Positions 1 through 64,000 of a stretch of 64,000 nucleotides of DNA are shown here, in pieces; within the stretch, counting starts at the first letter, position 1, and each line of letters starts with the position of its first letter. Source of the stretch: G963667425 sp963667425 [NCBI: bacterium] (GTDB taxonomy: Bacteria > UBP6 > UBA1177); NCBI GenBank assembly GCA_963667425.1, contig OY763407.1:1116001-1180000 (forward strand), written 5' to 3'. Made by a program: the position numbers and the translations under genes. The notes under the pieces are model-generated. The model was not told where the DNA came from. It made no database searches and saw only the letters and a list, made by a program, of their open reading frames with translations.

Positions 1-291
1 AAAACACCTTCCATTAAGCTTAATTTTTCCTGCATCAGGAGCTATTATACCAGAGATCATCTTAAGAAGAGTCGTTTTTCCCCGCCCATTTTCTCCTCTT
101 ATTAAAACCATTTCTCCTTCAGCAATTTTAATAGAAAAATCATTAAAAACTTCAACAACGTGATTTTTGTTCATTTTTAAAATATTTTTTCCAAAATAAA
201 TGGAAAAGAGTTCCTTAAAACCGCCTATCATAATGCTTTTAAAACTTGAATAAAAAGATTTGGATATTGAATCAATAATTACTCTATCCAT
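1..291 (-). CDS. ABC transporter ATP-binding protein, polysaccharide-export type (partial)
   Basis: This is the N-terminal ~97 residues of an ABC ATPase whose 3' part lies beyond the window edge. The ATG at 291 opens a reading frame containing a Walker A motif, G-ENGR-GKTT, at about residue 70. The 40 or so residues before the nucleotide-binding core, and its position 2 bp after an ABC-2 permease of the Wzm/TagG kind, fit the ATPase of a polysaccharide or teichoic-acid-type exporter (Wzt/TagH class). It would energise export of a lipid-linked glycan across the inner membrane. The substrate cannot be told from this fragment. It is the last visible gene of a five-gene minus-strand operon beginning with mlaE. 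Confidence 0.85.
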   Translation of the reverse strand, partial: MDRVIIDSISKSFYSSFKSIMIGGFKELFSIYFGKNILKMNKNHVVEVFNDFSIKIAEGEMVLIRGENGRGKTTLLKMISGIIAPDAGKIKLNGRCF

Positions 292-293
292 AA

Positions 294-1094
294 TTAAATT
301 CTCTCAACAGATATAGGAAGTGAAATTCTAAAAAGATAAAGAAATTCAACAAAAAAGAGAATGGAAACTGTGACTGATATAACAAAAGAAAATGTTATAT
401 CAAAAGAGGTGTTAAAAATAAGATTTCTTGAAAAATCAAGCATATGCGAAACAGGATTTACTGTACTCACAAAACCCAGAAACCCTTTTCGAAACAAAGT
501 TGTATAAACTACAGGAGTAAGAAACATCAGAAGATTCAGAAAAAGAGGAAGAGCTTTTACAATATCTCTTGTTATTCCGGAAAAAGCTCCCAGCAAAAAA
601 CCTAAAGCCGCAGCAAATAGTATAATAGGAATTATAGATAACAAAAAGAGCAGAAAAGAGACAGAAGAAGGGAAAACTCCATAAATAATTGAAAATAAAA
701 GTAAAAGAATGAATTTTATTAAGAATTCAATCAAAGGTTCAAATATTTGTGCAGATATAAGAGCTGCTCTGTTTAAGTTTACCAGTGTGAGAATATCTGA
801 AGAATAAACAGGAATTCCGGCAATTTTTGTAATTATTGAAGAAAACAAAGACCAGAGCATAACACCGGCAAAAGTATATAACGGATAAGGAACATCAATA
901 TTACCTGGATTTATAACACCGGCATTATTAAGAAAGAAAAAAACTGCAGCAAATAAAAGAGGATTAATTATGGCCCATAAAACACCCAAAAAGCTTTGTC
1001 TGTATCGTGTCTTAAAATTCACAGAACAGATTGAAAATCCAAGCTTAAACCCTGAAAGAAACCATTTTAAAGCAAGAAATCTCTTTTTAATCAT
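294..1094 (-). CDS. ABC-2 type permease for polysaccharide/polyol-phosphate export
   Basis: A 266-residue membrane protein with about six hydrophobic segments. The N-terminal stretch FKTRYRQSFLGVLWAIINPL is the characteristic amphipathic entry region of Wzm/TagG/KpsM-like ABC-2 permeases. It should form the channel through which a glycan or lipid-linked polymer is moved across the inner membrane, with the ATPase encoded 2 bp downstream. Only 3 bp separate it from the MCE gene upstream, so it is co-transcribed with a phospholipid-transport system. Family assignment is secure; the exported polymer is unknown. Confidence 0.88.
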   Translation of the reverse strand: MIKKRFLALKWFLSGFKLGFSICSVNFKTRYRQSFLGVLWAIINPLLFAAVFFFLNNAGVINPGNIDVPYPLYTFAGVMLWSLFSSIITKIAGIPVYSSDILTLVNLNRAALISAQIFEPLIEFLIKFILLLLFSIIYGVFPSSVSFLLFLLSIIPIILFAAALGFLLGAFSGITRDIVKALPLFLNLLMFLTPVVYTTLFRKGFLGFVSTVNPVSHMLDFSRNLIFNTSFDITFSFVISVTVSILFFVEFLYLFRISLPISVERI

Positions 1095-1097
1095 ATG

Positions 1098-2618
1098 TTA
1101 CATACTCGGCATAACAGTTATTACACCTTTTAAATCATTGTCTGTAAATCTGAGTCCTCCACCAAGAAAGTAATCTCTTCCTTCATCCCATGCGAGGTCA
1201 TCCACTCCACCTGTTATATAAAGCCATCTTAAAGGATAAAAAGAACCTGTATAAACAGACCTTAAAGGAAAAATTGTTCCTGAAACTCTGATATAAGGAT
1301 TTTCTTTCCTTCCGAAATCAAAGAACTCTCCAGAAACGTAAACATCACTTACAGGAGCGATATCAACCCCGATACCGCCACTGCTCTCAATAACACCGCC
1401 ACGTATTGTAAGAGGTCCGAAAATTCTGGCTATCTGAGCAGAAAGAAGAAGTTTATTACTCTCTTTTCTTTCATTAATGGTCACATCAAGATCTCTTGAT
1501 GGATCATTGTGATCTGTAACTGTAATCTGTCTTGTGGTATTGCTTCTTGAATCTCTGTATGAATTAATTATTGAAAATGAATAATACCTGTCTTTTTTAC
1601 CTGGAACAAGAGTAAGCCCGAAATGATCTTTGGTAGATTTATGTTTAAACATATATTCACTTTTAAAATCAACAACAAAATCAAGACCTATTGTTGAATC
1701 CATATATTCTGAAACTCTATTTGATATATTTTTTATATCATCATAAAGTTCTTCATCTTTAAGAAGTTTACCAACATTACCACGCCCTTCATTAATATCA
1801 GTTGTAATATTGTTCATGTTTTGAATTGTTGTTCTGCTGGCTGCAACCTGTTCTGAGAGTTCCGCAAGAGTCTTTTTTAAAGCTATTACAGAATCTCTGA
1901 CATCAGCATCATTTGTTTTAAGCATCTTATCTAAAGTAGCAGTAAGATTAACACTGTTGTCAATTAAAAGAGATATTTTTCTTAACTCTTCATCGCTTTG
2001 ATTATTAACCTTTCTTGCAAGAGCATCCATGTTTTTAAGTAAAGACTGAAGAGTTATCATATTAACTCTAAGCATATCACTCGTATCTTTTGTCGTTTTA
2101 TGTGCAATATCTATTATATCGGCAATCTGACCATCAGTTTTAGGATTATCAAGAATTGTTTTAAGCTTTTCGGCAAGCTGGTATGCAACCTGACTAATTG
2201 CCCCCATATTTTCCATTGTTGAATCTAACACAGTATTGCTTATAACATTATTTACTGTATCTTTATTTTGAAGCTCTCTTTTTCCAGGAGTTCCTGTCAT
2301 TAAATAAACGACAGAAGTTCCGAGCATAGATTCCATTTTTTTCTGAACAACAGCATCTTCATACACTTTTACATCTTTAGAAAGCTGCATTGTAATTCTT
2401 GCCTTGTTATTGTGCAGGGTTATTGCTTTAAGTTTACCAACAACAACACCGGCTACCCTTATATTACTGTCAACAATAAGACCGGATGCATCCTCCATAT
2501 CAGCATATAGAAGATAATATGATTTTCCTTCAAATCTGTCTGCCGTTTTCATTATATATGCAATTACGAGCAGAGCAGCTATTGTAAAGAAAAGACCAGC
2601 CTTGAAATATTTTGACAC
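1098..2618 (-). CDS. mlaD: MCE/MlaD-family lipid-transport protein with long C-terminal extension
   Basis: A 506-residue protein starting at GTG (AGAGGT upstream). It has one N-terminal membrane anchor (about residues 7-24), an MCE/MlaD domain at about 35-120 (YLLYADMEDASGLIVDSNIRV onward, ending in GTSVVYLMTGTPG), and a long helical, probably coiled-coil section to about 290. The last ~200 residues are predicted beta-rich. MCE proteins form hexameric rings that carry phospholipid between the membranes. E. coli MlaD is only about 180 residues; this long form resembles MCE proteins that reach across the periplasm. Its partners MlaF and MlaE lie immediately upstream. The C-terminal region resembles the barrel-like tails seen in deltaproteobacterial MCE proteins, an inference by eye. 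Confidence 0.85.
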   Translation of the reverse strand: MSKYFKAGLFFTIAALLVIAYIMKTADRFEGKSYYLLYADMEDASGLIVDSNIRVAGVVVGKLKAITLHNNKARITMQLSKDVKVYEDAVVQKKMESMLGTSVVYLMTGTPGKRELQNKDTVNNVISNTVLDSTMENMGAISQVAYQLAEKLKTILDNPKTDGQIADIIDIAHKTTKDTSDMLRVNMITLQSLLKNMDALARKVNNQSDEELRKISLLIDNSVNLTATLDKMLKTNDADVRDSVIALKKTLAELSEQVAASRTTIQNMNNITTDINEGRGNVGKLLKDEELYDDIKNISNRVSEYMDSTIGLDFVVDFKSEYMFKHKSTKDHFGLTLVPGKKDRYYSFSIINSYRDSRSNTTRQITVTDHNDPSRDLDVTINERKESNKLLLSAQIARIFGPLTIRGGVIESSGGIGVDIAPVSDVYVSGEFFDFGRKENPYIRVSGTIFPLRSVYTGSFYPLRWLYITGGVDDLAWDEGRDYFLGGGLRFTDNDLKGVITVMPSM

Positions 2619-2622
2619 AGTA

Positions 2623-3387
2623 TTACCTCTCTTTTTTAAATTTAAGTTCAGTAAATGAGTTCTTTATAAAACTTTCAAGAACATCATTTTTAAAAGATGC
2701 AGCCTCCTGAGGTGTGCCACTGAAAATAACCTTTCCTTCATAAAGAAAAGCAAGTTTATCCGCCATTCTGAAAGCAGCAGGTATATCATGACTTATAACA
2801 ATACATGTAAGTCCAAGTTCTTTATTAACTTTTAATGTAAGTTTATCAATACTGTCCGCAAGAATAGGATCAAGACCTGTTGTAGGCTCATCAAAAAAAA
2901 GTATTTCCGGCTCCAGAATCAGCGCTCTTGCAAGGCCTACCCTTTTTCTCATCCCACCTGAAAGCTGCGACGGATATTTTTTTTCAATACCAGGAAGTTC
3001 GATCCATTCAAGCTTTTCTCTCACCTTTTCAGCAATTTCCTTTTTATTCTTTATCCTTTTAACTTCAACAAGAGGAAAAGCGATGTTCTCTTCCACAGTC
3101 ATAGAATCAAAAAGGGCTGCATCCTGAAAAAGATAGCCTGTTTTTGAACGTATTTCTGCCCATCTTGCATCAGAAGCACCTGTCAGGAGCTCTCCCTTAT
3201 ATAAAATTTTCCCCGAATCAGGTATATAAAGTCCGATCATGTTCTTAAAAAGAACACTTTTTCCTGTGCCGCTTTTTCCTATTATTACAGTTATTTTTCC
3301 TTCTTCAAATGAAAGATCTACACCATCAAGAATTTTCTGTTTACCGAAACTTTTATGCAGATCTTTTATCTCAAGTATTGGAATCAT
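2623..3387 (-). CDS. mlaF: Phospholipid ABC transporter ATP-binding protein MlaF
   Basis: A 254-residue ABC ATPase with Walker A GKSGTGKSVLF, Q-loop, signature LSGGMRKRVGLARAL and Walker B LILEPEILFFDEPTTGLDP. The SGGMRKR form of the signature and the F after the Walker A serine are typical of MlaF/Ttg2A ATPases. It powers the MlaE permease to move phospholipid at the inner membrane for outer-membrane lipid asymmetry. It sits 7 bp after mlaE and 4 bp before the MCE gene, in normal mlaEFD order. Confidence 0.93.
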   Translation of the reverse strand: MIPILEIKDLHKSFGKQKILDGVDLSFEEGKITVIIGKSGTGKSVLFKNMIGLYIPDSGKILYKGELLTGASDARWAEIRSKTGYLFQDAALFDSMTVEENIAFPLVEVKRIKNKKEIAEKVREKLEWIELPGIEKKYPSQLSGGMRKRVGLARALILEPEILFFDEPTTGLDPILADSIDKLTLKVNKELGLTCIVISHDIPAAFRMADKLAFLYEGKVIFSGTPQEAASFKNDVLESFIKNSFTELKFKKER

Positions 3388-3394
3388 ATTAAAC

Positions 3395-4171
3395 CTAATA
3401 TAAAAAAAGTACCATCAGATAACTCATAAAATAATCCGCAACAAGAATTGCTATTGCTGAAACAACAACAGCCTTTGTTGTAGACTCTCCAACACCTTTT
3501 GCCCCACCTGTCGTATAAAAACCGTGATAAGAGCAAATAACGCTTACAATAAAACCAAGCACAGCTGACTTCATAATTCCGGAATATATATCAACAGGAT
3601 CTGTGTACCAGAACATCTGTTCAAGAAAAGCGCCTTTGTTAACTTTCTCCATAAGGACACTTACAATATAACCACCAGTAACACCTACAACATTGGAAAA
3701 AGCTGTAAGGAAAGGAAAAACAATCACAGCTGCAATAACTCTTGGAACAACAAGATAATGAATCGGATTTACAGACATTGTTTTCATAGCATCGATCTGT
3801 TCAGTAACACTCATTGTACCAAGTTCTGCCGACATACTGCTTCCATTACGGGCAATTACCATAAGAGCTGTCATAATCGGAGCCATCTCTCTGCCATATG
3901 CCATAGCAACAGTTGCTCCGGCCATTATTTCAGAACGGAACATTCGCATAATATAAACAATTTGAAGAGCAAGTATCATTCCAACCGAAAGAGATGCGAG
4001 AGAAACTATAAAAACAGAATTAACACCAATATTTTCTATCTGCTCAAAAATAAGTTTTATTCTGAAAGGTCTTTTAAAAGAAAGTTTAACAACTTCAAAC
4101 ATAAAAAGATAAAATTCTCCAAGCTTTTCAAAGAACGATACAAACTTATCTTTTACAAACTTTAAATCCAT
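3395..4171 (-). CDS. mlaE: Phospholipid ABC transporter permease MlaE
   Basis: A membrane protein of about 258 residues with the MlaE/YrbE signature: AMAYGREMAPIMTALMVIAR-NGSSMSAELGTM-VTEQIDA, followed by a PRVIA segment and C-terminal TM helices. It is the inner-membrane permease of the Mla phospholipid system and first gene of the operon. An upstream in-frame TTG at 4189 would add six residues, but the ATG at 4171, preceded by AAGCGG, is the more ordinary choice. The divergent lytic transglycosylase gene begins 276 bp away. Confidence 0.92.
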   Translation of the reverse strand: MDLKFVKDKFVSFFEKLGEFYLFMFEVVKLSFKRPFRIKLIFEQIENIGVNSVFIVSLASLSVGMILALQIVYIMRMFRSEIMAGATVAMAYGREMAPIMTALMVIARNGSSMSAELGTMSVTEQIDAMKTMSVNPIHYLVVPRVIAAVIVFPFLTAFSNVVGVTGGYIVSVLMEKVNKGAFLEQMFWYTDPVDIYSGIMKSAVLGFIVSVICSYHGFYTTGGAKGVGESTTKAVVVSAIAILVADYFMSYLMVLFLY

Positions 4172-4249
4172 AAACCGCTTACACAACAATTATGGTAAAA
4201 ACCTCAAAAGTATATAGATTTTATCAGCTCAGTCAACAGAATTACAGTC

Positions 4250-4271
4250 CTTTAGAAAAATTTTTCTAAAG
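4250..4271. promoter_or_regulatory. Perfect 22-bp palindrome in a divergent intergenic region
   Basis: CTTTAGAAAAA is followed directly by its exact reverse complement. The site lies between divergent mlaE (minus) and the lytic transglycosylase gene (plus). It could be an operator, or a weak hairpin with A/T tracts. No bound regulator can be named. The rest of the 4190-4446 gap is AT-rich and holds only the promoter candidate listed separately. Confidence 0.3.
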
Positions 4272-4376
4272 ATAAAAAACAAAAAAGAAAGTTCAAATAA
4301 AGAATATTCATAGTATATAAATTTATATAGTCCAAAATATAAATTTCATACCGAAAAAGGCTTAAAACTTAAAAAT

Positions 4377-4404
4377 TTGTTTTTAAAAGCACTTCTGTTA
4401 AAAT
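4377..4404 (+). promoter_or_regulatory. Candidate sigma-70 promoter for the lytic transglycosylase operon
   Basis: TTGTTT at 4377 and TAAAAT at 4399 are separated by 16 bp, about 45 bp before the ATG at 4447. The match is reasonable but the region is AT-rich, so chance resemblance is possible. Confidence 0.4.
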
Positions 4405-4446
4405 AAGATGGTTTTTTAATTAACTGATTGCAAGTTTGAACCTCAA

Positions 4447-6777
4447 ATGCCTAAACTTCTTATTTTACTATTCTTTGCCACCTTTTCAGCATTAAATATA
4501 TATGCAGAAGAGTCACAATTAAAACCGGAAGAGAATATAGCTACTCTTAAAACATTATACAACGAAGAAAAATATGAAGCATTTTTAAGTATAATAGAAA
4601 ATATTAAAGACAAAAAAACAAATAATGAACTTATATACTTTACACTGGGATCATATTTTCATACCGGAGAATACAAGAATCTTGAAAAACTCCATTACGC
4701 ACTCCCGCCATATGCAAGAAACTCTCTTTTTATAAAAGAACTTAGGATGCGCGCTTTTTTTGCCAGAAAATATTACAGTTCCGTTATTAAGCTTCTTGAT
4801 GAAATTGAAAAGGAAAATCCACTATACTATGAACAGAATGCCCTCATCTGCATAAGAGCAGATATTGAACTCTATAGAAAGCATTATTCAGCAGCATCGG
4901 ATATATATGATGAATGTCTTAAAATAAATGAAAACGAAAATACCCTGTACAACGCTATCAAAGCCAAAAGCAAGGGCAAAAAGAATCACAAATCATTACT
5001 TTCATCATACATAGATTTCATACAGAAATTTCCTGCATCACGATACAATGAAAGTCTTATACAAATACTTTCAAATGTAAAAAGAAAATATGATCTTCCA
5101 AACGAAACTTCACCTCTTTTCAGTTCATGGCTAAACGTTATGAGAAAATCTGAAAAACTTGATGAATTTTTTAAAGACAAATGGATGAACCTCGAACACC
5201 CGGCATCAATGGAAATAATAAGATACCTTGAAGAAAAGGAAAAATACGAAGATTCAGTAAAATATATAGATAAAATGATAGATTCAGGAAAAATTCAAGG
5301 TTCCCTCTACTACTATGTATGGCAGAAATTCAAAATATTAAAAAACTGGAAAGGACCTGAAGAAGCCTCATTATACCTTTATGAATACAGCAGCAAACTA
5401 AATTCATCAAATAAAGAAACTGCACTATTCTATGCCGCACTAGGATATTTTGAAGCAGGCACGCTTGATAAAGCTGAGGAAATACTTCTAAATGAATTCA
5501 TACTCAAAAACAGAAAATCTGAATATTACACAACAGCTATACACAAGCTTGGACTTATATATCTTCTAAAAGGGGAAACATTAAAAACATATGCACTATG
5601 GACAGCATGGATAACCATAGCAAGCAAAAAAAGAGACAGTGCTCTGGTAAAAGAAATGCAGGAACTTCTTGCCATAGTTTCATCAGAATCAATTCCATGG
5701 TTAACAGATACTCCTGAACAGGAGAAAATTGTCGATTATTACGATCTGATAAACTATGAAAATACCGACATTCCCCGCCCGTATCTGAAAGATTTTGGTA
5801 CATGCTCAGATACACTGACATGGGAAACAAACAAAAGGGAAAAATCTCCGCAGTTAAAAGATGAAATAGTTAAATCTTTCAGCAAAACACCTGCAAAATA
5901 TCGTGAAGAACCATATATAATGATGAAAGACTTTGCTGAAAAAGATTTCAAAGAAGGACTTTTCTTCTATGCAAGAAATATAGGTGAACTTGCATCATTT
6001 GCAAAAAATAAAAAAGACGATGAAAAAGAACCTCAAAACACAACTATAGAAACAAAAACTGAAAAAGAAAGTGTAAAAGAAACAAAAGCCGCATATTACA
6101 TCGATATGAACAGATACATGCGTATATCTCTCTCAAAATTGATATATGAATACCTGAACATTCCATCAGCTACTATTGATTACAGTTATTACAAAATAAT
6201 AAAAGACCTCACATATTCACCGAAAGAAGGCGGCATCGAAGAATGGAAACTGCTCTACCCTACCCCGTACCTTGATGAAATACTTAAAATTTCAAAAGAA
6301 TTGGATCTTTCACCAGCAATGATATATGCAATCATGCGATCTGAAACATTTTACAGAGCAAATCTTGTCTCACCAGTTGGAGCACAAGGACTTATGCAGA
6401 TAATGCCTAAAACACTCAAAAAAATAGCAGCACAAAGCGGAACAGAAATAAAGAATTCGTTTAACCCATACGAAAACCTCAGAGCAGCTGCATGGTATAT
6501 GAAAAAACTCCTCGAAAGATTCGATGGAAATATTCTTCTTGCGGCGGCGGCATACAACGCAGGACCGCATAGAGTATCAGATTGGCTTCAACGATATCCA
6601 GAAGTAAAAACATACCTTTTTATAGAACTCATCCCATTTAAAGAGACACGGAACTATGTTAAAAAAGTTATGAAATACTATCACATCTACACATATATCT
6701 ATGAAAACAGAACACCATGCCTAGGAACCGGAGAAATACTCAATGTTAAAGAAAATCCTGACGCTGTTGATTTTTAG
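4447..6777 (+). CDS. Secreted soluble lytic murein transglycosylase (Slt70-like)
   Basis: A 776-residue protein with a signal peptide (about 1-20, cut near IYA-EES). A long helical, TPR-like region follows to about residue 600. A C-terminal SLT catalytic domain spans about 615-745. The catalytic Glu lies in AIMRSETFY (about residue 633), followed by GLMQIMP and AAAAYNAGP, all hallmark GEWL/SLT motifs. It would cleave the beta-1,4 bond of peptidoglycan in the periplasm, forming anhydro-muropeptides. Length and helical superstructure fit the Slt70 type. Its last 35 bp overlap the next gene, a SpoIID-like protein, so the two are probably translated together. Confidence 0.9.
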   Translation: MPKLLILLFFATFSALNIYAEESQLKPEENIATLKTLYNEEKYEAFLSIIENIKDKKTNNELIYFTLGSYFHTGEYKNLEKLHYALPPYARNSLFIKELRMRAFFARKYYSSVIKLLDEIEKENPLYYEQNALICIRADIELYRKHYSAASDIYDECLKINENENTLYNAIKAKSKGKKNHKSLLSSYIDFIQKFPASRYNESLIQILSNVKRKYDLPNETSPLFSSWLNVMRKSEKLDEFFKDKWMNLEHPASMEIIRYLEEKEKYEDSVKYIDKMIDSGKIQGSLYYYVWQKFKILKNWKGPEEASLYLYEYSSKLNSSNKETALFYAALGYFEAGTLDKAEEILLNEFILKNRKSEYYTTAIHKLGLIYLLKGETLKTYALWTAWITIASKKRDSALVKEMQELLAIVSSESIPWLTDTPEQEKIVDYYDLINYENTDIPRPYLKDFGTCSDTLTWETNKREKSPQLKDEIVKSFSKTPAKYREEPYIMMKDFAEKDFKEGLFFYARNIGELASFAKNKKDDEKEPQNTTIETKTEKESVKETKAAYYIDMNRYMRISLSKLIYEYLNIPSATIDYSYYKIIKDLTYSPKEGGIEEWKLLYPTPYLDEILKISKELDLSPAMIYAIMRSETFYRANLVSPVGAQGLMQIMPKTLKKIAAQSGTEIKNSFNPYENLRAAAWYMKKLLERFDGNILLAAAAYNAGPHRVSDWLQRYPEVKTYLFIELIPFKETRNYVKKVMKYYHIYTYIYENRTPCLGTGEILNVKENPDAVDF

Positions 6778-8284
6778 CATAATATCACTAACACTTTTTG
6801 CAGATAGAGAAGACTTTCTCTTTCTTCATTCAGCATCACTCAACTTCAAAAAAGGAATACCGGCAGTAAGAGTTTTAATGCAGGAAGAAAAAGAATCAAA
6901 AGCTATAGTAAAAGGAGATTTTACAATAACATGTGAAGACAAAACATTAAAAGCAACAGCAGTCGAAATAACAGTAACAGATTTTAAATCGGCAGAAATA
7001 ACATATAAAATAGCTCTTGAAGAAATAGACATAACAGAAATGAAAAACTACCAGAGCTATATTGAAAAATGGAATAGAAAATTAAAAGACAAAACAGAAA
7101 TATTCACAGATGGAGCAATATTTTCCATAAAAGGAAAAAAAGTAGACAACAGAAATTATTATGTAACACTCAAAAATGAATATAACATTGAAACAGCAAC
7201 AGAAAAAGCTGCAAAACTTAGAGAAGAATTTCCAGAAGCACTGATAAAAATAAAAGAAAATCTTATGGAACCAAACAAATCCCGAATAAAAGCAGCAACA
7301 AAAAAAGAAAAAATCGAATGTAGCGACATAATATTCATTAAAAGCAAAGGGAAAATAATATTTCAAAGCCAGACATACAATATTGAAGATTCAGACCTGT
7401 TCATAACAGCAACAGAAAAAGGAACCATAGCATTAGGAGGAGAATTTGATGTAGAATCACTTCTATACCGAATACTTCCCGGAGAAATGTTCCTCTCTGC
7501 ACCACTTGAAACATTAAAAGCACAAGCCGTTGCAGCAAGAACAGACATCTTTACTCAAATAGGAAAAAGACATGTAACAGAACCATGGCACATCTGCTCC
7601 GAAGTGCACTGTCAGAAAATAGCATGGGAAACACCTTTAGTACAAAAGAAATTCATGGAAGCAGTTGACCAGACAAAAGGAGAAATTCTTCTTTACAACG
7701 GCAACAACATAGCTAGAGCACCCTACTCATCAAGCTGCGGCGGACATACAGAAAACATCAAAAATGTCTGGTTTGAAGCTGAAAAACCATTCCTAAAAGG
7801 AATATATGACGGAAACTTCACCAAGCGTGACCTTACAAAAGAAAAAAACGTAAAATTATTTCTTGAAGAAATCGATTCCAACTGCAACATAAAAATAAAC
7901 AGAAAATTAAGATGGACAAAAAACATTTCAACTAAAAAAATGAATCACTACATGAACGACCTCAGTATAGGTGAAATTGTAGACCTTACTCCAGTAAAAA
8001 GAGGTGTAAGTGGAAGAATATATATTCTTCAGGTAACAGGAACAAAAGGATCAAAAAGAATTTATGGTGAACTCAACATAAGAAGACACCTTGGAAATCT
8101 TTACAGCTCACTCTTCATTGTTACAAAAGTAAATGGTGTATGGCAATTAAGAGGCGGAGGCTGGGGACACGGAGTTGGAATGTGTCAGATGGGAGCAATT
8201 GGAATGGGAAGTAAAGGAAAAACTCACTACGAAATACTCAAATTCTATTATCCCGGCATAGAAATAAATAAAGCATATGAATAA
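6743..8284 (+). CDS. SpoIID/LytB-domain secreted protein
   Basis: A 513-residue protein with signal peptide (MLKKILTLLIFSIISLTLFA). The SpoIID/LytB domain occupies roughly residues 240-510. Landmarks are PLETLKAQAVAARTDIF, SSCGGHTENIKNVW and the C-terminal GGGWGHGVGMCQMGAIGM. Members are peptidoglycan lytic transglycosylases (SpoIID) or amidase enhancers (LytB). They are also widespread in non-sporulating bacteria, so this is not evidence for sporulation. About 200 residues before the domain are not recognised. It overlaps the preceding transglycosylase gene, pointing to joint wall remodelling. Confidence 0.88.
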   Translation: MLKKILTLLIFSIISLTLFADREDFLFLHSASLNFKKGIPAVRVLMQEEKESKAIVKGDFTITCEDKTLKATAVEITVTDFKSAEITYKIALEEIDITEMKNYQSYIEKWNRKLKDKTEIFTDGAIFSIKGKKVDNRNYYVTLKNEYNIETATEKAAKLREEFPEALIKIKENLMEPNKSRIKAATKKEKIECSDIIFIKSKGKIIFQSQTYNIEDSDLFITATEKGTIALGGEFDVESLLYRILPGEMFLSAPLETLKAQAVAARTDIFTQIGKRHVTEPWHICSEVHCQKIAWETPLVQKKFMEAVDQTKGEILLYNGNNIARAPYSSSCGGHTENIKNVWFEAEKPFLKGIYDGNFTKRDLTKEKNVKLFLEEIDSNCNIKINRKLRWTKNISTKKMNHYMNDLSIGEIVDLTPVKRGVSGRIYILQVTGTKGSKRIYGELNIRRHLGNLYSSLFIVTKVNGVWQLRGGGWGHGVGMCQMGAIGMGSKGKTHYEILKFYYPGIEINKAYE

Positions 8285-8513
8285 ACATTAAGATTCAATC
8301 AATTTGCATAATATTTTACCAGACGCTTAACAATTTCTTTTAGATTGTTTAACAAAAGAAAAAGCATATTAAATCAAATTAACAAAAAACAGTATCTTCT
8401 CTGAATTAAAACTCCATTTGTTAAAATATTTTAGTTCTTTTGTTTGATTTTAGTTAATATTTGGTTAAGATGAACGAATCTGTTATTTTTATACGGAGAC
8501 GGGGGAGAGAATA

Positions 8514-9620
8514 ATGTTCCAGAAAAACAGTGACAGTTCAACCGCAAGACTACTTCAATTATGCGGTGCTTATTTTATTTTTTATGTAATTACCGGAATT
8601 AGTGTAAAATTCTTTTTAAGTACAAGTCCTGGTCGTCCAGCTCTTGACGGAATGGAATATCTTTTATATGGAACCGGTGCAAGTACAATTCTTGCTACAG
8701 GTGTCGCCATTATATTGAAATGGTATAAAATGGATTCTATTAAAAGAGTAAAGTTTCTTGGAATGAATATTCCATCTGAATATATCTATATAATTCCTTC
8801 CGGTATTTGTACAGCAGTAGTTATTCCCACAACAACTCTTATGTATTCATTTAAAGCCATATCCGTTATGGTTGCAATGGTTTTAATGAGAGGTGCCGTT
8901 ATTATTATCAGCAGAATTATAGATACTATTCAAATCAAGCAGGGAATTTTGAAAAAAAAGGTTTATAAAGAAGAAAATATTGCTGTTATCGTTGCCCTTG
9001 CTGCTGTAGCTCTTAACATAATAAAAGGTACAAATGACGGAAAACAATCTGCTTTTTCATCACTTCCTGTTATGATTATATTCATTTCCTATATTACTGC
9101 GTATGCAATAAGAATCTACATTATGAATTACTATAAAAATACAAGACCAAAATGCTCTAAAAAAGATAATAATAAAGCTTTTTTTGCTGTAGAGCAATTT
9201 ACTTCAACAACAGTTCTCTTTATTATAACAGCAATTGTAATTATTCTTTATGCTGAATTTGGAGTAACAGGAGAAAGAATAACCCCTTTTGCCGCTGCTT
9301 TGGTTGATCCAAGACCTGCATGTCAGGAATGGTGGCTTTGGGCATGTATATTTGGTGGAGCTTATGGTATTCTTGCATTCTTTTCTGTTTTTATATTCAT
9401 GTTTAAGGGAAGAACTGCAACATTTTCAAGCCTTGCAAACAGGCTCACATCACTTATTGCAGGAACAGTTTCAACACTTTTGTTCGCAATCATGTTTGGA
9501 GGTAAATATCCTTCTCTTATTAACTGGCTAAGTTTTGCTTTAATTATCCTTGCTGTCGGTTTCATGACTAAAGCTGAAAAGAAAAGAGCAAAAGAACTTG
9601 CAATGGAAAAAGCCTGTTAA
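8514..9620 (+). CDS. Multi-spanning membrane protein, DMT-transporter-like
   Basis: A 368-residue protein of about ten hydrophobic segments, with a strong GGGGGAGAG ribosome site before the ATG. The layout resembles drug/metabolite or nucleotide-sugar transporters of the DMT superfamily: paired helices, a central cytoplasmic loop rich in Lys, and a Lys-rich C-terminus. The segment FKAISVMVAMVLMRGAVIII is like the conserved fourth-helix region of that superfamily. It stands directly upstream of two nucleoside-salvage enzymes, so a nucleoside or base substrate is an attractive inference but is not shown by sequence. The 229-bp upstream gap is AT-rich with an imperfect hairpin near 8327-8353. 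Confidence 0.6.
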   Translation: MFQKNSDSSTARLLQLCGAYFIFYVITGISVKFFLSTSPGRPALDGMEYLLYGTGASTILATGVAIILKWYKMDSIKRVKFLGMNIPSEYIYIIPSGICTAVVIPTTTLMYSFKAISVMVAMVLMRGAVIIISRIIDTIQIKQGILKKKVYKEENIAVIVALAAVALNIIKGTNDGKQSAFSSLPVMIIFISYITAYAIRIYIMNYYKNTRPKCSKKDNNKAFFAVEQFTSTTVLFIITAIVIILYAEFGVTGERITPFAAALVDPRPACQEWWLWACIFGGAYGILAFFSVFIFMFKGRTATFSSLANRLTSLIAGTVSTLLFAIMFGGKYPSLINWLSFALIILAVGFMTKAEKKRAKELAMEKAC

Positions 9621-9733
9621 AGAATTTTTCGGATTTTATCTTTATGTTTTTCTCTTTTAAAATAATTTCTACATTTTTTTTATTATATCAGTATTATTGT
9701 TAAGTTAATATGTTCTTAATATAGGGGGATTAA

Positions 9734-10579
9734 ATGACTGTCTATAATAAGGCTGAAGAAGCCGCTAACTTTCTTAAAGCAAAACTGAAGGAAGGAAATT
9801 TTGAAAATGGAACTGTTGCTGTAACTCTCGGCAGCGGACTTGGTAAATTCGGTAATTCATTAACCAGACTCATAACTGTTAAATACGAAGAGATCCCTCA
9901 TTTTCCAAAATCAACTGTTGAAGGTCATGCAGGAGCTCTTATTCTTGCAAAAGATGAAGAGACAGGAAAAAATTTCTGGGTTATGCAGGGAAGAGTCCAC
10001 TATTATGAAGGATATTCTATGGAACAGGTAACATTTCCGATAAGAATATTTTTTCTCCTCGGTGTTAAAAAGTTTCTTGTTACAAATGCTGCAGGCGGAA
10101 TAAACAGAAATTTTGATGCCGGAGATCTTATGCTGATAAGAGATCACATAAATATGTTCGGAAACAACCCTCTTATTGGTCCAAACGATAAAAGATTCGG
10201 TCCAAGATTTTCAGATATGACTGAAGCTTATGATAAAAAACTTTCAAAAATCGTTGAGGAAGAGGCTGTCAGCCTTAAAATAAATATAAAAGAAGGTGTG
10301 TATTTCGGATGGTCAGGTCCAACATTTGAAACACCGTCAGAAGTAAGACTTGTTGCCGCACTTGGTGGAGATGCAGTTGGTATGTCAACTGTTCCTGAAG
10401 TTATAGTTGCAAGACACTGCGGAATTGATGTCGCAGGTATAAGTTTTATTTCAAATAAAGCAGCAGGAATTTCAGCTGAAAAACTTTCACATGAGGAAGT
10501 TCAGGAGAACAGTAAGCTTGTAGAAGAAAAATTTGGTGCTCTTGTAAAAGCTTCTGTAACAAGGTTTCTTAAAATTTAA
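9734..10579 (+). CDS. punA: Purine nucleoside phosphorylase (inosine/guanosine type)
   Basis: A 281-residue trimeric-type PNP. It has GSGLGKF near residue 35, the phosphate-binding FPKSTVEGHAG, and VTNAAGGIN. GPTFETPSEVR is the family signature, followed by GGDAVGMSTVPEVIVARHCG and the base-binding SNKAAG, where Asn is the key residue. It splits inosine, guanosine and deoxy forms with phosphate to base and (deoxy)ribose-1-phosphate in the cytoplasm. An AGGGGGA ribosome site precedes the ATG. Cytidine deaminase follows 12 bp later, forming a salvage operon. Confidence 0.93.
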   Translation: MTVYNKAEEAANFLKAKLKEGNFENGTVAVTLGSGLGKFGNSLTRLITVKYEEIPHFPKSTVEGHAGALILAKDEETGKNFWVMQGRVHYYEGYSMEQVTFPIRIFFLLGVKKFLVTNAAGGINRNFDAGDLMLIRDHINMFGNNPLIGPNDKRFGPRFSDMTEAYDKKLSKIVEEEAVSLKINIKEGVYFGWSGPTFETPSEVRLVAALGGDAVGMSTVPEVIVARHCGIDVAGISFISNKAAGISAEKLSHEEVQENSKLVEEKFGALVKASVTRFLKI

Positions 10580-10591
10580 GAGGAAACAAAC

Positions 10592-10990
10592 ATGAATAAA
10601 GAACTTAAGGAAAAAGCTGTAAAAAAGGCTTTAAGCGTTAGAGAAAATGCATACGCGCCATACTCGAACTTTAAGGTCGGAGCCGCTATTGTTACTAAAA
10701 GTGGAAAAATATATACTGGATGCAATGTTGAAAACAGCTCATACGGAGCCACCGTCTGCGCTGAAAGAATTGCGCTCTTTTCTGCTGTAGCTGATGGTGA
10801 AAAAGAATTTGAAGCCATTGTCATAGCAAGTGATCTTAACGGTGAAGCAGCATATCCGTGCGGATTATGCCGTCAGGTTATTGGCGACTTTTCAAGAGAT
10901 ATTATTGTTATCCTTTTAAATAGCACCACATTGAAAATTGAGAAAGAAATCCCGTTTGAAGAAATTTTTCCTCATGCATTTGATTTTTAA
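10592..10990 (+). CDS. cdd: Cytidine deaminase
   Basis: A 132-residue homotetrameric-type cytidine deaminase. The zinc and catalytic motif is TVCAERIAL (Cys plus catalytic Glu), and PCGLCRQV supplies two more zinc-binding Cys. YSNFKVGAA and GCNVENSSYG bind the substrate. It converts (deoxy)cytidine to (deoxy)uridine for pyrimidine salvage. It follows the PNP gene by 12 bp with a GAGG ribosome site. Confidence 0.95.
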   Translation: MNKELKEKAVKKALSVRENAYAPYSNFKVGAAIVTKSGKIYTGCNVENSSYGATVCAERIALFSAVADGEKEFEAIVIASDLNGEAAYPCGLCRQVIGDFSRDIIVILLNSTTLKIEKEIPFEEIFPHAFDF

Positions 10991-11058
10991 CTCTGATTTT
11001 TAAACATTAACGATTTCAATCATTTAAAATAAAGATAAATTTACTTTTATCAAACATC

Positions 11059-11086
11059 TTTACTGATTTTCTCAATCTGCTATACT
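11059..11086 (+). promoter_or_regulatory. Candidate promoter for dnaE
   Basis: TTTACT at 11059 and TATACT at 11081 with a 16-bp spacer, 28 bp before the ATG at 11115, in the 124-bp gap after cdd. This gives dnaE a likely promoter of its own. Confidence 0.45.
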
Positions 11087-11114
11087 CATCTGACTTTATA
11101 TTTAAGGAGCAAAA

Positions 11115-14100
11115 ATGTCTTTTACTCATCTTCACCTTCACACCATTTACAGTTTTCTTGACGGGCTTGTAAAGCCTGATGAACTTATGCCTAAATTAAA
11201 GGAAATGGGAATGGATTCTGTTGCAATATCAGATCATGGAAACATGCATGGTGTTGTAGATTTCTACCTTAAGGCAAAAGACAGCAAGATAAAGCCTGTA
11301 ATTGGTCTTGAAGCTTATATATCTGCCAGTGATAGAACAAAAACCATTAGAAATGATGCTTTTCATCTGCTTTTACTTGCAGAAAATGATGAAGGATATA
11401 AAAACCTCTCCTATCTTAATTCCGTTGCATATATTGATGGTTTTTACTACAAACCAAGAATAGATAAAAACTTATTAAAAGATCATCACAAAGGAATAAT
11501 TGCAACATCAGCGTGTCTTGGAGGTGAAGTTTCAAGAGCAATAATGAATAAGGAATTTGACAAGGCGGAAAAACTTGCAAAAGAATACAAAGAACTTTTT
11601 GGAACAAATGAAAATGGAGAGCCATGCTTTTTTCTTGAAATTCAGGTAAACGGCCTAAAAGATCAGGAATATGCAAATGATAAACTTATTGATCTGTCAC
11701 ACAAATTAGACATTCCTCTTGTTGCAACAAATGATGTTCATTATCTTTCTCCTGAAGCAGCTGAAGCACAGGATATTCTTTTCTGTATAACAGCAAAAAC
11801 AACAGTTTCCGATACAGAAAACAGACTGCATCATGAATCAAATGAATTTTATCTCAAATCTGAAAAAGAGATGAGAGAACTTTTCAGTAAATATGGCACT
11901 GATGGTGAAAATGCCATAGACAATACATCCAAAATTGCTGAAAGATGCAATGTTAATATTGATCTTTACAATCACTACCTTCCAGAACTTGATACAGGAG
12001 GAATTTCATCAGGTGAATATTTAAGAGAAATAAGTGTGAAGGGACTTAAAAAAAGATTTGAAGAAAATGATTACCCGGAAGAAAAATGGAATGAATATTA
12101 CGAAAGACTTGAATATGAGCTTGAAGTTATAATCCAGATGGGATTTCCGGGATATTTCCTTATTGTTGCAGATTATATCCAATGGGCAAAAGATCACGAT
12201 ATACCTGTCGGTCCAGGCAGAGGTTCAGGAGCCGGTTCTCTGGTTGCATATTCCACAGGCATAACAGACCTTGATCCACTCCATTTCGGACTCTTTTTTG
12301 AAAGATTTCTCAACCCTGAGCGTGTAAGTATGCCTGACTTTGATGTCGATTTCTGTCAGGATAACAGAGACAAAGTACTCGACTATGTATCAAAGAAGTA
12401 TGGTGAAAAAAATGTTGCCCAGATAGCTACCTTTGGATCTCTCAAAGCTAAATCTTCAGTAAAAGACGTTGCAAGAGCACTTGATATAGATCTTAAAACA
12501 GCTGATAAGCTGACAAAAATCGTTCCTGAAACATTTTCAGATCTTCTTTCGCCACAATTCGGCAAAAAGACTAAAGATATTACAAAAATGGTTATAGATA
12601 AATATGGAATTCCCTCACAGGTTGCATCAGATCCTGATAATTTTCTAAAAGCAATAAGTTCATTAAGGCTGGATCCTGATGATGAGGAAAATATTAAAAC
12701 TCTTACAGCTGCCTTAAAAGAGTATGAAACTGAAAGAGAAACGATAGCTGCAACACCTGAATTTCAGAAAATAATCAAAATTGCAGCACAGATAGAAGGG
12801 CTTTTAAGACAACCAGGAAAACATGCATGCGGAATAGTTATAGGAAACAAACCTATTTACGAATATTCACCAATTTTTATTGATAAGGATAATTATAGAG
12901 TTACACAGTATGATAAAAACATGGTTGAACTGGTCGGACTTGTTAAGTTTGACTTCCTTGGTCTTAAAACTCTTACTATGCTTAAACATGCTGAAACTCT
13001 TATAAAAGAAGGCGAAAATAAATCTTTTGATCTTTCAAAAATACCACTTGATGATGTAAAGACATATAAATTTTTATGTGATAAAAGTACAAAAGGTATA
13101 TTTCAGATGGAAAGCGGCGGTTTTGAAAAAATGATACATCAGATGAAACCGGACTGTATTGAAGATCTTATTGCAGCAGTTGCTCTCTATCGTCCAGGTC
13201 CTATGGATATTATTCCAAATTATATTAGAAGAAAACATGGACAGGAACCGATAGAGTATGATCATCCATGGCTTTCGGATATTTTAAAAGAGACAAATGG
13301 ACTCATCGTTTATCAGGAACAGGTAATGCAGATTTCCCAGAAAATGGCTGGTTTTACACTTGGTAAAGCCGACATTTTAAGAAGAGCAATGGGAAAGAAA
13401 AAAGCAAAAGATATGGAGAAAATGAAAATAGAATTCACTGCAGGTGCAAAAGAGCAGGGAATTGAAGCTGAAACAGCGAAAAAAGTTTTCGACCATATGG
13501 AAAAATTTGCATCATACGGATTTAACAAATCTCATGCTGCCTGTTATGGATATATATCCTATCAGACAGCTTTTCTTAAAACTCATTACCCTGTTGAGTT
13601 TTTCACGGCACTAATCTCATCAGAATCAGGAAATGCTGCAAAAGTACTTTCCTATATTTCAGATGCAAGAAACATGGGCATTGCTGTTAAACCACCTGAT
13701 ATTAATAGCTCTCATTACTCTTTCTCTGTTGAATCAGGAACCATAAGATACGGTTTTTCTGCAATTAAAAACGTCGGAGAAGCAGCCATTTCGGAAATTA
13801 TGGATGAAAGAGAAAAAAACGGTTTCTACAAATCACTTGTAGACTTCATGTCAAGAAGCAATCCAACAAAAGTAAACATTAGAACTGTTGAATATCTTAT
13901 AAAAGCAGGAGCTTTTGATTTTACAAAAATAAATAGAGGAACACTTCTCTCCATTCTTCCTGAAGCCGCATCACTTGGAGAATCGGCTTACAATGACAGA
14001 ATAAATGGACAAATGTCAATATTTGGAATGATGGGCGCTTCAAAACCTGCTGAAACAAAAAAAGATACTGAACTTCTTAACTCAGAAACCATAACAATAA

Positions 14101-14822
14101 ATGAATTTGATATATTTGAATCTCTTGAAATAGAAAAAGAGGTTTTGGGAGTATATCTTTCCGATCATCCGGCAGCTCTTTTCAGAAACGAAATAAAGAA
14201 TATGGGCTTTAAAAAAATATCTGAAGTAATAGACACAATAGAAGACAAACAGAACGGATATGACAGAAAACAGGTTGAAATACTTGGAATAGTGACAACA
14301 GAGATAAAACCTAAAAAAGGAAGGGACGGAAGTTATTTTTTAAGAGGAGTCATTGAAGACTATGATTCTGCAATAAACTTTACGATAAATAATATAAAAG
14401 AAAATGAAGATAGTGAGCTTTTAAATAAACTTCAATCAAGACTTCCCCTTGTGTTTAAAATATTTATACGAGCAAGAAGAAATGATTTTGGAGAACTTGA
14501 TGAAGTATCAGGAACAATTAAAAGAAATGATAACAGTGTTTTAACTGTAATGGAATATATCACACAGGATTCTTCCGGTAGTAAATTTAAAGCTGAAATC
14601 AAAACCACTTCTTCTACATATAAGGATGCGATCTCTTTTTTCTCCAACTTCAATACAAAACCACTTTTTGAACACACTATATTGCCGCTTTCACTAAAAA
14701 TAGATTTTCCTGAAGAATCATCAATGGTTGAAATGAAAAGTACAATTCCTCTGACAGGTGAAAATATTAAGAAATTAAAAAAAATATTTGGCAGAGATAA
14801 CTTTTATTTCACTTCAGCCTAA
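11115..14822 (+). CDS. dnaE: DNA polymerase III subunit alpha
   Basis: A 1235-residue DnaE1-type replicative polymerase. It has an N-terminal PHP domain (FTHLHLHTIYSFLDG, AISDHGNMHG). The palm motifs follow: GPGRGSGAGSLVAY, then PDFDVDFCQDNR holding catalytic Asp residues. RQPGKHACGIVI and the MGKKKAKDMEKMK finger region come next, with an OB-fold region near residue 1040. The PHP metal-ligand histidines look preserved, so the domain may be an active exonuclease. Length is slightly above the ~1160 residues of E. coli DnaE. It is a lone essential gene between the salvage pair and a convergent phosphatase gene. Confidence 0.97.
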   Translation: MSFTHLHLHTIYSFLDGLVKPDELMPKLKEMGMDSVAISDHGNMHGVVDFYLKAKDSKIKPVIGLEAYISASDRTKTIRNDAFHLLLLAENDEGYKNLSYLNSVAYIDGFYYKPRIDKNLLKDHHKGIIATSACLGGEVSRAIMNKEFDKAEKLAKEYKELFGTNENGEPCFFLEIQVNGLKDQEYANDKLIDLSHKLDIPLVATNDVHYLSPEAAEAQDILFCITAKTTVSDTENRLHHESNEFYLKSEKEMRELFSKYGTDGENAIDNTSKIAERCNVNIDLYNHYLPELDTGGISSGEYLREISVKGLKKRFEENDYPEEKWNEYYERLEYELEVIIQMGFPGYFLIVADYIQWAKDHDIPVGPGRGSGAGSLVAYSTGITDLDPLHFGLFFERFLNPERVSMPDFDVDFCQDNRDKVLDYVSKKYGEKNVAQIATFGSLKAKSSVKDVARALDIDLKTADKLTKIVPETFSDLLSPQFGKKTKDITKMVIDKYGIPSQVASDPDNFLKAISSLRLDPDDEENIKTLTAALKEYETERETIAATPEFQKIIKIAAQIEGLLRQPGKHACGIVIGNKPIYEYSPIFIDKDNYRVTQYDKNMVELVGLVKFDFLGLKTLTMLKHAETLIKEGENKSFDLSKIPLDDVKTYKFLCDKSTKGIFQMESGGFEKMIHQMKPDCIEDLIAAVALYRPGPMDIIPNYIRRKHGQEPIEYDHPWLSDILKETNGLIVYQEQVMQISQKMAGFTLGKADILRRAMGKKKAKDMEKMKIEFTAGAKEQGIEAETAKKVFDHMEKFASYGFNKSHAACYGYISYQTAFLKTHYPVEFFTALISSESGNAAKVLSYISDARNMGIAVKPPDINSSHYSFSVESGTIRYGFSAIKNVGEAAISEIMDEREKNGFYKSLVDFMSRSNPTKVNIRTVEYLIKAGAFDFTKINRGTLLSILPEAASLGESAYNDRINGQMSIFGMMGASKPAETKKDTELLNSETITINEFDIFESLEIEKEVLGVYLSDHPAALFRNEIKNMGFKKISEVIDTIEDKQNGYDRKQVEILGIVTTEIKPKKGRDGSYFLRGVIEDYDSAINFTINNIKENEDSELLNKLQSRLPLVFKIFIRARRNDFGELDEVSGTIKRNDNSVLTVMEYITQDSSGSKFKAEIKTTSSTYKDAISFFSNFNTKPLFEHTILPLSLKIDFPEESSMVEMKSTIPLTGENIKKLKKIFGRDNFYFTSA

Positions 14823-14828
14823 AAAATA

Positions 14829-15497
14829 CTAAAGATAAAAAGGATCAAAACACTTTTTGACTAGATTTGAAGGAAATTTCCTTATAAAGAAATCAAGAGA
14901 CTTTTCTATAAAAGGAATCTCATTAAAACGATGAATATCTGTTGCAATGTTATCAATAATATCCATTTCCAACAGTCTTATCAGCTGCTTTCTCTGAGAG
15001 GAAAAAAAACCGCTGCCTAAAGACTGAAGTCCTCCCTGGTAAAAAACAGAATACTTTTCTTTAAGCCCTGTCCAGAAAGAATCAGAAACCATGTACCGTT
15101 CAATATGAGCAAGCAAAGGGGTTATTCCATGAGTATTAAGAAAAAAAACCGCTTTTTCTATATGATCAGATCTATTCATAAAAGGAATGAATTCAACAAG
15201 AACAACTTTCCATCCTTCATCAGAAACATAAAGAGGAATTACATTTTCTTCGCTAAAAATACCTTCTGAAAACATATATTCAAATGAAAACCGCTTTAAA
15301 AGAGGAGATTTTAACGTATTAAAAAGTTCTTTCACATGTTCTATATCAGGATTGAACATAAGATGACCTTTATGTGAAGTTGGAACAATTTCTGTAAAAC
15401 CCATTGAAGATAAATGTTTAAGACACTCCTGACTCTCTTTCAGATCCCGACATCCGTCATCAACACCTGGAATAATATGTGAATGGAAATCAATCAT
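14829..15497 (-). CDS. CpsB/CapC-family (PHP-type) tyrosine-protein phosphatase
   Basis: A 222-residue PHP-fold protein. MIDFHSHIIPGVDDG at the start supplies the first metal ligands, PTSHKGH the next, and LLAHIERY and ATDIHRF the remaining ones. This is the pattern of CpsB/YwqE/Wzb-like metal-dependent tyrosine phosphatases, which dephosphorylate BY-kinases controlling capsule or exopolysaccharide synthesis. The cognate kinase is not in the window. Its ATG directly follows the stop of the barrel protein gene, so they share a transcript. Convergent with dnaE. Confidence 0.82.
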   Translation of the reverse strand: MIDFHSHIIPGVDDGCRDLKESQECLKHLSSMGFTEIVPTSHKGHLMFNPDIEHVKELFNTLKSPLLKRFSFEYMFSEGIFSEENVIPLYVSDEGWKVVLVEFIPFMNRSDHIEKAVFFLNTHGITPLLAHIERYMVSDSFWTGLKEKYSVFYQGGLQSLGSGFFSSQRKQLIRLLEMDIIDNIATDIHRFNEIPFIEKSLDFFIRKFPSNLVKKCFDPFYL

Positions 15498-16355
15498 TTA
15501 GAAATATATTGAAAAACCGGCATTAGCGGTAAAACACGAATAATTATTAAAAGAGTATATACCTTCAAGATTAAAACCTAAAACACCTTTAATAAGTTTT
15601 AAACCAAAAGCCATTCTGTCAATATTGTAATTTCTATCTTTAAAATAAAAGGCATCACCAGAAGGATCCTCATAATACTGAGCATCATCAACTGTCCAGA
15701 AACCACCAAGTCTTTCTGAAGAAGCACTTACAAAAAGATGATTATATACCAGAGAAGGAACAAACTTAATTTCACCTGCAATAGGAAAAACCTTTGAAAG
15801 TTTTATTCTTATGTCAAACATATCCATATTAAGATCTGATGTGCCAAAAAGACGATTATAACCAAAACCAAAGCTGAACTCAGGAAGATATTTAAATCCT
15901 TCATTAAGATTAAGTTCCAACCCAAGTCCACCTGAAATCATTTCAGTAAGAACATAATAACGGGCATTTGCAAAAACAGCAAAACCATAAGGAAGCCCTT
16001 TTCTCATATGAAAATCTATGCCATTATAAAACCACATTGAAGTAACGCTGCCATCACTGTCCATGAAAGCGTTAAGCCATGGATCATCAGGATCACTGTC
16101 ATTATAGTCAATTGTAGACATTGAATATCCAAGTCCAAGTTCAAAACCGTTCATACCAAAAGTTGCAGCTTCACCAAAAAAAGCAGGAGCCATTACAGAT
16201 GCAAACTGTTTTGAAACTTTAGTAAAACCAGCTTCATCAGCAACATAAACGCCATTAACATTATTTTTTAAGTTATAAAACTCAAAATCCATTGCCTGCT
16301 TTGCATAGAGAGAAAGAGCCGACAGCAGCAAAAACAGAAAAACAAACTTTCTCAT
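15498..16355 (-). CDS. Outer-membrane beta-barrel protein, function unknown
   Basis: A 285-residue protein with a signal peptide (about 1-18, LSLYA-KQA). It has alternating hydrophobic/polar strands and a C-terminal Phe (AGFSIYF), the usual end of an outer-membrane barrel. I do not recognise the family. The sequence is rich in aromatic residues and glycine turns, as in small porin-like or OmpW/OmpX-like proteins. It is transcribed with the CpsB-like phosphatase, so a role in envelope or polysaccharide export is possible but only inferred. Confidence 0.6.
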   Translation of the reverse strand: MRKFVFLFLLLSALSLYAKQAMDFEFYNLKNNVNGVYVADEAGFTKVSKQFASVMAPAFFGEAATFGMNGFELGLGYSMSTIDYNDSDPDDPWLNAFMDSDGSVTSMWFYNGIDFHMRKGLPYGFAVFANARYYVLTEMISGGLGLELNLNEGFKYLPEFSFGFGYNRLFGTSDLNMDMFDIRIKLSKVFPIAGEIKFVPSLVYNHLFVSASSERLGGFWTVDDAQYYEDPSGDAFYFKDRNYNIDRMAFGLKLIKGVLGFNLEGIYSFNNYSCFTANAGFSIYF

Positions 16356-16370
16356 TATTACCCCGCATTT

Positions 16371-16391
16371 AAAAATTACTCAAAAGAGTAA
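16371..16391 (-). terminator. Short rho-independent terminator candidate
   Basis: Read on the minus strand, TTACTC-TTTT-GAGTAA is followed by five T. It lies 107 bp after the stop of the Cys-rich lipoprotein gene and just before the barrel-protein gene. The 6-bp stem is weak. Confidence 0.35.
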
Positions 16392-16497
16392 CAAAATAGC
16401 AGTTTCAAGTCAAGAAAAGAGAGTAGAAGGATAGATAAAAGAAAGAGAAAAACTTTTTAAGAAATAAAGATTAGAAGAGTCTTAGAAAAAAGAAATA

Positions 16498-18147
16498 TTA
16501 ATTACCTGCATACTCTGCACATTCAGGAGTAGCTATTGTCGGTTTAACAAGAGCAATACCTGTTGTAGTCCAACCATCATCACAAACGCAAACACCTTCT
16601 GAACCACTGTAATCACAGTGACCATGACTTGCTGGTGTAATTCCAGGAACATAAGACTGACCACAGCTTGAATGACAATCTTTTACGCAGCGATCCTGAT
16701 AAAGAACATATCCATCTTCACATTCATTACATTTCACACCTGTAAAATGATCTACACAAGTACATGTTGCAGAACCATCTGTTGTTGCAGCACATGTTCC
16801 GTGACCATTACAGAAATAACTGCCATCACATGTAAGACAGTTTGAACCTGAGTAGTGAGTAGCACATTTACATGTTGACTGATCCCATCCACCGCAATCA
16901 GTTGTACAATTTGCAAATGAATCAGCTGAAAATACTTTCTGGAATTCATTACATGCTTTTGTATTACCGTCACATGTTTCTGTACCGTTAGTAATGTCAT
17001 CACCGCATCTTACTGTTCCGCTACAATCTTTATGACATGCGCCATAAACGTCATCACTATTATTTTCACCATTGTCGCAGTTTTCATGTGCAGTTGCAAT
17101 TACTTCACATTCACCTTCTCCAAAAGCTGAACAATCTTCGTTCTGAACATATCCGTCACCGCAGTAAACCTGAATACCTATGCCATTATCTTTACAATCT
17201 GTTCCACAAGCTACACAGTTTTCTGTGGTGTCACCGTAAACACATGTTGTTGCACCATTAAAAATACCATTGTCACAATCTTCAACACCTGTTTCACCAT
17301 TTACAACGCCATCACCGCAACCATAGAAACCGGTACATGTAGCATCACAATGACCATATATTCCGTTAAGTTCTCCTTCGTCACAAGCTTCATTAACACC
17401 AGTAACAACTTCACAAACAGGAGCTTCAGTAACAACATCCTCATCTGCTACTTCTGTATCAGTTGCAGGTTCGTCATCTGTTACAACAACAGTGTCATCA
17501 TCTGTCTCTTCGCTGTAAGTAACTATATCAGTATCAGGAACAATATTATCTTCATCAGTTTCAACTGCATCTTCATCAACTACAGGCTCAGGACATTCCT
17601 CTTTCTGAAGAACTGCGTCTCCGCATCTCTTTCCAAGAGCTGAACAGTCAGTTAAACATTTTCCATATGTACCATTAAGTTCGCCGTCATCACAAATTTC
17701 ATCACCATTAGTTATTCCATCACCGCATTTTTCGCCGACACCTGAACAATCGGTCTTACATTTATTGTAAGTTCCATTCAGATCGCCGTCATCACAAAGT
17801 TCCTGACCATTAACAATTCCGTCTCCGCAATGAGGAGCTTTTGTACAGTCGGCATTACATCCGCCATAGTTTCCAGTGTTTCCTGAAGCACCAAGATCAC
17901 ATTCTTCACCTTCATCCGGATTACCGTCACCGCAATATGATGTTGGAACATCTGGATCCGGAGTTTCATTGTCAACAGTGTTGTCTGGAACCTGAATAAG
18001 AACGCATTCATTTTTTGAATTACATTCATATCCGTCCTTACAATCGTCGGAAGTTTTACATTCACCATCATCTCCTGAACTGCTGTCGCATGAAACGACA
18101 AAAAACATTGCTAATAGAATAGCAACAAAAACTAAGAAATTACGCAC
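16498..18147 (-). CDS. Cys-rich lipoprotein with DUF4215/Myxococcus-type repeats and EGF-like modules
   Basis: About 549 residues starting at GTG 18147, which has an AGGAGGTA ribosome site 3 bp upstream; an in-frame ATG at 18180 lies upstream of that site and is less likely. A lipobox (FFVVSC) at residue ~20 gives a surface or periplasmic lipoprotein. Multiple repeats of the form CGDGxxNGxExCDDGxLNGxYxxC match DUF4215/myxobacterial disulfide repeats. A Thr/Asp/Glu-rich linker lies near the middle. The C-terminal third has EGF-like modules (CNGHGTCAA, CTCVDHFTGVKC). It is likely a disulfide-stabilised surface adhesin or scaffold. Divergent from a secreted subtilase with similar Cys modules. 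Confidence 0.8.
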   Translation of the reverse strand: MRNFLVFVAILLAMFFVVSCDSSSGDDGECKTSDDCKDGYECNSKNECVLIQVPDNTVDNETPDPDVPTSYCGDGNPDEGEECDLGASGNTGNYGGCNADCTKAPHCGDGIVNGQELCDDGDLNGTYNKCKTDCSGVGEKCGDGITNGDEICDDGELNGTYGKCLTDCSALGKRCGDAVLQKEECPEPVVDEDAVETDEDNIVPDTDIVTYSEETDDDTVVVTDDEPATDTEVADEDVVTEAPVCEVVTGVNEACDEGELNGIYGHCDATCTGFYGCGDGVVNGETGVEDCDNGIFNGATTCVYGDTTENCVACGTDCKDNGIGIQVYCGDGYVQNEDCSAFGEGECEVIATAHENCDNGENNSDDVYGACHKDCSGTVRCGDDITNGTETCDGNTKACNEFQKVFSADSFANCTTDCGGWDQSTCKCATHYSGSNCLTCDGSYFCNGHGTCAATTDGSATCTCVDHFTGVKCNECEDGYVLYQDRCVKDCHSSCGQSYVPGITPASHGHCDYSGSEGVCVCDDGWTTTGIALVKPTIATPECAEYAGN

Positions 18148-18401
18148 GATTACCTCCTGATAACAAAACAACCAATTCAATCTAATATAACCTTTTCTCT
18201 GATAAATCTTAGCAATAGAAAATAAAAATTTTGTTTTTTTGTAAAATTCATCAGCATATAAATTTAACTACAACGATCACAATTATAATATTTTTAATAA
18301 TTTTGCAAGTAAAAAATTAAGTAAATGTTAATATTTTATACAAAATCAGATTGCAAAACAACAACATTAGAAAAAACTCAATTTTTTCATAATTTCTTAT
18401 T

Positions 18402-18430
18402 TTGACAAAAAAGAGTTAAATATGTAGCAT
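18402..18430 (+). promoter_or_regulatory. Sigma-70 promoter for the subtilase gene
   Basis: A consensus TTGACA at 18402 is followed after 17 bp by TAGCAT at 18425. Transcription would start near 18437, leaving a ~25-nt leader before the ATG at 18462. It lies in the 314-bp divergent gap (18148-18461), which is otherwise AT-rich without recognisable features. Confidence 0.6.
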
Positions 18431-18461
18431 CTTAATGCTTAAATTATTATGGAGTTATTTT

Positions 18462-20969
18462 ATGAAAAAATCATTGCTGTTTTTATCATTTTTTTTATTT
18501 ACACTTGGACTTTCTTCTTCCGAGCTTTTGATTGGAGGAAACATGATCAATGTCGAAAAATCTTCTAAATATTCGGCAGTTAAAACAGAAAAACAGTTAA
18601 AAAACGCTGTTGCGACACTTAAAGTCGGCAAATTAAATTACTCCATACTAAATAAAACGGACGGACTCCCCATCTATTTTATCAATGAGATGCCTGTAAT
18701 TATAGACAACTTCTTATACGTAAAAGGGGAAAAAAACTACAAATATCTTGAAAATAAATACGACATAAAACTTGTTGAAATAATGTCAGGCTATAATCTC
18801 TACAGATTCAGCACAAAAAATGATGCACTTATAATAAGTGAAAAAATAATAAAAAACGGTGATGGAAAAGCATTTCCTGAAATGATAAAAGAAAATTTCT
18901 TAACATACACTCCAGTTGTACCCAATGACAAGCATTATTCACATCAGTGGTTTCTGCATAACACCGGTTTTTATGCTGATAATGGACAGTATGCAGATAA
19001 AGACCTAACAACAGTTGAAGGTGCTGATATAAAATTTGATGAAGCTGTTAATTTTCTTATAGCGGAAAATGCAAATGTTGATGACACAACGAAAGTTGCA
19101 ATAATGGATTCAGGTGTTGCAACCGGTCACCCTGATCTTAATATGAAACTGGATACAGGATATAATGCAATAGACGATGTTGAAGGTGGAAATCCTGATA
19201 TAAGCAATATAGATTCATACTCATTTAATGAAGTGCTTGCTCTTTCACATGGAACAAATTGTGCCGGAGTAAGTGCAGCAGAAGGAGATGATAACGGTGT
19301 TACAGGTGTATGTCCATGGTGTGGAATATACCCGGTAAAATATCTTGAAGGAGTTACAGGCAGTGCTACAACTTCAAAAATGGTTCTTGATTCATTTCAA
19401 AAATATGTTGATGACCCTGCAATTGTTGCTGTCAACTGTAGCTATGGTCCGTCTTCAGAATATGGAAACGTTCCGGCATCAGAAGCAGAACTTGAAGCAC
19501 ACAAAAATTTTCTTCAAAACGGTAGAAACGGGAAAGGCGGAGCAATAGTATACGCAGCAGGAAATGACAATGTTGATGGCGGATACCATAGAATGCTCGA
19601 AACAGTTTTTAATGTTGATAGAGATGGAGATGGTACAGAGGAAACAGAAACAGGAGTCGTTACTGTTGCAGCTGTAACTGCATGGGATACAAAAGCTGTT
19701 TATTCCAACTTTGGTTCAAGCGTTGATGTTGCTGCACCATCATTATCGGAATTTCCAGTTATAGGAATGGCAACAACTGCAATTCCTGGATATGGAGATT
19801 TTGATACTGATTACTCTCTTATATTCTCAGGAACATCAGCAGCAGCGCCTGTAATAACAGGTTTTTTAGGAACACTTTTTTCCGTAAACCCTGATCTTAC
19901 TTTAGAGGAAGCAGTTAATATATTAAAACTAAGTGCAGACAAAATAAATCCTGAAACCGGAATGTATGATGAAAACGGACACAGTGTAAAATTTGGTTAC
20001 GGAAGAGCAAACCTTTTAAAAGCTGTACGTCTTGCCATGTCAAAAGAAATGTGTGCTTCCACAGGAGAGGAAAAATGTGATGACAACATCGATAACGACT
20101 GCGACGGGCTTGTAAATGAAGGATGCAATGGCGAAATACCTGTAGGAAATGCATGTGAAACAGATGAAGACTGTAAAGTAAGAAATGGATATACAGGAAA
20201 ATGTTTAACATCGTTATATGGAAACAATTATCCTGGAGGAATATGTGTTCTTGAGTCACAGGAAACGAGACCTTGTCCAGACGGAACAGTTTCAACACTT
20301 TCAGACGGCATATACTACTGCGTAAAGGATTGCAGCGCAGAAACACCATGTAACAGGGAAGAATATTACTGTTCAGATGAAGTATACGGAGTATGTACAC
20401 CATATTGCAGAGATGACAAAGACTGCAACCTTGAAAGCTACTGTAACAGCAATAAAAAATGTCAGAAAATACCACAGGGAATTGGTGGAAAATGCGACAC
20501 GGACGAAGATTGTGACGGAAATCAGTCAATGTGCATTCCTCCAAGTTATTATCCAAATGGATACTGTACTGCACAGTGCAGAAATGAAGATGATTCAACC
20601 TGCCCTACTGATGGACACTGCATAGAGATGAAGACAGGATATGGAACATTTAATATGTGTCTTGGAAAATGTACATCAGATGAAGATTGCAGACCCGACA
20701 GCGATGCCTATATCTGTCACGTAATAATGAATGGTAAAGAAGGTGTATGTTACCGCAAATGCAAACAGGACTCTGATTGCGGAGAATACATAAAATGTAC
20801 AGAAGAAGGAAGATGTGACGATGGAATATCAAATTCAGATTCTGATAAAGATCAAATCATTGATGAAGATACAGCAGAAACAGAAAATGAAGCAGTATCT
20901 GACACAGACACACTTACAGAAGATAAAAAATCAGGTTCTGATGGATGTTCCTGTTCACTTATTATCTGA
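18462..20969 (+). CDS. Secreted subtilisin-like serine protease (S8) with Cys-rich C-terminus and DGCSCS tail
   Basis: About 835 residues from the ATG at 18462 (GGAG 7 bp upstream; the ATG at 18435 lacks a site). It has a signal peptide, a propeptide-like region, then a subtilase domain. The triad is Asp in AIMDSGV (~216), His in LSHGTNCAG (~263) and Ser in FSGTSAAAP (~459), with oxyanion AAGNDN. After it comes a MopE-like motif, EKCDDNIDNDCDGLVNEGC. Several small Cys-rich modules (CxxDxDCxxxxxC) follow, then an Asp/Glu/Thr-rich linker. The protein ends abruptly in SDGCSCSLII. It is probably an exported, surface-held protease; the tail may be an anchor signal shared with two other proteins here. 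Confidence 0.9.
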   Translation: MKKSLLFLSFFLFTLGLSSSELLIGGNMINVEKSSKYSAVKTEKQLKNAVATLKVGKLNYSILNKTDGLPIYFINEMPVIIDNFLYVKGEKNYKYLENKYDIKLVEIMSGYNLYRFSTKNDALIISEKIIKNGDGKAFPEMIKENFLTYTPVVPNDKHYSHQWFLHNTGFYADNGQYADKDLTTVEGADIKFDEAVNFLIAENANVDDTTKVAIMDSGVATGHPDLNMKLDTGYNAIDDVEGGNPDISNIDSYSFNEVLALSHGTNCAGVSAAEGDDNGVTGVCPWCGIYPVKYLEGVTGSATTSKMVLDSFQKYVDDPAIVAVNCSYGPSSEYGNVPASEAELEAHKNFLQNGRNGKGGAIVYAAGNDNVDGGYHRMLETVFNVDRDGDGTEETETGVVTVAAVTAWDTKAVYSNFGSSVDVAAPSLSEFPVIGMATTAIPGYGDFDTDYSLIFSGTSAAAPVITGFLGTLFSVNPDLTLEEAVNILKLSADKINPETGMYDENGHSVKFGYGRANLLKAVRLAMSKEMCASTGEEKCDDNIDNDCDGLVNEGCNGEIPVGNACETDEDCKVRNGYTGKCLTSLYGNNYPGGICVLESQETRPCPDGTVSTLSDGIYYCVKDCSAETPCNREEYYCSDEVYGVCTPYCRDDKDCNLESYCNSNKKCQKIPQGIGGKCDTDEDCDGNQSMCIPPSYYPNGYCTAQCRNEDDSTCPTDGHCIEMKTGYGTFNMCLGKCTSDEDCRPDSDAYICHVIMNGKEGVCYRKCKQDSDCGEYIKCTEEGRCDDGISNSDSDKDQIIDEDTAETENEAVSDTDTLTEDKKSGSDGCSCSLII

Positions 20970-21623
20970 AACTGTATATGAATAAACGATTATACTTCTA
21001 AGATCTTCAGCCGTAAGAGGCTCTTTAAATCTACAACCGGCAAGTTGAACATATCTTCCTGAACTCCTGATTTTTTCAACTCTTCGCGGTTGAAGAACTA
21101 TTGTAGAAGGATTTGCGGTCTTGATACACATATAATAATCGTCACCAACAAACAGTTCTTTTGATGCAAAAAGGCATGCACCTGTCATAGAAATATTTAT
21201 TATGTAAATTTCTACAGAATCATGTACGCAATTTGCGGTAGTTTCAATAGAAACAGGAATTCTGTAATCACCTCTTTTATCACTATGAAGATCATGCGCC
21301 CACAACTGTAGTAAATTCCTTGCCTGGCTAACAACTTTGTATAAATTATTAGAACTTTCAATAATAATAATGTTGCCATAAATCTTTTGAAATAAATTGA
21401 GTATTTTATATTTTTCATCTTCTGACGTAGCGTTTTTTATTTTACCTATAGTACCCTTTATTTCTCTTTTCACAAGAATGAGTTCTTTAGACGGTTTAGA
21501 CTGCAAAACTAAGTCTATTGCATTTAAAACCTTATTCATAGAAAAATCCAGTTGCTCATCTATAGAGATATCAGATAAAACCGAATCCAAAAGCTCTTGA
21601 GAAATCAAAATTTCAGATGACAT
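20955..21623 (-). CDS. PilZ-domain protein
   Basis: A 222-residue cytoplasmic protein. The N-terminal half (to ~115) is helical and unrecognised. The C-terminal half carries a PilZ-like domain: KRGDYRIPV gives the RxxxR c-di-GMP contact and IINISMTGACLF the [DN]xSxxG contact. It is therefore a plausible c-di-GMP receptor. Its 3' end overlaps the convergent protease gene by 15 bp. No diguanylate cyclase is in the window. Confidence 0.75.
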   Translation of the reverse strand: MSSEILISQELLDSVLSDISIDEQLDFSMNKVLNAIDLVLQSKPSKELILVKREIKGTIGKIKNATSEDEKYKILNLFQKIYGNIIIIESSNNLYKVVSQARNLLQLWAHDLHSDKRGDYRIPVSIETTANCVHDSVEIYIINISMTGACLFASKELFVGDDYYMCIKTANPSTIVLQPRRVEKIRSSGRYVQLAGCRFKEPLTAEDLRSIIVYSYTVSDNK

Positions 21624-21789
21624 TAAATTTCTCCAACCGAAAAGATATAATTTATTCTAACCCTTTAAAAACGTTTTTCAAGAAATTAACTTTCCAAAAA
21701 ATAAAAATGATTGCTTTTTTTGTTTTTAAAAGTAGTCTTTCTTCGCTAATTTTATTAATGATATAACCCTGAAATGACAGGTGAAATTA

Positions 21790-22302
21790 ATGAAAAAAGA
21801 TAGCTTAATTAAAATAAGAAAACCTTTTCTGAAAGATATTGAAAAAATCTATGAACTGTCACAAAACGTTGACAATATAAATGATTTTATATCTCCATCA
21901 ATAATTACACTTGAAGAAATGAAAAGAAACTTTCAAAACAAAGGTTTTTGGGAGGATTATGATGGAATACCATTTATAATTGAAATTTCCGAAGAAAAAC
22001 TCATCGGAGAAATAATTGCATTTAAAAGTATACACTCTAAAGGAGAATATGAACTAAGTTATTACATATACAGAAAAGAAGACAGAAAAAAAGGGTACAT
22101 GACCAAAGCTCTAACACAAGCCATAGAACAAATATTTAAAGAAAATATAGCAAAAGAACTCTACATACTTGCAGATGAAAAAAACAGAGCCAGCTGGTCA
22201 GTGGCGGAAAACTGCGGATTCACCTATACAGGAACTAAACTCGAAGCAGTATTTCATCAGGGGGAATATAGAAAAGTAAGAACATATATACTCAAAAAAT
22301 GA
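21790..22302 (+). CDS. GNAT-family N-acetyltransferase
   Basis: About 170 residues from the ATG at 21790 (AGGTG 8 bp upstream; an in-frame GTG at 21781 adds three residues). The acetyl-CoA region is present in variant form (YYIYRKEDRKKGYMTKAL), and the C-terminus has the RimJ/RimL-like pattern NRASWSVAENCGFTYTG. It would transfer acetyl from acetyl-CoA to an unknown amine. It is a single gene. Confidence 0.82.
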   Translation: MKKDSLIKIRKPFLKDIEKIYELSQNVDNINDFISPSIITLEEMKRNFQNKGFWEDYDGIPFIIEISEEKLIGEIIAFKSIHSKGEYELSYYIYRKEDRKKGYMTKALTQAIEQIFKENIAKELYILADEKNRASWSVAENCGFTYTGTKLEAVFHQGEYRKVRTYILKK

Positions 22303-22630
22303 GAACCCTTGAGAAAAAAGTGGACATTAAATTAAGCCAGCTTACACTATGCAGTATAAAGCAAAAACAGGAAAAATAATAAACTATTTCTAAAAAATTA
22401 TTGAAAAGAATACATCAGAATCACTTTCATTTATATTGCCATCCAAACAGACAGACAACTTGAAGGTTAAAATCTTTAACCTGCTAAATCTAAAAAAATT
22501 TAAAACACTTTTATATTATACTTCTTAAGTATACTACATTTATAAAATTTATTTTTCTTGATTTTTTTATTATATAATGTATTCTTCTTTTAATACTTAA
22601 GAGGTATTAAAAGTATTATAGGAGTTTATA
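22303..22630 (+). promoter_or_regulatory. Leader of the first giant protein gene with two inverted operator-like sites
   Basis: This 328-bp gap holds a TATAAT at 22573-22578. Two related 17-bp sites stand in opposite orientation: 22517-22533 (TATACTTCTTAAGTATA) and 22592-22608 (AATACTTAAGAGGTATT). The second matches the reverse complement of the first at 14 of 17 bases, and each is itself close to palindromic. They bracket the -10 element, as a dimeric regulator's operators would. No good -35 is seen. A 7-bp perfect stem (GGTTAAA-atc-TTTAACC) stands at 22465-22481. Ribosome site TAGGAG precedes the ATG at 22631. Confidence 0.4.
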
Positions 22631-25600
22631 ATGAAAAAATCTATTCTTTTGTTTTTGTCTTTTTTTATTGCATCTTCAACGGTTTATGCTCAAATTTCAC
22701 TAATAAACATTGCTCAGTCAGGGGTTTCTTTACCTACAGCTACAGTATGGGAACAAAAATTGTCAAACCTTTCAAATGGAAGATGCAATATTCAAAATGA
22801 AGGTAATGCCGTCTCTCTATTTGGTAACACAAGTATACTTAAAGCAATGTCTACAACGTGGGGAGGAATAGGTTCTATCTACTATGTTCAGGCAGACACA
22901 GGATGGGATAATGGAAGTGGAACAAAAGGCTGGGAAATATCTGCTAACACAAAAGCTTTTGAAAACATGAGTGTAAGTTTCAGACCCATGTCTTACAACA
23001 GAAATGGAATAGATTTCGGGCCTCGCGATTTCAAAATTCAATATAGCCTTAATAATTCTACCTGGACAGATTTAGGAACGACCTACACATCTCAGGATAC
23101 ATGGTCAAGCGGGCTTTACACAAGAACTCTACCAAGTGAATGTAATGACAAATCTGTTGTTTATCTCCGCTGGATAATGTCAAGTAATATTGCAACAGAT
23201 GGCGGCAGTATAAGAGGTACTACTCCAGTATCAGCAATAGGAAACATTCTTATTACAGGAGATGTTATTCCATATTCTCCCACAGATATCCTGTTAAGCT
23301 CAAATAATGTTGATTTAAATGGAACTGCCGAAAGAACTGTAGGAACATTATCTTCTGTTGACATAAATGAATGTGATACAAACACATATTCTTTCGTTAC
23401 AGGCGATGGCGATACTAATAATGATGACTATATAATTGATGGGAATATACTCAAAGTAAAAAATGCAGTACTTTCAGGTACAGAAAATTCAGTAAGAATA
23501 AATGTAAATGATGGAACATATAATTATGCAAAAAGTTTTACCATTAATCTTAATCAACATTGCTCTATTGATTCTTCAGACGATTATTACTATTATATAT
23601 CAAAAGTTGAATTTAATACACTTGCAAGCACATCATTAAATAATGGGAATGGATATGAAGACTACACTTCGGAATCGACTTCAGTTAATATAGGATCAAC
23701 ATATAATATCAGTGTTGATATTTCCACCAACGAATCAAGCTCAGAGTATCCATATTATTTAAGAGCTTATATTGACTGGAATCACGACGGAATTTTTGAT
23801 ACTTCGGAGACTTCAAACGAAGTTTACGATTTAAATAGCGGAACAGAATATGACAATCAGACAATATCCAGCAGTATAACTGTACCTGATTCAGCTATAA
23901 CAGGTGAAACAGTTATGCGAATTACAGTAAGAGGACCATATGGAGGTATACCAGCAATTCCTGAATTTTATGCACCTGAATGCGGAACTTTTGATTATGG
24001 TGAAGCTGAAGATTATACATTAAATGTAAATACAGCAGTAGTTCTTCCCACAGTAACAACGACAGCAGTAACAAACTACAATTCAAACGCAGGAACTTTA
24101 GGCGGCAACGTGACATCAGACGGAGGAGAAACAGTAGCAGAAAGAGGAGTTGTATACTCAACGACAGACAGTACACCTGAAATCGGAGAAGCCGGAGTAA
24201 CAAAAGATACAAATGGAACAGGAACAGGTGAATTCAGTGAAGCAGTAACAGGACTTGCAATAAACACAACCCACTATGTAAGAGCATATGCAACAAATTC
24301 CGTTGGAACAGCATATGGTGATACCGTAAGCTTTACAACATTAAAAGCAACACCAAACATAACAACAGCGCCAACCGCAACTGCAATAACCTACGGAGAT
24401 GCACTCTCAGCATCGACGCTTTCAGGAGGAGTTGCAACAGTAGCCGGAACATTTGCATTTACAGATGATTCAATAACACCAGATGCAGAAACATATACAG
24501 CAGGAGTAACATTCACTCCGACAGATACAACAAACTACAATACAGCTACAACAACAATAAACGTAACAGTAAACAAAGCCGTATCAGTAATAACATGGGG
24601 AAATCCGTCAGACATAACATACGGAACAGCGCTTTCAGGAACCGAGTTAAACGCAGAAGCAAACGTAGCCGGAACATTTGAATACACACCCGCAATAAAT
24701 ACAGTACTCACAAGCGGCCACAGTCAAAGCCTGAGCGTAACATTTACACCAGATGATACAACAAACTACACAACAGAAACCAAAACAGTATCAATAAACG
24801 TAAGTCCGGCAGAGATCACCGCCAAAGCAGACGACAAAACAAGAAACTACGGCGAAGCCAACCCTGAATTTACAATAACCTACAGCGGCTTTGTGAACGG
24901 TGAAGACGAAACAGCAGTGACAACAGCATCAACAGCCGTAACAACAGCAACAGCAAACTCTCCGGCAGGCACATACGACATAACAGTAAACGGCGGAACA
25001 GCACCAAACTACACATTCACCTACACCAAAGGAACCCTTACAATAAACGGAATCATCCCGACAGCAACAACAGGCACAGCATCAACTCTAACAACCAGAC
25101 AGGCAACATTAAACGGAACAGTAGCAGACAATGGCGGCAATACAGTTACAGAAAAAGGAATCTGTATAAGCACATCAGCCAATCCAACCACAGCAGACAC
25201 CTGCATAACAGACACAAGTGAAGGAAGTGAAATAAGCGGAACATTCACAGGACTAACCCCAAACACGACCTATCACTACAGAGCATACGCAACCACTCTT
25301 GAAGGAACAGGATATGGAAATGACCAGACCTTCATTACATACAAAGCAGTAACAATAACAACAGGACAAAGCTTCAGCGTAAATGAAAACGAATCAGCGC
25401 TCACAGCAGTAGGAACAATAGAAATCACAGGAGACATCCAAGGCACAGCAAACTACACAATAACAGCAGGCGACACGGAAAACATCTTCCAGATGAGCGG
25501 AGCAGAAATACAAGTAGCAGATGCCACAAAACTCGACTATGAAACAGCCGTAAGCCATACAGTTACAGTAAAAGTTGAAGATGATGAAAACACCAGTGAA

Positions 25601-26731
25601 GAAACAGTCACAATCAATCTCACCAATCTTAACGACAACACTCCGGTAATAACCGACAGCCAGTACACACTCTCGGAAAACGCATTAAACGGCACAGTGA
25701 TAGCTACACTAAGCGCAGCAGATGCAGACGGCACACTAAACGAACTCACCTACACAATAGAGACAGGAAACAATGACGGCATCTTTGCACTAAATCCGGC
25801 AACAGGAGAGCTTACAGTCATTGACAACACAAACCTTGACTATGAAACCACAGCAAGCTATTCACTCGGAATAAAAGTAAGCGACACAGCAAACGAAGCC
25901 TCAGCCACAGTGACAGTAACCATCACAGACGACACAGGAACCTGCGCCGAACCGACCGAAATAGATACCCTGCCATTTACCGTAGACACAACAACAGCAG
26001 AAAGATACAGCAACATCACAAACTACGGAGCAAACTGCGGCGAAACCACATACGGAGAAAACGACCACACATATGTTTACACAGTAAGTGCAGGCGACAA
26101 AATAGAAATAACAGCCACACCCGAAACAGACTACGACCTGATCCTCATGATCCAGAGCGACTGCGGCAACAACTGTGACACATATGCAAACGAAGGAACG
26201 GCAGGAACAGCAGAAACCATAATCTATGAAGCGACAGAAAACAAAGACATCTACATCATAGTGGAAGGCATCAACGGAAGCGGAACCTACACACTTGACG
26301 TAAAAGTGAAAGTAGAAGAAACACCCGATGAAGACGAACTCACAGATGACGATGAAATCATTGATGAAGAAACCGATGAAGACATCTATCCGGTAGACGA
26401 AGATGAAATAACAGATGATGATGCAACATCAACTGATGAAGATGAAGTCATTGACGAAGAAACCGATGAGGACATCTATCCGGCAGACGAAGATGAAATA
26501 ACAGATGATGATGCAACATCAACTGATGAAGATGAAACCATTGACGAAGAAACAGATGAAGACATCTATCCGGCAGATGAAGACGAAGTTACCGACACAG
26601 AAACAGATAACGATGTAACAGAAGTCATTGATGAAGAAAATGATGAAGAGACAGATACTGAAGAAACTGACTTAGATATCGTTAAACCTTCCTCTGATGA
26701 TGGCTGCGGATGCAGTGTGATTTCATGGTAG
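22631..26731 (+). CDS. Giant secreted multidomain protein A (GEVED, YDG/MBG, cadherin-like, acidic tail)
   Basis: A 1366-residue protein with signal peptide (cut near VYA-QIS). From the N-terminus: an unrecognised beta-rich region, and a GEVED-type module (~310-466; YIDWNHDGIFDTSE, CGTFDYGEAEDYTLNV). Next comes an Fn3-like repeat (~471-570), then YDG/MBG modules (VTFTPTDTTNYNTAT; ITAKADDKTRNYGEANP). A second Fn3-like unit, two cadherin-like repeats and a PPC-like domain (YGANCGETTYGENDHTYVYT) follow. It closes with an acidic 30-residue repeat tether and the tail SSDDGCGCSVISW. Everything after residue ~570 is nearly identical to protein B. It is probably a surface adhesin or matrix protein. 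Confidence 0.82.
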   Translation: MKKSILLFLSFFIASSTVYAQISLINIAQSGVSLPTATVWEQKLSNLSNGRCNIQNEGNAVSLFGNTSILKAMSTTWGGIGSIYYVQADTGWDNGSGTKGWEISANTKAFENMSVSFRPMSYNRNGIDFGPRDFKIQYSLNNSTWTDLGTTYTSQDTWSSGLYTRTLPSECNDKSVVYLRWIMSSNIATDGGSIRGTTPVSAIGNILITGDVIPYSPTDILLSSNNVDLNGTAERTVGTLSSVDINECDTNTYSFVTGDGDTNNDDYIIDGNILKVKNAVLSGTENSVRINVNDGTYNYAKSFTINLNQHCSIDSSDDYYYYISKVEFNTLASTSLNNGNGYEDYTSESTSVNIGSTYNISVDISTNESSSEYPYYLRAYIDWNHDGIFDTSETSNEVYDLNSGTEYDNQTISSSITVPDSAITGETVMRITVRGPYGGIPAIPEFYAPECGTFDYGEAEDYTLNVNTAVVLPTVTTTAVTNYNSNAGTLGGNVTSDGGETVAERGVVYSTTDSTPEIGEAGVTKDTNGTGTGEFSEAVTGLAINTTHYVRAYATNSVGTAYGDTVSFTTLKATPNITTAPTATAITYGDALSASTLSGGVATVAGTFAFTDDSITPDAETYTAGVTFTPTDTTNYNTATTTINVTVNKAVSVITWGNPSDITYGTALSGTELNAEANVAGTFEYTPAINTVLTSGHSQSLSVTFTPDDTTNYTTETKTVSINVSPAEITAKADDKTRNYGEANPEFTITYSGFVNGEDETAVTTASTAVTTATANSPAGTYDITVNGGTAPNYTFTYTKGTLTINGIIPTATTGTASTLTTRQATLNGTVADNGGNTVTEKGICISTSANPTTADTCITDTSEGSEISGTFTGLTPNTTYHYRAYATTLEGTGYGNDQTFITYKAVTITTGQSFSVNENESALTAVGTIEITGDIQGTANYTITAGDTENIFQMSGAEIQVADATKLDYETAVSHTVTVKVEDDENTSEETVTINLTNLNDNTPVITDSQYTLSENALNGTVIATLSAADADGTLNELTYTIETGNNDGIFALNPATGELTVIDNTNLDYETTASYSLGIKVSDTANEASATVTVTITDDTGTCAEPTEIDTLPFTVDTTTAERYSNITNYGANCGETTYGENDHTYVYTVSAGDKIEITATPETDYDLILMIQSDCGNNCDTYANEGTAGTAETIIYEATENKDIYIIVEGINGSGTYTLDVKVKVEETPDEDELTDDDEIIDEETDEDIYPVDEDEITDDDATSTDEDEVIDEETDEDIYPADEDEITDDDATSTDEDETIDEETDEDIYPADEDEVTDTETDNDVTEVIDEENDEETDTEETDLDIVKPSSDDGCGCSVISW
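24341..26731 (+). repeat. 2.39-kb cassette, copy 1
   Basis: This stretch aligns with 30754-33144 at a constant offset of 6413 bp with no net insertion or deletion, and most windows of 60 bp or more that I compared are identical. It encodes the YDG/MBG, cadherin-like, PPC-like, acidic-repeat and DGCGCS parts of protein A. Codon choice inside it leans to A- and C-ending codons (ACA, AAC, GCA), more than in the upstream half of protein B. A short post-stop string (AATAATTTTATGTAA at 26743 and 33159) is also shared. Confidence 0.9.
26327..26698 (+). repeat. 90-bp tandem repeats encoding the acidic tether of protein A
   Basis: The 30-residue unit ITDDDATSTDEDEVIDEETD + EDIYPADEDE recurs about three times before degenerating into shorter Asp/Glu/Thr strings. 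It lies directly before the Cys-containing C-terminus. Repeat units are nearly identical in DNA, so copy number is probably prone to slippage or assembly collapse. Confidence 0.85.
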
Positions 26732-26940
26732 GCAGGATGATGAATAATTTTATGTAACCTACATTTTCTTTTTCCTTATATATAGTTATCTATCTATGTT
26801 TTCTAAAAAGTATCAGCAGCAGTTAACATATCTAAGAGCTTTTTCTTATGATAATTTGAATATTTAAATTGTCTTTTTGTTGCAAAGTTATTAAAATCAA
26901 ATGTTTATATTTTTCGTTGATAGTAAAAGGAGTGAATTCT

Positions 26941-29900
26941 ATGAAGAATTTTTTTATTAAAACTTTCTTTTTTCTATTTCTAGTTGCATCAACAACAGTT
27001 TATGGTGTGACTATTACAGTAACAAATACAAATGATTCAGGAGCAGGCAGTCTCAGACAGGCAATAACTGATGCCTCAGCTGGGGATACCATAGAGTTTA
27101 GCGTTTCAGGAACAATAACTCTTTCATCGTCGCTTACAATAAGCAAAAATCTTACTATTCAGGGACCTGGAGCTTCTTCTCTAGATATAAGTGGTAATAA
27201 TAGCGTTAGGGTTTTTCTCGTAAGTGGTTCAGCCGTTGTAACTATTAATGACCTGTCAATTATAAATGGTACCGCCAGTAATTATGGTGGTGGTGTTGAA
27301 AATGATCAGGCAACTACCACTATAAACAACTGTAAAATAACTGGTTGTACTGTTACTGGGACTGGTACAGGCGCTGGGGTTGATAGCTATAATGGAACTG
27401 TAACCATCAACAACTCTTTGCTTTCAGGTAATACAGCAGGTGGTCGTGGTGGAGCTGTTTCCGCATATGGCGGTTCTATGACTCTGAATAACTCTACTCT
27501 TGATAGTAACAATGCAGATATGGGTGGAGCTATAGGGCAGTTGCAGAGTACAGGTGATTTGACTGTAACCGGTTGTACAATAAGTAATAACAGTGCAAAT
27601 CAGGGACAGAATTATGGTGGTGGAATCTACTGGTATAATGGTACTGTAAATATAACAAATACAACTTTTTCAGGTAATAGTGCAAGTTATGGTGGTGCTA
27701 TTTCAGATGGATCGGCAGCTTACACTATGAATATAAATGCCTGCACAATTGTTAATAACAGTGCTTCTACTCAGGGTGGTGGTATATTATTAAGAAATGC
27801 CACAGCAAATATTAAAAATACAATTCTTGCTTCCAATACCTGTGCAACTGGAGCAAATTATTATAGTGATGGCGGGACTCTTACTTCTCAGGGATACAAT
27901 CTATGTGATGTAGCTCTTACTGCATTTACGGGTACAGGCGATATCCAGAATGGAACTCTTAATATAGATGTTCTCGCAGATAATGGCGGTTCAACAAACA
28001 CCCACGCACTATTAAGCGGTAGTGATGCAATAGATGCAATACCTGCAGCAAACTCCTATAACGGTATACCTGTCACTGACCAGATCGGCACATCAAGACC
28101 TCAAGGCATAAATGCAGATATAGGAGCATACGAAAAAACTGTGACAGTTGCCCTATCAGTAACGACACAGGCTGTAACTAGCGTAACTGCAACAACAGCA
28201 ACAGGAAATGGAAATATAACCAGTCTGGGAGCATCTAGCCCAACAGCTCACGGAGTCTGCTGGAATACTACAGGAAATCCTAAAACAGTGGATGACTGTA
28301 CTGATGAAGGCTCTGCAACGATCCTCGGTACTTTCAGTTCAGAAATGACAGGACTTAGTGAGAATATGACTTATTATGTCCGTGCCTATGCAACAAATAA
28401 CGAAGGAACTTCTTATGGAAATGAATTCATATTCACAACGCAGCCTTCTGCTCCTCAGCCAAACTATGCTCTTACTTTTGACGGAACAGATGATTATGTA
28501 ACTGCTAATGGAGTGTGTAACACGATAGCCTCAGAATTTACAATTGAAACATGGTTTAATACTGATGATGTTACCGGTTCCGGAAACAATCAGTCAATCT
28601 GGGCAATTAATGATGGTGATGGAATTCAGAATCTTCTTGTTCTGGGTTTGGGATCTGAAGGTAAAATTGCTGTCTGGCATTATAACGGTACATCAAATAC
28701 AAGACTTTTTACAGGAACATCTACTTTAGAAAATAATCAATGGTATCATATAGCATTAACTGTTGGTGGTGGAACTCTGACTGTCTATTTAAATGGAAAA
28801 GAGGAGTGGACAGGTGCTAAAACAATTACTGTTGGCAATACAGATCTTTTTTCAATAGGACAGGAATGGGATAATACAACTGCATCTGAATTCTTTAATG
28901 GTAAAATTGATGAATTTCGTATTTGGAACGACATCCGTACAAAAACTGAAATTCGTCAGAATATGTACCGTGAGCTTCCAGATCCGGCATCTGAAACAAA
29001 TCTCACAGCTTATTACAAGTTCAACGAAACTGCAGGAACAACACTCAGGGATTCAAAAAACAGCAACACAGGAACACTGACAAATATGACAGGGGTTGAA
29101 TGGATTCCTTCAAATGCAATGTCAGGACCTAAAAAAGCATTGGATCTTGATGGAAACAATGATTATGTTTTTGCAAATTTAAACTCATCAGGATCTTCAG
29201 CTATTACAATAGAGTCTTATATTTATTTCAATAATCTGACGAATCAGCAGAACATTATTCATATTGATGATGGCGGAGCAAATCTGAGAATTGTTCCCTA
29301 TAAATCTGCAGACAATAAAATAAGTTTGTTTGTAGCAAATTCATTAAATCAGGGTGATGTATTAAGTAGTGATTTTACATTAGAGGTAAATAAATGGTAT
29401 CACTTTGCATTTGTTTATGACAACAGATATTCTGCTATTTATGTAAATGGTAAAAAAGTTGCTGAAAAAACGGTAGCTTACAGTTACTCGCTTGATGGAA
29501 CAGATCGATTATATTTGGGGGCTGACTGGGGAACAGGTTTTCCTTCAAATATTAAAATAGATGAAGTTCGTATCTGGAACACTGCTAGAACCACTTCTGA
29601 AATACGCGAAAACATGATGCACCATCTTACAGGAAATGAGACAGGGCTTATTGCTTATTACAATTTTGATAATACAAGCGGCACAATTTTGCAGGATTTT
29701 TCAGAAAATGAAAATGATGCTACTCTTATGAATATGGATAACACTGACTGGGTTGATTCAGAGGCATATAATACATGGCTTGGAGCAGCAGGCAGCGATT
29801 GGTCAGAAGCTTTGAACTGGTCTGATGGTGTTCCGACCTCTATAGATAATGTTGGAATATATAAATGGCCAGGAAATTCCGAAGTTTCTATTTCGGGAAC

Positions 29901-32900
29901 TCCTGAAGTCAACAACATTCTTATTTCATCCACATCTACACCAACTCTTGATTCGAACATTACCGTTAACGGCCACCTTTTACTTGAAAAGGATATGAAT
30001 CTTAATGGCAAAACAGTAACAATTGGAATTGCAGGAACTTTAGTTGAAGAGACCGGAATATTTTCTGGAACAAGCGGAGAGATAACAACAACAAGAAATC
30101 TCAGCAGTATTACTTCGGAAAATGTAGGTGGTCTGGGAGCAATTATTACCACAGCTGCCAATATGGGATCAACCACCATTACAAGAAAACATACTTCTTT
30201 ATCAGGGGGTATGCTTGATGGAAGTATTTTAAGAAGTTACGATATTAGCCCCGCAAACAACAGTGGTCTCGGTGCCACTCTTGTATTCAGTTATCTTGAC
30301 GGAGAACTTAACGATCTTACAGAGTCTTCACTGACTCTTTTCAAATCAACTGACAGCGGTACTACATGGACAAATGAAAGCGGAACTGTTGACACACAAT
30401 ATAAAACTGTAACTTTGGCAGGAATTGATGGATTTTCATTGTGGACAGCAGGAAAAGCCGTTGCCACTCCAACAGTTACGACAGGTAGCGCAACTTCAGT
30501 CGTTTCAGATAGCGCAGTTCTTAACGGAACAGTGAATGCCAATGATAATAGTACAATGGTAACATTTGAATATGGACTTAGTACCGAATATGGAACAACA
30601 GCCACTGCTGATGAAAGTCCTGTTATTGGAACAGAAGAGATATCTGTAAGCAAAACTATTACAGGACTCTCTCCAAATACGACCTATCACTACCGTGTAG
30701 TTGGAACAAACGGTGGTGGAACTGTAAATGGAACAGATATGACTTTTACAACATTAAAAGCAACCCCGACTATCACAACAGCGCCCACAGCCACTGCAAT
30801 AACCTACGGCGAGGCACTCTCAGCATCAACACTATCAGGAGGAGTTGCAACAACAGCCGGAACATTTGCATTTACAGATGATTCAATAACACCAGATGCA
30901 GAAACATATACAGCAGGAGTAACATTCACTCCGACAGATACAACAAACTACAATACAGCTACAACAACAATAAACGTAACAGTAAACAAAGCAGCACCAG
31001 TAATAACATGGGGAAATCCGTCAGACATAACATACGGAACAGCGCTTTCAGGAAACGAGTTAAACGCAGAAGCAAACGTAACAGGAACATTTGAATACAC
31101 ACCTGCAATAAATACGATTCTCGAAAGCGGATTCAGTCAAAGCCTGAGCGTAACATTTACACCAGGTGATACAACAAACTACACAACAGAAACCAAAACA
31201 GTATCAATAAACGTAAGTCCGGCAGAGATCACCGCCAAAGCAGACGACAAAACAAGAAACTACGGCGAAGCCAACCCGGCATTTACAATAACCTACAGCG
31301 GCTTTGTGAACGGTGAAGACGAAACAGCAGTGACAACAGCATCAACAGCCGTAACCACAGCAACAGCAAACTCTCCGGCAGGCACATACGACATAACAGT
31401 AAGCGGCGGAACAGCACCAAACTACACATTCACCTACACCAAAGGAACCCTTACAATAAACGGAATCATCCCGACAGCAACAACAGGCACAGCATCAACT
31501 CTAACAACCAGACAGGCAACATTAAACGGAACAGTAGCAGACAATGGCGGCAATACAGTTACAGAAAAAGGAATCTGTATAAGCACATCAGCCAATCCGA
31601 CAACAGCAGACACCTGCATGACAGACACAAGTGAAGAAAGCGTAATAATCGGAACATTCACAGGACTAACCCCAAACACGACCTACCACTACAGAGCATA
31701 CGCAACCACTCTTGAAGGAACAGGATATGGAAATGACCAGACCTTCATTACATACAAAGCAGTAACAATAACAACAGGACAAAGCTTCAGCGTAAATGAA
31801 AACGAACCAGCGCTCACAGCAGTAGGAACAATAGAAATCACAGGAGACATCCAAGGCACAGCAAACTACACAATAACAGCAGGCAACACGGAAAACATCT
31901 TCCAGATGAGCGGAGCAGAAATACAAGTAGCAGATGCCACAAAACTCGACTATGAAACAGCCGTAAGCCATACAGTTACAATAAAAATTGAAGATGATGA
32001 AAACACAAGTGAAGAAACTGTTACAATCAATCTCACCAACCTTAACGACAACACTCCGGTAATAACCGACAGCCAGTACACACTATCGGAAAACGCATTA
32101 AACGGCACAGTGATAGCTACACTAAGCGCAGCAGATGCAGACGGCACACTAAATGAACTCACCTACACAATAGAAACAGGAAACAATGACGGCATCTTTA
32201 CACTAAATCCAACAACAGGCGAGCTTACAGTAATAGACAACACAAACCTTGACTATGAAACCACAGCAAGCTATTCACTCGGAATAAAAGTAAGCGACAC
32301 AGAAAACGAAGCCACAGCCACAGTGACAATAACCATCACAGACGAAACAGGAACCTGCGCCGAACCGACCGAAATAGATACCCTGCCATTTACAGTAGAC
32401 ACAACAACAGCCGAAAGATACAGCAACATCACAAACTACGGAGCAAACTGCGGCGAAACCACATACGGAGAAAACGATCACACATATGTTTACACAGTAA
32501 GTGCAGGCGACAAAATAGAAATAACAGCCACACCCGAAACAGACTACGACCTGATCCTCATGATCCAGAGCGACTGCGGCAGCAACTGTGACACATATGC
32601 AAACGAAGGAACGGCAGGAACGGCAGAAACCATAATCTATGAAGCGACAGAAAACAAAGACATCTACATCATAGTGGAAGGCATCAACGGAAGCGGAACC
32701 TACACACTTGACGTAAAAGTGAAAGTAGAAGAAACACCCGATGAAGACGAACTCACAGATGACGATGAAATCATTGATGAAGAAACCGATGAAGACATCT
32801 ATCCGGTAGACGAAGATGAAATAACAGATGATGATGCAACATCAACTGATGAAGATGAAGTCATTGACGAAGAAAACGATGATGACATCTATCCGGCAGA

Positions 32901-33144
32901 CGAAGATGAAATAACAGATGATGATGCAACATCAACTGATGAAGATGAAGTCATTGACGAAGAAACTGATGAAGACATCTATCCGGCAGATGAAGACGAA
33001 GTTACCGACACAGAAACAGATAACGATGTAACAGAAGTCATTGATGAAGAAAATGATGAGGAATCCGACACTGAAGAAACTGACTCTGATATCGTTAAAC
33101 CTTCCTCTGATGATGGCTGCGGATGCAGTGTGATTGCCTGGTAA
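26941..33144 (+). CDS. Giant secreted multidomain protein B (beta-helix, two LamG, YDG/MBG, cadherin-like, acidic tail)
   Basis: 2067 residues from the ATG at 26941 (AAAAGGAG upstream; an in-frame ATG/TTG-type extension to 26869 has no ribosome site). It has a signal peptide (VYG-VTI). A right-handed beta-helix starts with TVTNTNDSGAGSLRQAITDA and continues with PbH1-like repeats to ~385. An Fn3-like unit follows. Two LamG/jellyroll domains lie at about 506-703 and 731-913 (ALTFDGTDDYV; ALDLDGNNDYV; each ending AYYxFN/D). Then an unassigned region, another Fn3-like unit (~1180-1270), and the cassette shared with protein A. The tail is SSDDGCGCSVIAW. Likely a surface-anchored glycan-binding adhesin. 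Confidence 0.85.
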   Translation: MKNFFIKTFFFLFLVASTTVYGVTITVTNTNDSGAGSLRQAITDASAGDTIEFSVSGTITLSSSLTISKNLTIQGPGASSLDISGNNSVRVFLVSGSAVVTINDLSIINGTASNYGGGVENDQATTTINNCKITGCTVTGTGTGAGVDSYNGTVTINNSLLSGNTAGGRGGAVSAYGGSMTLNNSTLDSNNADMGGAIGQLQSTGDLTVTGCTISNNSANQGQNYGGGIYWYNGTVNITNTTFSGNSASYGGAISDGSAAYTMNINACTIVNNSASTQGGGILLRNATANIKNTILASNTCATGANYYSDGGTLTSQGYNLCDVALTAFTGTGDIQNGTLNIDVLADNGGSTNTHALLSGSDAIDAIPAANSYNGIPVTDQIGTSRPQGINADIGAYEKTVTVALSVTTQAVTSVTATTATGNGNITSLGASSPTAHGVCWNTTGNPKTVDDCTDEGSATILGTFSSEMTGLSENMTYYVRAYATNNEGTSYGNEFIFTTQPSAPQPNYALTFDGTDDYVTANGVCNTIASEFTIETWFNTDDVTGSGNNQSIWAINDGDGIQNLLVLGLGSEGKIAVWHYNGTSNTRLFTGTSTLENNQWYHIALTVGGGTLTVYLNGKEEWTGAKTITVGNTDLFSIGQEWDNTTASEFFNGKIDEFRIWNDIRTKTEIRQNMYRELPDPASETNLTAYYKFNETAGTTLRDSKNSNTGTLTNMTGVEWIPSNAMSGPKKALDLDGNNDYVFANLNSSGSSAITIESYIYFNNLTNQQNIIHIDDGGANLRIVPYKSADNKISLFVANSLNQGDVLSSDFTLEVNKWYHFAFVYDNRYSAIYVNGKKVAEKTVAYSYSLDGTDRLYLGADWGTGFPSNIKIDEVRIWNTARTTSEIRENMMHHLTGNETGLIAYYNFDNTSGTILQDFSENENDATLMNMDNTDWVDSEAYNTWLGAAGSDWSEALNWSDGVPTSIDNVGIYKWPGNSEVSISGTPEVNNILISSTSTPTLDSNITVNGHLLLEKDMNLNGKTVTIGIAGTLVEETGIFSGTSGEITTTRNLSSITSENVGGLGAIITTAANMGSTTITRKHTSLSGGMLDGSILRSYDISPANNSGLGATLVFSYLDGELNDLTESSLTLFKSTDSGTTWTNESGTVDTQYKTVTLAGIDGFSLWTAGKAVATPTVTTGSATSVVSDSAVLNGTVNANDNSTMVTFEYGLSTEYGTTATADESPVIGTEEISVSKTITGLSPNTTYHYRVVGTNGGGTVNGTDMTFTTLKATPTITTAPTATAITYGEALSASTLSGGVATTAGTFAFTDDSITPDAETYTAGVTFTPTDTTNYNTATTTINVTVNKAAPVITWGNPSDITYGTALSGNELNAEANVTGTFEYTPAINTILESGFSQSLSVTFTPGDTTNYTTETKTVSINVSPAEITAKADDKTRNYGEANPAFTITYSGFVNGEDETAVTTASTAVTTATANSPAGTYDITVSGGTAPNYTFTYTKGTLTINGIIPTATTGTASTLTTRQATLNGTVADNGGNTVTEKGICISTSANPTTADTCMTDTSEESVIIGTFTGLTPNTTYHYRAYATTLEGTGYGNDQTFITYKAVTITTGQSFSVNENEPALTAVGTIEITGDIQGTANYTITAGNTENIFQMSGAEIQVADATKLDYETAVSHTVTIKIEDDENTSEETVTINLTNLNDNTPVITDSQYTLSENALNGTVIATLSAADADGTLNELTYTIETGNNDGIFTLNPTTGELTVIDNTNLDYETTASYSLGIKVSDTENEATATVTITITDETGTCAEPTEIDTLPFTVDTTTAERYSNITNYGANCGETTYGENDHTYVYTVSAGDKIEITATPETDYDLILMIQSDCGSNCDTYANEGTAGTAETIIYEATENKDIYIIVEGINGSGTYTLDVKVKVEETPDEDELTDDDEIIDEETDEDIYPVDEDEITDDDATSTDEDEVIDEENDDDIYPADEDEITDDDATSTDEDEVIDEETDEDIYPADEDEVTDTETDNDVTEVIDEENDEESDTEETDSDIVKPSSDDGCGCSVIAW
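30754..33144 (+). repeat. 2.39-kb cassette, copy 2
   Basis: Partner of 24341-26731, occupying residues ~1272-2067 of protein B. It begins within the shared words ACA-TTA-AAA-GCA (TTLKA) and ends at the stop codon. The reading frames are matched, so the exchange preserved both proteins. Differences are scattered single substitutions (for example ESVIIG here, GSEISG in copy 1). Confidence 0.9.
32740..33111 (+). repeat. 90-bp tandem repeats encoding the acidic tether of protein B
   Basis: Same 30-residue acidic unit as in protein A, with the same number of units and small changes (EENDDDIYPADEDE in the middle unit). The tether joins the PPC-like domain to the DGCGCS tail. Confidence 0.85.
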
Positions 33145-33374
33145 TTTTTGGGAGTGTCAATAATTTTATGTAAACTCAAATTTCCCTTAAACATAATTCT
33201 TTAATCTCTCCTCAAAAAATATAAGCTGCTGAGAATAAATCTGAGACCACTCTTTATGCTTTAATGTCCATTTTTCTAAGCTATAGCAAACATTCTTCAT
33301 TTATTTCTTCTGTAATATTTTTTTGCAAACTATGAAAAACTTGTTCACAATAAAAAATAAAGGACACCCTAAAT

Positions 33375-33402
33375 TTGACATAAATCAGACATTAAATACA
33401 CT
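33375..33402 (+). promoter_or_regulatory. Sigma-70 promoter for the SBBP lipoprotein gene
   Basis: TTGACA at 33375 and TACACT at 33397 with a 16-bp spacer, 42 bp before the ATG at 33444. The preceding intergenic stretch 33145-33374 is AT-rich and shows no gene. Confidence 0.55.
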
Positions 33403-33443
33403 TTATTAAGTTATATAACAAAATATTGCTCTGGAGAAATCTT

Positions 33444-35897
33444 ATGAAATACATCATTATATTATTTTCTATATTTATTATTACAGGGTGCTTTGAGTTT
33501 CCGCCAAGCGGAGTTGAAGATGACAGCTCCCTATTTGACACAAGTTTTATAGGACAGTCTTCTTTTGACTCCGGCTTATCAATAGCAGCCAATGCTATAG
33601 GAAATATTTACGTTACTGGTTACACGACAAATAACCTTGATGACAATTCAGCTCTTGGGCAAGAAGATGCCTGTCTTATAAAATTTGGAAGTGATGGAAA
33701 CAAAAGATGGAGCACACAGTGGGGAACATCCAGTTCTGATAACGGGGCAGATCTTATAATAGACAAAGCTGGCAACATATACATAATAGGTACGACTTCA
33801 GGTCATATGGATAGCAATATGCCTTTAGGTAAAACGGATATATTTATCTCTAAATTCGTTGACAACGGTGAAAAATTATGGACAAAACTTATTGGAACAA
33901 ATCAAAATGATAAGGGACATGCCATAACAATAGATAATCAGGAAAATATATACTTTCTTGGAGATACAAATGGTTCTTTTGATAAATCGTCAGATAGCGA
34001 AATATCAAACATTGTTATAGGAAAAATGAATAAAGATGGCGAGAGTTTATGGATAAAACAAATAGAAAATAAGAACAATTCCTATTCCGGAGATATTATA
34101 GCAGATACAGATGGAAATATAGTTGTTACAGAGAGAATAAGTGACAATTCCAATAATAAAAGTGGTAAAATCAAATTGATGAAACTCAATAGCAGTGGAA
34201 CAGAATTATGGAAAATATTATTTGAAAGTGAGAATATTTTTAATGGCGGGTTTATAGATAGTGACAGCAAAAATGATGTTTATTTAGGCATAACCACATA
34301 TTCAAATGTTGAAGGATTTAAAAATAAAATAAAAGGCGGCATATCTCTGGAAAAATATAATAGTATGGGATCAAAATTATGGAAAAAAGATCTTTTAAAA
34401 TCTGATGAACTTTCAAGTGATATAATTACATCAGTGAAAACAGATAAAAATGGAGATATCCTTTTAAGTGGATATACATACAAAATAAAAGACTATGATT
34501 TTTCAGATAACAATATTATTGCCGCAAAATTTGACAGAGATGGCAATCAAATATGGAAACAGGAATTTGGATCTAATAAAAATGATGTAGCTACATCTGT
34601 AACGGTAAATAATAAAAACTCTATTTTTCTCACAGGCTATACCTATGGAAGTATGGAAAATGATACACAGGCTGTTCAGTCTGATATTTTTTTAATGAAT
34701 CTTGACAGCAATGGCAACAAAATTTTCTCAAAGCAGAACAGCAGTAAAAGCAGAAGCATAATAACATCACTGATCGTAAAGGAATGCAAAGATGAAGATA
34801 AAGATTATTATTACGATATATATATGACAGGATATACTGAAGGAACGTTTGACGACGGAGTATCAAGAGGCAAAATTGATGCTTTTATAACATATGGACT
34901 CCCGTATCCTCAAAATTTTGGAACACCAGAAGATGATAAAGCAACGTCAATGATAGTAAACGAAAATAACATAAAGTTTATAACAGGAACAACTAAAGGC
35001 TCCACTTCAGTAGAGACACCATTTGGGGGAGACGATATATTTCTGGTATTAATTGAAAAAAGTTTCACAGTTTGGGCAACACAGTTTGGAACAGATAAAG
35101 ATGATAACAGCATTGCCGTAATACAAAATTCAAACAGTGAATTATTAGTTGTAGGAGACACCGAAGGATCTTTTAATGGGAACACATCAGATAATTTATC
35201 CAACATTTTTATAGCAAAATTTACCGAACTTGGTGAAAAAGTATGGATAAAAGAATTTGAAATACCAAAAGGAACTAAAACAACCGCAGCAACTTCAGAT
35301 AAAGAGGGAAATATATTTATAACAGGATATACAAATGGCAGTATTGGAAGCAATACTAATCTGGGTAAAAATGACATATTTCTTGTAAAAGTAGACAGCA
35401 ATGGCAACAAAGTGTGGGATACACAATGGGGAACTTTAGAAGAAGACAAAGGAAACTCTCTAGCGATTGATAGTGAATCAAATATTTATGTAACAGGTTT
35501 TGTAAGTTCAGACAAAGGAATAGACAGTAATGTTTTTATAACAAAATTTAATAATGACGGTAGTCAAATCTGGCATAAAAACTGGGGAACAGATTTCGAT
35601 GATCAGGCTTCCGCAATAGCTGTCGATACGAATAGCGATATTTTTGTTACCGGTAATACAAAAGGAAACTTATATAAAAACAAAAAAGGAGAATGTGAAA
35701 TATTTATAACACGCCTTAGCAAAAGTGGAAAAACTATTAAAGAATATCAATTTGATTCTATCGAATGTGAAAACAGTAGTGCAATATCTGTAATAGATCA
35801 ATACAGAATCTATATAGCAGGTTATGCCGAAAATTTAACAGAAAGTAATATTACTTATGAAAGTGAAAATCTTTTTGTAGGATACATATACTACTGA
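33444..35897 (+). CDS. SBBP beta-propeller repeat lipoprotein
   Basis: About 817 residues from the ATG at 33444 (GGAG 8 bp upstream; a TTG at 33426 is less likely). Lipobox IITGC at residue ~18. The rest consists of SBBP-type repeats of roughly 45-55 residues: W-x-x-QWGT-x-x-x-D, then GNIYITGxTxG, then DIFxxKxxxxG. These fold into beta-propeller blades. It is probably an outer-surface lipoprotein of unknown binding role. Its last codons (GYIYY-stop) overlap a 17-bp sequence repeated at 38329, marking the edge of an insertion. Confidence 0.87.
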   Translation: MKYIIILFSIFIITGCFEFPPSGVEDDSSLFDTSFIGQSSFDSGLSIAANAIGNIYVTGYTTNNLDDNSALGQEDACLIKFGSDGNKRWSTQWGTSSSDNGADLIIDKAGNIYIIGTTSGHMDSNMPLGKTDIFISKFVDNGEKLWTKLIGTNQNDKGHAITIDNQENIYFLGDTNGSFDKSSDSEISNIVIGKMNKDGESLWIKQIENKNNSYSGDIIADTDGNIVVTERISDNSNNKSGKIKLMKLNSSGTELWKILFESENIFNGGFIDSDSKNDVYLGITTYSNVEGFKNKIKGGISLEKYNSMGSKLWKKDLLKSDELSSDIITSVKTDKNGDILLSGYTYKIKDYDFSDNNIIAAKFDRDGNQIWKQEFGSNKNDVATSVTVNNKNSIFLTGYTYGSMENDTQAVQSDIFLMNLDSNGNKIFSKQNSSKSRSIITSLIVKECKDEDKDYYYDIYMTGYTEGTFDDGVSRGKIDAFITYGLPYPQNFGTPEDDKATSMIVNENNIKFITGTTKGSTSVETPFGGDDIFLVLIEKSFTVWATQFGTDKDDNSIAVIQNSNSELLVVGDTEGSFNGNTSDNLSNIFIAKFTELGEKVWIKEFEIPKGTKTTAATSDKEGNIFITGYTNGSIGSNTNLGKNDIFLVKVDSNGNKVWDTQWGTLEEDKGNSLAIDSESNIYVTGFVSSDKGIDSNVFITKFNNDGSQIWHKNWGTDFDDQASAIAVDTNSDIFVTGNTKGNLYKNKKGECEIFITRLSKSGKTIKEYQFDSIECENSSAISVIDQYRIYIAGYAENLTESNITYESENLFVGYIYY
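35879..35895 (+). repeat. 17-bp direct repeat, left copy
   Basis: AGGATACATATACTACT ends the SBBP gene here and recurs exactly at 38329-38345. The stop codon follows at once (TGA here; TAA in the right copy, also in frame for GYIYY). The sequences outside and inside differ. Confidence 0.85.
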
Positions 35898-36043
35898 ATT
35901 AGTTGGCATCTCCCCATAAAATACAAGTGGGGGCAGGTCTGCATATCCTCCCTGAAGATTTTTAATTATATCTGATATCTATGTCTTATCTGCCTTGCCA
36001 TGCAACAAATTAACTGAAAAAAATTTAAAAGCAAGTTGTTTAT

Positions 36044-36063
36044 ATGAAAATGGCGACCTGACC
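36044..36063 (+). repeat. Inverted repeat, left arm (nuclease gene unit)
   Basis: ATGAAAATGGCGACCTGACC. Its reverse complement recurs at 37522-37542 with a single extra base. The core GACCTGA/TCAGGTC matches the CAGGTC string at 35934. Confidence 0.75.
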
Positions 36064-36101
36064 TCTCCATACTTTCTTGCGTTAATTAAGAATTGATACC
36101 T

Positions 36102-37448
36102 TCACAGAAAAGCTTCCAATCGTTTCTCTACTAATTTCTCAGTTAGATCTTCTTTATAGTTGAAATATACTAAAGTCACGTTGTTTTTCTTACATTTTTT
36201 TAATTTCAACTCATCTCTCATAATTGCTTTTTCAAAGCTCTCTTCTCCCCCAAAAAACTCTATTGATTCATAGTGCTGTTTGCCTTGGTATTCAATTGCA
36301 AGATTTATCTCAGGAATCAAAATATCGAGTCTTTGCCTCCCCAGCCATTCAGGAGATGCTTCTCTAACAACTTCATATTTTGGAAAAATTATTTTCACAT
36401 AATTAAACAAAAGAGTTTCGTTTATCCATTTTTCACCAATTTTGGCAACACCCTTAAGCTCCCTCAACATGTTTTCAGCATCTCTTTCATCAATATTTTT
36501 TTCAATAGATATTTTTCTAATATATGCTCCATATTTTGTTTTAAAAACAGAACCATACATTTTATGACAAAACAAAAGGTCCGAGTTCTTTCCTGTGCAA
36601 ACATGACAAATATTGTCCTTAAAAGATTGGTTTTTTATTGCAAACTTTAAGTGCGGAGATGTTGTTTTATGTAATTGTTTTTCAAAATCATTATCGGTTT
36701 TCTCGTATAAATCTAATGCTTTTTTAAAACAACTGCAAAAGAAAGACTCTCCGCTAATTTTGTCATAAAAAGTTTGCATCCAATTCCAAACACTATTTTT
36801 TGAAGGAAGCAAAACTTGTTTATATTTATTATTTGAAACCTCCAAAAGCATTTTTTCACACACTTCCTTTTTCAAAACGAACTCTGTTGCTCTCACACAA
36901 AACTTATCAGCTTTTTTTTGATTTATGTGTTTAACAATAAATTCTGGTTTAATTAATTCCTGCTTTTTTTTCTCTGGTGCTATTTCATCTTTCCTTTCAA
37001 AGATTGATTTCAAGTTAATGGTTATACCAACACCACCGTCCACCATCTTTACATTGGAACGAAATAGAACTGGAGAAACAAAAAAATCTGGAAAAGAAAT
37101 ATCATCAATTTTAATGTCAGCATCTTTTTTAAAATATAATTCTAACCCAAAATACCATAAACAAATTCCATATTTTTCTTCTTGGTATCCTTTAGTTATG
37201 TAATCTTTAAGTGATAAATGATTATCATAAAAATCTGGATAATACTTAAATTTCACTTTCAGCAATTCACTTTTTTTATTTAGTGATTTTAATGAAAGAT
37301 TTTTTATAACTTTAAAAACATCCTCGATTACAGTTGTTTTTTCATTGTTTAAAGCAACAACACACTCTTTTACGAATTCAGACTCATCAATATCTACAAA
37401 TAATTTCAAAAGCAGCCTCTCCTCCGCACCAGTTTTTAAGATTATCAA
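36102..37448 (-). CDS. PD-(D/E)XK-like nuclease-domain protein, otherwise unrecognised
   Basis: Up to 448 residues. Two TTG starts are possible; the one at 37409 has GGAGGAGAGG just upstream and gives ~435 residues. The N-terminal ~260 residues are unrecognised. A Cys cluster (CHVCTGKNSDLLFCH) near 290 may bind zinc. The C-terminus carries RQRLDILIPEINLAIEYQGK, giving Asp and E-x-Q in the restriction-endonuclease-fold arrangement, followed by QHY and a VTLVYFNY strand. This is a probable DNA-cleaving or DNA-binding enzyme. It sits alone between inverted repeats inside an insert, so it may be a selfish or defence gene. Base composition is AT-rich. Confidence 0.6.
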   Translation of the reverse strand: MIILKTGAEERLLLKLFVDIDESEFVKECVVALNNEKTTVIEDVFKVIKNLSLKSLNKKSELLKVKFKYYPDFYDNHLSLKDYITKGYQEEKYGICLWYFGLELYFKKDADIKIDDISFPDFFVSPVLFRSNVKMVDGGVGITINLKSIFERKDEIAPEKKKQELIKPEFIVKHINQKKADKFCVRATEFVLKKEVCEKMLLEVSNNKYKQVLLPSKNSVWNWMQTFYDKISGESFFCSCFKKALDLYEKTDNDFEKQLHKTTSPHLKFAIKNQSFKDNICHVCTGKNSDLLFCHKMYGSVFKTKYGAYIRKISIEKNIDERDAENMLRELKGVAKIGEKWINETLLFNYVKIIFPKYEVVREASPEWLGRQRLDILIPEINLAIEYQGKQHYESIEFFGGEESFEKAIMRDELKLKKCKKNNVTLVYFNYKEDLTEKLVEKRLEAFL

Positions 37449-37521
37449 CGCAGAACTATATCATTCGAATTTTTTGTGTCAAGTACTTGAATTTTATGAC
37501 TACTTAGAGTAAGATTTGCAA

Positions 37522-37542
37522 GGTTCAGGTCGCCATTTTCAT
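37522..37542 (-). repeat. Inverted repeat, right arm (nuclease gene unit)
   Basis: GGTTCAGGTCGCCATTTTCA plus T: the reverse complement of 36044-36063 with one added base. The two arms are 1.46 kb apart and enclose only the nuclease-like gene and its promoter. Confidence 0.75.
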
Positions 37543-37567
37543 AGTTACAATTCATTTAAAAGCCCTA

Positions 37568-38173
37568 TTAATATATCTTTTCAACAATTCTTTTCATCTC
37601 ACGTGACTCTTTTAACTTCTTCTCAAAACTTATTATCAAGTTGCTTGCAACGCTATAACTGATTCCTGCAATTTCACCTATTTCTACTATCTTTAAAAAT
37701 GTATAGTGCTTTAATAAATAAAAGAATACTGTCCTTGGATAATTATTCTTTTTACTGATAAAAAGTTCTGTTTCTTTAATTTAAAAAAATTTAACCACAC
37801 TATTCTTAATTTTTTCTATATCAATATTCTTGAGTGATTTAAACTCTGGCTGGCTCTTTGTATCAAATTTCATATCGGAAGACTTAATATCTACTTCCTT
37901 TCGACGAAGCAGTTTCTCTTTGAATGAATCCTTTCCAAGCATTCCCCACTTTCCATAAATCGCATCTTCAACAGTGGCCTCATCGATCATTTCATTTAAA
38001 ATATGTATATAGTTCTCAATACTACCTGCGTAATTCAAAACTGTTGCAGGATCTATAAGATCATTTGAACTTTGATTCAGATAGAGCGGATAACTACTCC
38101 AACGATAATTTTCAGGAATTTCAACCTTTTTAGCACGAACATGATTGAAATGGATATATGCACTGAGTGTCAC
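37568..38173 (-). pseudogene. REP-associated tyrosine transposase (RAYT) remnant with DnaA-like HTH tail
   Basis: The 130-residue open part (38173-37781) begins in the middle of a RAYT: YIHFNHVRAKKVEIPENYRW + SSYPLYL is the conserved post-catalytic region. In-frame stop codons cut it off from any N-terminal catalytic domain. After a TAA at 37783-37781 the same frame continues to 37568 with NYPRTVFFYLLKHYTFLKIV + EIGEIAGISYSVASNL, the helix-turn-helix tail usual in longer RAYTs. So the gene is 5'-truncated and also interrupted by an in-frame stop. RAYTs move or spread REP-like palindromes; this copy is dead. Confidence 0.8.
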
Positions 38174-38328
38174 AAAACAACTCCTGCAAAAAGAGATGTT
38201 TTATAACAGAAAAAGATTGCATTCGTATTTGAACTATTCCTCACCGGAGCAGTTCGAAAAATGTTACTATTATAAAAGGATTGGTGAATGTACTTAACTT
38301 ACTGTCCGGAAAAATCGGAGGAAATCAC

Positions 38329-38345
38329 AGGATACATATACTACT
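38329..38345 (+). repeat. 17-bp direct repeat, right copy
   Basis: Exact copy of 35879-35895, followed by AATAAG and then the stop of rnfA at 38358. It probably marks the original 3' end of the SBBP gene. Confidence 0.85.
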
Positions 38346-38357
38346 AATAAGAACAGT

Positions 38358-38930
38358 CTAAACCATTCCGGTAAAGCCCATAAAAGCAAGCGAAAGAAGA
38401 CCTGCCATAACAAGTGCAATTGGTGCACCTTTCATAGCCTTTGGAATCTCATAAAGCTCTAACTTTTCTCTAAGACCTGCAAAAAGAACCATTGAAAGTG
38501 TAAAACCAAGTGCCGTTGCTATTGCAAAAACAACACTTTCAAGAAGATTGTAATCTTTCTGAATTGTAAGAATTGCAACACCAAGTATTGCACAGTTAGT
38601 AGTGATAAGAGGAAGAAAAACTCCAAGTGCCTGATAAAGCGGAGGAGAAACTTTCTTCATAATAATCTCAACCATCTGAACAAGCGCTGCAATTATAAGA
38701 ATAAAAGCAACAGTCTGAAGAAATTCGAGACCTAATGCGGCGAGAATAAGTGTGTAGACAAGCCATGTTACAGTTGTTGCAAGAGTCATAACGAAAAGAA
38801 CGGCTGCTCCCATACCGGCAGCTGTGGAAACTTTTGTACTTACACCAAGGAAAGGACATATTCCGAGGAACTGAACAAGTATGATATTATTTACAAATAT
38901 TGCTGATATTAATATTATCAAATATTCCAT
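38358..38930 (-). CDS. rnfA: Rnf electron transport complex subunit A
   Basis: A 190-residue inner-membrane protein of six helices. FVNNIILVQFLGICPFLGVS and the inverted-topology partner ITTNCAILGVAI are diagnostic of RnfA/NqrE; each holds a Cys that binds the membrane [2Fe-2S] centre. Presence of rnfB and rnfC in the same operon makes this Rnf rather than Nqr. A GGAGGATAAC ribosome site precedes the ATG. It is the last gene of the rnf operon, next to the insert boundary. Confidence 0.96.
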   Translation of the reverse strand: MEYLIILISAIFVNNIILVQFLGICPFLGVSTKVSTAAGMGAAVLFVMTLATTVTWLVYTLILAALGLEFLQTVAFILIIAALVQMVEIIMKKVSPPLYQALGVFLPLITTNCAILGVAILTIQKDYNLLESVVFAIATALGFTLSMVLFAGLREKLELYEIPKAMKGAPIALVMAGLLSLAFMGFTGMV

Positions 38931-38939
38931 GTTATCCTC

Positions 38940-39533
38940 CTATGCCTTTTTCATTTTCATTTTGTTTATAAATGCAATCAGAAAACCAAGTGTTATAAAT
39001 GCTCCTGGAGGCATAATGAAAAGAAGCATTGTATTTGCATTTTCACCAAAAAGATTAAGACCGAAGAATGAACCGGCTCCAAGGATTTCTCTAACTCCGC
39101 CAAGAATTACAAGTGCGAGCGTAAATCCAAGTCCCATTCCTGCACCGTCAAATATTGAAGGGATAATACCGTTTTTAGATGCAAAAGCTTCAGCTCTTCC
39201 AAGAATTATACAGTTAACAACGATGAGAGGAATGTAGAGACCAAGCTGAGCATAAAGATCGGGAAGATATCCTTTCATTACAAGTTCAATTATTGTTACA
39301 AAACTTGCAATAACAACAATAAATGAAGGGATTCTAACCTTATCAGGTATCAGATTCTTTATTGATGCTATAGCAACATTGGAGCAGATAAGCACAGCAG
39401 TTGTAGCAAGCCCCATTCCAAGCCCGTTTATTGCTGAACTTGTTACACCAAGTGTGGGACACATTCCCAGTAAAAGGACAAATATAGGATTTTCCTTAAA
39501 AAGTCCCTTTGTAAATTCTTTAAATAGACTCAT
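38940..39533 (-). CDS. rnfE: Rnf electron transport complex subunit E
   Basis: A 197-residue six-helix membrane protein homologous to RnfA. ENPIFVLLLGMCPTLGVTSS and VVNCIILGRAEAFA mark RnfE/NqrD and carry the paired Cys for the shared Fe-S centre. It is 9 bp upstream of rnfA. In most operons rnfE directly follows rnfG; here two lipoprotein genes intervene. Confidence 0.96.
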   Translation of the reverse strand: MSLFKEFTKGLFKENPIFVLLLGMCPTLGVTSSAINGLGMGLATTAVLICSNVAIASIKNLIPDKVRIPSFIVVIASFVTIIELVMKGYLPDLYAQLGLYIPLIVVNCIILGRAEAFASKNGIIPSIFDGAGMGLGFTLALVILGGVREILGAGSFFGLNLFGENANTMLLFIMPPGAFITLGFLIAFINKMKMKKA

Positions 39534-39548
39534 TTTCTATCTCCAAAA

Positions 39549-39995
39549 CTATTCTTCAATTGTAAAAACAAAAGGCAAATTTACTGTCAACAAGTCTCTA
39601 CCTTTCTGTTTAGGATAAACTATTTTCTTTATCACATTAACAAAACAGTTATCAAGCTCAGCATCATCAATACGTGGATAATTCTTATCTTGTCCTATAT
39701 TGTCCACTACTCCATCTGAATCAATAGTGTAAGAAAAATAATATTTTATTTTAGATTCTACAGTGCCGCGCTCATATGCTTTCATAAAACAATTATGAAA
39801 ACGAGTTTCATTATCCTGTATAGATTTAGCAATCAATGGTGCAATACTATCAACATTAGATAAACTTTCTTGCATTTCTGCTGAAATCTCACTTCCACTT
39901 TTATCAGATTTCTCAGCTTTTTCAGTAGTTGCACATGAAGCAATAATTAAAATCAATGTAATCATAAGAAGTGCCGTTTTTAATGCTTTTTTCAT
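39549..39995 (-). CDS. AgmX/PglI-C-domain lipoprotein, copy 2 (inside rnf operon)
   Basis: About 148 residues from the ATG at 39995; the in-frame extension to 40037 reads YNKREK, a relic of the rnfG tail, not a real N-terminus. Lipobox LIIASC. The mature part has the AgmX/PglI C-terminal pattern: helix with two Cys, KYYFSYTIDSDGVVDNIGQD, then CFVNVIKKIVYPKQKG and VNLPFVF. This domain resembles the TonB C-terminal fold. It is a tandem duplicate of the next gene. Function unknown; position suggests periplasmic contact with the Rnf complex. Confidence 0.72.
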   Translation of the reverse strand: MKKALKTALLMITLILIIASCATTEKAEKSDKSGSEISAEMQESLSNVDSIAPLIAKSIQDNETRFHNCFMKAYERGTVESKIKYYFSYTIDSDGVVDNIGQDKNYPRIDDAELDNCFVNVIKKIVYPKQKGRDLLTVNLPFVFTIEE

Positions 39996-40504
39996 CTGTT
40001 TTTCTCTTTTGTTGTAAGCACTACTAAAACTCCGCAACTATTCTTCAATATTTTGCATCCTAAAGAATAAAGGATAACTTACTTTTACATCTTCTCTATT
40101 TGTTGCTTTTGGATACAGAATTTTTCTTACAGCAGTAACAATACATTTCTCAAATTCAGGATCGTTAATAAGAGGATATTTCTTATCCTGTTCAGCGTAA
40201 GTCACAACTCCATGTGTATCAATAATATAATAAATATGATATTTTATTTCAGATGGAACAGTACCTCTCTCATAGGCTTTTTCAAAGCATGGAGGATAAC
40301 TATCAAGGTTTTTCTTAAAATATTTATCTATACTATCCTTACTGAGTTTTTCCTCTGTAGCCTGTTCTACATCATTTCCACTTTTATCAGATTTCTCAGC
40401 TTTTTCAGTAGTAACGCATGAAGCAATAATTAAAATCAATGTAATCATAAGAAGTGCCGTTTTTAATGCTTTTTTCATCTATTTTTCTCTTTTACTGTAA
40501 GCAT
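39893..40504 (-). repeat. Tandem gene duplication of ~483 bp with rnfG-tail footprint
   Basis: 39893-40021 and 40376-40504 are nearly identical, at an offset of 483 bp, spanning the lipoprotein signal sequences and ~25 bp upstream. In the older copy those 25 bp encode the end of RnfG (AYSKREK-stop). In the younger copy the same bases are noncoding leader (AYNKREKQ). The duplication endpoint therefore lies inside rnfG. Confidence 0.85.
40038..40478 (-). CDS. AgmX/PglI-C-domain lipoprotein, copy 1 (inside rnf operon)
   Basis: A 146-residue protein that starts at the codon after the rnfG stop. Lipobox LIIASC; the first 30 residues match copy 2 almost exactly. The C-terminal domain (KYHIYYIIDTHGVVTYAEQD, CIVTAVRKILYPKA, VSYPLFF) is the same fold but well diverged, so the duplication is not recent or the domains evolve quickly. 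It probably sits in the periplasm or outer membrane. Confidence 0.72.
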   Translation of the reverse strand: MKKALKTALLMITLILIIASCVTTEKAEKSDKSGNDVEQATEEKLSKDSIDKYFKKNLDSYPPCFEKAYERGTVPSEIKYHIYYIIDTHGVVTYAEQDKKYPLINDPEFEKCIVTAVRKILYPKATNREDVKVSYPLFFRMQNIEE

Positions 40505-41042
40505 CTATTGCTCTGTTCATTGCATCGCAAAATGCACGGGAGCTTATGGTGGCAGCTGTTATCGCATCAACATCTCCACCATCTTTTTTAACTGTAAATT
40601 TAAAACCGCTTTTATTTTTACCGTTAAACTGGTCTTTAAATTTAGGTGTTGTCATATTTGTTCCAAGTCCCGGAGTTTCTCCCTGATATATAACTGAAGT
40701 ATTATATACAGTGCCATCTTCGGTAAGACCAACCATTATCTGGATATTTCCATTAAATCCGTTATTTGAATATGTTTTAACAGCTGTTCCGACTAACTTT
40801 CCATCTTTTGATGCAGGAAAAAGCTCAACATTTTCAAAACCGTCAACACTGTATTTATCTCCAAGTTTATCAAAATCAGGAAGAACAGCTTTTATTGCAG
40901 CCTGCTGTTTTTTTATCTGAATAGCGGCAATTGCAGGCTTAGTTTTCTCATATGTAAAACCAAGTGCAAAAGCTGAAACCAGACCGATAAGTGTAAGAAC
41001 TATAAGCATGTTCTTTAATGATGAATCGAGTTTTTTAGCCAT
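40479..41042 (-). CDS. rnfG: Rnf electron transport complex subunit G
   Basis: About 187 residues from the ATG at 41042 (GGAGG 6 bp upstream). One N-terminal TM helix is followed by a periplasmic FMN-binding domain with GETPGLGTNM and DAITAATISSRA; the second Thr corresponds to the residue that carries covalent FMN in the usual SGAT[ST] motif. It overlaps rnfD by 8 bp. Its 3' end is the source of the neighbouring lipoprotein duplication. Confidence 0.94.
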   Translation of the reverse strand: MAKKLDSSLKNMLIVLTLIGLVSAFALGFTYEKTKPAIAAIQIKKQQAAIKAVLPDFDKLGDKYSVDGFENVELFPASKDGKLVGTAVKTYSNNGFNGNIQIMVGLTEDGTVYNTSVIYQGETPGLGTNMTTPKFKDQFNGKNKSGFKFTVKKDGGDVDAITAATISSRAFCDAMNRAIDAYSKREK

Positions 41043-42009
41043 TGTATGCCTCCTTGCCGAATCTTGAAGGTTTGGCAAATCTGTCTATCAGAGGAACAAA
41101 TGCATTCATTATAAGTATTGAGTAGCTGCATCCTTCAGGATAGCTTCCGAAAAGTCTTATTATTCCGCATAAAAGACCGCCGCCAATAGCAAAAATAATC
41201 TGCCCTTTAACGCTCATAGGACTTGTAACCATATCAGTTGCCATGAACCATGCGCCAAGCATTGCACCACCAGCCAGAATATGAAAAAGAGGATCTGCAT
41301 ATTTTGATGGATCTATAAGCCAGAAGATTCCTGTAAAAACAAAAAGTGTAAGAAGATAAAAGACAGGAATATGCCATCTTATTATCTTTCTGTATATCAT
41401 GAAAATGCCGCCGATAAGTATGGCGAGAGCACTTGTTTCACCAATACATCCACCGATTGAACCCATAAACATATCAAGGTGTGAAGGGAGATTTTTTATC
41501 CCTTCTTCTGCAAGCATTCCAAGCGGAGTTGCAGCTGTAACAGCATCTGCACCCATGCTCCATGCGTTTACAAGAGGTTTAGGCCAGCTTGTCATAAACG
41601 CAGGAAAAGAGGCAAGCATAAAAGCTCTACCGATAAGTGCGGGGTTAAAAGGGTTTTTGCCAAGTCCGCCAAAAGCCATCTTAGCAACGCCAATAGCCAT
41701 AACTGAACCTGCAAAAAGCATCCATACAGGAATCGATGCAGGAACGTTAAAGGCAAGTAACATACCAGTTATTATGGCAGAACCATCAAACGCAGTAACT
41801 TTTGTCTTTAAAAGGAACTTTTGAACGACAAATTCAATGCCAACACAAAAAATTACTGATAAAAAAGTAACTTTAATTGCATTAAATCCATAAAAATAAA
41901 CACCTGCTATAAGTGCAGGAACAAGGGCTATAACAACTCCCCACATAATTCCATTGACTGTAAATTTAGATTTTACATGCGGAGAGAGCGATACTGATAA
42001 TTTTGTCAT
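41035..42009 (-). CDS. rnfD: Rnf electron transport complex subunit D
   Basis: A 324-residue polytopic membrane protein. FGGLGKNPFNPALIGRAF and DAVTAATPLGML are hallmark RnfD/NqrB motifs; the Thr of TAATPL is the expected site of covalently bound FMN. It takes part in ion pumping coupled to ferredoxin:NAD+ electron transfer. It overlaps rnfC by ATGA, indicating translational coupling. Confidence 0.96.
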   Translation of the reverse strand: MTKLSVSLSPHVKSKFTVNGIMWGVVIALVPALIAGVYFYGFNAIKVTFLSVIFCVGIEFVVQKFLLKTKVTAFDGSAIITGMLLAFNVPASIPVWMLFAGSVMAIGVAKMAFGGLGKNPFNPALIGRAFMLASFPAFMTSWPKPLVNAWSMGADAVTAATPLGMLAEEGIKNLPSHLDMFMGSIGGCIGETSALAILIGGIFMIYRKIIRWHIPVFYLLTLFVFTGIFWLIDPSKYADPLFHILAGGAMLGAWFMATDMVTSPMSVKGQIIFAIGGGLLCGIIRLFGSYPEGCSYSILIMNAFVPLIDRFAKPSRFGKEAYNG

Positions 42010-43346
42010 TGTTTAGCCCTCCTTTCTCTCATTATTCTCATTACGTTTGCTTTTCCATATCTAATATAATCAAGAAGAGGTCTTGCGGAAGGACAGGTAA
42101 AACTACAACTGCCGCACTCTATGCAGTCTGTAACGAACTCTTTTTCAGCATCTTCAAAACGGTCTTTTTCAGAAAGTTTTTCAAGAAGATAAGGCTGCAA
42201 GCCCATTGGACAGACAGAAACGCATTTTGCACATCTTATACAGTTTTGAGGTTCAGATCTTTTTGCCTCATCTTCAGACATAAGGATGACACCTGAGCTT
42301 CCTTTTGTCATGAAAAAGCCTGTATTTGAAACTGCATGACCCATCATAGGACCGCCTGCAATTATCTTTCCGCTTGTTTCAATATCGCCTTCAGCGGCTT
42401 TTATAATATCTGCTACCGGAGTTCCAACTCTTGCAATATAGTTGCATGGAGTCTTAACCTTTGAACCTGTCACAGTTATTATTCTTTCAAAAAGAGGTTT
42501 CCTTTTCTGAACAGCTTCATAAACTGCAAATGCAGTCGCAACATTGTTTACAACACATCCAACATCAAGAGGAAGTTTTCCACTTGGAACTTCTCTATCT
42601 AAAATAGCTTTAATAAGTTGTTTTTCTGCGCCCTGAGGATACTGAACTTTAAGAGGAACAATCTCTATTCCGGTAAAAGACTTGGACTCTTTTTCAAGAA
42701 GCTCAATAGCATCAGGTTTATTAGCTTCGATTCCGACAAAAGCTCTTTCAACTTTTGCTGCCTTCATCATAATTGAAACACCAACAAGTATCTGAATTGG
42801 TTTTTCAAGCATAAGTCTATGATCGGAAGTAAGATAAGGCTCACACTCAACACCATTTATGATAAGAGCATCAGCTTTTTTATCGGGTGGAAACATATAT
42901 TTTACATGAGCAGGAAAAGTTGCTCCGCCCATACCGACGATTCCGAGATTTTTCATAATATCAACTATCTCGGAAGCACAAAGCTCGCAATCTTTTTTTA
43001 TATCATCAGAACGGTCAATGCTTTCTTCCCATTCATCACCTTCAACTTTAATAGTTATTGAAGGAACTTTTTTACCCATATGATTAGCAGTCTCTTCAAT
43101 TGCCGTTACAGTTCCTGAAACCGAGGAATGAACAGCAGCTGAAATAAAACCGGCAGGCTCACCAAGCAAAGTTCCAACTTTAACTTTATCTCCCTTTGCA
43201 ACAACAGGCTTTGCAGGAGCACCAATATGCTGTGCGAGCTGGATTGTCACCTTTTCAGGAACAGGAAAAACTTTAACAGAAGAAGTTGCCGATAATTTGT
43301 TTTCCGGTGGATGAACACCACCTTTGGAAAAACGCCTTAATTTCAT
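42006..43346 (-). CDS. rnfC: Rnf electron transport complex subunit C
   Basis: About 446 residues. The ATG at 43346 has AGGTG 5 bp upstream and is preferred over the GTG at 43352. It has an N-terminal barrel-sandwich region (GGVHPPENK), and a NADH/FMN-binding SLBB-type core (GMGGATFPAHVK, INGVECEPYLTSDH). Two [4Fe-4S] motifs follow, CIRCAKCVSVCP and CIECGSCSFTCP. It is the NAD(H)-binding peripheral subunit. Length is close to the compact bacterial form. Confidence 0.96.
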   Translation of the reverse strand: MKLRRFSKGGVHPPENKLSATSSVKVFPVPEKVTIQLAQHIGAPAKPVVAKGDKVKVGTLLGEPAGFISAAVHSSVSGTVTAIEETANHMGKKVPSITIKVEGDEWEESIDRSDDIKKDCELCASEIVDIMKNLGIVGMGGATFPAHVKYMFPPDKKADALIINGVECEPYLTSDHRLMLEKPIQILVGVSIMMKAAKVERAFVGIEANKPDAIELLEKESKSFTGIEIVPLKVQYPQGAEKQLIKAILDREVPSGKLPLDVGCVVNNVATAFAVYEAVQKRKPLFERIITVTGSKVKTPCNYIARVGTPVADIIKAAEGDIETSGKIIAGGPMMGHAVSNTGFFMTKGSSGVILMSEDEAKRSEPQNCIRCAKCVSVCPMGLQPYLLEKLSEKDRFEDAEKEFVTDCIECGSCSFTCPSARPLLDYIRYGKANVMRIMRERRAKQ

Positions 43347-43373
43347 TTTCACACCTTCAATATAATTTTAATA

Positions 43374-44252
43374 TTAAACATTAGTTTCAGCAGGAGCAGA
43401 TTTAGGTGCTTCTTTCTTTATAATCTCAAAAGAAGCCTTTATTGCTCCTGTAGGACATTCCTGCACACATTTACCACATGCAATACACTTTTTAGGGTCA
43501 ATATATGCAAGAAAATTTGTAACAGTAATTGCCTGAACCTTTTCAGGACATGCGCTTGCACATTTACCGCAGCCGATACATGCAGCTTTGCAGTTTTTCA
43601 TGGCAACAGCGCCTTTTTCCCTGTTCATACAGAAAACAGAAACTCTTCTATCTTTTCTACCTTTAGGTCTTATCTCAATAATGCCTCTTGGACAAGCCTT
43701 TACACATGCACCGCAGCTCACGCATTTTTCTTCATCAACAACAGGAAGTCCGGTTTCCTTATCAATATAAATTGCACCGAAATCACATGCTGCAACACAG
43801 TCACCTAAACCAAGACAGCCAAAAGGACAGCCGTTTTCACCAGAAGTTATTGTGTTGGCAACTGCACATTTTGAAGGACCATCAAAAGCCACCTTCTGAG
43901 GAGCTTTACTTTTCGTTCCGCCACATCTTACGACAGCTATTTTAGGATCTGAAGCCGCAACCTCAAGACCAAGATATTTGCCGACATTAGCCATAGTATC
44001 ATTACCACCTGCAGGACAGAAAAGTCCTGAAATATCTCCATTTTCAGAAGCTTTTACAAGAGCTTCGGCAAGCCCTCTGCAACCAGGATAACCGCAGCCG
44101 CCGCAATTTGCACCGGGAAGAATTTCTGCAACTTCATCAATTCTGGGATCCTCATAAACTTTAAACTTCCTGGCAACAATAAAAAGAACAACAGCTGAAA
44201 TGGCTGAAATAGCACCAAGAGTAATAATGGAATAGAGAACTACAGCACTCAC
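43374..44252 (-). CDS. rnfB: Rnf electron transport complex subunit B (ferredoxin subunit)
   Basis: A 292-residue protein with one N-terminal TM helix and the RnfB Fe-S motif ILPGANCGGCGYPGCRGLAE...CPAGG. Several ferredoxin-like [4Fe-4S] motifs follow (CVSCGACVKACP, CIGCGKCASACP, CIACGKCVQECP). It is the presumed entry point of electrons from ferredoxin. Starts at GTG with a GAGG site. It is first among the rnf structural genes; rnfC follows after 27 bp. Confidence 0.96.
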   Translation of the reverse strand: MSAVVLYSIITLGAISAISAVVLFIVARKFKVYEDPRIDEVAEILPGANCGGCGYPGCRGLAEALVKASENGDISGLFCPAGGNDTMANVGKYLGLEVAASDPKIAVVRCGGTKSKAPQKVAFDGPSKCAVANTITSGENGCPFGCLGLGDCVAACDFGAIYIDKETGLPVVDEEKCVSCGACVKACPRGIIEIRPKGRKDRRVSVFCMNREKGAVAMKNCKAACIGCGKCASACPEKVQAITVTNFLAYIDPKKCIACGKCVQECPTGAIKASFEIIKKEAPKSAPAETNV

Positions 44253-44268
44253 TTCAAAACCTCACTTA

Positions 44269-44685
44269 TCAGTTTTTTACTACTTTAAATTTAAATTTCT
44301 TTTCAATACGCTTTCTGAAAATAAAGATAAAAAGGTATGCGGGAACAAGAGACAAAAGAGAGGAAATACCTCCAGCGACCTCGCTGCCGGTTATTGAATA
44401 TGCGATGAAAAGAGCTGATACCATGAAAATAAACGGGAGACCGAAACTTAAAAAGACAGCCGTCCCGGCAAGAGAGGAATCCATTTCTACAAAAACATGT
44501 TCCCCGATTTCAAAAGAACATTCACCATAAGCTTCAATCATTTTATCCTGCATTTCGGAAGCATTGCAGTACTTCTTAGCATGGCAAGCCGAGCAAGCCG
44601 ATTTTGATTCTATCTTAATAAGATAAATATCATTACCGCAAGACTTGGTGACTACTCCGTTATGACGAATGGTTTGTTTGACCAC
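44269..44685 (-). CDS. rseC: RseC/MucC-family membrane protein
   Basis: About 138 residues from the GTG at 44685, which has AGGGA upstream; a TTG at 44700 is possible. It has an N-terminal Cys-rich cytoplasmic part (CSACHAKKYC), then two TM helices and a basic C-terminus, the RseC/RsxC-reductase-associated pattern (PF04246 type). RseC proteins are linked to SoxR reduction by Rsx/Rnf and to sigma-E control. Its place as the first gene of the rnf operon supports an Rnf-linked redox role. Confidence 0.83.
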   Translation of the reverse strand: MVKQTIRHNGVVTKSCGNDIYLIKIESKSACSACHAKKYCNASEMQDKMIEAYGECSFEIGEHVFVEMDSSLAGTAVFLSFGLPFIFMVSALFIAYSITGSEVAGGISSLLSLVPAYLFIFIFRKRIEKKFKFKVVKN

Positions 44686-44720
44686 CGGACATTCCCTCAA
44701 AAACCTTTTTACCGTGTCGT

Positions 44721-44749
44721 GTAGTAACTCAAAAAGAGTTTATTGTCAA
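44721..44749 (-). promoter_or_regulatory. rseC-rnf operon promoter with a palindrome in the spacer
   Basis: On the minus strand TTGACA (44749-44744) and TACTAC (44726-44721) are 17 bp apart, with a start expected near 44714 and a leader of ~29 nt. The spacer contains AACTC-AAAAA-GAGTT at 44726-44740, a perfect 5-bp inverted repeat overlapping the -10 edge. That is a good place for a repressor dimer. Confidence 0.6.
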
Positions 44750-44846
44750 TAAAAAGAGGCTCCTAATATTCAGTAAAATCGAAAATGTCCGGTTTTATAT
44801 CAGGAAAAAACAACCTGGTAACTATCAAAAGTATCTCCTTTATTAT

Positions 44847-44875
44847 TTGCAAAGATTTTATTTACGATTTATATT
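44847..44875 (+). promoter_or_regulatory. Promoter for the creatininase-M42 operon
   Basis: TTGCAA and TATATT with a 17-bp spacer, ~62 bp before the ATG at 44938, which has an AGGAGGAG ribosome site. Confidence 0.5.
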
Positions 44876-44937
44876 ACACCGTTGGAAAAAGCTGTTTCAT
44901 AAAATAATATTTCTTATATTTTTACAGGAGGAGACAA

Positions 44938-45708
44938 ATGTTACTTTCTGAAATAACATGGCTTAAAGCTGAAGAATATTTCAAAAATTCAGATATTGTC
45001 ATTATTCCTGTAGGCAGTATAGAATGCCATGGTAAACACATGCCTCTTGGCACAGATACGCTTATACCTGACAAAATAATAGAACTTTTAAGAAAGTTGG
45101 ACGACAGATTTCTTGTTATTCCCTCAATTCCATATGGTTCATGCGAAAGTCTCCACCTTTTTCCGGGAACAATAAATCTTGGAAGCGAACTTTTTTATAA
45201 TTTGATGAAAAAAATCATTGAAAATCTAAGAAACCATGGTGCAAGAAAATTTGTTATTTTAAATGGTCATGGCGGAAACGTAAAAACTCTTGAACGAATT
45301 GGCTATGAGCTTGATGAAAAGGGTGACTTAATGGCAATTCTCAACTGGTGGCTCAATGTCTGGGATATAAATCCAAACTGGAAAGGCGGACATGGCGGAG
45401 CAGAAGAAACGGCAGCAATCATGGCTGTTAATGAAAACCTCATAGACAAAAAATATATTGAACTTCCGCTTGAAATAAAAGATATATCAGAAACTATCAA
45501 AGGAAGCGGATTTAACACTGCCAATTATCAGAATGTTACAATAACCATTCCACGTCTTACCAATCATGTCTCAGATAATGGCTGGATAGGTCCTGATCAT
45601 CCCAAATATGCAACAAAAAAATGGGGAGAAGAAATGCTCAACTCATTTACCGATTTTATGCTTTCATTTCTAAATGAATTTAAGAAAATCAAGCTGGAGA
45701 AAAAATAG
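44938..45708 (+). CDS. Creatininase-family amidohydrolase
   Basis: A 256-residue protein with the metal-binding motif GSIECHGKHMPLGTDTLIP (family form GSxEQHGPHLPLxTD), then LNGHGGN and GGHGGAEETAA, which supply the other zinc/manganese ligands. The family includes creatinine amidohydrolase, FAPy deformylase and MftE-type peptidases, all acting on amide bonds; the substrate cannot be assigned. It is followed with no gap by an M42 peptidase gene, so a peptide or amide-degrading role is likely. Confidence 0.87.
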   Translation: MLLSEITWLKAEEYFKNSDIVIIPVGSIECHGKHMPLGTDTLIPDKIIELLRKLDDRFLVIPSIPYGSCESLHLFPGTINLGSELFYNLMKKIIENLRNHGARKFVILNGHGGNVKTLERIGYELDEKGDLMAILNWWLNVWDINPNWKGGHGGAEETAAIMAVNENLIDKKYIELPLEIKDISETIKGSGFNTANYQNVTITIPRLTNHVSDNGWIGPDHPKYATKKWGEEMLNSFTDFMLSFLNEFKKIKLEKK

Positions 45709-46785
45709 ATGAATAAAAATAAAACTATAGAAAGAATAAAGCTTTTAAGTAACGCAAACGGAATATCAGGATTTGAAGATGATGTACTTAAAATAATAAG
45801 AAAAGAAACCGAAGATTTAGGTAAAAGCCATGAAGATTCTTTAAGAAATCTATACATTTATCGAAATGGAAACAAAGACAGCCTTCCAACAGTACAACTA
45901 GATGCCCACAGTGATGAACTCGGATTTATGGTAAAAGCAATAAGACCTGATGGAATGCTTGAATTTATAACAATCGGCGGCTGGGTTGCCTCGAATATCC
46001 CTGCGCACTTAGTCAGAGTTAAAAATCGTGATGGAATATATATCCCGGGAGTCATTTCCAGCAAACCACCCCATTTTATGAACGAAAATGAAAAAAAATC
46101 AATGCCGGAAATAACATCAATGACAATAGATGTTGGTGCAACTTCAGCAGAAGAAATTGAAAATGATTATAAAATCGATATTGCTGCACCAGTCGTTCCC
46201 GAAGTTACATGTATTTATGATGAAAAACATGACATATTAATGGGAAAAGCATTTGACAACCGTCTGGGATGCGCATCAATCATAGAAGTAATGGAAGAAT
46301 TAAAAAACGAAAATCTAAAAGTAAACATTGTAGGAGCCTTTGCCGCACAGGAAGAAGTAGGAACAAGAGGAGCAGTTGTTACAGCAAACCGCATTAAACC
46401 TGATCTTGCAATAGTTTTTGAAGGATGTCCGGCAGATGACACAGCTGTTCCGGCATATCAGGCTCAGACAGCTCTTAAAAAGGGATCAATGCTTCGCCAT
46501 ATAGATGCCAGAATGATAACAAACCCAAGATTTCAGAAATATGCACTCGACCTTGCAAAAAGCAGTTCCATAAAATGTCAAAGCGCAGTAAGATCAGGAG
46601 GATGTACAAACGGAGCAGTAATTCACCTTTCAAACATGGGAGTACCAACAATTGTGATAGGTACACCGGTAAGATATGCACACACACATTACGGAATATC
46701 ATCATATCACGATTTTGAAAACGGAGTAAAACTTGCCGTAGGAATATTAAAAAATATTACAAAAGAAATAATTGAAAGCTTTTAG
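45709..46785 (+). CDS. M42-family metallo-aminopeptidase
   Basis: A 358-residue cocatalytic-zinc peptidase. Ligands and catalytic residues are in QLDAHSDELGFMV, KAFDNRLGCA, AAQEEVGTRGA (general-base Glu), VFEGCPADD and the C-terminal YAHTHYGIS. M42 enzymes form large tetrahedral cytosolic aminopeptidases (TET/FrvX/CelM). The ATG follows the preceding stop directly, so the two genes are translationally linked. Confidence 0.92.
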   Translation: MNKNKTIERIKLLSNANGISGFEDDVLKIIRKETEDLGKSHEDSLRNLYIYRNGNKDSLPTVQLDAHSDELGFMVKAIRPDGMLEFITIGGWVASNIPAHLVRVKNRDGIYIPGVISSKPPHFMNENEKKSMPEITSMTIDVGATSAEEIENDYKIDIAAPVVPEVTCIYDEKHDILMGKAFDNRLGCASIIEVMEELKNENLKVNIVGAFAAQEEVGTRGAVVTANRIKPDLAIVFEGCPADDTAVPAYQAQTALKKGSMLRHIDARMITNPRFQKYALDLAKSSSIKCQSAVRSGGCTNGAVIHLSNMGVPTIVIGTPVRYAHTHYGISSYHDFENGVKLAVGILKNITKEIIESF

Positions 46786-46793
46786 CAGATAAT

Positions 46794-47546
46794 TTAATTA
46801 TTCGCTTTGCCCTGATTTGCAACCTTTTCCATTTTTGCCTTTATTGCAGACAAATCTCCGATAAATTCTTTACCAATAACAGAAAAATCGTCATTAAGAT
46901 GATAAACCAGAGGAACGCCTGTAGGCAAATTAAGCTCCAGAATATCTTTTTCTGAAATATGTTCCAGATACATGACCAGGGCTCTTAAAGAATTGCCATG
47001 CGCAGCAATAACAACTTTTTTGCCATTAATAATCTCAGGTTTTATACACATTTCAAAATAAGGAACAACCCTTGCGACAGTATCTTTCAGACATTCAGTC
47101 AAAGGGAGATCTGATTCATAAACATCATGATAAGCTCTCTGTCTGGAAGGATTTCTATCATCGTCAGACTCCAAGGCAGGTGGTCTGACATCAAAAGAGC
47201 GTCTCCAGATTTTAACCTGTTCTTCACCGTATTTTGCAGCAGTTTCAGCCTTATTAAGACCCTGAAGCGCACCATAATGACGCTCATTAAGCTCCCATGC
47301 CTTCACAACAGGAAGCCATTCAGCATCCATTTTTTCCAAAACAATGTTCAAAGTGTGAATAGCACGCTTAAGATAAGAAGTGTAGCAGACATCAAATTCA
47401 TATCCCCGTTTAAGAAGCTCCATACCAGCTTCTGCCGCCTCCTTTCTGCCATCATCAGACAAATCGACATCAGTCCAGCCTGTAAATAAATTTTCCTTAT
47501 TCCAGATACTCTCTCCATGACGAAGTAAAACCAGCTGATAACTCAT
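46794..47546 (-). CDS. gpmA: 2,3-bisphosphoglycerate-dependent phosphoglycerate mutase
   Basis: A 250-residue d[21 protein letters not shown] holds the phospho-accepting His; [12 protein letters not shown] and [12 protein letters not shown] complete the active site. It interconverts 3- and 2-phosphoglycerate in glycolysis. AAGGAGGGG precedes the ATG. Convergent with the M42 gene, 8 bp between stops. Confidence 0.97.
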
Positions 47547-47721
47547 ATCCCCTCCTTAAACAAAGTCAACAAGAAAACAAAACGTTAAAATTTTACCAAT
47601 TTATCAGACAAAATCAAGTTGAATAATTCCTGTGTAACTATGAAAAAGAGTTTTTGAATTTATGATTTTTTTAAACCTTATATAAAGTATATATAAAAAA
47701 TAATGAAATTAATTATACAAA

Positions 47722-48618
47722 CTAAAGAAATCTAAAATTTTCAATGATTGCAGATATTTTCAATTTTTCTAAAGCATAAGTTTCGACAGCAGGAGAACAA
47801 CCGCATAACGCACATGTCTGCTCATCATAAATTCCTTCACGACAGCAACAATCTACAATATTACCCTGATTTATTACAACACTAGACCAAACAGGTCTTT
47901 TCCAGTTATCTCTTAAAAGATACTTTATACCGCAAAAAGTATTTGAAACTTTAACGGGATACCTCCTTTTAAATTGCAGTAACTGTTCCAGTACACGATG
48001 TTTTTCATCTTTTAAAAGCAACAATGATTTGTCAGACCCAATATATGGAGTAAACATATGGAAAAATATTCCCCTGATCCGTTTGTTTTTCAAAATCTGT
48101 TCAGAATCCTCAATAAAAGTATTCTGATTTAATTTGCTTACAGTGAAATTTATATATATTTTTTTATGAACACTTCTATTTATATTATTCCAAACCTGAT
48201 GATAAATATCACCCCTGATATCATTATGTTTTTCTTCAGAACCATCCATACTAACCCAAAGATAATCAGCCAAAGAATCAAGCTTAAATGTACCGTTAGT
48301 GCAAATAACTACACGGAAAAAACCTAATTTTTTAGCAAACTTGACCACATCATCAAGACTTTTTTCATTTGAAGACCAGGCAAAAGGCTCGCCTCCAGTA
48401 ATTACTAACATACGGGATCCAGTAAGAAATAAACGCCTTATCAAATCTTTAACTTCATCAAAAGAAAGAGATTGATAACCAAGATTTGCAACACAGCAAT
48501 GTTTACAAACCAAATTACACTTATCCGTCAAAATAATCGAACTGGACAAAGGAATTTTTCTGCCAAATATTTTACATTTTACAACCCAGCCAACATAGTA
48601 AATCAGTTTTTTTATCAT
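47722..48618 (-). CDS. Radical SAM protein with C-terminal Cys-rich (SPASM-like) region
   Basis: A 298-residue radical SAM enzyme. The cluster motif is CNLVCKHCC (CxxxCxxC), followed by ITGGEPF and WVSMDGSEEKHNDIRG. The C-terminal part has Cys in VDCCCREGIYDEQTCALCGC, which could hold an auxiliary [4Fe-4S] cluster. Substrate unknown: such proteins modify peptides, lipids or cofactors. It starts 1 bp after the stop of another radical SAM gene, so the pair acts together. No precursor peptide is evident alongside. Confidence 0.8.
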   Translation of the reverse strand: MIKKLIYYVGWVVKCKIFGRKIPLSSSIILTDKCNLVCKHCCVANLGYQSLSFDEVKDLIRRLFLTGSRMLVITGGEPFAWSSNEKSLDDVVKFAKKLGFFRVVICTNGTFKLDSLADYLWVSMDGSEEKHNDIRGDIYHQVWNNINRSVHKKIYINFTVSKLNQNTFIEDSEQILKNKRIRGIFFHMFTPYIGSDKSLLLLKDEKHRVLEQLLQFKRRYPVKVSNTFCGIKYLLRDNWKRPVWSSVVINQGNIVDCCCREGIYDEQTCALCGCSPAVETYALEKLKISAIIENFRFL

Positions 48619-48619
48619 A

Positions 48620-49885
48620 TCATATCAACTCAATTTTATCAGGTTCAGGATTTACAATACTTTCAGACCATATCTGGCTAACATAGTTCAAAGCAAAATG
48701 ATTCTGAAGCAAGTGAATCCTATGAATACCCTTTTTATTAATAAAGAATTTATCATTATCATATTTTGCATAACCTAAAAACTTCAAAACAAAAAACCAT
48801 TTCCCAAAATCTTCTCTTAAATCCGATCTAAATTTAGATTCATATTCTTTTAAAGGAATAACAGTTTCATAAAAACGCCAGTATAACCAAAACAGTTTTT
48901 CCAGATTTCCTGAAACATTAAGCATTATAGAATAAGGAGCTTTACCAACGTTTATCAGATCTCGATAACAGTCAAGATTAAAAGAATTAAACAGGAACTG
49001 CCTACCTGTATAAGTTGCTGCTGAAGGTCCTAATCCAAGAAAATAATCCCTTGTCACAGAAGAATACTTTCTATGTCCCTTCTTCAGAAACCCCCAAACA
49101 GAAATCTGCTGATAACCATTATTTTTAAGTTTATCACATATATGATAATAAAATAGCCTTCTCTGCTTTAAGTTTGGTAAAATCACCTTATTAGAATTAT
49201 TAAAACGATCAACAGAACTGTAAGGAAAGGTAAAAAGAGGATATAAAGTAATTTGCTCAATATCACAGGCAATTGCTTTTTCCAAAGAAAAGTCTAAATC
49301 CTGTATAGATTGCCCTGAAAAAGCAAAAATCAAATCAATATTAACTGTCTCAAACCCTCTTTCCTTAACACTTCTAATAGCATTCAAAGCAGTTTGAACA
49401 CTATAATTCCGCCCTATTTTATCAAGATACAGCTGATTAAAATCCTGAATTCCTAAACTTATCAGGTTACAACCCATGACATCAAGTTCTGCCAGAACTT
49501 TTTCATTAATTTCTTCCGGATTAGTCTCAACAGCTATTTTATCAATAGTACAGTAGGATTTTAACAACCCCACAGCTTTAATTAAAGTATCATTCATCAA
49601 AGTGGGAGTACCACCACCAATATAAAGAGATTCAATTCTTTTACCCTTCAGATTTTCTGAATGTAATTCAATTTCCTGAAGAAGTAAATTACCAAATTCC
49701 TCTGCTTTAGAAATATTAAAAGTTTCTTTAAAATAAGGACAAAATGGACATTTATTTCTACAAAAAGGAATATGGATATATAAATTATTTATTTTTTCAT
49801 AATCAATTTCATCATTATCATATTTAATAAAAACCAGTTTTTCACCTTTACCTAAAAACCGATTTAAGATTATCTTTTTCCACAT
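48620..49885 (-). CDS. Radical SAM protein of the HemN/HemW class
   Basis: A 421-residue protein. LYIHIPFCRNKCPFCPYFKE contains the CxxxCxxC cluster site in the HemN/HemW context, followed by SLYIGGGTPTL and ISLGIQDFN, both typical of that class. The C-terminal region (RDYFLGLGPSAATY) is also HemW-like. Not necessarily a coproporphyrinogen oxidase: paired with another radical SAM enzyme, it may make a modified metabolite. Radical-class assignment is firm; the reaction is not. Confidence 0.82.
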   Translation of the reverse strand: MWKKIILNRFLGKGEKLVFIKYDNDEIDYEKINNLYIHIPFCRNKCPFCPYFKETFNISKAEEFGNLLLQEIELHSENLKGKRIESLYIGGGTPTLMNDTLIKAVGLLKSYCTIDKIAVETNPEEINEKVLAELDVMGCNLISLGIQDFNQLYLDKIGRNYSVQTALNAIRSVKERGFETVNIDLIFAFSGQSIQDLDFSLEKAIACDIEQITLYPLFTFPYSSVDRFNNSNKVILPNLKQRRLFYYHICDKLKNNGYQQISVWGFLKKGHRKYSSVTRDYFLGLGPSAATYTGRQFLFNSFNLDCYRDLINVGKAPYSIMLNVSGNLEKLFWLYWRFYETVIPLKEYESKFRSDLREDFGKWFFVLKFLGYAKYDNDKFFINKKGIHRIHLLQNHFALNYVSQIWSESIVNPEPDKIELI

Positions 49886-50071
49886 ATCCTTATGAAGTTA
49901 ACAGAGAAAGTTACCTTTCTAAAACTTAGTTTTATTGCATTTATTAATGTATTTCAAAAGCAATCTTCCGTCAAGAAAAATTGATACCAGTGTATACAAA
50001 ACATAAAATCAAGATAAGCATATTAAAGAATAATAAAAAATATAAAATTGTTCTAGCCCCATAATTAACTG

Positions 50072-50176
50072 TACGACGGAAGCCAATTAATATCAAAAGA
50101 TCTGGCTGAATTTATAGAAAAGACAATAAATATGAAACATGCGTTCTATCACATCAGAACGCAACAGGCAAACTGA
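50072..50176 (+). pseudogene. Integrase-core (rve/DDE) transposase scrap
   Basis: Thirty-four codons read YDGSQLISKDLAEFIEKTIN then MKHAFYHIRTQQAN and stop. This mirrors the stretch after the second Asp of IS3/IS481-type integrase cores (DNGSQFISKDFKEF...H-T-x-P-x-Y-H-P-Q-S-N-G). No other part survives. It lies in the 383-bp gap 49886-50268, which otherwise shows only a 7-bp hairpin (GCGTTCT/AGAACGC) inside this scrap. Confidence 0.5.
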
Positions 50177-50268
50177 TATGTAGAATATTTTCACATACAG
50201 AATAATGTTATACTTTTATCAGGAAATTTTTTCTTTATATAGAATATGCAGAACTATCGAAAAATTAA

Positions 50269-51372
50269 TTACTGCTTTTCCAAAATGTAATACATTTCTT
50301 TCGTTTCTTTTGTTTCTTCATCTGTTTCCACAAATTTTACAGAAACTTTGTTTCCTGAAACACAATACTCAAGTTGTTTTGTAGGATTTTCACCCTCATC
50401 AGGAGTATCATCAGTCGTTGTGAGAATTCCATCTGATGTTGTATATGTTCCTGTATCACCAGTATCATCATCATTTACTTCTGTTTCTGTATATTCACAA
50501 ACACATTTTGAAGAATATGAGCATGATGTTCCACGTTCAGGATTATTGATATTGCTGCATACATCTGCTGCCGCCATTTGTCCACTAGCCATAGCGACAA
50601 GACATGCATCTGTAAAAGTTATAGTTACATTTGACATCTCAGGTTCCATATCTGTATTAAAAGTACCATCTGAATGAAACTCTATCCATGAATTATCCCA
50701 ATTTATATCAAAGGAATACTCCTGTCCGCCATTTTTACATTCTTCAGGAGTTGAATCACTGCTGTTTGACCCGAAAGAGTCCATTCCGCATACACTTTTT
50801 ACATACCATTTTCCAACAACATCTCCACCGCATTTTGTAAATTCAAAATCTTTGCAGTCTTCTGTTTCAACAACTTCCGCATCATCAACAATTTTAATTA
50901 CATATCTTGAAAAATGAGAAACTTCAGCAGAAACTTTGTCACCTTTTTTAAGATTATTTACATCTGTTCCGATTTTTTCCCATGCTCCACTATTAAGATA
51001 AGCAATAGAAACTTTTTTACCATCAGGAATATCTGCTGAGAGCTTTAATGCAATAGTTACAGGAGTAGTAAAAGTTGTCCCTTCAGGACCGAAATCAAAA
51101 ACAAAACTTAAAAGTTTTGCCTCATCAGGCTGTCCTTTTACATCTTCATTAGAAATAGTTATGGTTGTGTCAGCACTAAGAGCTCCAGCCGGAATAACAA
51201 CAGAAGCAGAAGCTGTCTCAACAGTTCCGCCTTCAGAAGCAGTTACAGTCTGACTTGCATTTTCCTGAGTAAATGTTCCAAGATCTTCAGAAGCAGCCGC
51301 TTTTTTGTCATCAGAACATCCTGCTAAAAGAAATGCAATAAAAATAAAAATCACTAAAATACTTTTTTTCAT
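50269..51372 (-). CDS. Lipoprotein with ZU5-like domain
   Basis: A 367-residue lipoprotein (lipobox LLAGC at ~19). Residues ~45-155 resemble a ZU5 domain: GGTVETASASVVIPAGALSA, TTFTTPVTIALKLSADIPDG and SHFSRYVI. The C-terminal half has several Cys and an acidic Thr-rich stretch, and resembles no family I know. Probably surface or periplasmic. It is a single gene with its own upstream gap of ~130 bp. Confidence 0.7.
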   Translation of the reverse strand: MKKSILVIFIFIAFLLAGCSDDKKAAASEDLGTFTQENASQTVTASEGGTVETASASVVIPAGALSADTTITISNEDVKGQPDEAKLLSFVFDFGPEGTTFTTPVTIALKLSADIPDGKKVSIAYLNSGAWEKIGTDVNNLKKGDKVSAEVSHFSRYVIKIVDDAEVVETEDCKDFEFTKCGGDVVGKWYVKSVCGMDSFGSNSSDSTPEECKNGGQEYSFDINWDNSWIEFHSDGTFNTDMEPEMSNVTITFTDACLVAMASGQMAAADVCSNINNPERGTSCSYSSKCVCEYTETEVNDDDTGDTGTYTTSDGILTTTDDTPDEGENPTKQLEYCVSGNKVSVKFVETDEETKETKEMYYILEKQ

Positions 51373-51450
51373 AATACACTCCTAAAAAAACAGTTAATAG
51401 ACAATTTAAATAAAACAATATTTTACAAAATCAAACATAACCATTTCAAC

Positions 51451-51479
51451 AAAAAAAAAAGGAGACTTTAAAAGCCCCC
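51451..51479 (-). terminator. Rho-independent terminator after the small barrel-protein gene
   Basis: On the minus strand GGGGGCTTTTAAAGTCTCC forms an eight-pair stem, allowing two G-U pairs, and is followed by ten T. The G-U pairs exist only in the minus-strand RNA, which fixes the direction. It lies 28 bp after the stop at 51507. Confidence 0.75.
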
Positions 51480-51506
51480 TTTTATTAATCCAGTTTTTAT
51501 AAGAAA

Positions 51507-52031
51507 TTAAAGACCGAATTTGTATCCAAGTTCAACAAGGATATACATATCATTTTCTGGACCGTCATCAAGAGGAATATAGTAGTTGAAAGATGGTCTT
51601 ACAAAGAAGTCACTGAAATTTATATCAGCACCGGCATAAAAACCGAAATCTTTGTATGTTTCATCATAAAGAGAAACACCACCAACCTCAAGAGAATACA
51701 TATTCATTCTGAATCCAAGACCTGCAATACCGCCAACCATTTCATTAAACTTGTAGTTTGCGCCAACAGTAATAGGAATGTTCATAACTTTAAGATCACT
51801 TGGGTCTGTAAGCCAGTACTCGAAAGACAAATTAGCTTCAACAGCAAGCTCAGGCATAACCTGGTAACCGAAAATAACACCGCCGCCGAATCCAGGATTA
51901 ACAGTTAAACCACCAGCATCATGAGCATCACCGAAACCGTAACCAAGCTGAAGTTTAGGAGCAAGATACATACTCTCTGCGAAAAGAGAAATGCTAAAAA
52001 ATACAACAAGCATAATCAATAACTTTTTCAT
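51507..52031 (-). CDS. Small outer-membrane beta-barrel protein
   Basis: About 174 residues from the ATG at 52031, which has GGAGG 6 bp upstream; the longer open frame to 52094 lacks a site. Signal peptide (SLFA-ESM), then glycine-rich alternating strands typical of OmpA/OmpX-like 8-stranded barrels (LQLGYGFGDAHD, GVIFGYQVMPELAVEANLSF) and a terminal strand ILVELGYKFGL. Possibly a small pore or envelope-stability protein. Confidence 0.7.
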   Translation of the reverse strand: MKKLLIMLVVFFSISLFAESMYLAPKLQLGYGFGDAHDAGGLTVNPGFGGGVIFGYQVMPELAVEANLSFEYWLTDPSDLKVMNIPITVGANYKFNEMVGGIAGLGFRMNMYSLEVGGVSLYDETYKDFGFYAGADINFSDFFVRPSFNYYIPLDDGPENDMYILVELGYKFGL

Positions 52032-52206
52032 GAAATTCCTCCAAAAAAAATAAAAGGTACAATCCGACAATACGATATTTTTTTTAAAAATCAAATTTTT
52101 TCCACATTACGTTATTCTTTTAATTGAACTAAAATTAATGTATATTTAAATAAAAGAATTTTACTTTTTACAAAAAAGATATTTTTTCAATCAGAACGTG
52201 ATATGA

Positions 52207-55200
52207 TTATTTTATATTAATCCAGAATCCTTTCAGAGAAGAATATACATTTTCATCATACATTGATGAAACAGCTGTCATTGGAAGATAGTATTTTCCA
52301 GGCCATGAAGCAGACGTAAGCACCTTAAATTGTTTGCTTTCTCCTTTTTTAAGAGAGAAATATATATAAACCGAGGTATCTCTGTAATCAACGTAATCCA
52401 CATTTTCAAGAGAGACATCCATCATTCTCTGATTTAAAATTCTGAGTCCTGATGCGGCTCTCCATTCAAGTGCAAGATTATGCTGGGCTCTTCCTGTTAT
52501 ATTTGTAATATTGTATACAAAAGCTATCTCATCGGTAAGCTTTATGCTGGAAACATCAACTTTCTCATTATCTGAATTTAAATATAAAGGTTCTATTTTA
52601 ATTCCGTTTTCTGTAGAAAATTCTTCTCCCGGTAATGGTACGCTTTTTGTAACAATAGAAAGATAAACGTTTTTAGTGCTATTATTTTCTATTATGTAAT
52701 TACCTTCCTTATTTCCTGCAAGATTATACTCTTTTACATATATAGATTCGGAAGCTGCAAGTTCCTGTTTTCCATCAACGGTTATATTTGCATTTATTTT
52801 ATCTGAAAGGCCCTGAACTGATGCAAATTTAGCATAGGCATTAAGTGTCACTGCCGTTGTCTGCGTACTGTAATAGACATTTTTGTTAAGTCTTGAGGCA
52901 AGTTCAACTGCTGTCTTAAATGCTTTTTCATTTTCCTTAAAAAGTGTTTCCGTCTTTAAAATAAGAGCAAGATCTCTTATATCCGAGCCGAAAGAACCAT
53001 CTGTCTCTCTGTATTTTGATATTACAGGAGTAACTTTTATAAGTTCTTTGCCTGTTGATATCCTGCCTGAAAGTGCATATGCGGAAGCAAGAAGATATCT
53101 TCCTACAGAATAGAGTTTCTTTTCTTTGAGTCTGTTCATCGCACTTAGTTCTGGTTTTCCTGACAAAGCAAGCGTATAAAGTCTGTAAGCCTGATCAAAA
53201 GAGGATGAATATTCTTCACTCCATGTTGAAGCCATTCTTTTCTGGAATTTTCTCCAGTTTGTTATCATACTGTCAGGAACAGCATATCCCGAAGCCAAAG
53301 CTTCAAGTAAAAATTCTCCTGCATAACTGCTTCCCCAGAGAGAAGCTACTGAATCTCCCGGCCAATAGGAAAAACCACCTGAAGGAATCTGAAATCTTTT
53401 TAATCTTTCAATCGCTTTTATTATATTTTCATCTATTTCTTTTTTCTTATCTGCATTTAACTTCACAACAAGAGGAAGATAAAGCTGCGGATAAGCTGAA
53501 GAAACTGTCTGCTCAACACAACCATGAGGATAAACAATGAGATGATCCAGCCTATCTTTAAAATCTATGAGCGGAAGAGTTGAAAGCTCAACAGTTGCTT
53601 TTCTGGTGGAATCTATCCCTTTTGCGTCAAATTTCCCTTCAATCTTTTCTCCTGCTTTAAGTATTCTGCTGTCAAAACGGCTCATCAGAGAGTTAAGATT
53701 TCTAAGCGGAAGATAAACTTTCTTAACTGTTTTCTCATTTCCTGAAACAGCTTTAAAAGTGAGTTCGGCATTTTTAACATCATCAGGAACAAGATTGAAA
53801 TAGAGAACTTTCTCACCTGTATTATTAAAAGAGACTTTCTGAACGCTGTTTCCTTCAATTTTTCCACCTTTAACTTCAAGAGAAACAGTTACATCTTTTA
53901 TTCCTTTCTTATTTGCAAAAAGAGAAAGCGGAATTGTAACATTTTCATTAAATGCCGAAGCCGAAGGAACAGATGGGAGAATTTCCAGAGGTTCTGTAAC
54001 AGTTACAGTTTTTTCACTGACACCGTAAGAATTATTATTTCCCATAACAACCATAAATCTCACAGCACCGTTATAATTTTCAATAGTGATTTTATGGGAA
54101 GCCTTCTCACCTTTTTTAAGCAAAAACGGACCGTAAAATTTAACAACAGGAGGATATCTTCTTTCATTAGCGGAAGTTTCCATCCCTTCTTCTCCGCTGT
54201 CGCCACCTATTGAGAGCATACTTTCTATTTTTCCGCTCCATTTTCCGGCAACGTAATCATACATATCCCAGAATTTAGTTAAAAGAGCTTTTTTTCTGTA
54301 AAATTCAGATGCAGGATTCTTAACATGATAATTTGTTATTCCAAGCAGACCTTCATCAACCACAGCAACAGTATAAACTGCCTCTTTACCATTCTTTTCA
54401 CTTATATCAAAGGCAAATTCCTTTTCAGGTCTCACAGTTTCTGCAACTTTAATAACAGGAGAAAGAGAAAGCTCACTGTTTTCGACAGTAAGAGGAATAA
54501 CACCGTATAATCTTAAAGGCATATCATTATTTTTGCCTTCCCACGGCTGAAGAAGTGTAATGTAGGCATAAACTCCAGGAATCATTTCATCAGTTATTGG
54601 AATTTCTATTTTTGTACTTTCCTTTGTTGTCTTCAATCTTTTTCTTAACAGTTCAGAACCGGCAGAAGTAACAGTAACAACAGCTTCACCGTTACCTGAA
54701 AAAGGAATATATATAGTTGCTGTGTCTCCGGGATGATAAACTTTTTTATCACTGCTTAATTCAAGCCTTGAAGCTCCGTCGCCTTTCTCTCCAGAAGCTC
54801 TCCCTTCCCAGTAAGGAGAATCGACATAAAGATATTTTGATGAGCAGTGACCAGAATCTTCAAGACATGTTCTTAAAATATACCTGCCCCACTCTTTATC
54901 AGGAATATTGAAACTCCACTCGGCTTTTCCATTCTTTACAGGAATTTTCAGTTCTTTTACTCTGCCAGCACTGTAATCAGTTTTAAAAGCAGCCAAATCA
55001 GAACCTGATCTATCCCACCAGTACTGCCATTTAAGCTTATATAACACAATTTTGGCTGTTCCGTTTGCCATTTTTGTACCATCTGCATTTAAAGCGGCAA
55101 TTGAAACTTTGTTGTTCTTTCCGGTATAATATATTGTAAATCTTGAATCTGAAGATTCTGCATTGAAACCGATAAAAGAAGAGTAAGGATACCACACAGC

Positions 55201-57408
55201 AGAAGCAAAAGAGTTGCTGAATGCTCCGCTCTTTTCATAAACGCGTGATTCAAAACGGACATTCAGAAAACCTGCCGGAGTTGCATCATGATTAAACGAA
55301 ACAGGAAAAACCGCTTTTCCGTTTTCATCCAGAGCACCGCTGAAAACAAGTTCTCTTGAAGGAACATTACCTTTTCTTAAAAGATCCGAGAAAATATAGT
55401 CATCGTAACCTTTAAAAGAAGCAGTCTTTTCAGATAAAACAGCATTAACCTCGGCATTAAGCCCTGAAGCAGTTGCGCCATTAAGCCATTTTGAAGATAT
55501 TTCAGCATCTGCCGGCATTTTATTCTGATAAAGCGGTGGCAGTTTAAGATCAATAAACAGTCTGTTCGGAATAATAGATTCAATACTTATTTTACTGCTG
55601 AAAACAGAGCCGCCGGCATTAATTTCCACACGCCAGCTGCCTGTCATATCCGATTCGGCAGTTTTTAAATCAAATTTATAGAAATTTTTAATCTTTGATG
55701 AATATTTAACCTTTCTTATAAGCTGTCCATCAGGATTAAAAAACTTCATGAAAACAGGATAGTTATCTGGAAGCTCATTTCTTTTATCAGAAAGGATAAA
55801 AACAAGATGAATATCATCGCCGGGACGCCATACATCTCTTTCGCCGTATATAAAACCGTTAATTCCCTTATTTATAACAGCTCCGCCCACATCAAAAGTG
55901 CTTAAAGGAAGCGCACCATTTGAATTCACCTTCAAATATGCTGAATCTTTTCCGTATACTGCCTTAATATAGTAAGGTTTTGTAGAAACATCGATTAATG
56001 CGAATCCGTTACCGTCAGTTTTGCCTGTTCCCGCAATTCCGCCCTGAAAATTATAAACCGTAATCTCGGAACTTAACGGCTCAGCCTTCTTTATATCGGA
56101 AGTTGTTATGCTGATTTTGCCGTCATCACCCATTGAAGCCATTATGCCGATTGATGACACCATTATATTACGGGAAACTGTAACGCCCTCATTTCTGCCC
56201 GGAATATAATATGAATCCGAGCACGGATCATTACGTTTATTCCATTCATCAACAGAACCGTAATGATTCTGCCATTTCCACCACTCATCATAATCATAAG
56301 TGTCTTCCCTGTTTTCCAAATCCATTTCCTTAACAGGATTATCCTCATTATTACATGAAAGAGACGTGTCTCCTCTGTTAAAAGAAAGAGTAAGCCTTAT
56401 AATTCTGTTTGGATACTTTTTAAAAAGCTCACTTATATCAAGCTCGTAAAATTTAGGCGAAGAACCATCATTTCCACTAAGTTTAATAGTTTTACGCCAC
56501 AAATAACGCCCCACATAAGAAAGATCAGCCTCGCTTTTCATATCATTAGTCTGAAAAAACTGACCTATCTTATCTTCAAAAACAGAAAAAGCGGTAACCT
56601 GAACACGATTTATATTAAGAGCCTCTATTGCCACCTTGGCATTATCAACAGAAGGGATAATAACTCCGTCACCGACAAATTTAACATAAGGATTACCATA
56701 ATCTCTGTTAAATTTAAGTACAGTCGAGCGTCCTAAAAGCTTTCCATCCTCACTTTTAATACCGGCAGACAAATTAATCTCATAAATATCAGCATTTCTG
56801 TTATCAGGATAAATCAAAAGGGTGTTATCTTCTATTGAATACTTGAAATCAGAATCCTTTATCCTCAAAAGCCCGTCAATATTCTGAACATTTTTAAGCC
56901 TGTCAGAAAAAACAACAGAAACTTTATCCCCGACAATTCCTGATTTTACTATTTCAAAACTGCTTTTAGCCGGAATAACCATTTTAAATTCATCAAAAGC
57001 ACCATCAAGAGAATCTTTCCCCTTTACCGTAACAATCAGCTCGGAATTTTTATCATCCCTTTCAATACCTTTTATTTTAATAGCGAAAAGAGAACTTTCA
57101 TCATTTCCGCTTACACTTACATCAAGCATTCTGCCGGACTGAACAGCATTAACAGAAGATTCAACATCCTTTTTGTCAACATCCTTTGAAAAAGCAAGAT
57201 TAGCTTCAAGAACATAGCCATTATCAACACTTTTAAGAGTGCTGAAAATTACATCAGCATAAATACTCTTAATCTTATCCGCACCACTCTTTTCTACCTT
57301 CTCAGGCTTTGCCTTTACCTCTCCGTTGTCTGATTTAGCTATCTTATCTTCACAGGAAACAAGTAAAACAACAAACAGAATAACGAAAAAAACTTTTATA
57401 AATTTCAT
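52207..57408 (-). CDS. Alpha-2-macroglobulin family lipoprotein with thioester
   Basis: About 1733 residues from the ATG at 57408 (GAAGGAG upstream). Lipobox LLVSC near residue 18. Multiple MG beta-domains follow, including the MG2-like YIKAVYGKDSAYL and GFIYGERDVWRPGDDIHLVF motifs. The thioester motif lies in YPHGCVEQTVSSAYP (Cys ~1296), within the alpha-alpha toroid TED domain, followed by a C-terminal receptor-like domain. Bacterial A2Ms trap attacking proteases by forming covalent bonds in the periplasm, commonly with penicillin-binding protein 1C. No pbpC is seen here. A thioester-bearing, lipid-anchored form fits the YfhM class. Confidence 0.93.
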   Translation of the reverse strand: MKFIKVFFVILFVVLLVSCEDKIAKSDNGEVKAKPEKVEKSGADKIKSIYADVIFSTLKSVDNGYVLEANLAFSKDVDKKDVESSVNAVQSGRMLDVSVSGNDESSLFAIKIKGIERDDKNSELIVTVKGKDSLDGAFDEFKMVIPAKSSFEIVKSGIVGDKVSVVFSDRLKNVQNIDGLLRIKDSDFKYSIEDNTLLIYPDNRNADIYEINLSAGIKSEDGKLLGRSTVLKFNRDYGNPYVKFVGDGVIIPSVDNAKVAIEALNINRVQVTAFSVFEDKIGQFFQTNDMKSEADLSYVGRYLWRKTIKLSGNDGSSPKFYELDISELFKKYPNRIIRLTLSFNRGDTSLSCNNEDNPVKEMDLENREDTYDYDEWWKWQNHYGSVDEWNKRNDPCSDSYYIPGRNEGVTVSRNIMVSSIGIMASMGDDGKISITTSDIKKAEPLSSEITVYNFQGGIAGTGKTDGNGFALIDVSTKPYYIKAVYGKDSAYLKVNSNGALPLSTFDVGGAVINKGINGFIYGERDVWRPGDDIHLVFILSDKRNELPDNYPVFMKFFNPDGQLIRKVKYSSKIKNFYKFDLKTAESDMTGSWRVEINAGGSVFSSKISIESIIPNRLFIDLKLPPLYQNKMPADAEISSKWLNGATASGLNAEVNAVLSEKTASFKGYDDYIFSDLLRKGNVPSRELVFSGALDENGKAVFPVSFNHDATPAGFLNVRFESRVYEKSGAFSNSFASAVWYPYSSFIGFNAESSDSRFTIYYTGKNNKVSIAALNADGTKMANGTAKIVLYKLKWQYWWDRSGSDLAAFKTDYSAGRVKELKIPVKNGKAEWSFNIPDKEWGRYILRTCLEDSGHCSSKYLYVDSPYWEGRASGEKGDGASRLELSSDKKVYHPGDTATIYIPFSGNGEAVVTVTSAGSELLRKRLKTTKESTKIEIPITDEMIPGVYAYITLLQPWEGKNNDMPLRLYGVIPLTVENSELSLSPVIKVAETVRPEKEFAFDISEKNGKEAVYTVAVVDEGLLGITNYHVKNPASEFYRKKALLTKFWDMYDYVAGKWSGKIESMLSIGGDSGEEGMETSANERRYPPVVKFYGPFLLKKGEKASHKITIENYNGAVRFMVVMGNNNSYGVSEKTVTVTEPLEILPSVPSASAFNENVTIPLSLFANKKGIKDVTVSLEVKGGKIEGNSVQKVSFNNTGEKVLYFNLVPDDVKNAELTFKAVSGNEKTVKKVYLPLRNLNSLMSRFDSRILKAGEKIEGKFDAKGIDSTRKATVELSTLPLIDFKDRLDHLIVYPHGCVEQTVSSAYPQLYLPLVVKLNADKKKEIDENIIKAIERLKRFQIPSGGFSYWPGDSVASLWGSSYAGEFLLEALASGYAVPDSMITNWRKFQKRMASTWSEEYSSSFDQAYRLYTLALSGKPELSAMNRLKEKKLYSVGRYLLASAYALSGRISTGKELIKVTPVISKYRETDGSFGSDIRDLALILKTETLFKENEKAFKTAVELASRLNKNVYYSTQTTAVTLNAYAKFASVQGLSDKINANITVDGKQELAASESIYVKEYNLAGNKEGNYIIENNSTKNVYLSIVTKSVPLPGEEFSTENGIKIEPLYLNSDNEKVDVSSIKLTDEIAFVYNITNITGRAQHNLALEWRAASGLRILNQRMMDVSLENVDYVDYRDTSVYIYFSLKKGESKQFKVLTSASWPGKYYLPMTAVSSMYDENVYSSLKGFWINIK

Positions 57409-57617
57409 ATCTCCTTCCCCCATAAAAATCCTAAGGAGTATATCAGAGCCAAAAAGAAAGAAGAAATAAAAAAAGAAAAAGAATTTTAAAATCAAAACCT
57501 GAATCGGAATGTCACATACTGGAGCCATTATAACATGCAATTCTCTTCAGTTTGACAACTTTTAGTTACAGTTTTATAAAAAAATCATAGAAAAAATAAA
57601 AACCACATCAGATTAGT

Positions 57618-57889
57618 AGCAAATCACTCCTATTATTAAGCAATTCCCTGCCATTTATATAAAAATCCCTACTGATTTTGTAAAAACACCTTCTGATTTA
57701 TTACAATTCTCTTCACATCTGTAGCCATTCCTTTACAAAAGACTGCTAATCACTTCCAAATGTAGCCATTCCTTTACAAAAAGTTACAATTCCCTACAAA
57801 AAAGGAGCGATTCTCTGCCTGTTTTTTAAAAATCACTTCTGATCAGATCCATTTCCCTGTAAAAAAGAGAAAATTCTCCAACTTTTTTT
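57618..57889. repeat. Degenerate ~21-bp tandem array
   Basis: About thirteen units of 18-23 bp with a loose consensus of (g)ta-g/c-cAATTCCCTnCAAAAA. The best-preserved pair is TGTAGCCATTCCTTTACAAA at 57720 and 57761. Spacing between the ATTCC cores is 18-23 bp. The array fills most of the 479-bp gap between the acetyltransferase gene's 3' end and the macroglobulin gene. On the plus strand it could encode heptad-like repeats but stops interrupt it. The remaining part (57409-57617) shows nothing clear. Confidence 0.65.
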
Positions 57890-58397
57890 AAGAATTAACA
57901 GGACTTAAAGACCACCAGAGAGTTTTATCAGAAGAATCCTTCTTAAAACCGCACCTTTCCAGTATTTTTTGTGAGGCAAAACCATCAACATCAGTCTCAG
58001 CAACAATTTTTCTGACATTTTCCTGTTTAAAAGCCCAATCACACATCATTTTTACAGCTTCAGTCATATATCCGTTATGCTCAAACTCTTTTCCAAGACC
58101 ATAACCGATTTCAACCACTCCATTTTCATCAGGAACAGCTTTAAAATCAGCCGAACCGACAACTTTTCTGTCACTTTTGCGGATAAGAAACCAGAACGAG
58201 TGCCAAAGATAATTTTCAGGCTCTTTTTCCGTAACAGAAAGCTGTCCTTTAACTATTTCAAGAAAAAATCCTTCCATCGGCTCAGCCTGATAGGTGCAGT
58301 TAAGCTCCTTTTCAAGAGAAGGGATGTCATAAACCCACTTTTTAAGCTCTTCAGCATTAAGAGGATGCAACTCGAGCCTTTCAGTTTCCAGAAACAT
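57888..58397 (-). CDS. GNAT-family (RimJ/RimL-like) acetyltransferase
   Basis: A 169-residue protein. LETERLELHPLNAEEL is the typical RimJ/L start; VVGSADFKAVPDENGVVEIG and the acetyl-CoA region EHNGYMTEAVKMMCDWAF follow, then ASQKILERCGFKK. It would acetylate an N-terminus or small molecule; substrate unknown. AAGGTAAC precedes the ATG. Confidence 0.87.
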   Translation of the reverse strand: MFLETERLELHPLNAEELKKWVYDIPSLEKELNCTYQAEPMEGFFLEIVKGQLSVTEKEPENYLWHSFWFLIRKSDRKVVGSADFKAVPDENGVVEIGYGLGKEFEHNGYMTEAVKMMCDWAFKQENVRKIVAETDVDGFASQKILERCGFKKDSSDKTLWWSLSPVNS

Positions 58398-58421
58398 ATT
58401 TTGTTACCTTATAAAATGATT

Positions 58422-58493
58422 TTAAAGAATAAATTTACCGCCCGCGAACCCTATTCCGGCACCAAGAATAATAGAAAAAACAGTCATAGGCAT
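58422..58493 (-). CDS. Micro-ORF: 23-residue glycine-rich membrane peptide
   Basis: An ATG 5 bp after the stop of the FG-GAP gene, with GAGGAG 8 bp upstream, opens MPMTVFSIILGAGIGFAGGK then FIL-stop. The peptide is a single hydrophobic helix with a Gly zipper (GxGxGxxGG). The strong ribosome site and operon position make translation plausible. Such a short frame could still be chance. Confidence 0.35.
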   Translation of the reverse strand: MPMTVFSIILGAGIGFAGGKFIL

Positions 58494-58498
58494 TATAT

Positions 58499-60004
58499 TT
58501 ACTCCTCTTCCATGTGTTCCGGCGTTCCTATAACAAAATCTTTTAATCCATCACCGTCTATGTCACCGATATTTTTAACTGTGCTTCCGTATCCGTCACT
58601 TGAAACAACTGTCTGCGGAACGAATAAAACGCCTGTTTCAAAGGATTTTGTTTCGCTGTTGTATTTAAATACTACTGCGGTTCCGCCGTTGCCTGAATAT
58701 TTTGAGCCTGCAACTATTGCTCCTTTGTTTTTTCCGTAAAAGTCAGGGATGTAATCAAAATCGCTTAGTTCGCTCTCTTCATATTCGAGTGTTTTTTCGC
58801 TTGATGACTCAGGGAATGTGTTTTCAAAACTGAAGAGATGGATTTTTGTGTCGGATAGTACGGCAAGATACTTTTCCTCTCCGGCTTCAATGACTTTCAT
58901 TGCTGCTCCGAACATTATTTTTTCAAGCGAGTCGGGAAAGATTCTGCTGACTGGTGTTGTCTCTTCTATGTTTGCTCCGCTGTAGATGAATACTCCGCCT
59001 CTGTTGACGTCATTTTCGTCTTCTTTTAATCCCCAGCCGCCGATTGCTATGTCTTTTCTGCCGTCTTGATTAAAATCGTAGATAGCTATCGATGATCCGA
59101 AGTACTGCTGGCTTTCCTGAAGGGCAGGAACTATTGTAAAAGCCTCATTTTCCCCTATTCCGTTTTCAGATCCTTCAAATATGGCTGCCATTCCTGTTGA
59201 TCCCGGGTTTAGATCTGCTCCTGCGTTTTGTCCGCCTGCAATTATGTCGTCGTAGCCGTCATTATCAATGTCAAAACAGGCTATGCTCTGCCCCATTGAG
59301 TCTCTGTCGCTTCTTAATTCGTCTGATATGTAGATTTGTTTTACCTGATTTTCATTTGTAAAGCTGTTTTCGCTGTTTCCATAAAATACTATGATGCTTC
59401 CGCATGATGATTTGCCGCCGACTGAGTCTAAATGGGATGATACTGCAAAGTCTTTGTTTCCGTCTCCATTTATGTCGCATAAATTGTTTGATATTGTATA
59501 TCCGAATCCTGCATATTTGGATTTTAACGGGTGCATGAGGACAGATGTTGCGTTTTCGTAGGTTTCAGGGATTGTTCCTCTCTCAAATATGTAGACTTTT
59601 CCTGTTCCGTTTTCAAGGTCGAATGGTGTTTCAGCTGCGTAGTGTGCTCCGACTGCAAAGGTGCCGCTTTCTTCCATTGCCGAGAAGCTTATTCCAAAGA
59701 ATCCTCCTTCACCTTTTACAAAATGTGCTTCGGGAGTGCCTCCATCTTCTTTTGTTGTAAAGATGTAGAATCCGCCTGTCTGATTGTAGGTGATTTCATC
59801 TGCATCCTGATCGTTTTCTTCGTCTGCTGTTTCATCTGTGTCGGGTTCTTCTTCGTCGTTTTCCACTATTGTTTCATCTTCATCGGGCAAACTATCCTGC
59901 TCAACTGTCTGGTCATCGTCGTTTTCCGATTTTTTGCTGTCGTCGTCACATGATATGATGAAAAAGCTTAAAAGAATCAGGAGAAAAATGTTTAATTTCT
60001 TCAT
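58499..60004 (-). CDS. FG-GAP repeat (integrin-alpha-like) lipoprotein with acidic tether
   Basis: A 501-residue protein with lipobox FFIISC at ~19. It is followed by a ~55-residue Asp/Glu/Thr-rich linker (DEDETIVENDEEEPDTDETA). The rest has FG-GAP repeats with calcium-binding loops: DINGDGNKDF, DIDNDGYDDI, DFNQDGRKDI and DIDGDGLKDF. These form a seven-bladed propeller. It is probably a surface-exposed binding protein held away from the membrane by its acidic linker. It is cotranscribed downstream of ttcA. Confidence 0.87.
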   Translation of the reverse strand: MKKLNIFLLILLSFFIISCDDDSKKSENDDDQTVEQDSLPDEDETIVENDEEEPDTDETADEENDQDADEITYNQTGGFYIFTTKEDGGTPEAHFVKGEGGFFGISFSAMEESGTFAVGAHYAAETPFDLENGTGKVYIFERGTIPETYENATSVLMHPLKSKYAGFGYTISNNLCDINGDGNKDFAVSSHLDSVGGKSSCGSIIVFYGNSENSFTNENQVKQIYISDELRSDRDSMGQSIACFDIDNDGYDDIIAGGQNAGADLNPGSTGMAAIFEGSENGIGENEAFTIVPALQESQQYFGSSIAIYDFNQDGRKDIAIGGWGLKEDENDVNRGGVFIYSGANIEETTPVSRIFPDSLEKIMFGAAMKVIEAGEEKYLAVLSDTKIHLFSFENTFPESSSEKTLEYEESELSDFDYIPDFYGKNKGAIVAGSKYSGNGGTAVVFKYNSETKSFETGVLFVPQTVVSSDGYGSTVKNIGDIDGDGLKDFVIGTPEHMEEE

Positions 60005-60021
60005 TGTCGCCTCTTTTTTGT

Positions 60022-60771
60022 TTATATGTAAAATCTTTCTGACGGTTTTTTGAGCAGATAGTCGTTGTTTGGTGAGAACATTGATCTGAATATGTTCTTT
60101 TTTATCTGCGGATCTCTTTTATAGAATTCTTTTACTTTTTCTCTTATCCATTCTCTTTCGGTTTCGCCGTCGTATGGGCAGAGTGATGGGAATGTTTTCC
60201 ATTCACTGGTTTCTGATTTGATGTCTCTTTCATCTATGTAGAGCATTGGTCTGATTACGATGAGTTTGCCGCCAAAGAACGGGTTGAATGGTTTCATTGT
60301 TGATATTTCGTGTCCGTAAACGATGTTTAGAAAGAATGTTTCTATAAAATCATCCTGATGATGTCCAAGTGCTATTTTTTTTGCTCCGATTTCTTCCGCT
60401 TTACTGAAAAGGTGCATTCTTCTTGTTCTCGAACAGACGTAGCACGGTTTTTCCTTGCGCTGGCTGATTATTTCGGCAACGTTGTGGGTTACGGAGTGGA
60501 ATGGTACGTTTAATGATTCGGAATATTCTTTCAGATAGCTTTCTTTTTCGTTGTCGTTTTCAAATCCCTGATTGATGAATATGGCGGAGAGTCTGTAGTT
60601 GTTTGTAACTGATATTTTTTCTCTTGCCATGAGTCTTAAAAGCATGGCTGAATCTTTTCCGCCTGAGAGTGCGACTGCTATGTGGTCGTTTTCTTCTATC
60701 ATCCGGTAGTCTCTGAGTGCTCCTTCAAATTTCCGGTGCATCGAGAGAAAATTTCTGGTTTCATGTTTCAT
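60022..60771 (-). CDS. ttcA: tRNA 2-thiocytidine biosynthesis protein TtcA-like
   Basis: A 249-residue PP-loop ATPase. ALSGGKDSAMLL is the PP-loop. CYVCSRTRR gives the CxxC that, with a third Cys, binds the Fe-S cluster; IALGHHQDDFIETFFLN is the TtcA signature. It thiolates C32 of certain tRNAs. It overlaps coaE by ATGA. TtcA is the best match; a related TtuA-like thiolase is less likely given motif spacing. Confidence 0.87.
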   Translation of the reverse strand: MKHETRNFLSMHRKFEGALRDYRMIEENDHIAVALSGGKDSAMLLRLMAREKISVTNNYRLSAIFINQGFENDNEKESYLKEYSESLNVPFHSVTHNVAEIISQRKEKPCYVCSRTRRMHLFSKAEEIGAKKIALGHHQDDFIETFFLNIVYGHEISTMKPFNPFFGGKLIVIRPMLYIDERDIKSETSEWKTFPSLCPYDGETEREWIREKVKEFYKRDPQIKKNIFRSMFSPNNDYLLKKPSERFYI

Positions 60772-61370
60772 AAGAAAACCTTTTTTTCTATCTCTTTTAT
60801 TGTTTTTTCTGTTTGCATAATGGCTGAATTTATGTCTGAACTGTTGTTTATGATGTATTTTGTCTTTGCTATGGCTTTTTCGTTTTTAATTTGTCTTTTT
60901 ATGATTGCTGTAATTTCTTCAATGCTTCGATTATCTCTTTTTATTACCCGTTCAATTCTGATTTTTTCACTGCATGTAACTAAAATCGATGCGTCAAATG
61001 CTTTTTCCCATCCCGCTTCAAATAAAAGAGCCACTTCGACAAGAATTTTTTCATGTTTTGCAGCTTCTGATTTTATTTCTTCAAGTATTGCAGGATGCAT
61101 TATGCTATTGAAGGTTTCTATTTGTGAGTTACTTAGAAAAACTTCTGCCGCAATTTTCTTTCTGTCGGGTTTTCCATTTGAAAATATTGTTTCACCAAAG
61201 AGTTCTTTGAGTTTAAAGATAATTTCTTCGTGAAAAAGAATCTGATGTCCTATTTTGTCTGCATCTATGAAAAAATAGCCGTATTTTGCTGCGATGTGCT
61301 CTGAAATAGTAGATTTACCGCTTCCAATTCCGCCTGTAACTGCTATTTTTATCTTATTTTTTGCTGTCAT
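60768..61370 (-). CDS. coaE: Dephospho-CoA kinase
   Basis: A 200-residue P-loop kinase. VTGGIGSGKSTIS is the Walker A, FIDADKIGHQIL the substrate-binding segment, and EVALLFEAGWEKAFD the CoaE signature. It phosphorylates dephospho-CoA in the final step of CoA synthesis. It overlaps both neighbours (17 bp with the upstream lipoprotein gene, 4 bp with ttcA). Confidence 0.95.
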   Translation of the reverse strand: MTAKNKIKIAVTGGIGSGKSTISEHIAAKYGYFFIDADKIGHQILFHEEIIFKLKELFGETIFSNGKPDRKKIAAEVFLSNSQIETFNSIMHPAILEEIKSEAAKHEKILVEVALLFEAGWEKAFDASILVTCSEKIRIERVIKRDNRSIEEITAIIKRQIKNEKAIAKTKYIINNSSDINSAIMQTEKTIKEIEKKVFL

Positions 61371-61647
61371 CTACAATTTTTACCTTTACGAAGTAGGTAA
61401 ATTCGGAATCTTTGAGTTTGCCTATTTTAATTATTGATCCGTCTTCCAGTTTGTCGGGCATTTTAAACGTAACGACTTTACCGTCATTAAATTCAACTGT
61501 TTGAGGCTCTTTTTTGTTTATTTCACTCATAAGGATGGTGAAATCTTCCACTACTGCATCTTCAGGGAGTTTCTGATTTATTTCTATCTTCTTGTTACAT
61601 GACAGTATCAGCATAAACAGACAAATAAAAACTGCAATTTTTTTCAT
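61354..61647 (-). CDS. Small lipoprotein of unknown function
   Basis: A 97-residue protein with signal sequence and lipobox LMLILSC. The mature ~80 residues are charged with a beta-like pattern (GKVVTFKMPDKLEDGSIIKI), resembling the J-domain C-terminal substrate-like motif or a small curlin-like fold only superficially. I do not recognise it. First gene of the coaE-ttcA-FG-GAP operon. Confidence 0.65.
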   Translation of the reverse strand: MKKIAVFICLFMLILSCNKKIEINQKLPEDAVVEDFTILMSEINKKEPQTVEFNDGKVVTFKMPDKLEDGSIIKIGKLKDSEFTYFVKVKIVDDSKK

Positions 61648-61735
61648 GACTTATATCTCCTTAAAAAATTAGGCATTAAAGCTTATCAAATAAACATGGA
61701 CATGTCAAAATTTAGGTTTTTAACATCAGTAAACA

Positions 61736-61797
61736 AATAGCTTTTCGTTTTTGAACAATTTTGTCATCAACTTTTAACTAAAACATGAAAAGCTATT
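61736..61797. repeat. 11-bp inverted repeat in a gene-free stretch
   Basis: AATAGCTTTTC at 61736 and its exact complement at 61787 enclose a 40-nt loop. A second smaller inverted pair (TGCACA/TGTGCA) lies near 61821-61840. The whole 311-bp gap (61648-61958) has no supported gene; the repeat may be an mRNA 3' structure or a miniature-element relic. Confidence 0.35.
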
Positions 61798-61958
61798 GAA
61801 ATTGTACAGCAAAACCTGATGCACATGTTTCTGTGCACAACTTTTTTCAAGTGAAAACAGTAAGTTAGCTCAAGTCAATTTTATAATGCAGAAAAAAACC
61901 AGTAAAAAAAAGGATTAATGATTTTGTTTGAAATTGTTGAAAGATGTTTAAAGAGAAA

Positions 61959-63068
61959 TTAAGGGAGTTTAAAGGTTGCTTTTAAAGCCGCATGATCTGA
62001 ATCACCAAGATAATAGTTACCGTCTTTTACAACTTTGGCAGATTTAGCAACGTAGGAACCTGCGGCTTCCTTTGAGACAAAAATGTGATCTATTGCCTGT
62101 CCTGTTCCATTATATTTATATGTGCTGTCGTCTGAAATATCTGAGGCAACTCTTAAGAGTTTTCCATCATCAGAAAGTTCATCAAGCGGATCGGATCCCG
62201 GAGTATCATTCATGTCTCCGCCTGTTACAATGAGTGAATCAGGATATTTTTCAGCTGCTTCAACAAGAGTGTCGTGTGTAACTTTGGCTTCACAGCGTCT
62301 TCTGTCAGGATCATCATAGGATTTTGCTTTATAATGAACCGGAAAGAGAATAATATTTCTTCCCTTGTAAGCCACATGGATTTCTGCAAAATTCCTTGCA
62401 AAAAGTCCTGAGTAATCTTCACTTCCGTCACCATCAAAATCACAGGATATTGTCCTGCTGTGGAGTGTCTGGCGAACTTTTTCACCTTTATATAACATTG
62501 CAGTGTTTACTGAACCGTCACCTGTACTTGCAAAGAAGTATCCGTCATATTTTCCTTCAAGAAGTGTCATGAGCTGTTCAACACATTCTTTGGTTTCAAC
62601 TTCTTCAAGCATTACTATATCGGCATCAATATCTTCTATGGAATTTGCAACACTCATTGCCTTTTGTTCAAACTCATATGTCGAGAACTGTTCTTCATAA
62701 TCACCTGAATCACAGCTTCCTGAATCACAGTTTGTGTCAAAGAAACGGAGAACATTATATACGCCGATAACAATTGTTGCCGGTGCTGTAGCATCTTCAT
62801 CAGGAGTTTCATCGATATCAGCATCCTGATTTTCATCAGGAGTTTCAGTATCAGTATCATTAATTACATCATCATCAGCTTCTGTATCTGAAAACATGTC
62901 ATCATCCGAACCATTTTCATCTTCATCATAAGTAATGACATCTTTATCATCATTATCTATAGTATCTTTATCAGTTGGATCTTCTGCACGTTTCGCATCA
63001 TCACAACCTACAGAAATAAAAGAAATAAATAAAACGATAAGCAATAAATAGATTTTTTTTCTTTTCAT
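61959..63068 (-). CDS. Endonuclease/exonuclease/phosphatase-family lipoprotein with acidic tether
   Basis: About 369 residues from the ATG at 63068 (GAGAAGG upstream). Lipobox ISVGC near residue 22, then a ~75-residue Asp/Glu/Thr linker. An EEP-fold domain follows. Catalytic motifs: VMLEEVE (metal Glu), VTGGDMNDTPGSDPL (Asp-Asn pair) and the C-terminal AIDHIFV and SDHAAL (Asp-His). It probably hydrolyses extracellular DNA or phosphodiesters at the cell surface. Confidence 0.87.
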   Translation of the reverse strand: MKRKKIYLLLIVLFISFISVGCDDAKRAEDPTDKDTIDNDDKDVITYDEDENGSDDDMFSDTEADDDVINDTDTETPDENQDADIDETPDEDATAPATIVIGVYNVLRFFDTNCDSGSCDSGDYEEQFSTYEFEQKAMSVANSIEDIDADIVMLEEVETKECVEQLMTLLEGKYDGYFFASTGDGSVNTAMLYKGEKVRQTLHSRTISCDFDGDGSEDYSGLFARNFAEIHVAYKGRNIILFPVHYKAKSYDDPDRRRCEAKVTHDTLVEAAEKYPDSLIVTGGDMNDTPGSDPLDELSDDGKLLRVASDISDDSTYKYNGTGQAIDHIFVSKEAAGSYVAKSAKVVKDGNYYLGDSDHAALKATFKLP

Positions 63069-63243
63069 ACCTTCTCCCACATAATATTAACAAAAAACGA
63101 AAAGCGGTGTCTATTTTAGGAATAAAATCAGCGTTTGTCAATCTATGTTAGTATTTTGTTAAAGAAAAAAAGAAAGAGTCTCCTATTTAAAACACTTTTA
63201 TAAGTAATTATCCTGTGAAAAAATTAATATTGATACATTAAAC

Positions 63244-63274
63244 AAAAAAACAGGCACCTGAAACCAGGTACCTG
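63244..63274 (-). terminator. Strong rho-independent terminator
   Basis: A 10-bp stem with one mismatch and a 4-nt loop, followed on the minus strand by TTTTTTT. It ends the candidate small RNA and shields the EEP gene 176 bp downstream from read-through. Confidence 0.75.
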
Positions 63275-63316
63275 CTTTGGGGGTGGGAGGGGAATCTGTG
63301 GAAATTGTCTAACCAC
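63244..63316 (-). ncRNA. Candidate small RNA with own promoter and terminator
   Basis: A minus-strand unit of ~73 nt carries no ORF. It has a consensus-like promoter (listed separately), then a short hairpin (GTGG-ttagacaattt-CCAC) and a pyrimidine-rich single-stranded run around CCCCTCCCACCCCC. A strong hairpin at 63251-63274 (CAGGTACCTG / CAGGCACCTG, nine of ten pairs) ends with seven T. It fits the architecture of a base-pairing small RNA. No known family is recognised (not 4.5S, 6S or tmRNA). Confidence 0.45.
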
Positions 63317-63322
63317 GAGGAG

Positions 63323-63351
63323 AAAGTACTAAAAATTTTAAACTGAGTCAA
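63323..63351 (-). promoter_or_regulatory. Promoter driving the candidate small RNA
   Basis: On the minus strand TTGACT (63351-63346) and TACTTT (63328-63323) with a 17-bp spacer. The predicted start is near 63316, and no ORF follows. Confidence 0.5.
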
Positions 63352-63468
63352 GATTTTAAATAAAAAATATATTATTTTTCCTAAGTATTCTTTATCTAAT
63401 GAATTTAAATGGTTACAAAACAGAAAAATATGAGGTGGAAAAAATTTAAAAAAATATCATTTTTTTTC

Positions 63469-63496
63469 TTGACGGTGATGTTTTTTTTCGTATAAA
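63469..63496 (+). promoter_or_regulatory. Promoter of tRNA-Asn
   Basis: TTGACG at 63469 and TATAAA at 63491 with a 16-bp spacer, 34 bp before the mature tRNA. The short leader contains a 7-bp hairpin, GCGTTTG-atg-CAAACGC (63504-63520). Confidence 0.65.
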
Positions 63497-63529
63497 TACC
63501 CATGCGTTTGATGCAAACGCTTGCTTGGT

Positions 63530-63605
63530 GCCTTGTTAGCTCAGTCGGTAGAGCGGGTGGCTGTTAACCACTAGGTCGGCAGTTCGAGTCTGTCACAAGG
63601 CGCCA
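63530..63605 (+). tRNA. tRNA-Asn (GTT)
   Basis: Cloverleaf by eye: acceptor GCCTTGT/ACAAGGC, D-loop AGCTCAGTCGGTAGAGC, anticodon loop CTGTTAA with anticodon GTT, T-loop TTCGAGT. Discriminator G is followed by an encoded CCA, 76 nt in all. Confidence 0.95.
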
Positions 63606-63675
63606 TTTTTTTATGTCTAATTTTTCTCCACACAAATATTGTTTTTAAAAATGTTGTTTTAAAAACCTTTTTTTC

Positions 63676-63703
63676 TTGACAATAAAGATACACATGCTAG
63701 GCT
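63676..63703 (+). promoter_or_regulatory. Candidate promoter for the cPGS-like gene
   Basis: TTGACA at 63676 and TAGGCT at 63698 with a 16-bp spacer, 56 bp before the ATG at 63759. Confidence 0.45.
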
Positions 63704-63758
63704 CCTCGTGTAGGAACATGGTTTTTTTTATTGTATTTGAAGAAAAAGGGAGTTTTAA

Positions 63759-64000
63759 ATGACTAAGAAGAAAGTTCTCATTATGGGTGCCGCTGGAAGA
63801 GATTTCCATAACTTCAACACTTATTACAGAGATAATGAAGAGTTTGAGGTCGTTGCTTTTACTGCTACACAAATTCCTGATATTGATGGCAGAAAATATC
63901 CTGCTGAACTTGCCGGTAGACTTTATCCGGAAGGGATTCCGATATTTGATGAATCAGAGCTTCCTGCACTTATAAAGAAATACGATGTTGAAGAAGTTGT
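63759..64000 (+). CDS. Cyclic 2,3-diphosphoglycerate synthetase homologue (partial)
   Basis: The first 80 residues, cut by the window end. KKVLIMGAAGRDFHNFNTYY, then VVAFTATQIPDIDGRKYPAE and LAGRLYPEGIPI, are highly characteristic of the cPGS family, known from methanogens and also widespread in bacteria, where its role is unclear. The MGAAGRD segment is the nucleotide-binding start of the family. AAAGGGAG ribosome site. The tRNA-Asn gene precedes it. Confidence 0.83.
   Translation, partial: MTKKKVLIMGAAGRDFHNFNTYYRDNEEFEVVAFTATQIPDIDGRKYPAELAGRLYPEGIPIFDESELPALIKKYDVEEV

What the first reader, a model, noticed from the sequence alone, without database searches (positions are those of the whole stretch)
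20940..33144. Shared abrupt C-terminal tail DGC-x-CS-[VL]-I on three secreted proteins
The subtilase ends SDGCSCSLII, giant protein A ends SDDGCGCSVISW and giant protein B SDDGCGCSVIAW. The two-Cys core resembles the Cys of MYXO-CTERM sorting tags, which are lipidated and cut by a rhombosortase-like or CAAX-type enzyme (established for Myxococcus). Here the membrane helix and basic tail that normally follow are absent: only 4-6 residues remain. This suggests a helix-less sorting signal, perhaps recognised after export. The subtilase differs in fold from A and B, so the tail is not simple paralogy.
Basis: partly seen in the sequence, partly recalled or inferred. Interest (0 to 1): 0.75.

Follow-up and report, generated by a model that had tools for sequence, protein, structure and literature searches.

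The report
Helix-less C-terminal cysteine sorting tail
An uncultured bacterial lineage ends many of its secreted proteins with a tiny cysteine tag that looks like the core of a known surface-anchoring signal but without its membrane helix, a bit like the CaaX box that attaches lipids to proteins inside our own cells.

Summary
The three tails are real. The window's genome is not held, so I searched relatives (28 genomes, two record titles say UBP6). The tail is lineage-wide: 76 ORFs in 11 genomes end C-[ST]-Phi-Phi plus 0-5 residues, mostly after a D/E/T-rich stalk and mostly with a Sec signal peptide. In two 800-kb samples read without motif preselection it is above chance (13 vs 0.65; 7 vs 0.84 expected); Ala can replace S/T. 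A motif-blind check found 14 ORFs homologous to the bodies of known carriers: all 14 end in a Cys tag, 10 short and 4 helix-bearing. Carriers have unrelated folds. One Cys suffices. Paralogs in one genome differ by having or lacking the helix. The 19 closest genomes each have one CaaX-type (CPBP) protease, all nearest to myxosortase models but below cut-offs, with an Rce1-like predicted fold. Best reading: a post-export lipid-anchoring tag sharing the MYXO-CTERM machinery, with a CaaX-like trailer. Lipidation and trimming are inferred, not shown. It is not a MYXO-CTERM member (no helix, no basic end) but probably works like one. New variant of a known kind.

The parts
20937..20966 (+). C-terminal tail SDGCSCSLII of the subtilase
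18435..20969 (+). Exported subtilase (PF00082), hydrophobic signal peptide, D/E/S/T-rich stalk before the tail
26693..26728 (+). C-terminal tail SDDGCGCSVISW of protein A
22631..26731 (+). Exported giant protein A (GEVED, MBG_2, cadherin domains), acidic repeat stalk, short tail
33106..33141 (+). C-terminal tail SDDGCGCSVIAW of protein B
26869..33144 (+). Exported giant protein B (choice-of-anchor Q domain, two Laminin_G_3 stretches, MBG_2, cadherin); last 857 aa 91% identical to A; true start probably the internal ATG of MKNFFIKTFFFL (inference)

Best explanation
The tail is a helix-less version of the MYXO-CTERM signature: a C-terminal anchoring tag read after Sec export. Proposed order: (1) export by the N-terminal signal peptide (predicted from sequence); (2) the short hydrophobic end lets an inner-membrane acyltransferase (an Lgt-type enzyme is the candidate proposed for Myxococcus) put a lipid on the Cys that precedes the small residue (inferred); (3) the myxosortase-like CPBP protease of these genomes removes the 3-8 residues after that Cys, as Rce1 removes aaX from a prenylated CaaX protein (inferred); (4) the protein stands on the surface on its acidic stalk, delivered by type II secretion (inferred; secretin gene present). 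The helix of MYXO-CTERM is dispensable here because only the core, Cys - S/T/A - two hydrophobic residues, is read. Lipid anchoring through the Cys is the part I commit to (the confidence below); trimming is less sure.
For: Above chance: 13 observed vs 0.65 expected in 800 kb of G025, 7 vs 0.84 in 800 kb of G005, 3 vs 0.06 in the window; with Ala allowed after the Cys 16 vs 0.76, 9 vs 1.09, 3 vs 0.04. Pattern hits 59 vs 13 for the reversed control over G001, G013, G008, G017. Read in frame, those genomes gave 30 short and 6 helix-bearing tails (58 of the 59 hits fetched, one hit added, ORFs with fewer than 80 residues before the motif and one antisense-looking ORF, L103, dropped); samples of G023, G024, G026-G028 gave 26 short and 0 long, 4 hits not in an ORF. 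Motif-blind: of 14 ORFs in the unselected samples and window that match the body (last 90 residues cut off) of a known carrier, 14 end in a Cys tag, 10 short and 4 with helix. Export: all 25 complete family ORFs show a hydrophobic N-terminus and no lipobox (start chosen to favour hydrophobicity); without that choice 12 of 13, 6 of 7 and 3 of 3 against 222/673, 242/666 and 23/44 of all ORFs. Carriers include subtilase, metallophosphatase, amidase, FG-GAP, beta-propeller, CAP and DUF11 families; 7 of 20 scanned had no Pfam match. Same core with and without helix in G025 paralogs 59.5% identical over 1013 columns. 29 distinct DNA spellings of the core in 30 genes. Exactly one CPBP in 19 of 19 family genomes; 26 of 29 CPBP proteins scanned match myxosortase models best, covering 26 of 28 genomes; EExxxR, His and HxxxN invariant in 16 aligned, which were picked by a script that asked for such motifs; predicted fold matches SpdC 6u0o (Z 14.7, 196 residues, 3.2 A) and Rce1 4cad (Z 13.5, 195 residues, 3.5 A), next row Z 5.1. 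No exosortase in 28 of 28; type II GspD over cut-off in 25 of 28. Strict lipobox in 3 of 47 carriers vs 134 of 376 other signal-peptide proteins. Acidic stalks also follow ordinary lipobox Cys (mean D+E 0.245 vs 0.159 after type I signals, P 2e-15; before tails 0.325).
Against: No lipid, cleavage or surface location has been measured. The CPBP proteins score below every myxosortase cut-off (Mrt_core 75-98 bits vs 100) and might serve only the few helix-bearing tails. G024 has 7 confirmed short tails but its only CPBP match has no NCBIfam hit at E 0.001 (the genome is small, 1.5 Mb); of two G020 matches the one scanned is not myxosortase-like. CPBP proteins are common (11 of 14 control genomes). 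Lgt-family matches (3-7 per genome, some two pieces of one protein) are as frequent in all 28 genomes and single out no enzyme. Cys number in short and long tails agrees only roughly: G005 all single, G025 14 of 16 short CxC and 3 of 3 long CxC, but G023 has a single-Cys long tail with a CxC short one. The lipobox bias is weak in the unselected sets alone (3/22 vs 134/376, P 0.04) and absent with a looser detector (5/18 vs 145/374, P 0.46); a few carriers have both. S/T after the Cys and the CxC form were required by most of my searches, so the conservation of the core in ortholog pairs (above the stalk in 23 of 23, above the body in 19 of 23) is partly built in. Five of the seven G005 tails look like one related group, so fewer independent events. 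The window's genome is not held; relatives are about 60% identical in DnaE.
Confidence: 0.6

Rival explanations
1. Lipid anchor on the Cys without any trimming: the helix-less tag bypasses the protease, and the CPBP enzyme serves only the helix-bearing tails. (A sub-case of the best explanation; its odds are part of that 0.6.)
For: Only 3-8 residues follow the Cys, so cleavage is not needed to free the protein; helix-bearing substrates exist in the same genomes; G024 has short tails but no myxosortase-like protein was found.
Against: The two hydrophobic residues after the small residue fit a protease site as well as a transferase site; no data separate the two.
Confidence: 0.25
2. The tail is a short C-terminal peptide recognised by a PDZ-type or other periplasmic receptor (for example GspC of the type II system) as a secretion or quality-control signal, without lipid.
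For: Ends are short and hydrophobic; GspD is over cut-off in 25 of 28 genomes. The title of PMC12369372 (search listing only) says the PDZ domain of EpsC is needed for secretion of VesB.
Against: A PDZ ligand needs fixed spacing to the carboxylate (recalled), but the residues after the Cys range from 3 to 8; it explains neither the Cys nor the same core followed by a helix in paralogs.
Confidence: 0.15
3. The Cys residues make disulfides or bind metal, stabilising or crosslinking surface proteins; the hydrophobic end is incidental.
For: CxC is the commonest form found, though most searches asked for it.
Against: Single-Cys tails in G005 (7 of 7) and two in G025; the position is C-terminal and the hydrophobic pair follows also in motif-blind homologs.
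Confidence: 0.1
4. Non-functional remnants of MYXO-CTERM that lost the helix.
For: Shared core with helix-bearing tails.
Against: Short forms outnumber long ones in what I read (30 to 6; 26 to 0), sit on unrelated families, and all 14 motif-blind homologs keep a Cys tag.
Confidence: 0.03

Closest known systems
MYXO-CTERM / myxosortase MrtX (Myxococcus xanthus; TIGR03901, NF040593)
   Same: Cys signature of generic GCGC form near the C-terminus of Sec-exported surface proteins; in relatives a CPBP protease closest to the myxosortase models and a type II secretin
   Different: No transmembrane helix and no Arg-rich end; only 3-8 residues follow the Cys; acidic stalk; no TIGR03901 match on the three window proteins; protease below the myxosortase cut-offs
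Eukaryotic CaaX box with Rce1 (features recalled)
   Same: Cys followed by aliphatic residues at the very end (some tails are exactly four residues, e.g. CSVI, CSIL); protease with Rce1-like predicted fold
   Different: On exported, not cytosolic, proteins; length after the Cys varies; no prenyltransferase was looked for
Bacterial N-terminal lipobox (Lgt/LspA)
   Same: Read backwards the tail resembles a lipobox: two hydrophobic residues, a small residue, Cys, then G/S and an acidic tether
   Different: Opposite end of the protein; the small residue is mostly S, also T or A, while in the lipobox of these genomes it is A, S or G
GlyGly-CTERM / rhombosortase
   Same: C-terminal surface-sorting tag on secreted proteins (abstracts in the listing)
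   Different: Gly/Ser motif with hydrophobic region and basic end; rhomboids here are generic (26 of 28 genomes, also 14 of 14 controls)

Membership tests
MYXO-CTERM | Short signature with invariant Cys (generic GCGC) | tested here: met
   definition from PMC11980579 passages
MYXO-CTERM | Transmembrane helix after the signature | tested here: not met
   4-5 residues after the last Cys in the three window tails; no convincing hidden helix past the stop
MYXO-CTERM | Arg-rich cytoplasmic end | tested here: not met
MYXO-CTERM | N-terminal signal peptide | tested here: met
   hydrophobicity-based reading
MYXO-CTERM | Match to TIGR03901 | tested here: not met
   no hit on the three window proteins at E<=1; in relatives over cut-off in 5 of 28 genomes, in open frames of 1035-1096 aa whose ends carry a helix
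MYXO-CTERM | Cognate myxosortase (MrtX-type CPBP) | tested here: inconclusive
   myxosortase-like CPBP in 26 of 28 relatives, below all NCBIfam cut-offs; window's genome not held; none inside the window
MYXO-CTERM | Cys-dependent cleavage and surface anchoring | not testable with these tools
   needs biochemistry
CPBP/Rce1-like protease (the enzyme of relatives) | EExxxR, His, HxxxN residues and Rce1-like fold | tested here: met
   16-sequence alignment, rows preselected for such motifs; model pLDDT 94.3; 6u0o Z 14.7 and 4cad Z 13.5 over 196 and 195 residues; plain Foldseek alone gave no significant match

The most novel reading that the evidence does not exclude
This is an extracytoplasmic CaaX box: after export the Cys is lipidated and a CaaX-type glutamic protease trims the last 3-8 residues, giving an outer-surface protein held by a C-terminal lipid with no membrane helix ever involved. 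It would bridge MYXO-CTERM and eukaryotic CaaX processing.
Probability: 0.35. Interest if true: 0.88.

Novelty: new variant of a known kind. Interest (0 to 1): 0.74.

Why it matters
MYXO-CTERM and GlyGly-CTERM tags are described as tripartite, with a helix and a basic end (PMC11980579 and abstracts). A helix-less relative used on many proteins would show which part of the tag is really read, gives a natural minimal substrate for finding the still unidentified acyltransferase of the MYXO-CTERM pathway, and would give bacteria a very short, possibly transferable, surface-anchoring tag.

Tried and rejected
Rhombosortase or exosortase as the partner: no exosortase in 28 of 28 genomes; rhomboids are generic. 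A tail-specific Lgt: each genome has several Lgt-family matches, one beside an LspA-like gene (L299), others beside lipid-transport genes or a sensor gene, but none is tied to tail genes, so no enzyme is named. CPBP beside tail genes: seen once, in G025:C11, with the CPBP that is not myxosortase-like; not so in G027. The first pattern (DGC-x-C) undercounted; the wider GC-x-C pattern cannot see single-Cys tails, so counts in G001, G013, G008 and G017 are biased to CxC. The 800-kb samples were read without motif preselection, but G025 was chosen because it was tail-rich and its four sampled contigs had pattern hits; G005 was chosen for its long contigs. The S/T after the Cys was first thought fixed; allowing Ala added three tails in G025 and one in G005 plus one likely chance ORF. 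Outside the count of 76: G025 GCGCALIL, G025:C11 GCGCSLVM and G013 GGCSINEI, and the Ala forms. No tail was confirmed in the G020 and G021 samples. Solved structures by sequence profile: no hit. The guess that window 294-1094 is an Lgt-like gene was wrong: it is an ABC-2 membrane protein. Literature: searches showed no title or abstract start describing a helix-less tail, but several lists were cut (20 of 24, 15 of 90, 10 of 165 shown) and mostly found a yeast protein of the same name; Haft 2024 (PMC10810001) is not held and was not read, so absence from print is not claimed.

Full report
Observation. The three C-termini are as described and are the only ones of 44 called window ORFs with C-[ST]-Phi-Phi plus 0-4 residues; 0.06 are expected from how often the motif occurs inside the proteins. 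A and B share their last 857 residues at 91% identity and count as one; the subtilase is independent. All three have hydrophobic, type I-like signal peptides, while the large exported neighbours without the tail at 33426-35897 and 52207-57540 have a lipobox-like N-terminal Cys.

Relatives. The window's genome is not held. DnaE found 16 loci at 58-60% identity, two titled UBP6. A DNA pattern for GC-x-C-[ST]-Phi gave 16, 9, 17 and 17 hits in G001, G013, G008 and G017 against 2, 3, 4 and 4 for the reversed control, and no excess in the other genomes of that family. Reading the fetched hits in frame gave 30 short tails and 6 helix-bearing ones. In the wider group of 28 genomes a stricter pattern was enriched in G024-G028 (12, 22, 19, 21, 21 vs controls 3, 0, 0, 0, 1, list of places cut short). 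From 20 stretches of G020, G021, G023, G024 and G026-G028, 26 in-ORF hits were all short and 4 hits were not in an ORF; none was confirmed in G020 or G021.

Samples without motif preselection. In 800 kb of G025 (673 ORFs) 13 short tails were seen vs 0.65 expected (P 3e-13); with Ala allowed, 16 vs 0.76. In 800 kb of G005 (666 ORFs) 7 vs 0.84 (P 3e-5); with Ala, 9 vs 1.09, one of them a likely chance ORF. The G005 tails are single-Cys, such as SDGCSMLFI and SSGCSVVTL; five look like one related group. G025 was picked as tail-rich, so its density is not typical.

Motif-blind check. The bodies of 30 family carriers (those over 250 aa, last 90 residues removed) were compared with ORFs of these samples and the window. 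Fourteen ORFs matched at E<=1e-15 over half the query, the window subtilase among them. All 14 end in a Cys tag: 8 by the S/T motif, 2 with Ala (GCGCALIL, AGCALIL), and 4, all in G005, with a helix and basic end. So the tag is kept, and it switches between short and long form within one family. This is the fairest evidence for conservation, because the ortholog-pair comparison used genes found through the motif.

Relation to MYXO-CTERM. TIGR03901 is over cut-off in 5 of 28 genomes, in open frames of 1035-1096 aa. In G025 a member of that protein family (1010 aa) ends CCCGCSLVF, while its 59.5%-identical paralog continues from the same place into a helix and basic end. In G013 two paralogs (L092, L100; 73% identical over 609 residues) also differ in tail type, though L092 has a shorter body and a stalk. 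Cys number in short and long tails agrees roughly (G005 all single; G025 14 of 16 short and 3 of 3 long CxC), with G023 as a counterexample.

Enzymes. All 28 genomes have a CPBP protein; the 19 family genomes have exactly one each. Of 29 CPBP proteins scanned, 26 match myxosortase models best, all below cut-offs; the exceptions are L292 (second CPBP of G025), L266 (G020) and L272 (G024). G024 is a problem for the protease part: it has short tails but no myxosortase-like protein was found in its 1.5 Mb. The predicted model resembles SpdC and Rce1 far above other rows. Lgt-family matches number 3-7 per genome, some being two pieces of one protein; which, if any, acts on the tails is unknown. In Myxococcus, MrtX cleavage depends on the Cys, while lipidation and an Lgt-like enzyme are proposals (PMC11980579, abstract and passages).

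Stalk and lipobox. Stalks rich in D/E precede the tails (mean D+E 0.325 over 40 residues, 18 tails) and also follow lipobox Cys (0.245, 150 proteins) more than type I signal peptides (0.159, 229 proteins). Carriers rarely have a strict lipobox, 3 of 47 vs 134 of 376, but in the unselected sets alone it is 3 of 22 (P 0.04), and the looser detector gave 5 of 18 vs 145 of 374, not significant. Read backwards, the tail resembles a lipobox.

Conclusion. Shown by computation: a conserved C-terminal, protein-level tag, mostly on exported proteins of unrelated folds, across a bacterial group, sharing its core with helix-bearing MYXO-CTERM-like tails, in genomes that mostly carry a myxosortase-like protease. 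Inferred: lipidation of the Cys, possible trimming, surface display. I put lipid anchoring at about 0.6, of which true CaaX-like trimming about 0.35.

Noticed in passing
L297:3201-7099, L300, L303, L292, L293: A divergent Lgt-family membrane protein (PF01790 E 4e-19 and 4e-17 in the two scanned) sits beside MCE-like and, in most, ABC-ATPase and MlaE-like genes of a lipid-transport cluster in several genomes (neighbours named by eye).
   Followed up: partly
L208:966-4724: A 1252-residue protein joins an Lgt-like domain to what looks by eye like a beta-propeller sensor and an AraC-type DNA-binding end; open frames of 1241-1267 aa with an Lgt match occur in G025-G028. The rest was not scanned.
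   Followed up: partly
window:294-4189: Mla-type lipid transport cluster (MlaE, ABC ATPase, MlaD) followed by an ABC-2 membrane gene.
   Followed up: partly
window:22631-33144: Proteins A and B share 857 C-terminal residues at 91% identity but show no such match in their N-terminal parts, a recent modular duplication.
   Followed up: partly
L311:5129-14560: Three helix-tailed proteins of one family (1011-1045 aa) lie in tandem in G025.
   Followed up: no
window:38358-44252: Rnf/Nqr-type electron transport cluster (RnfC-, RnfD- and ferredoxin-type matches) with two similar small lipoproteins inside it.
   Followed up: no
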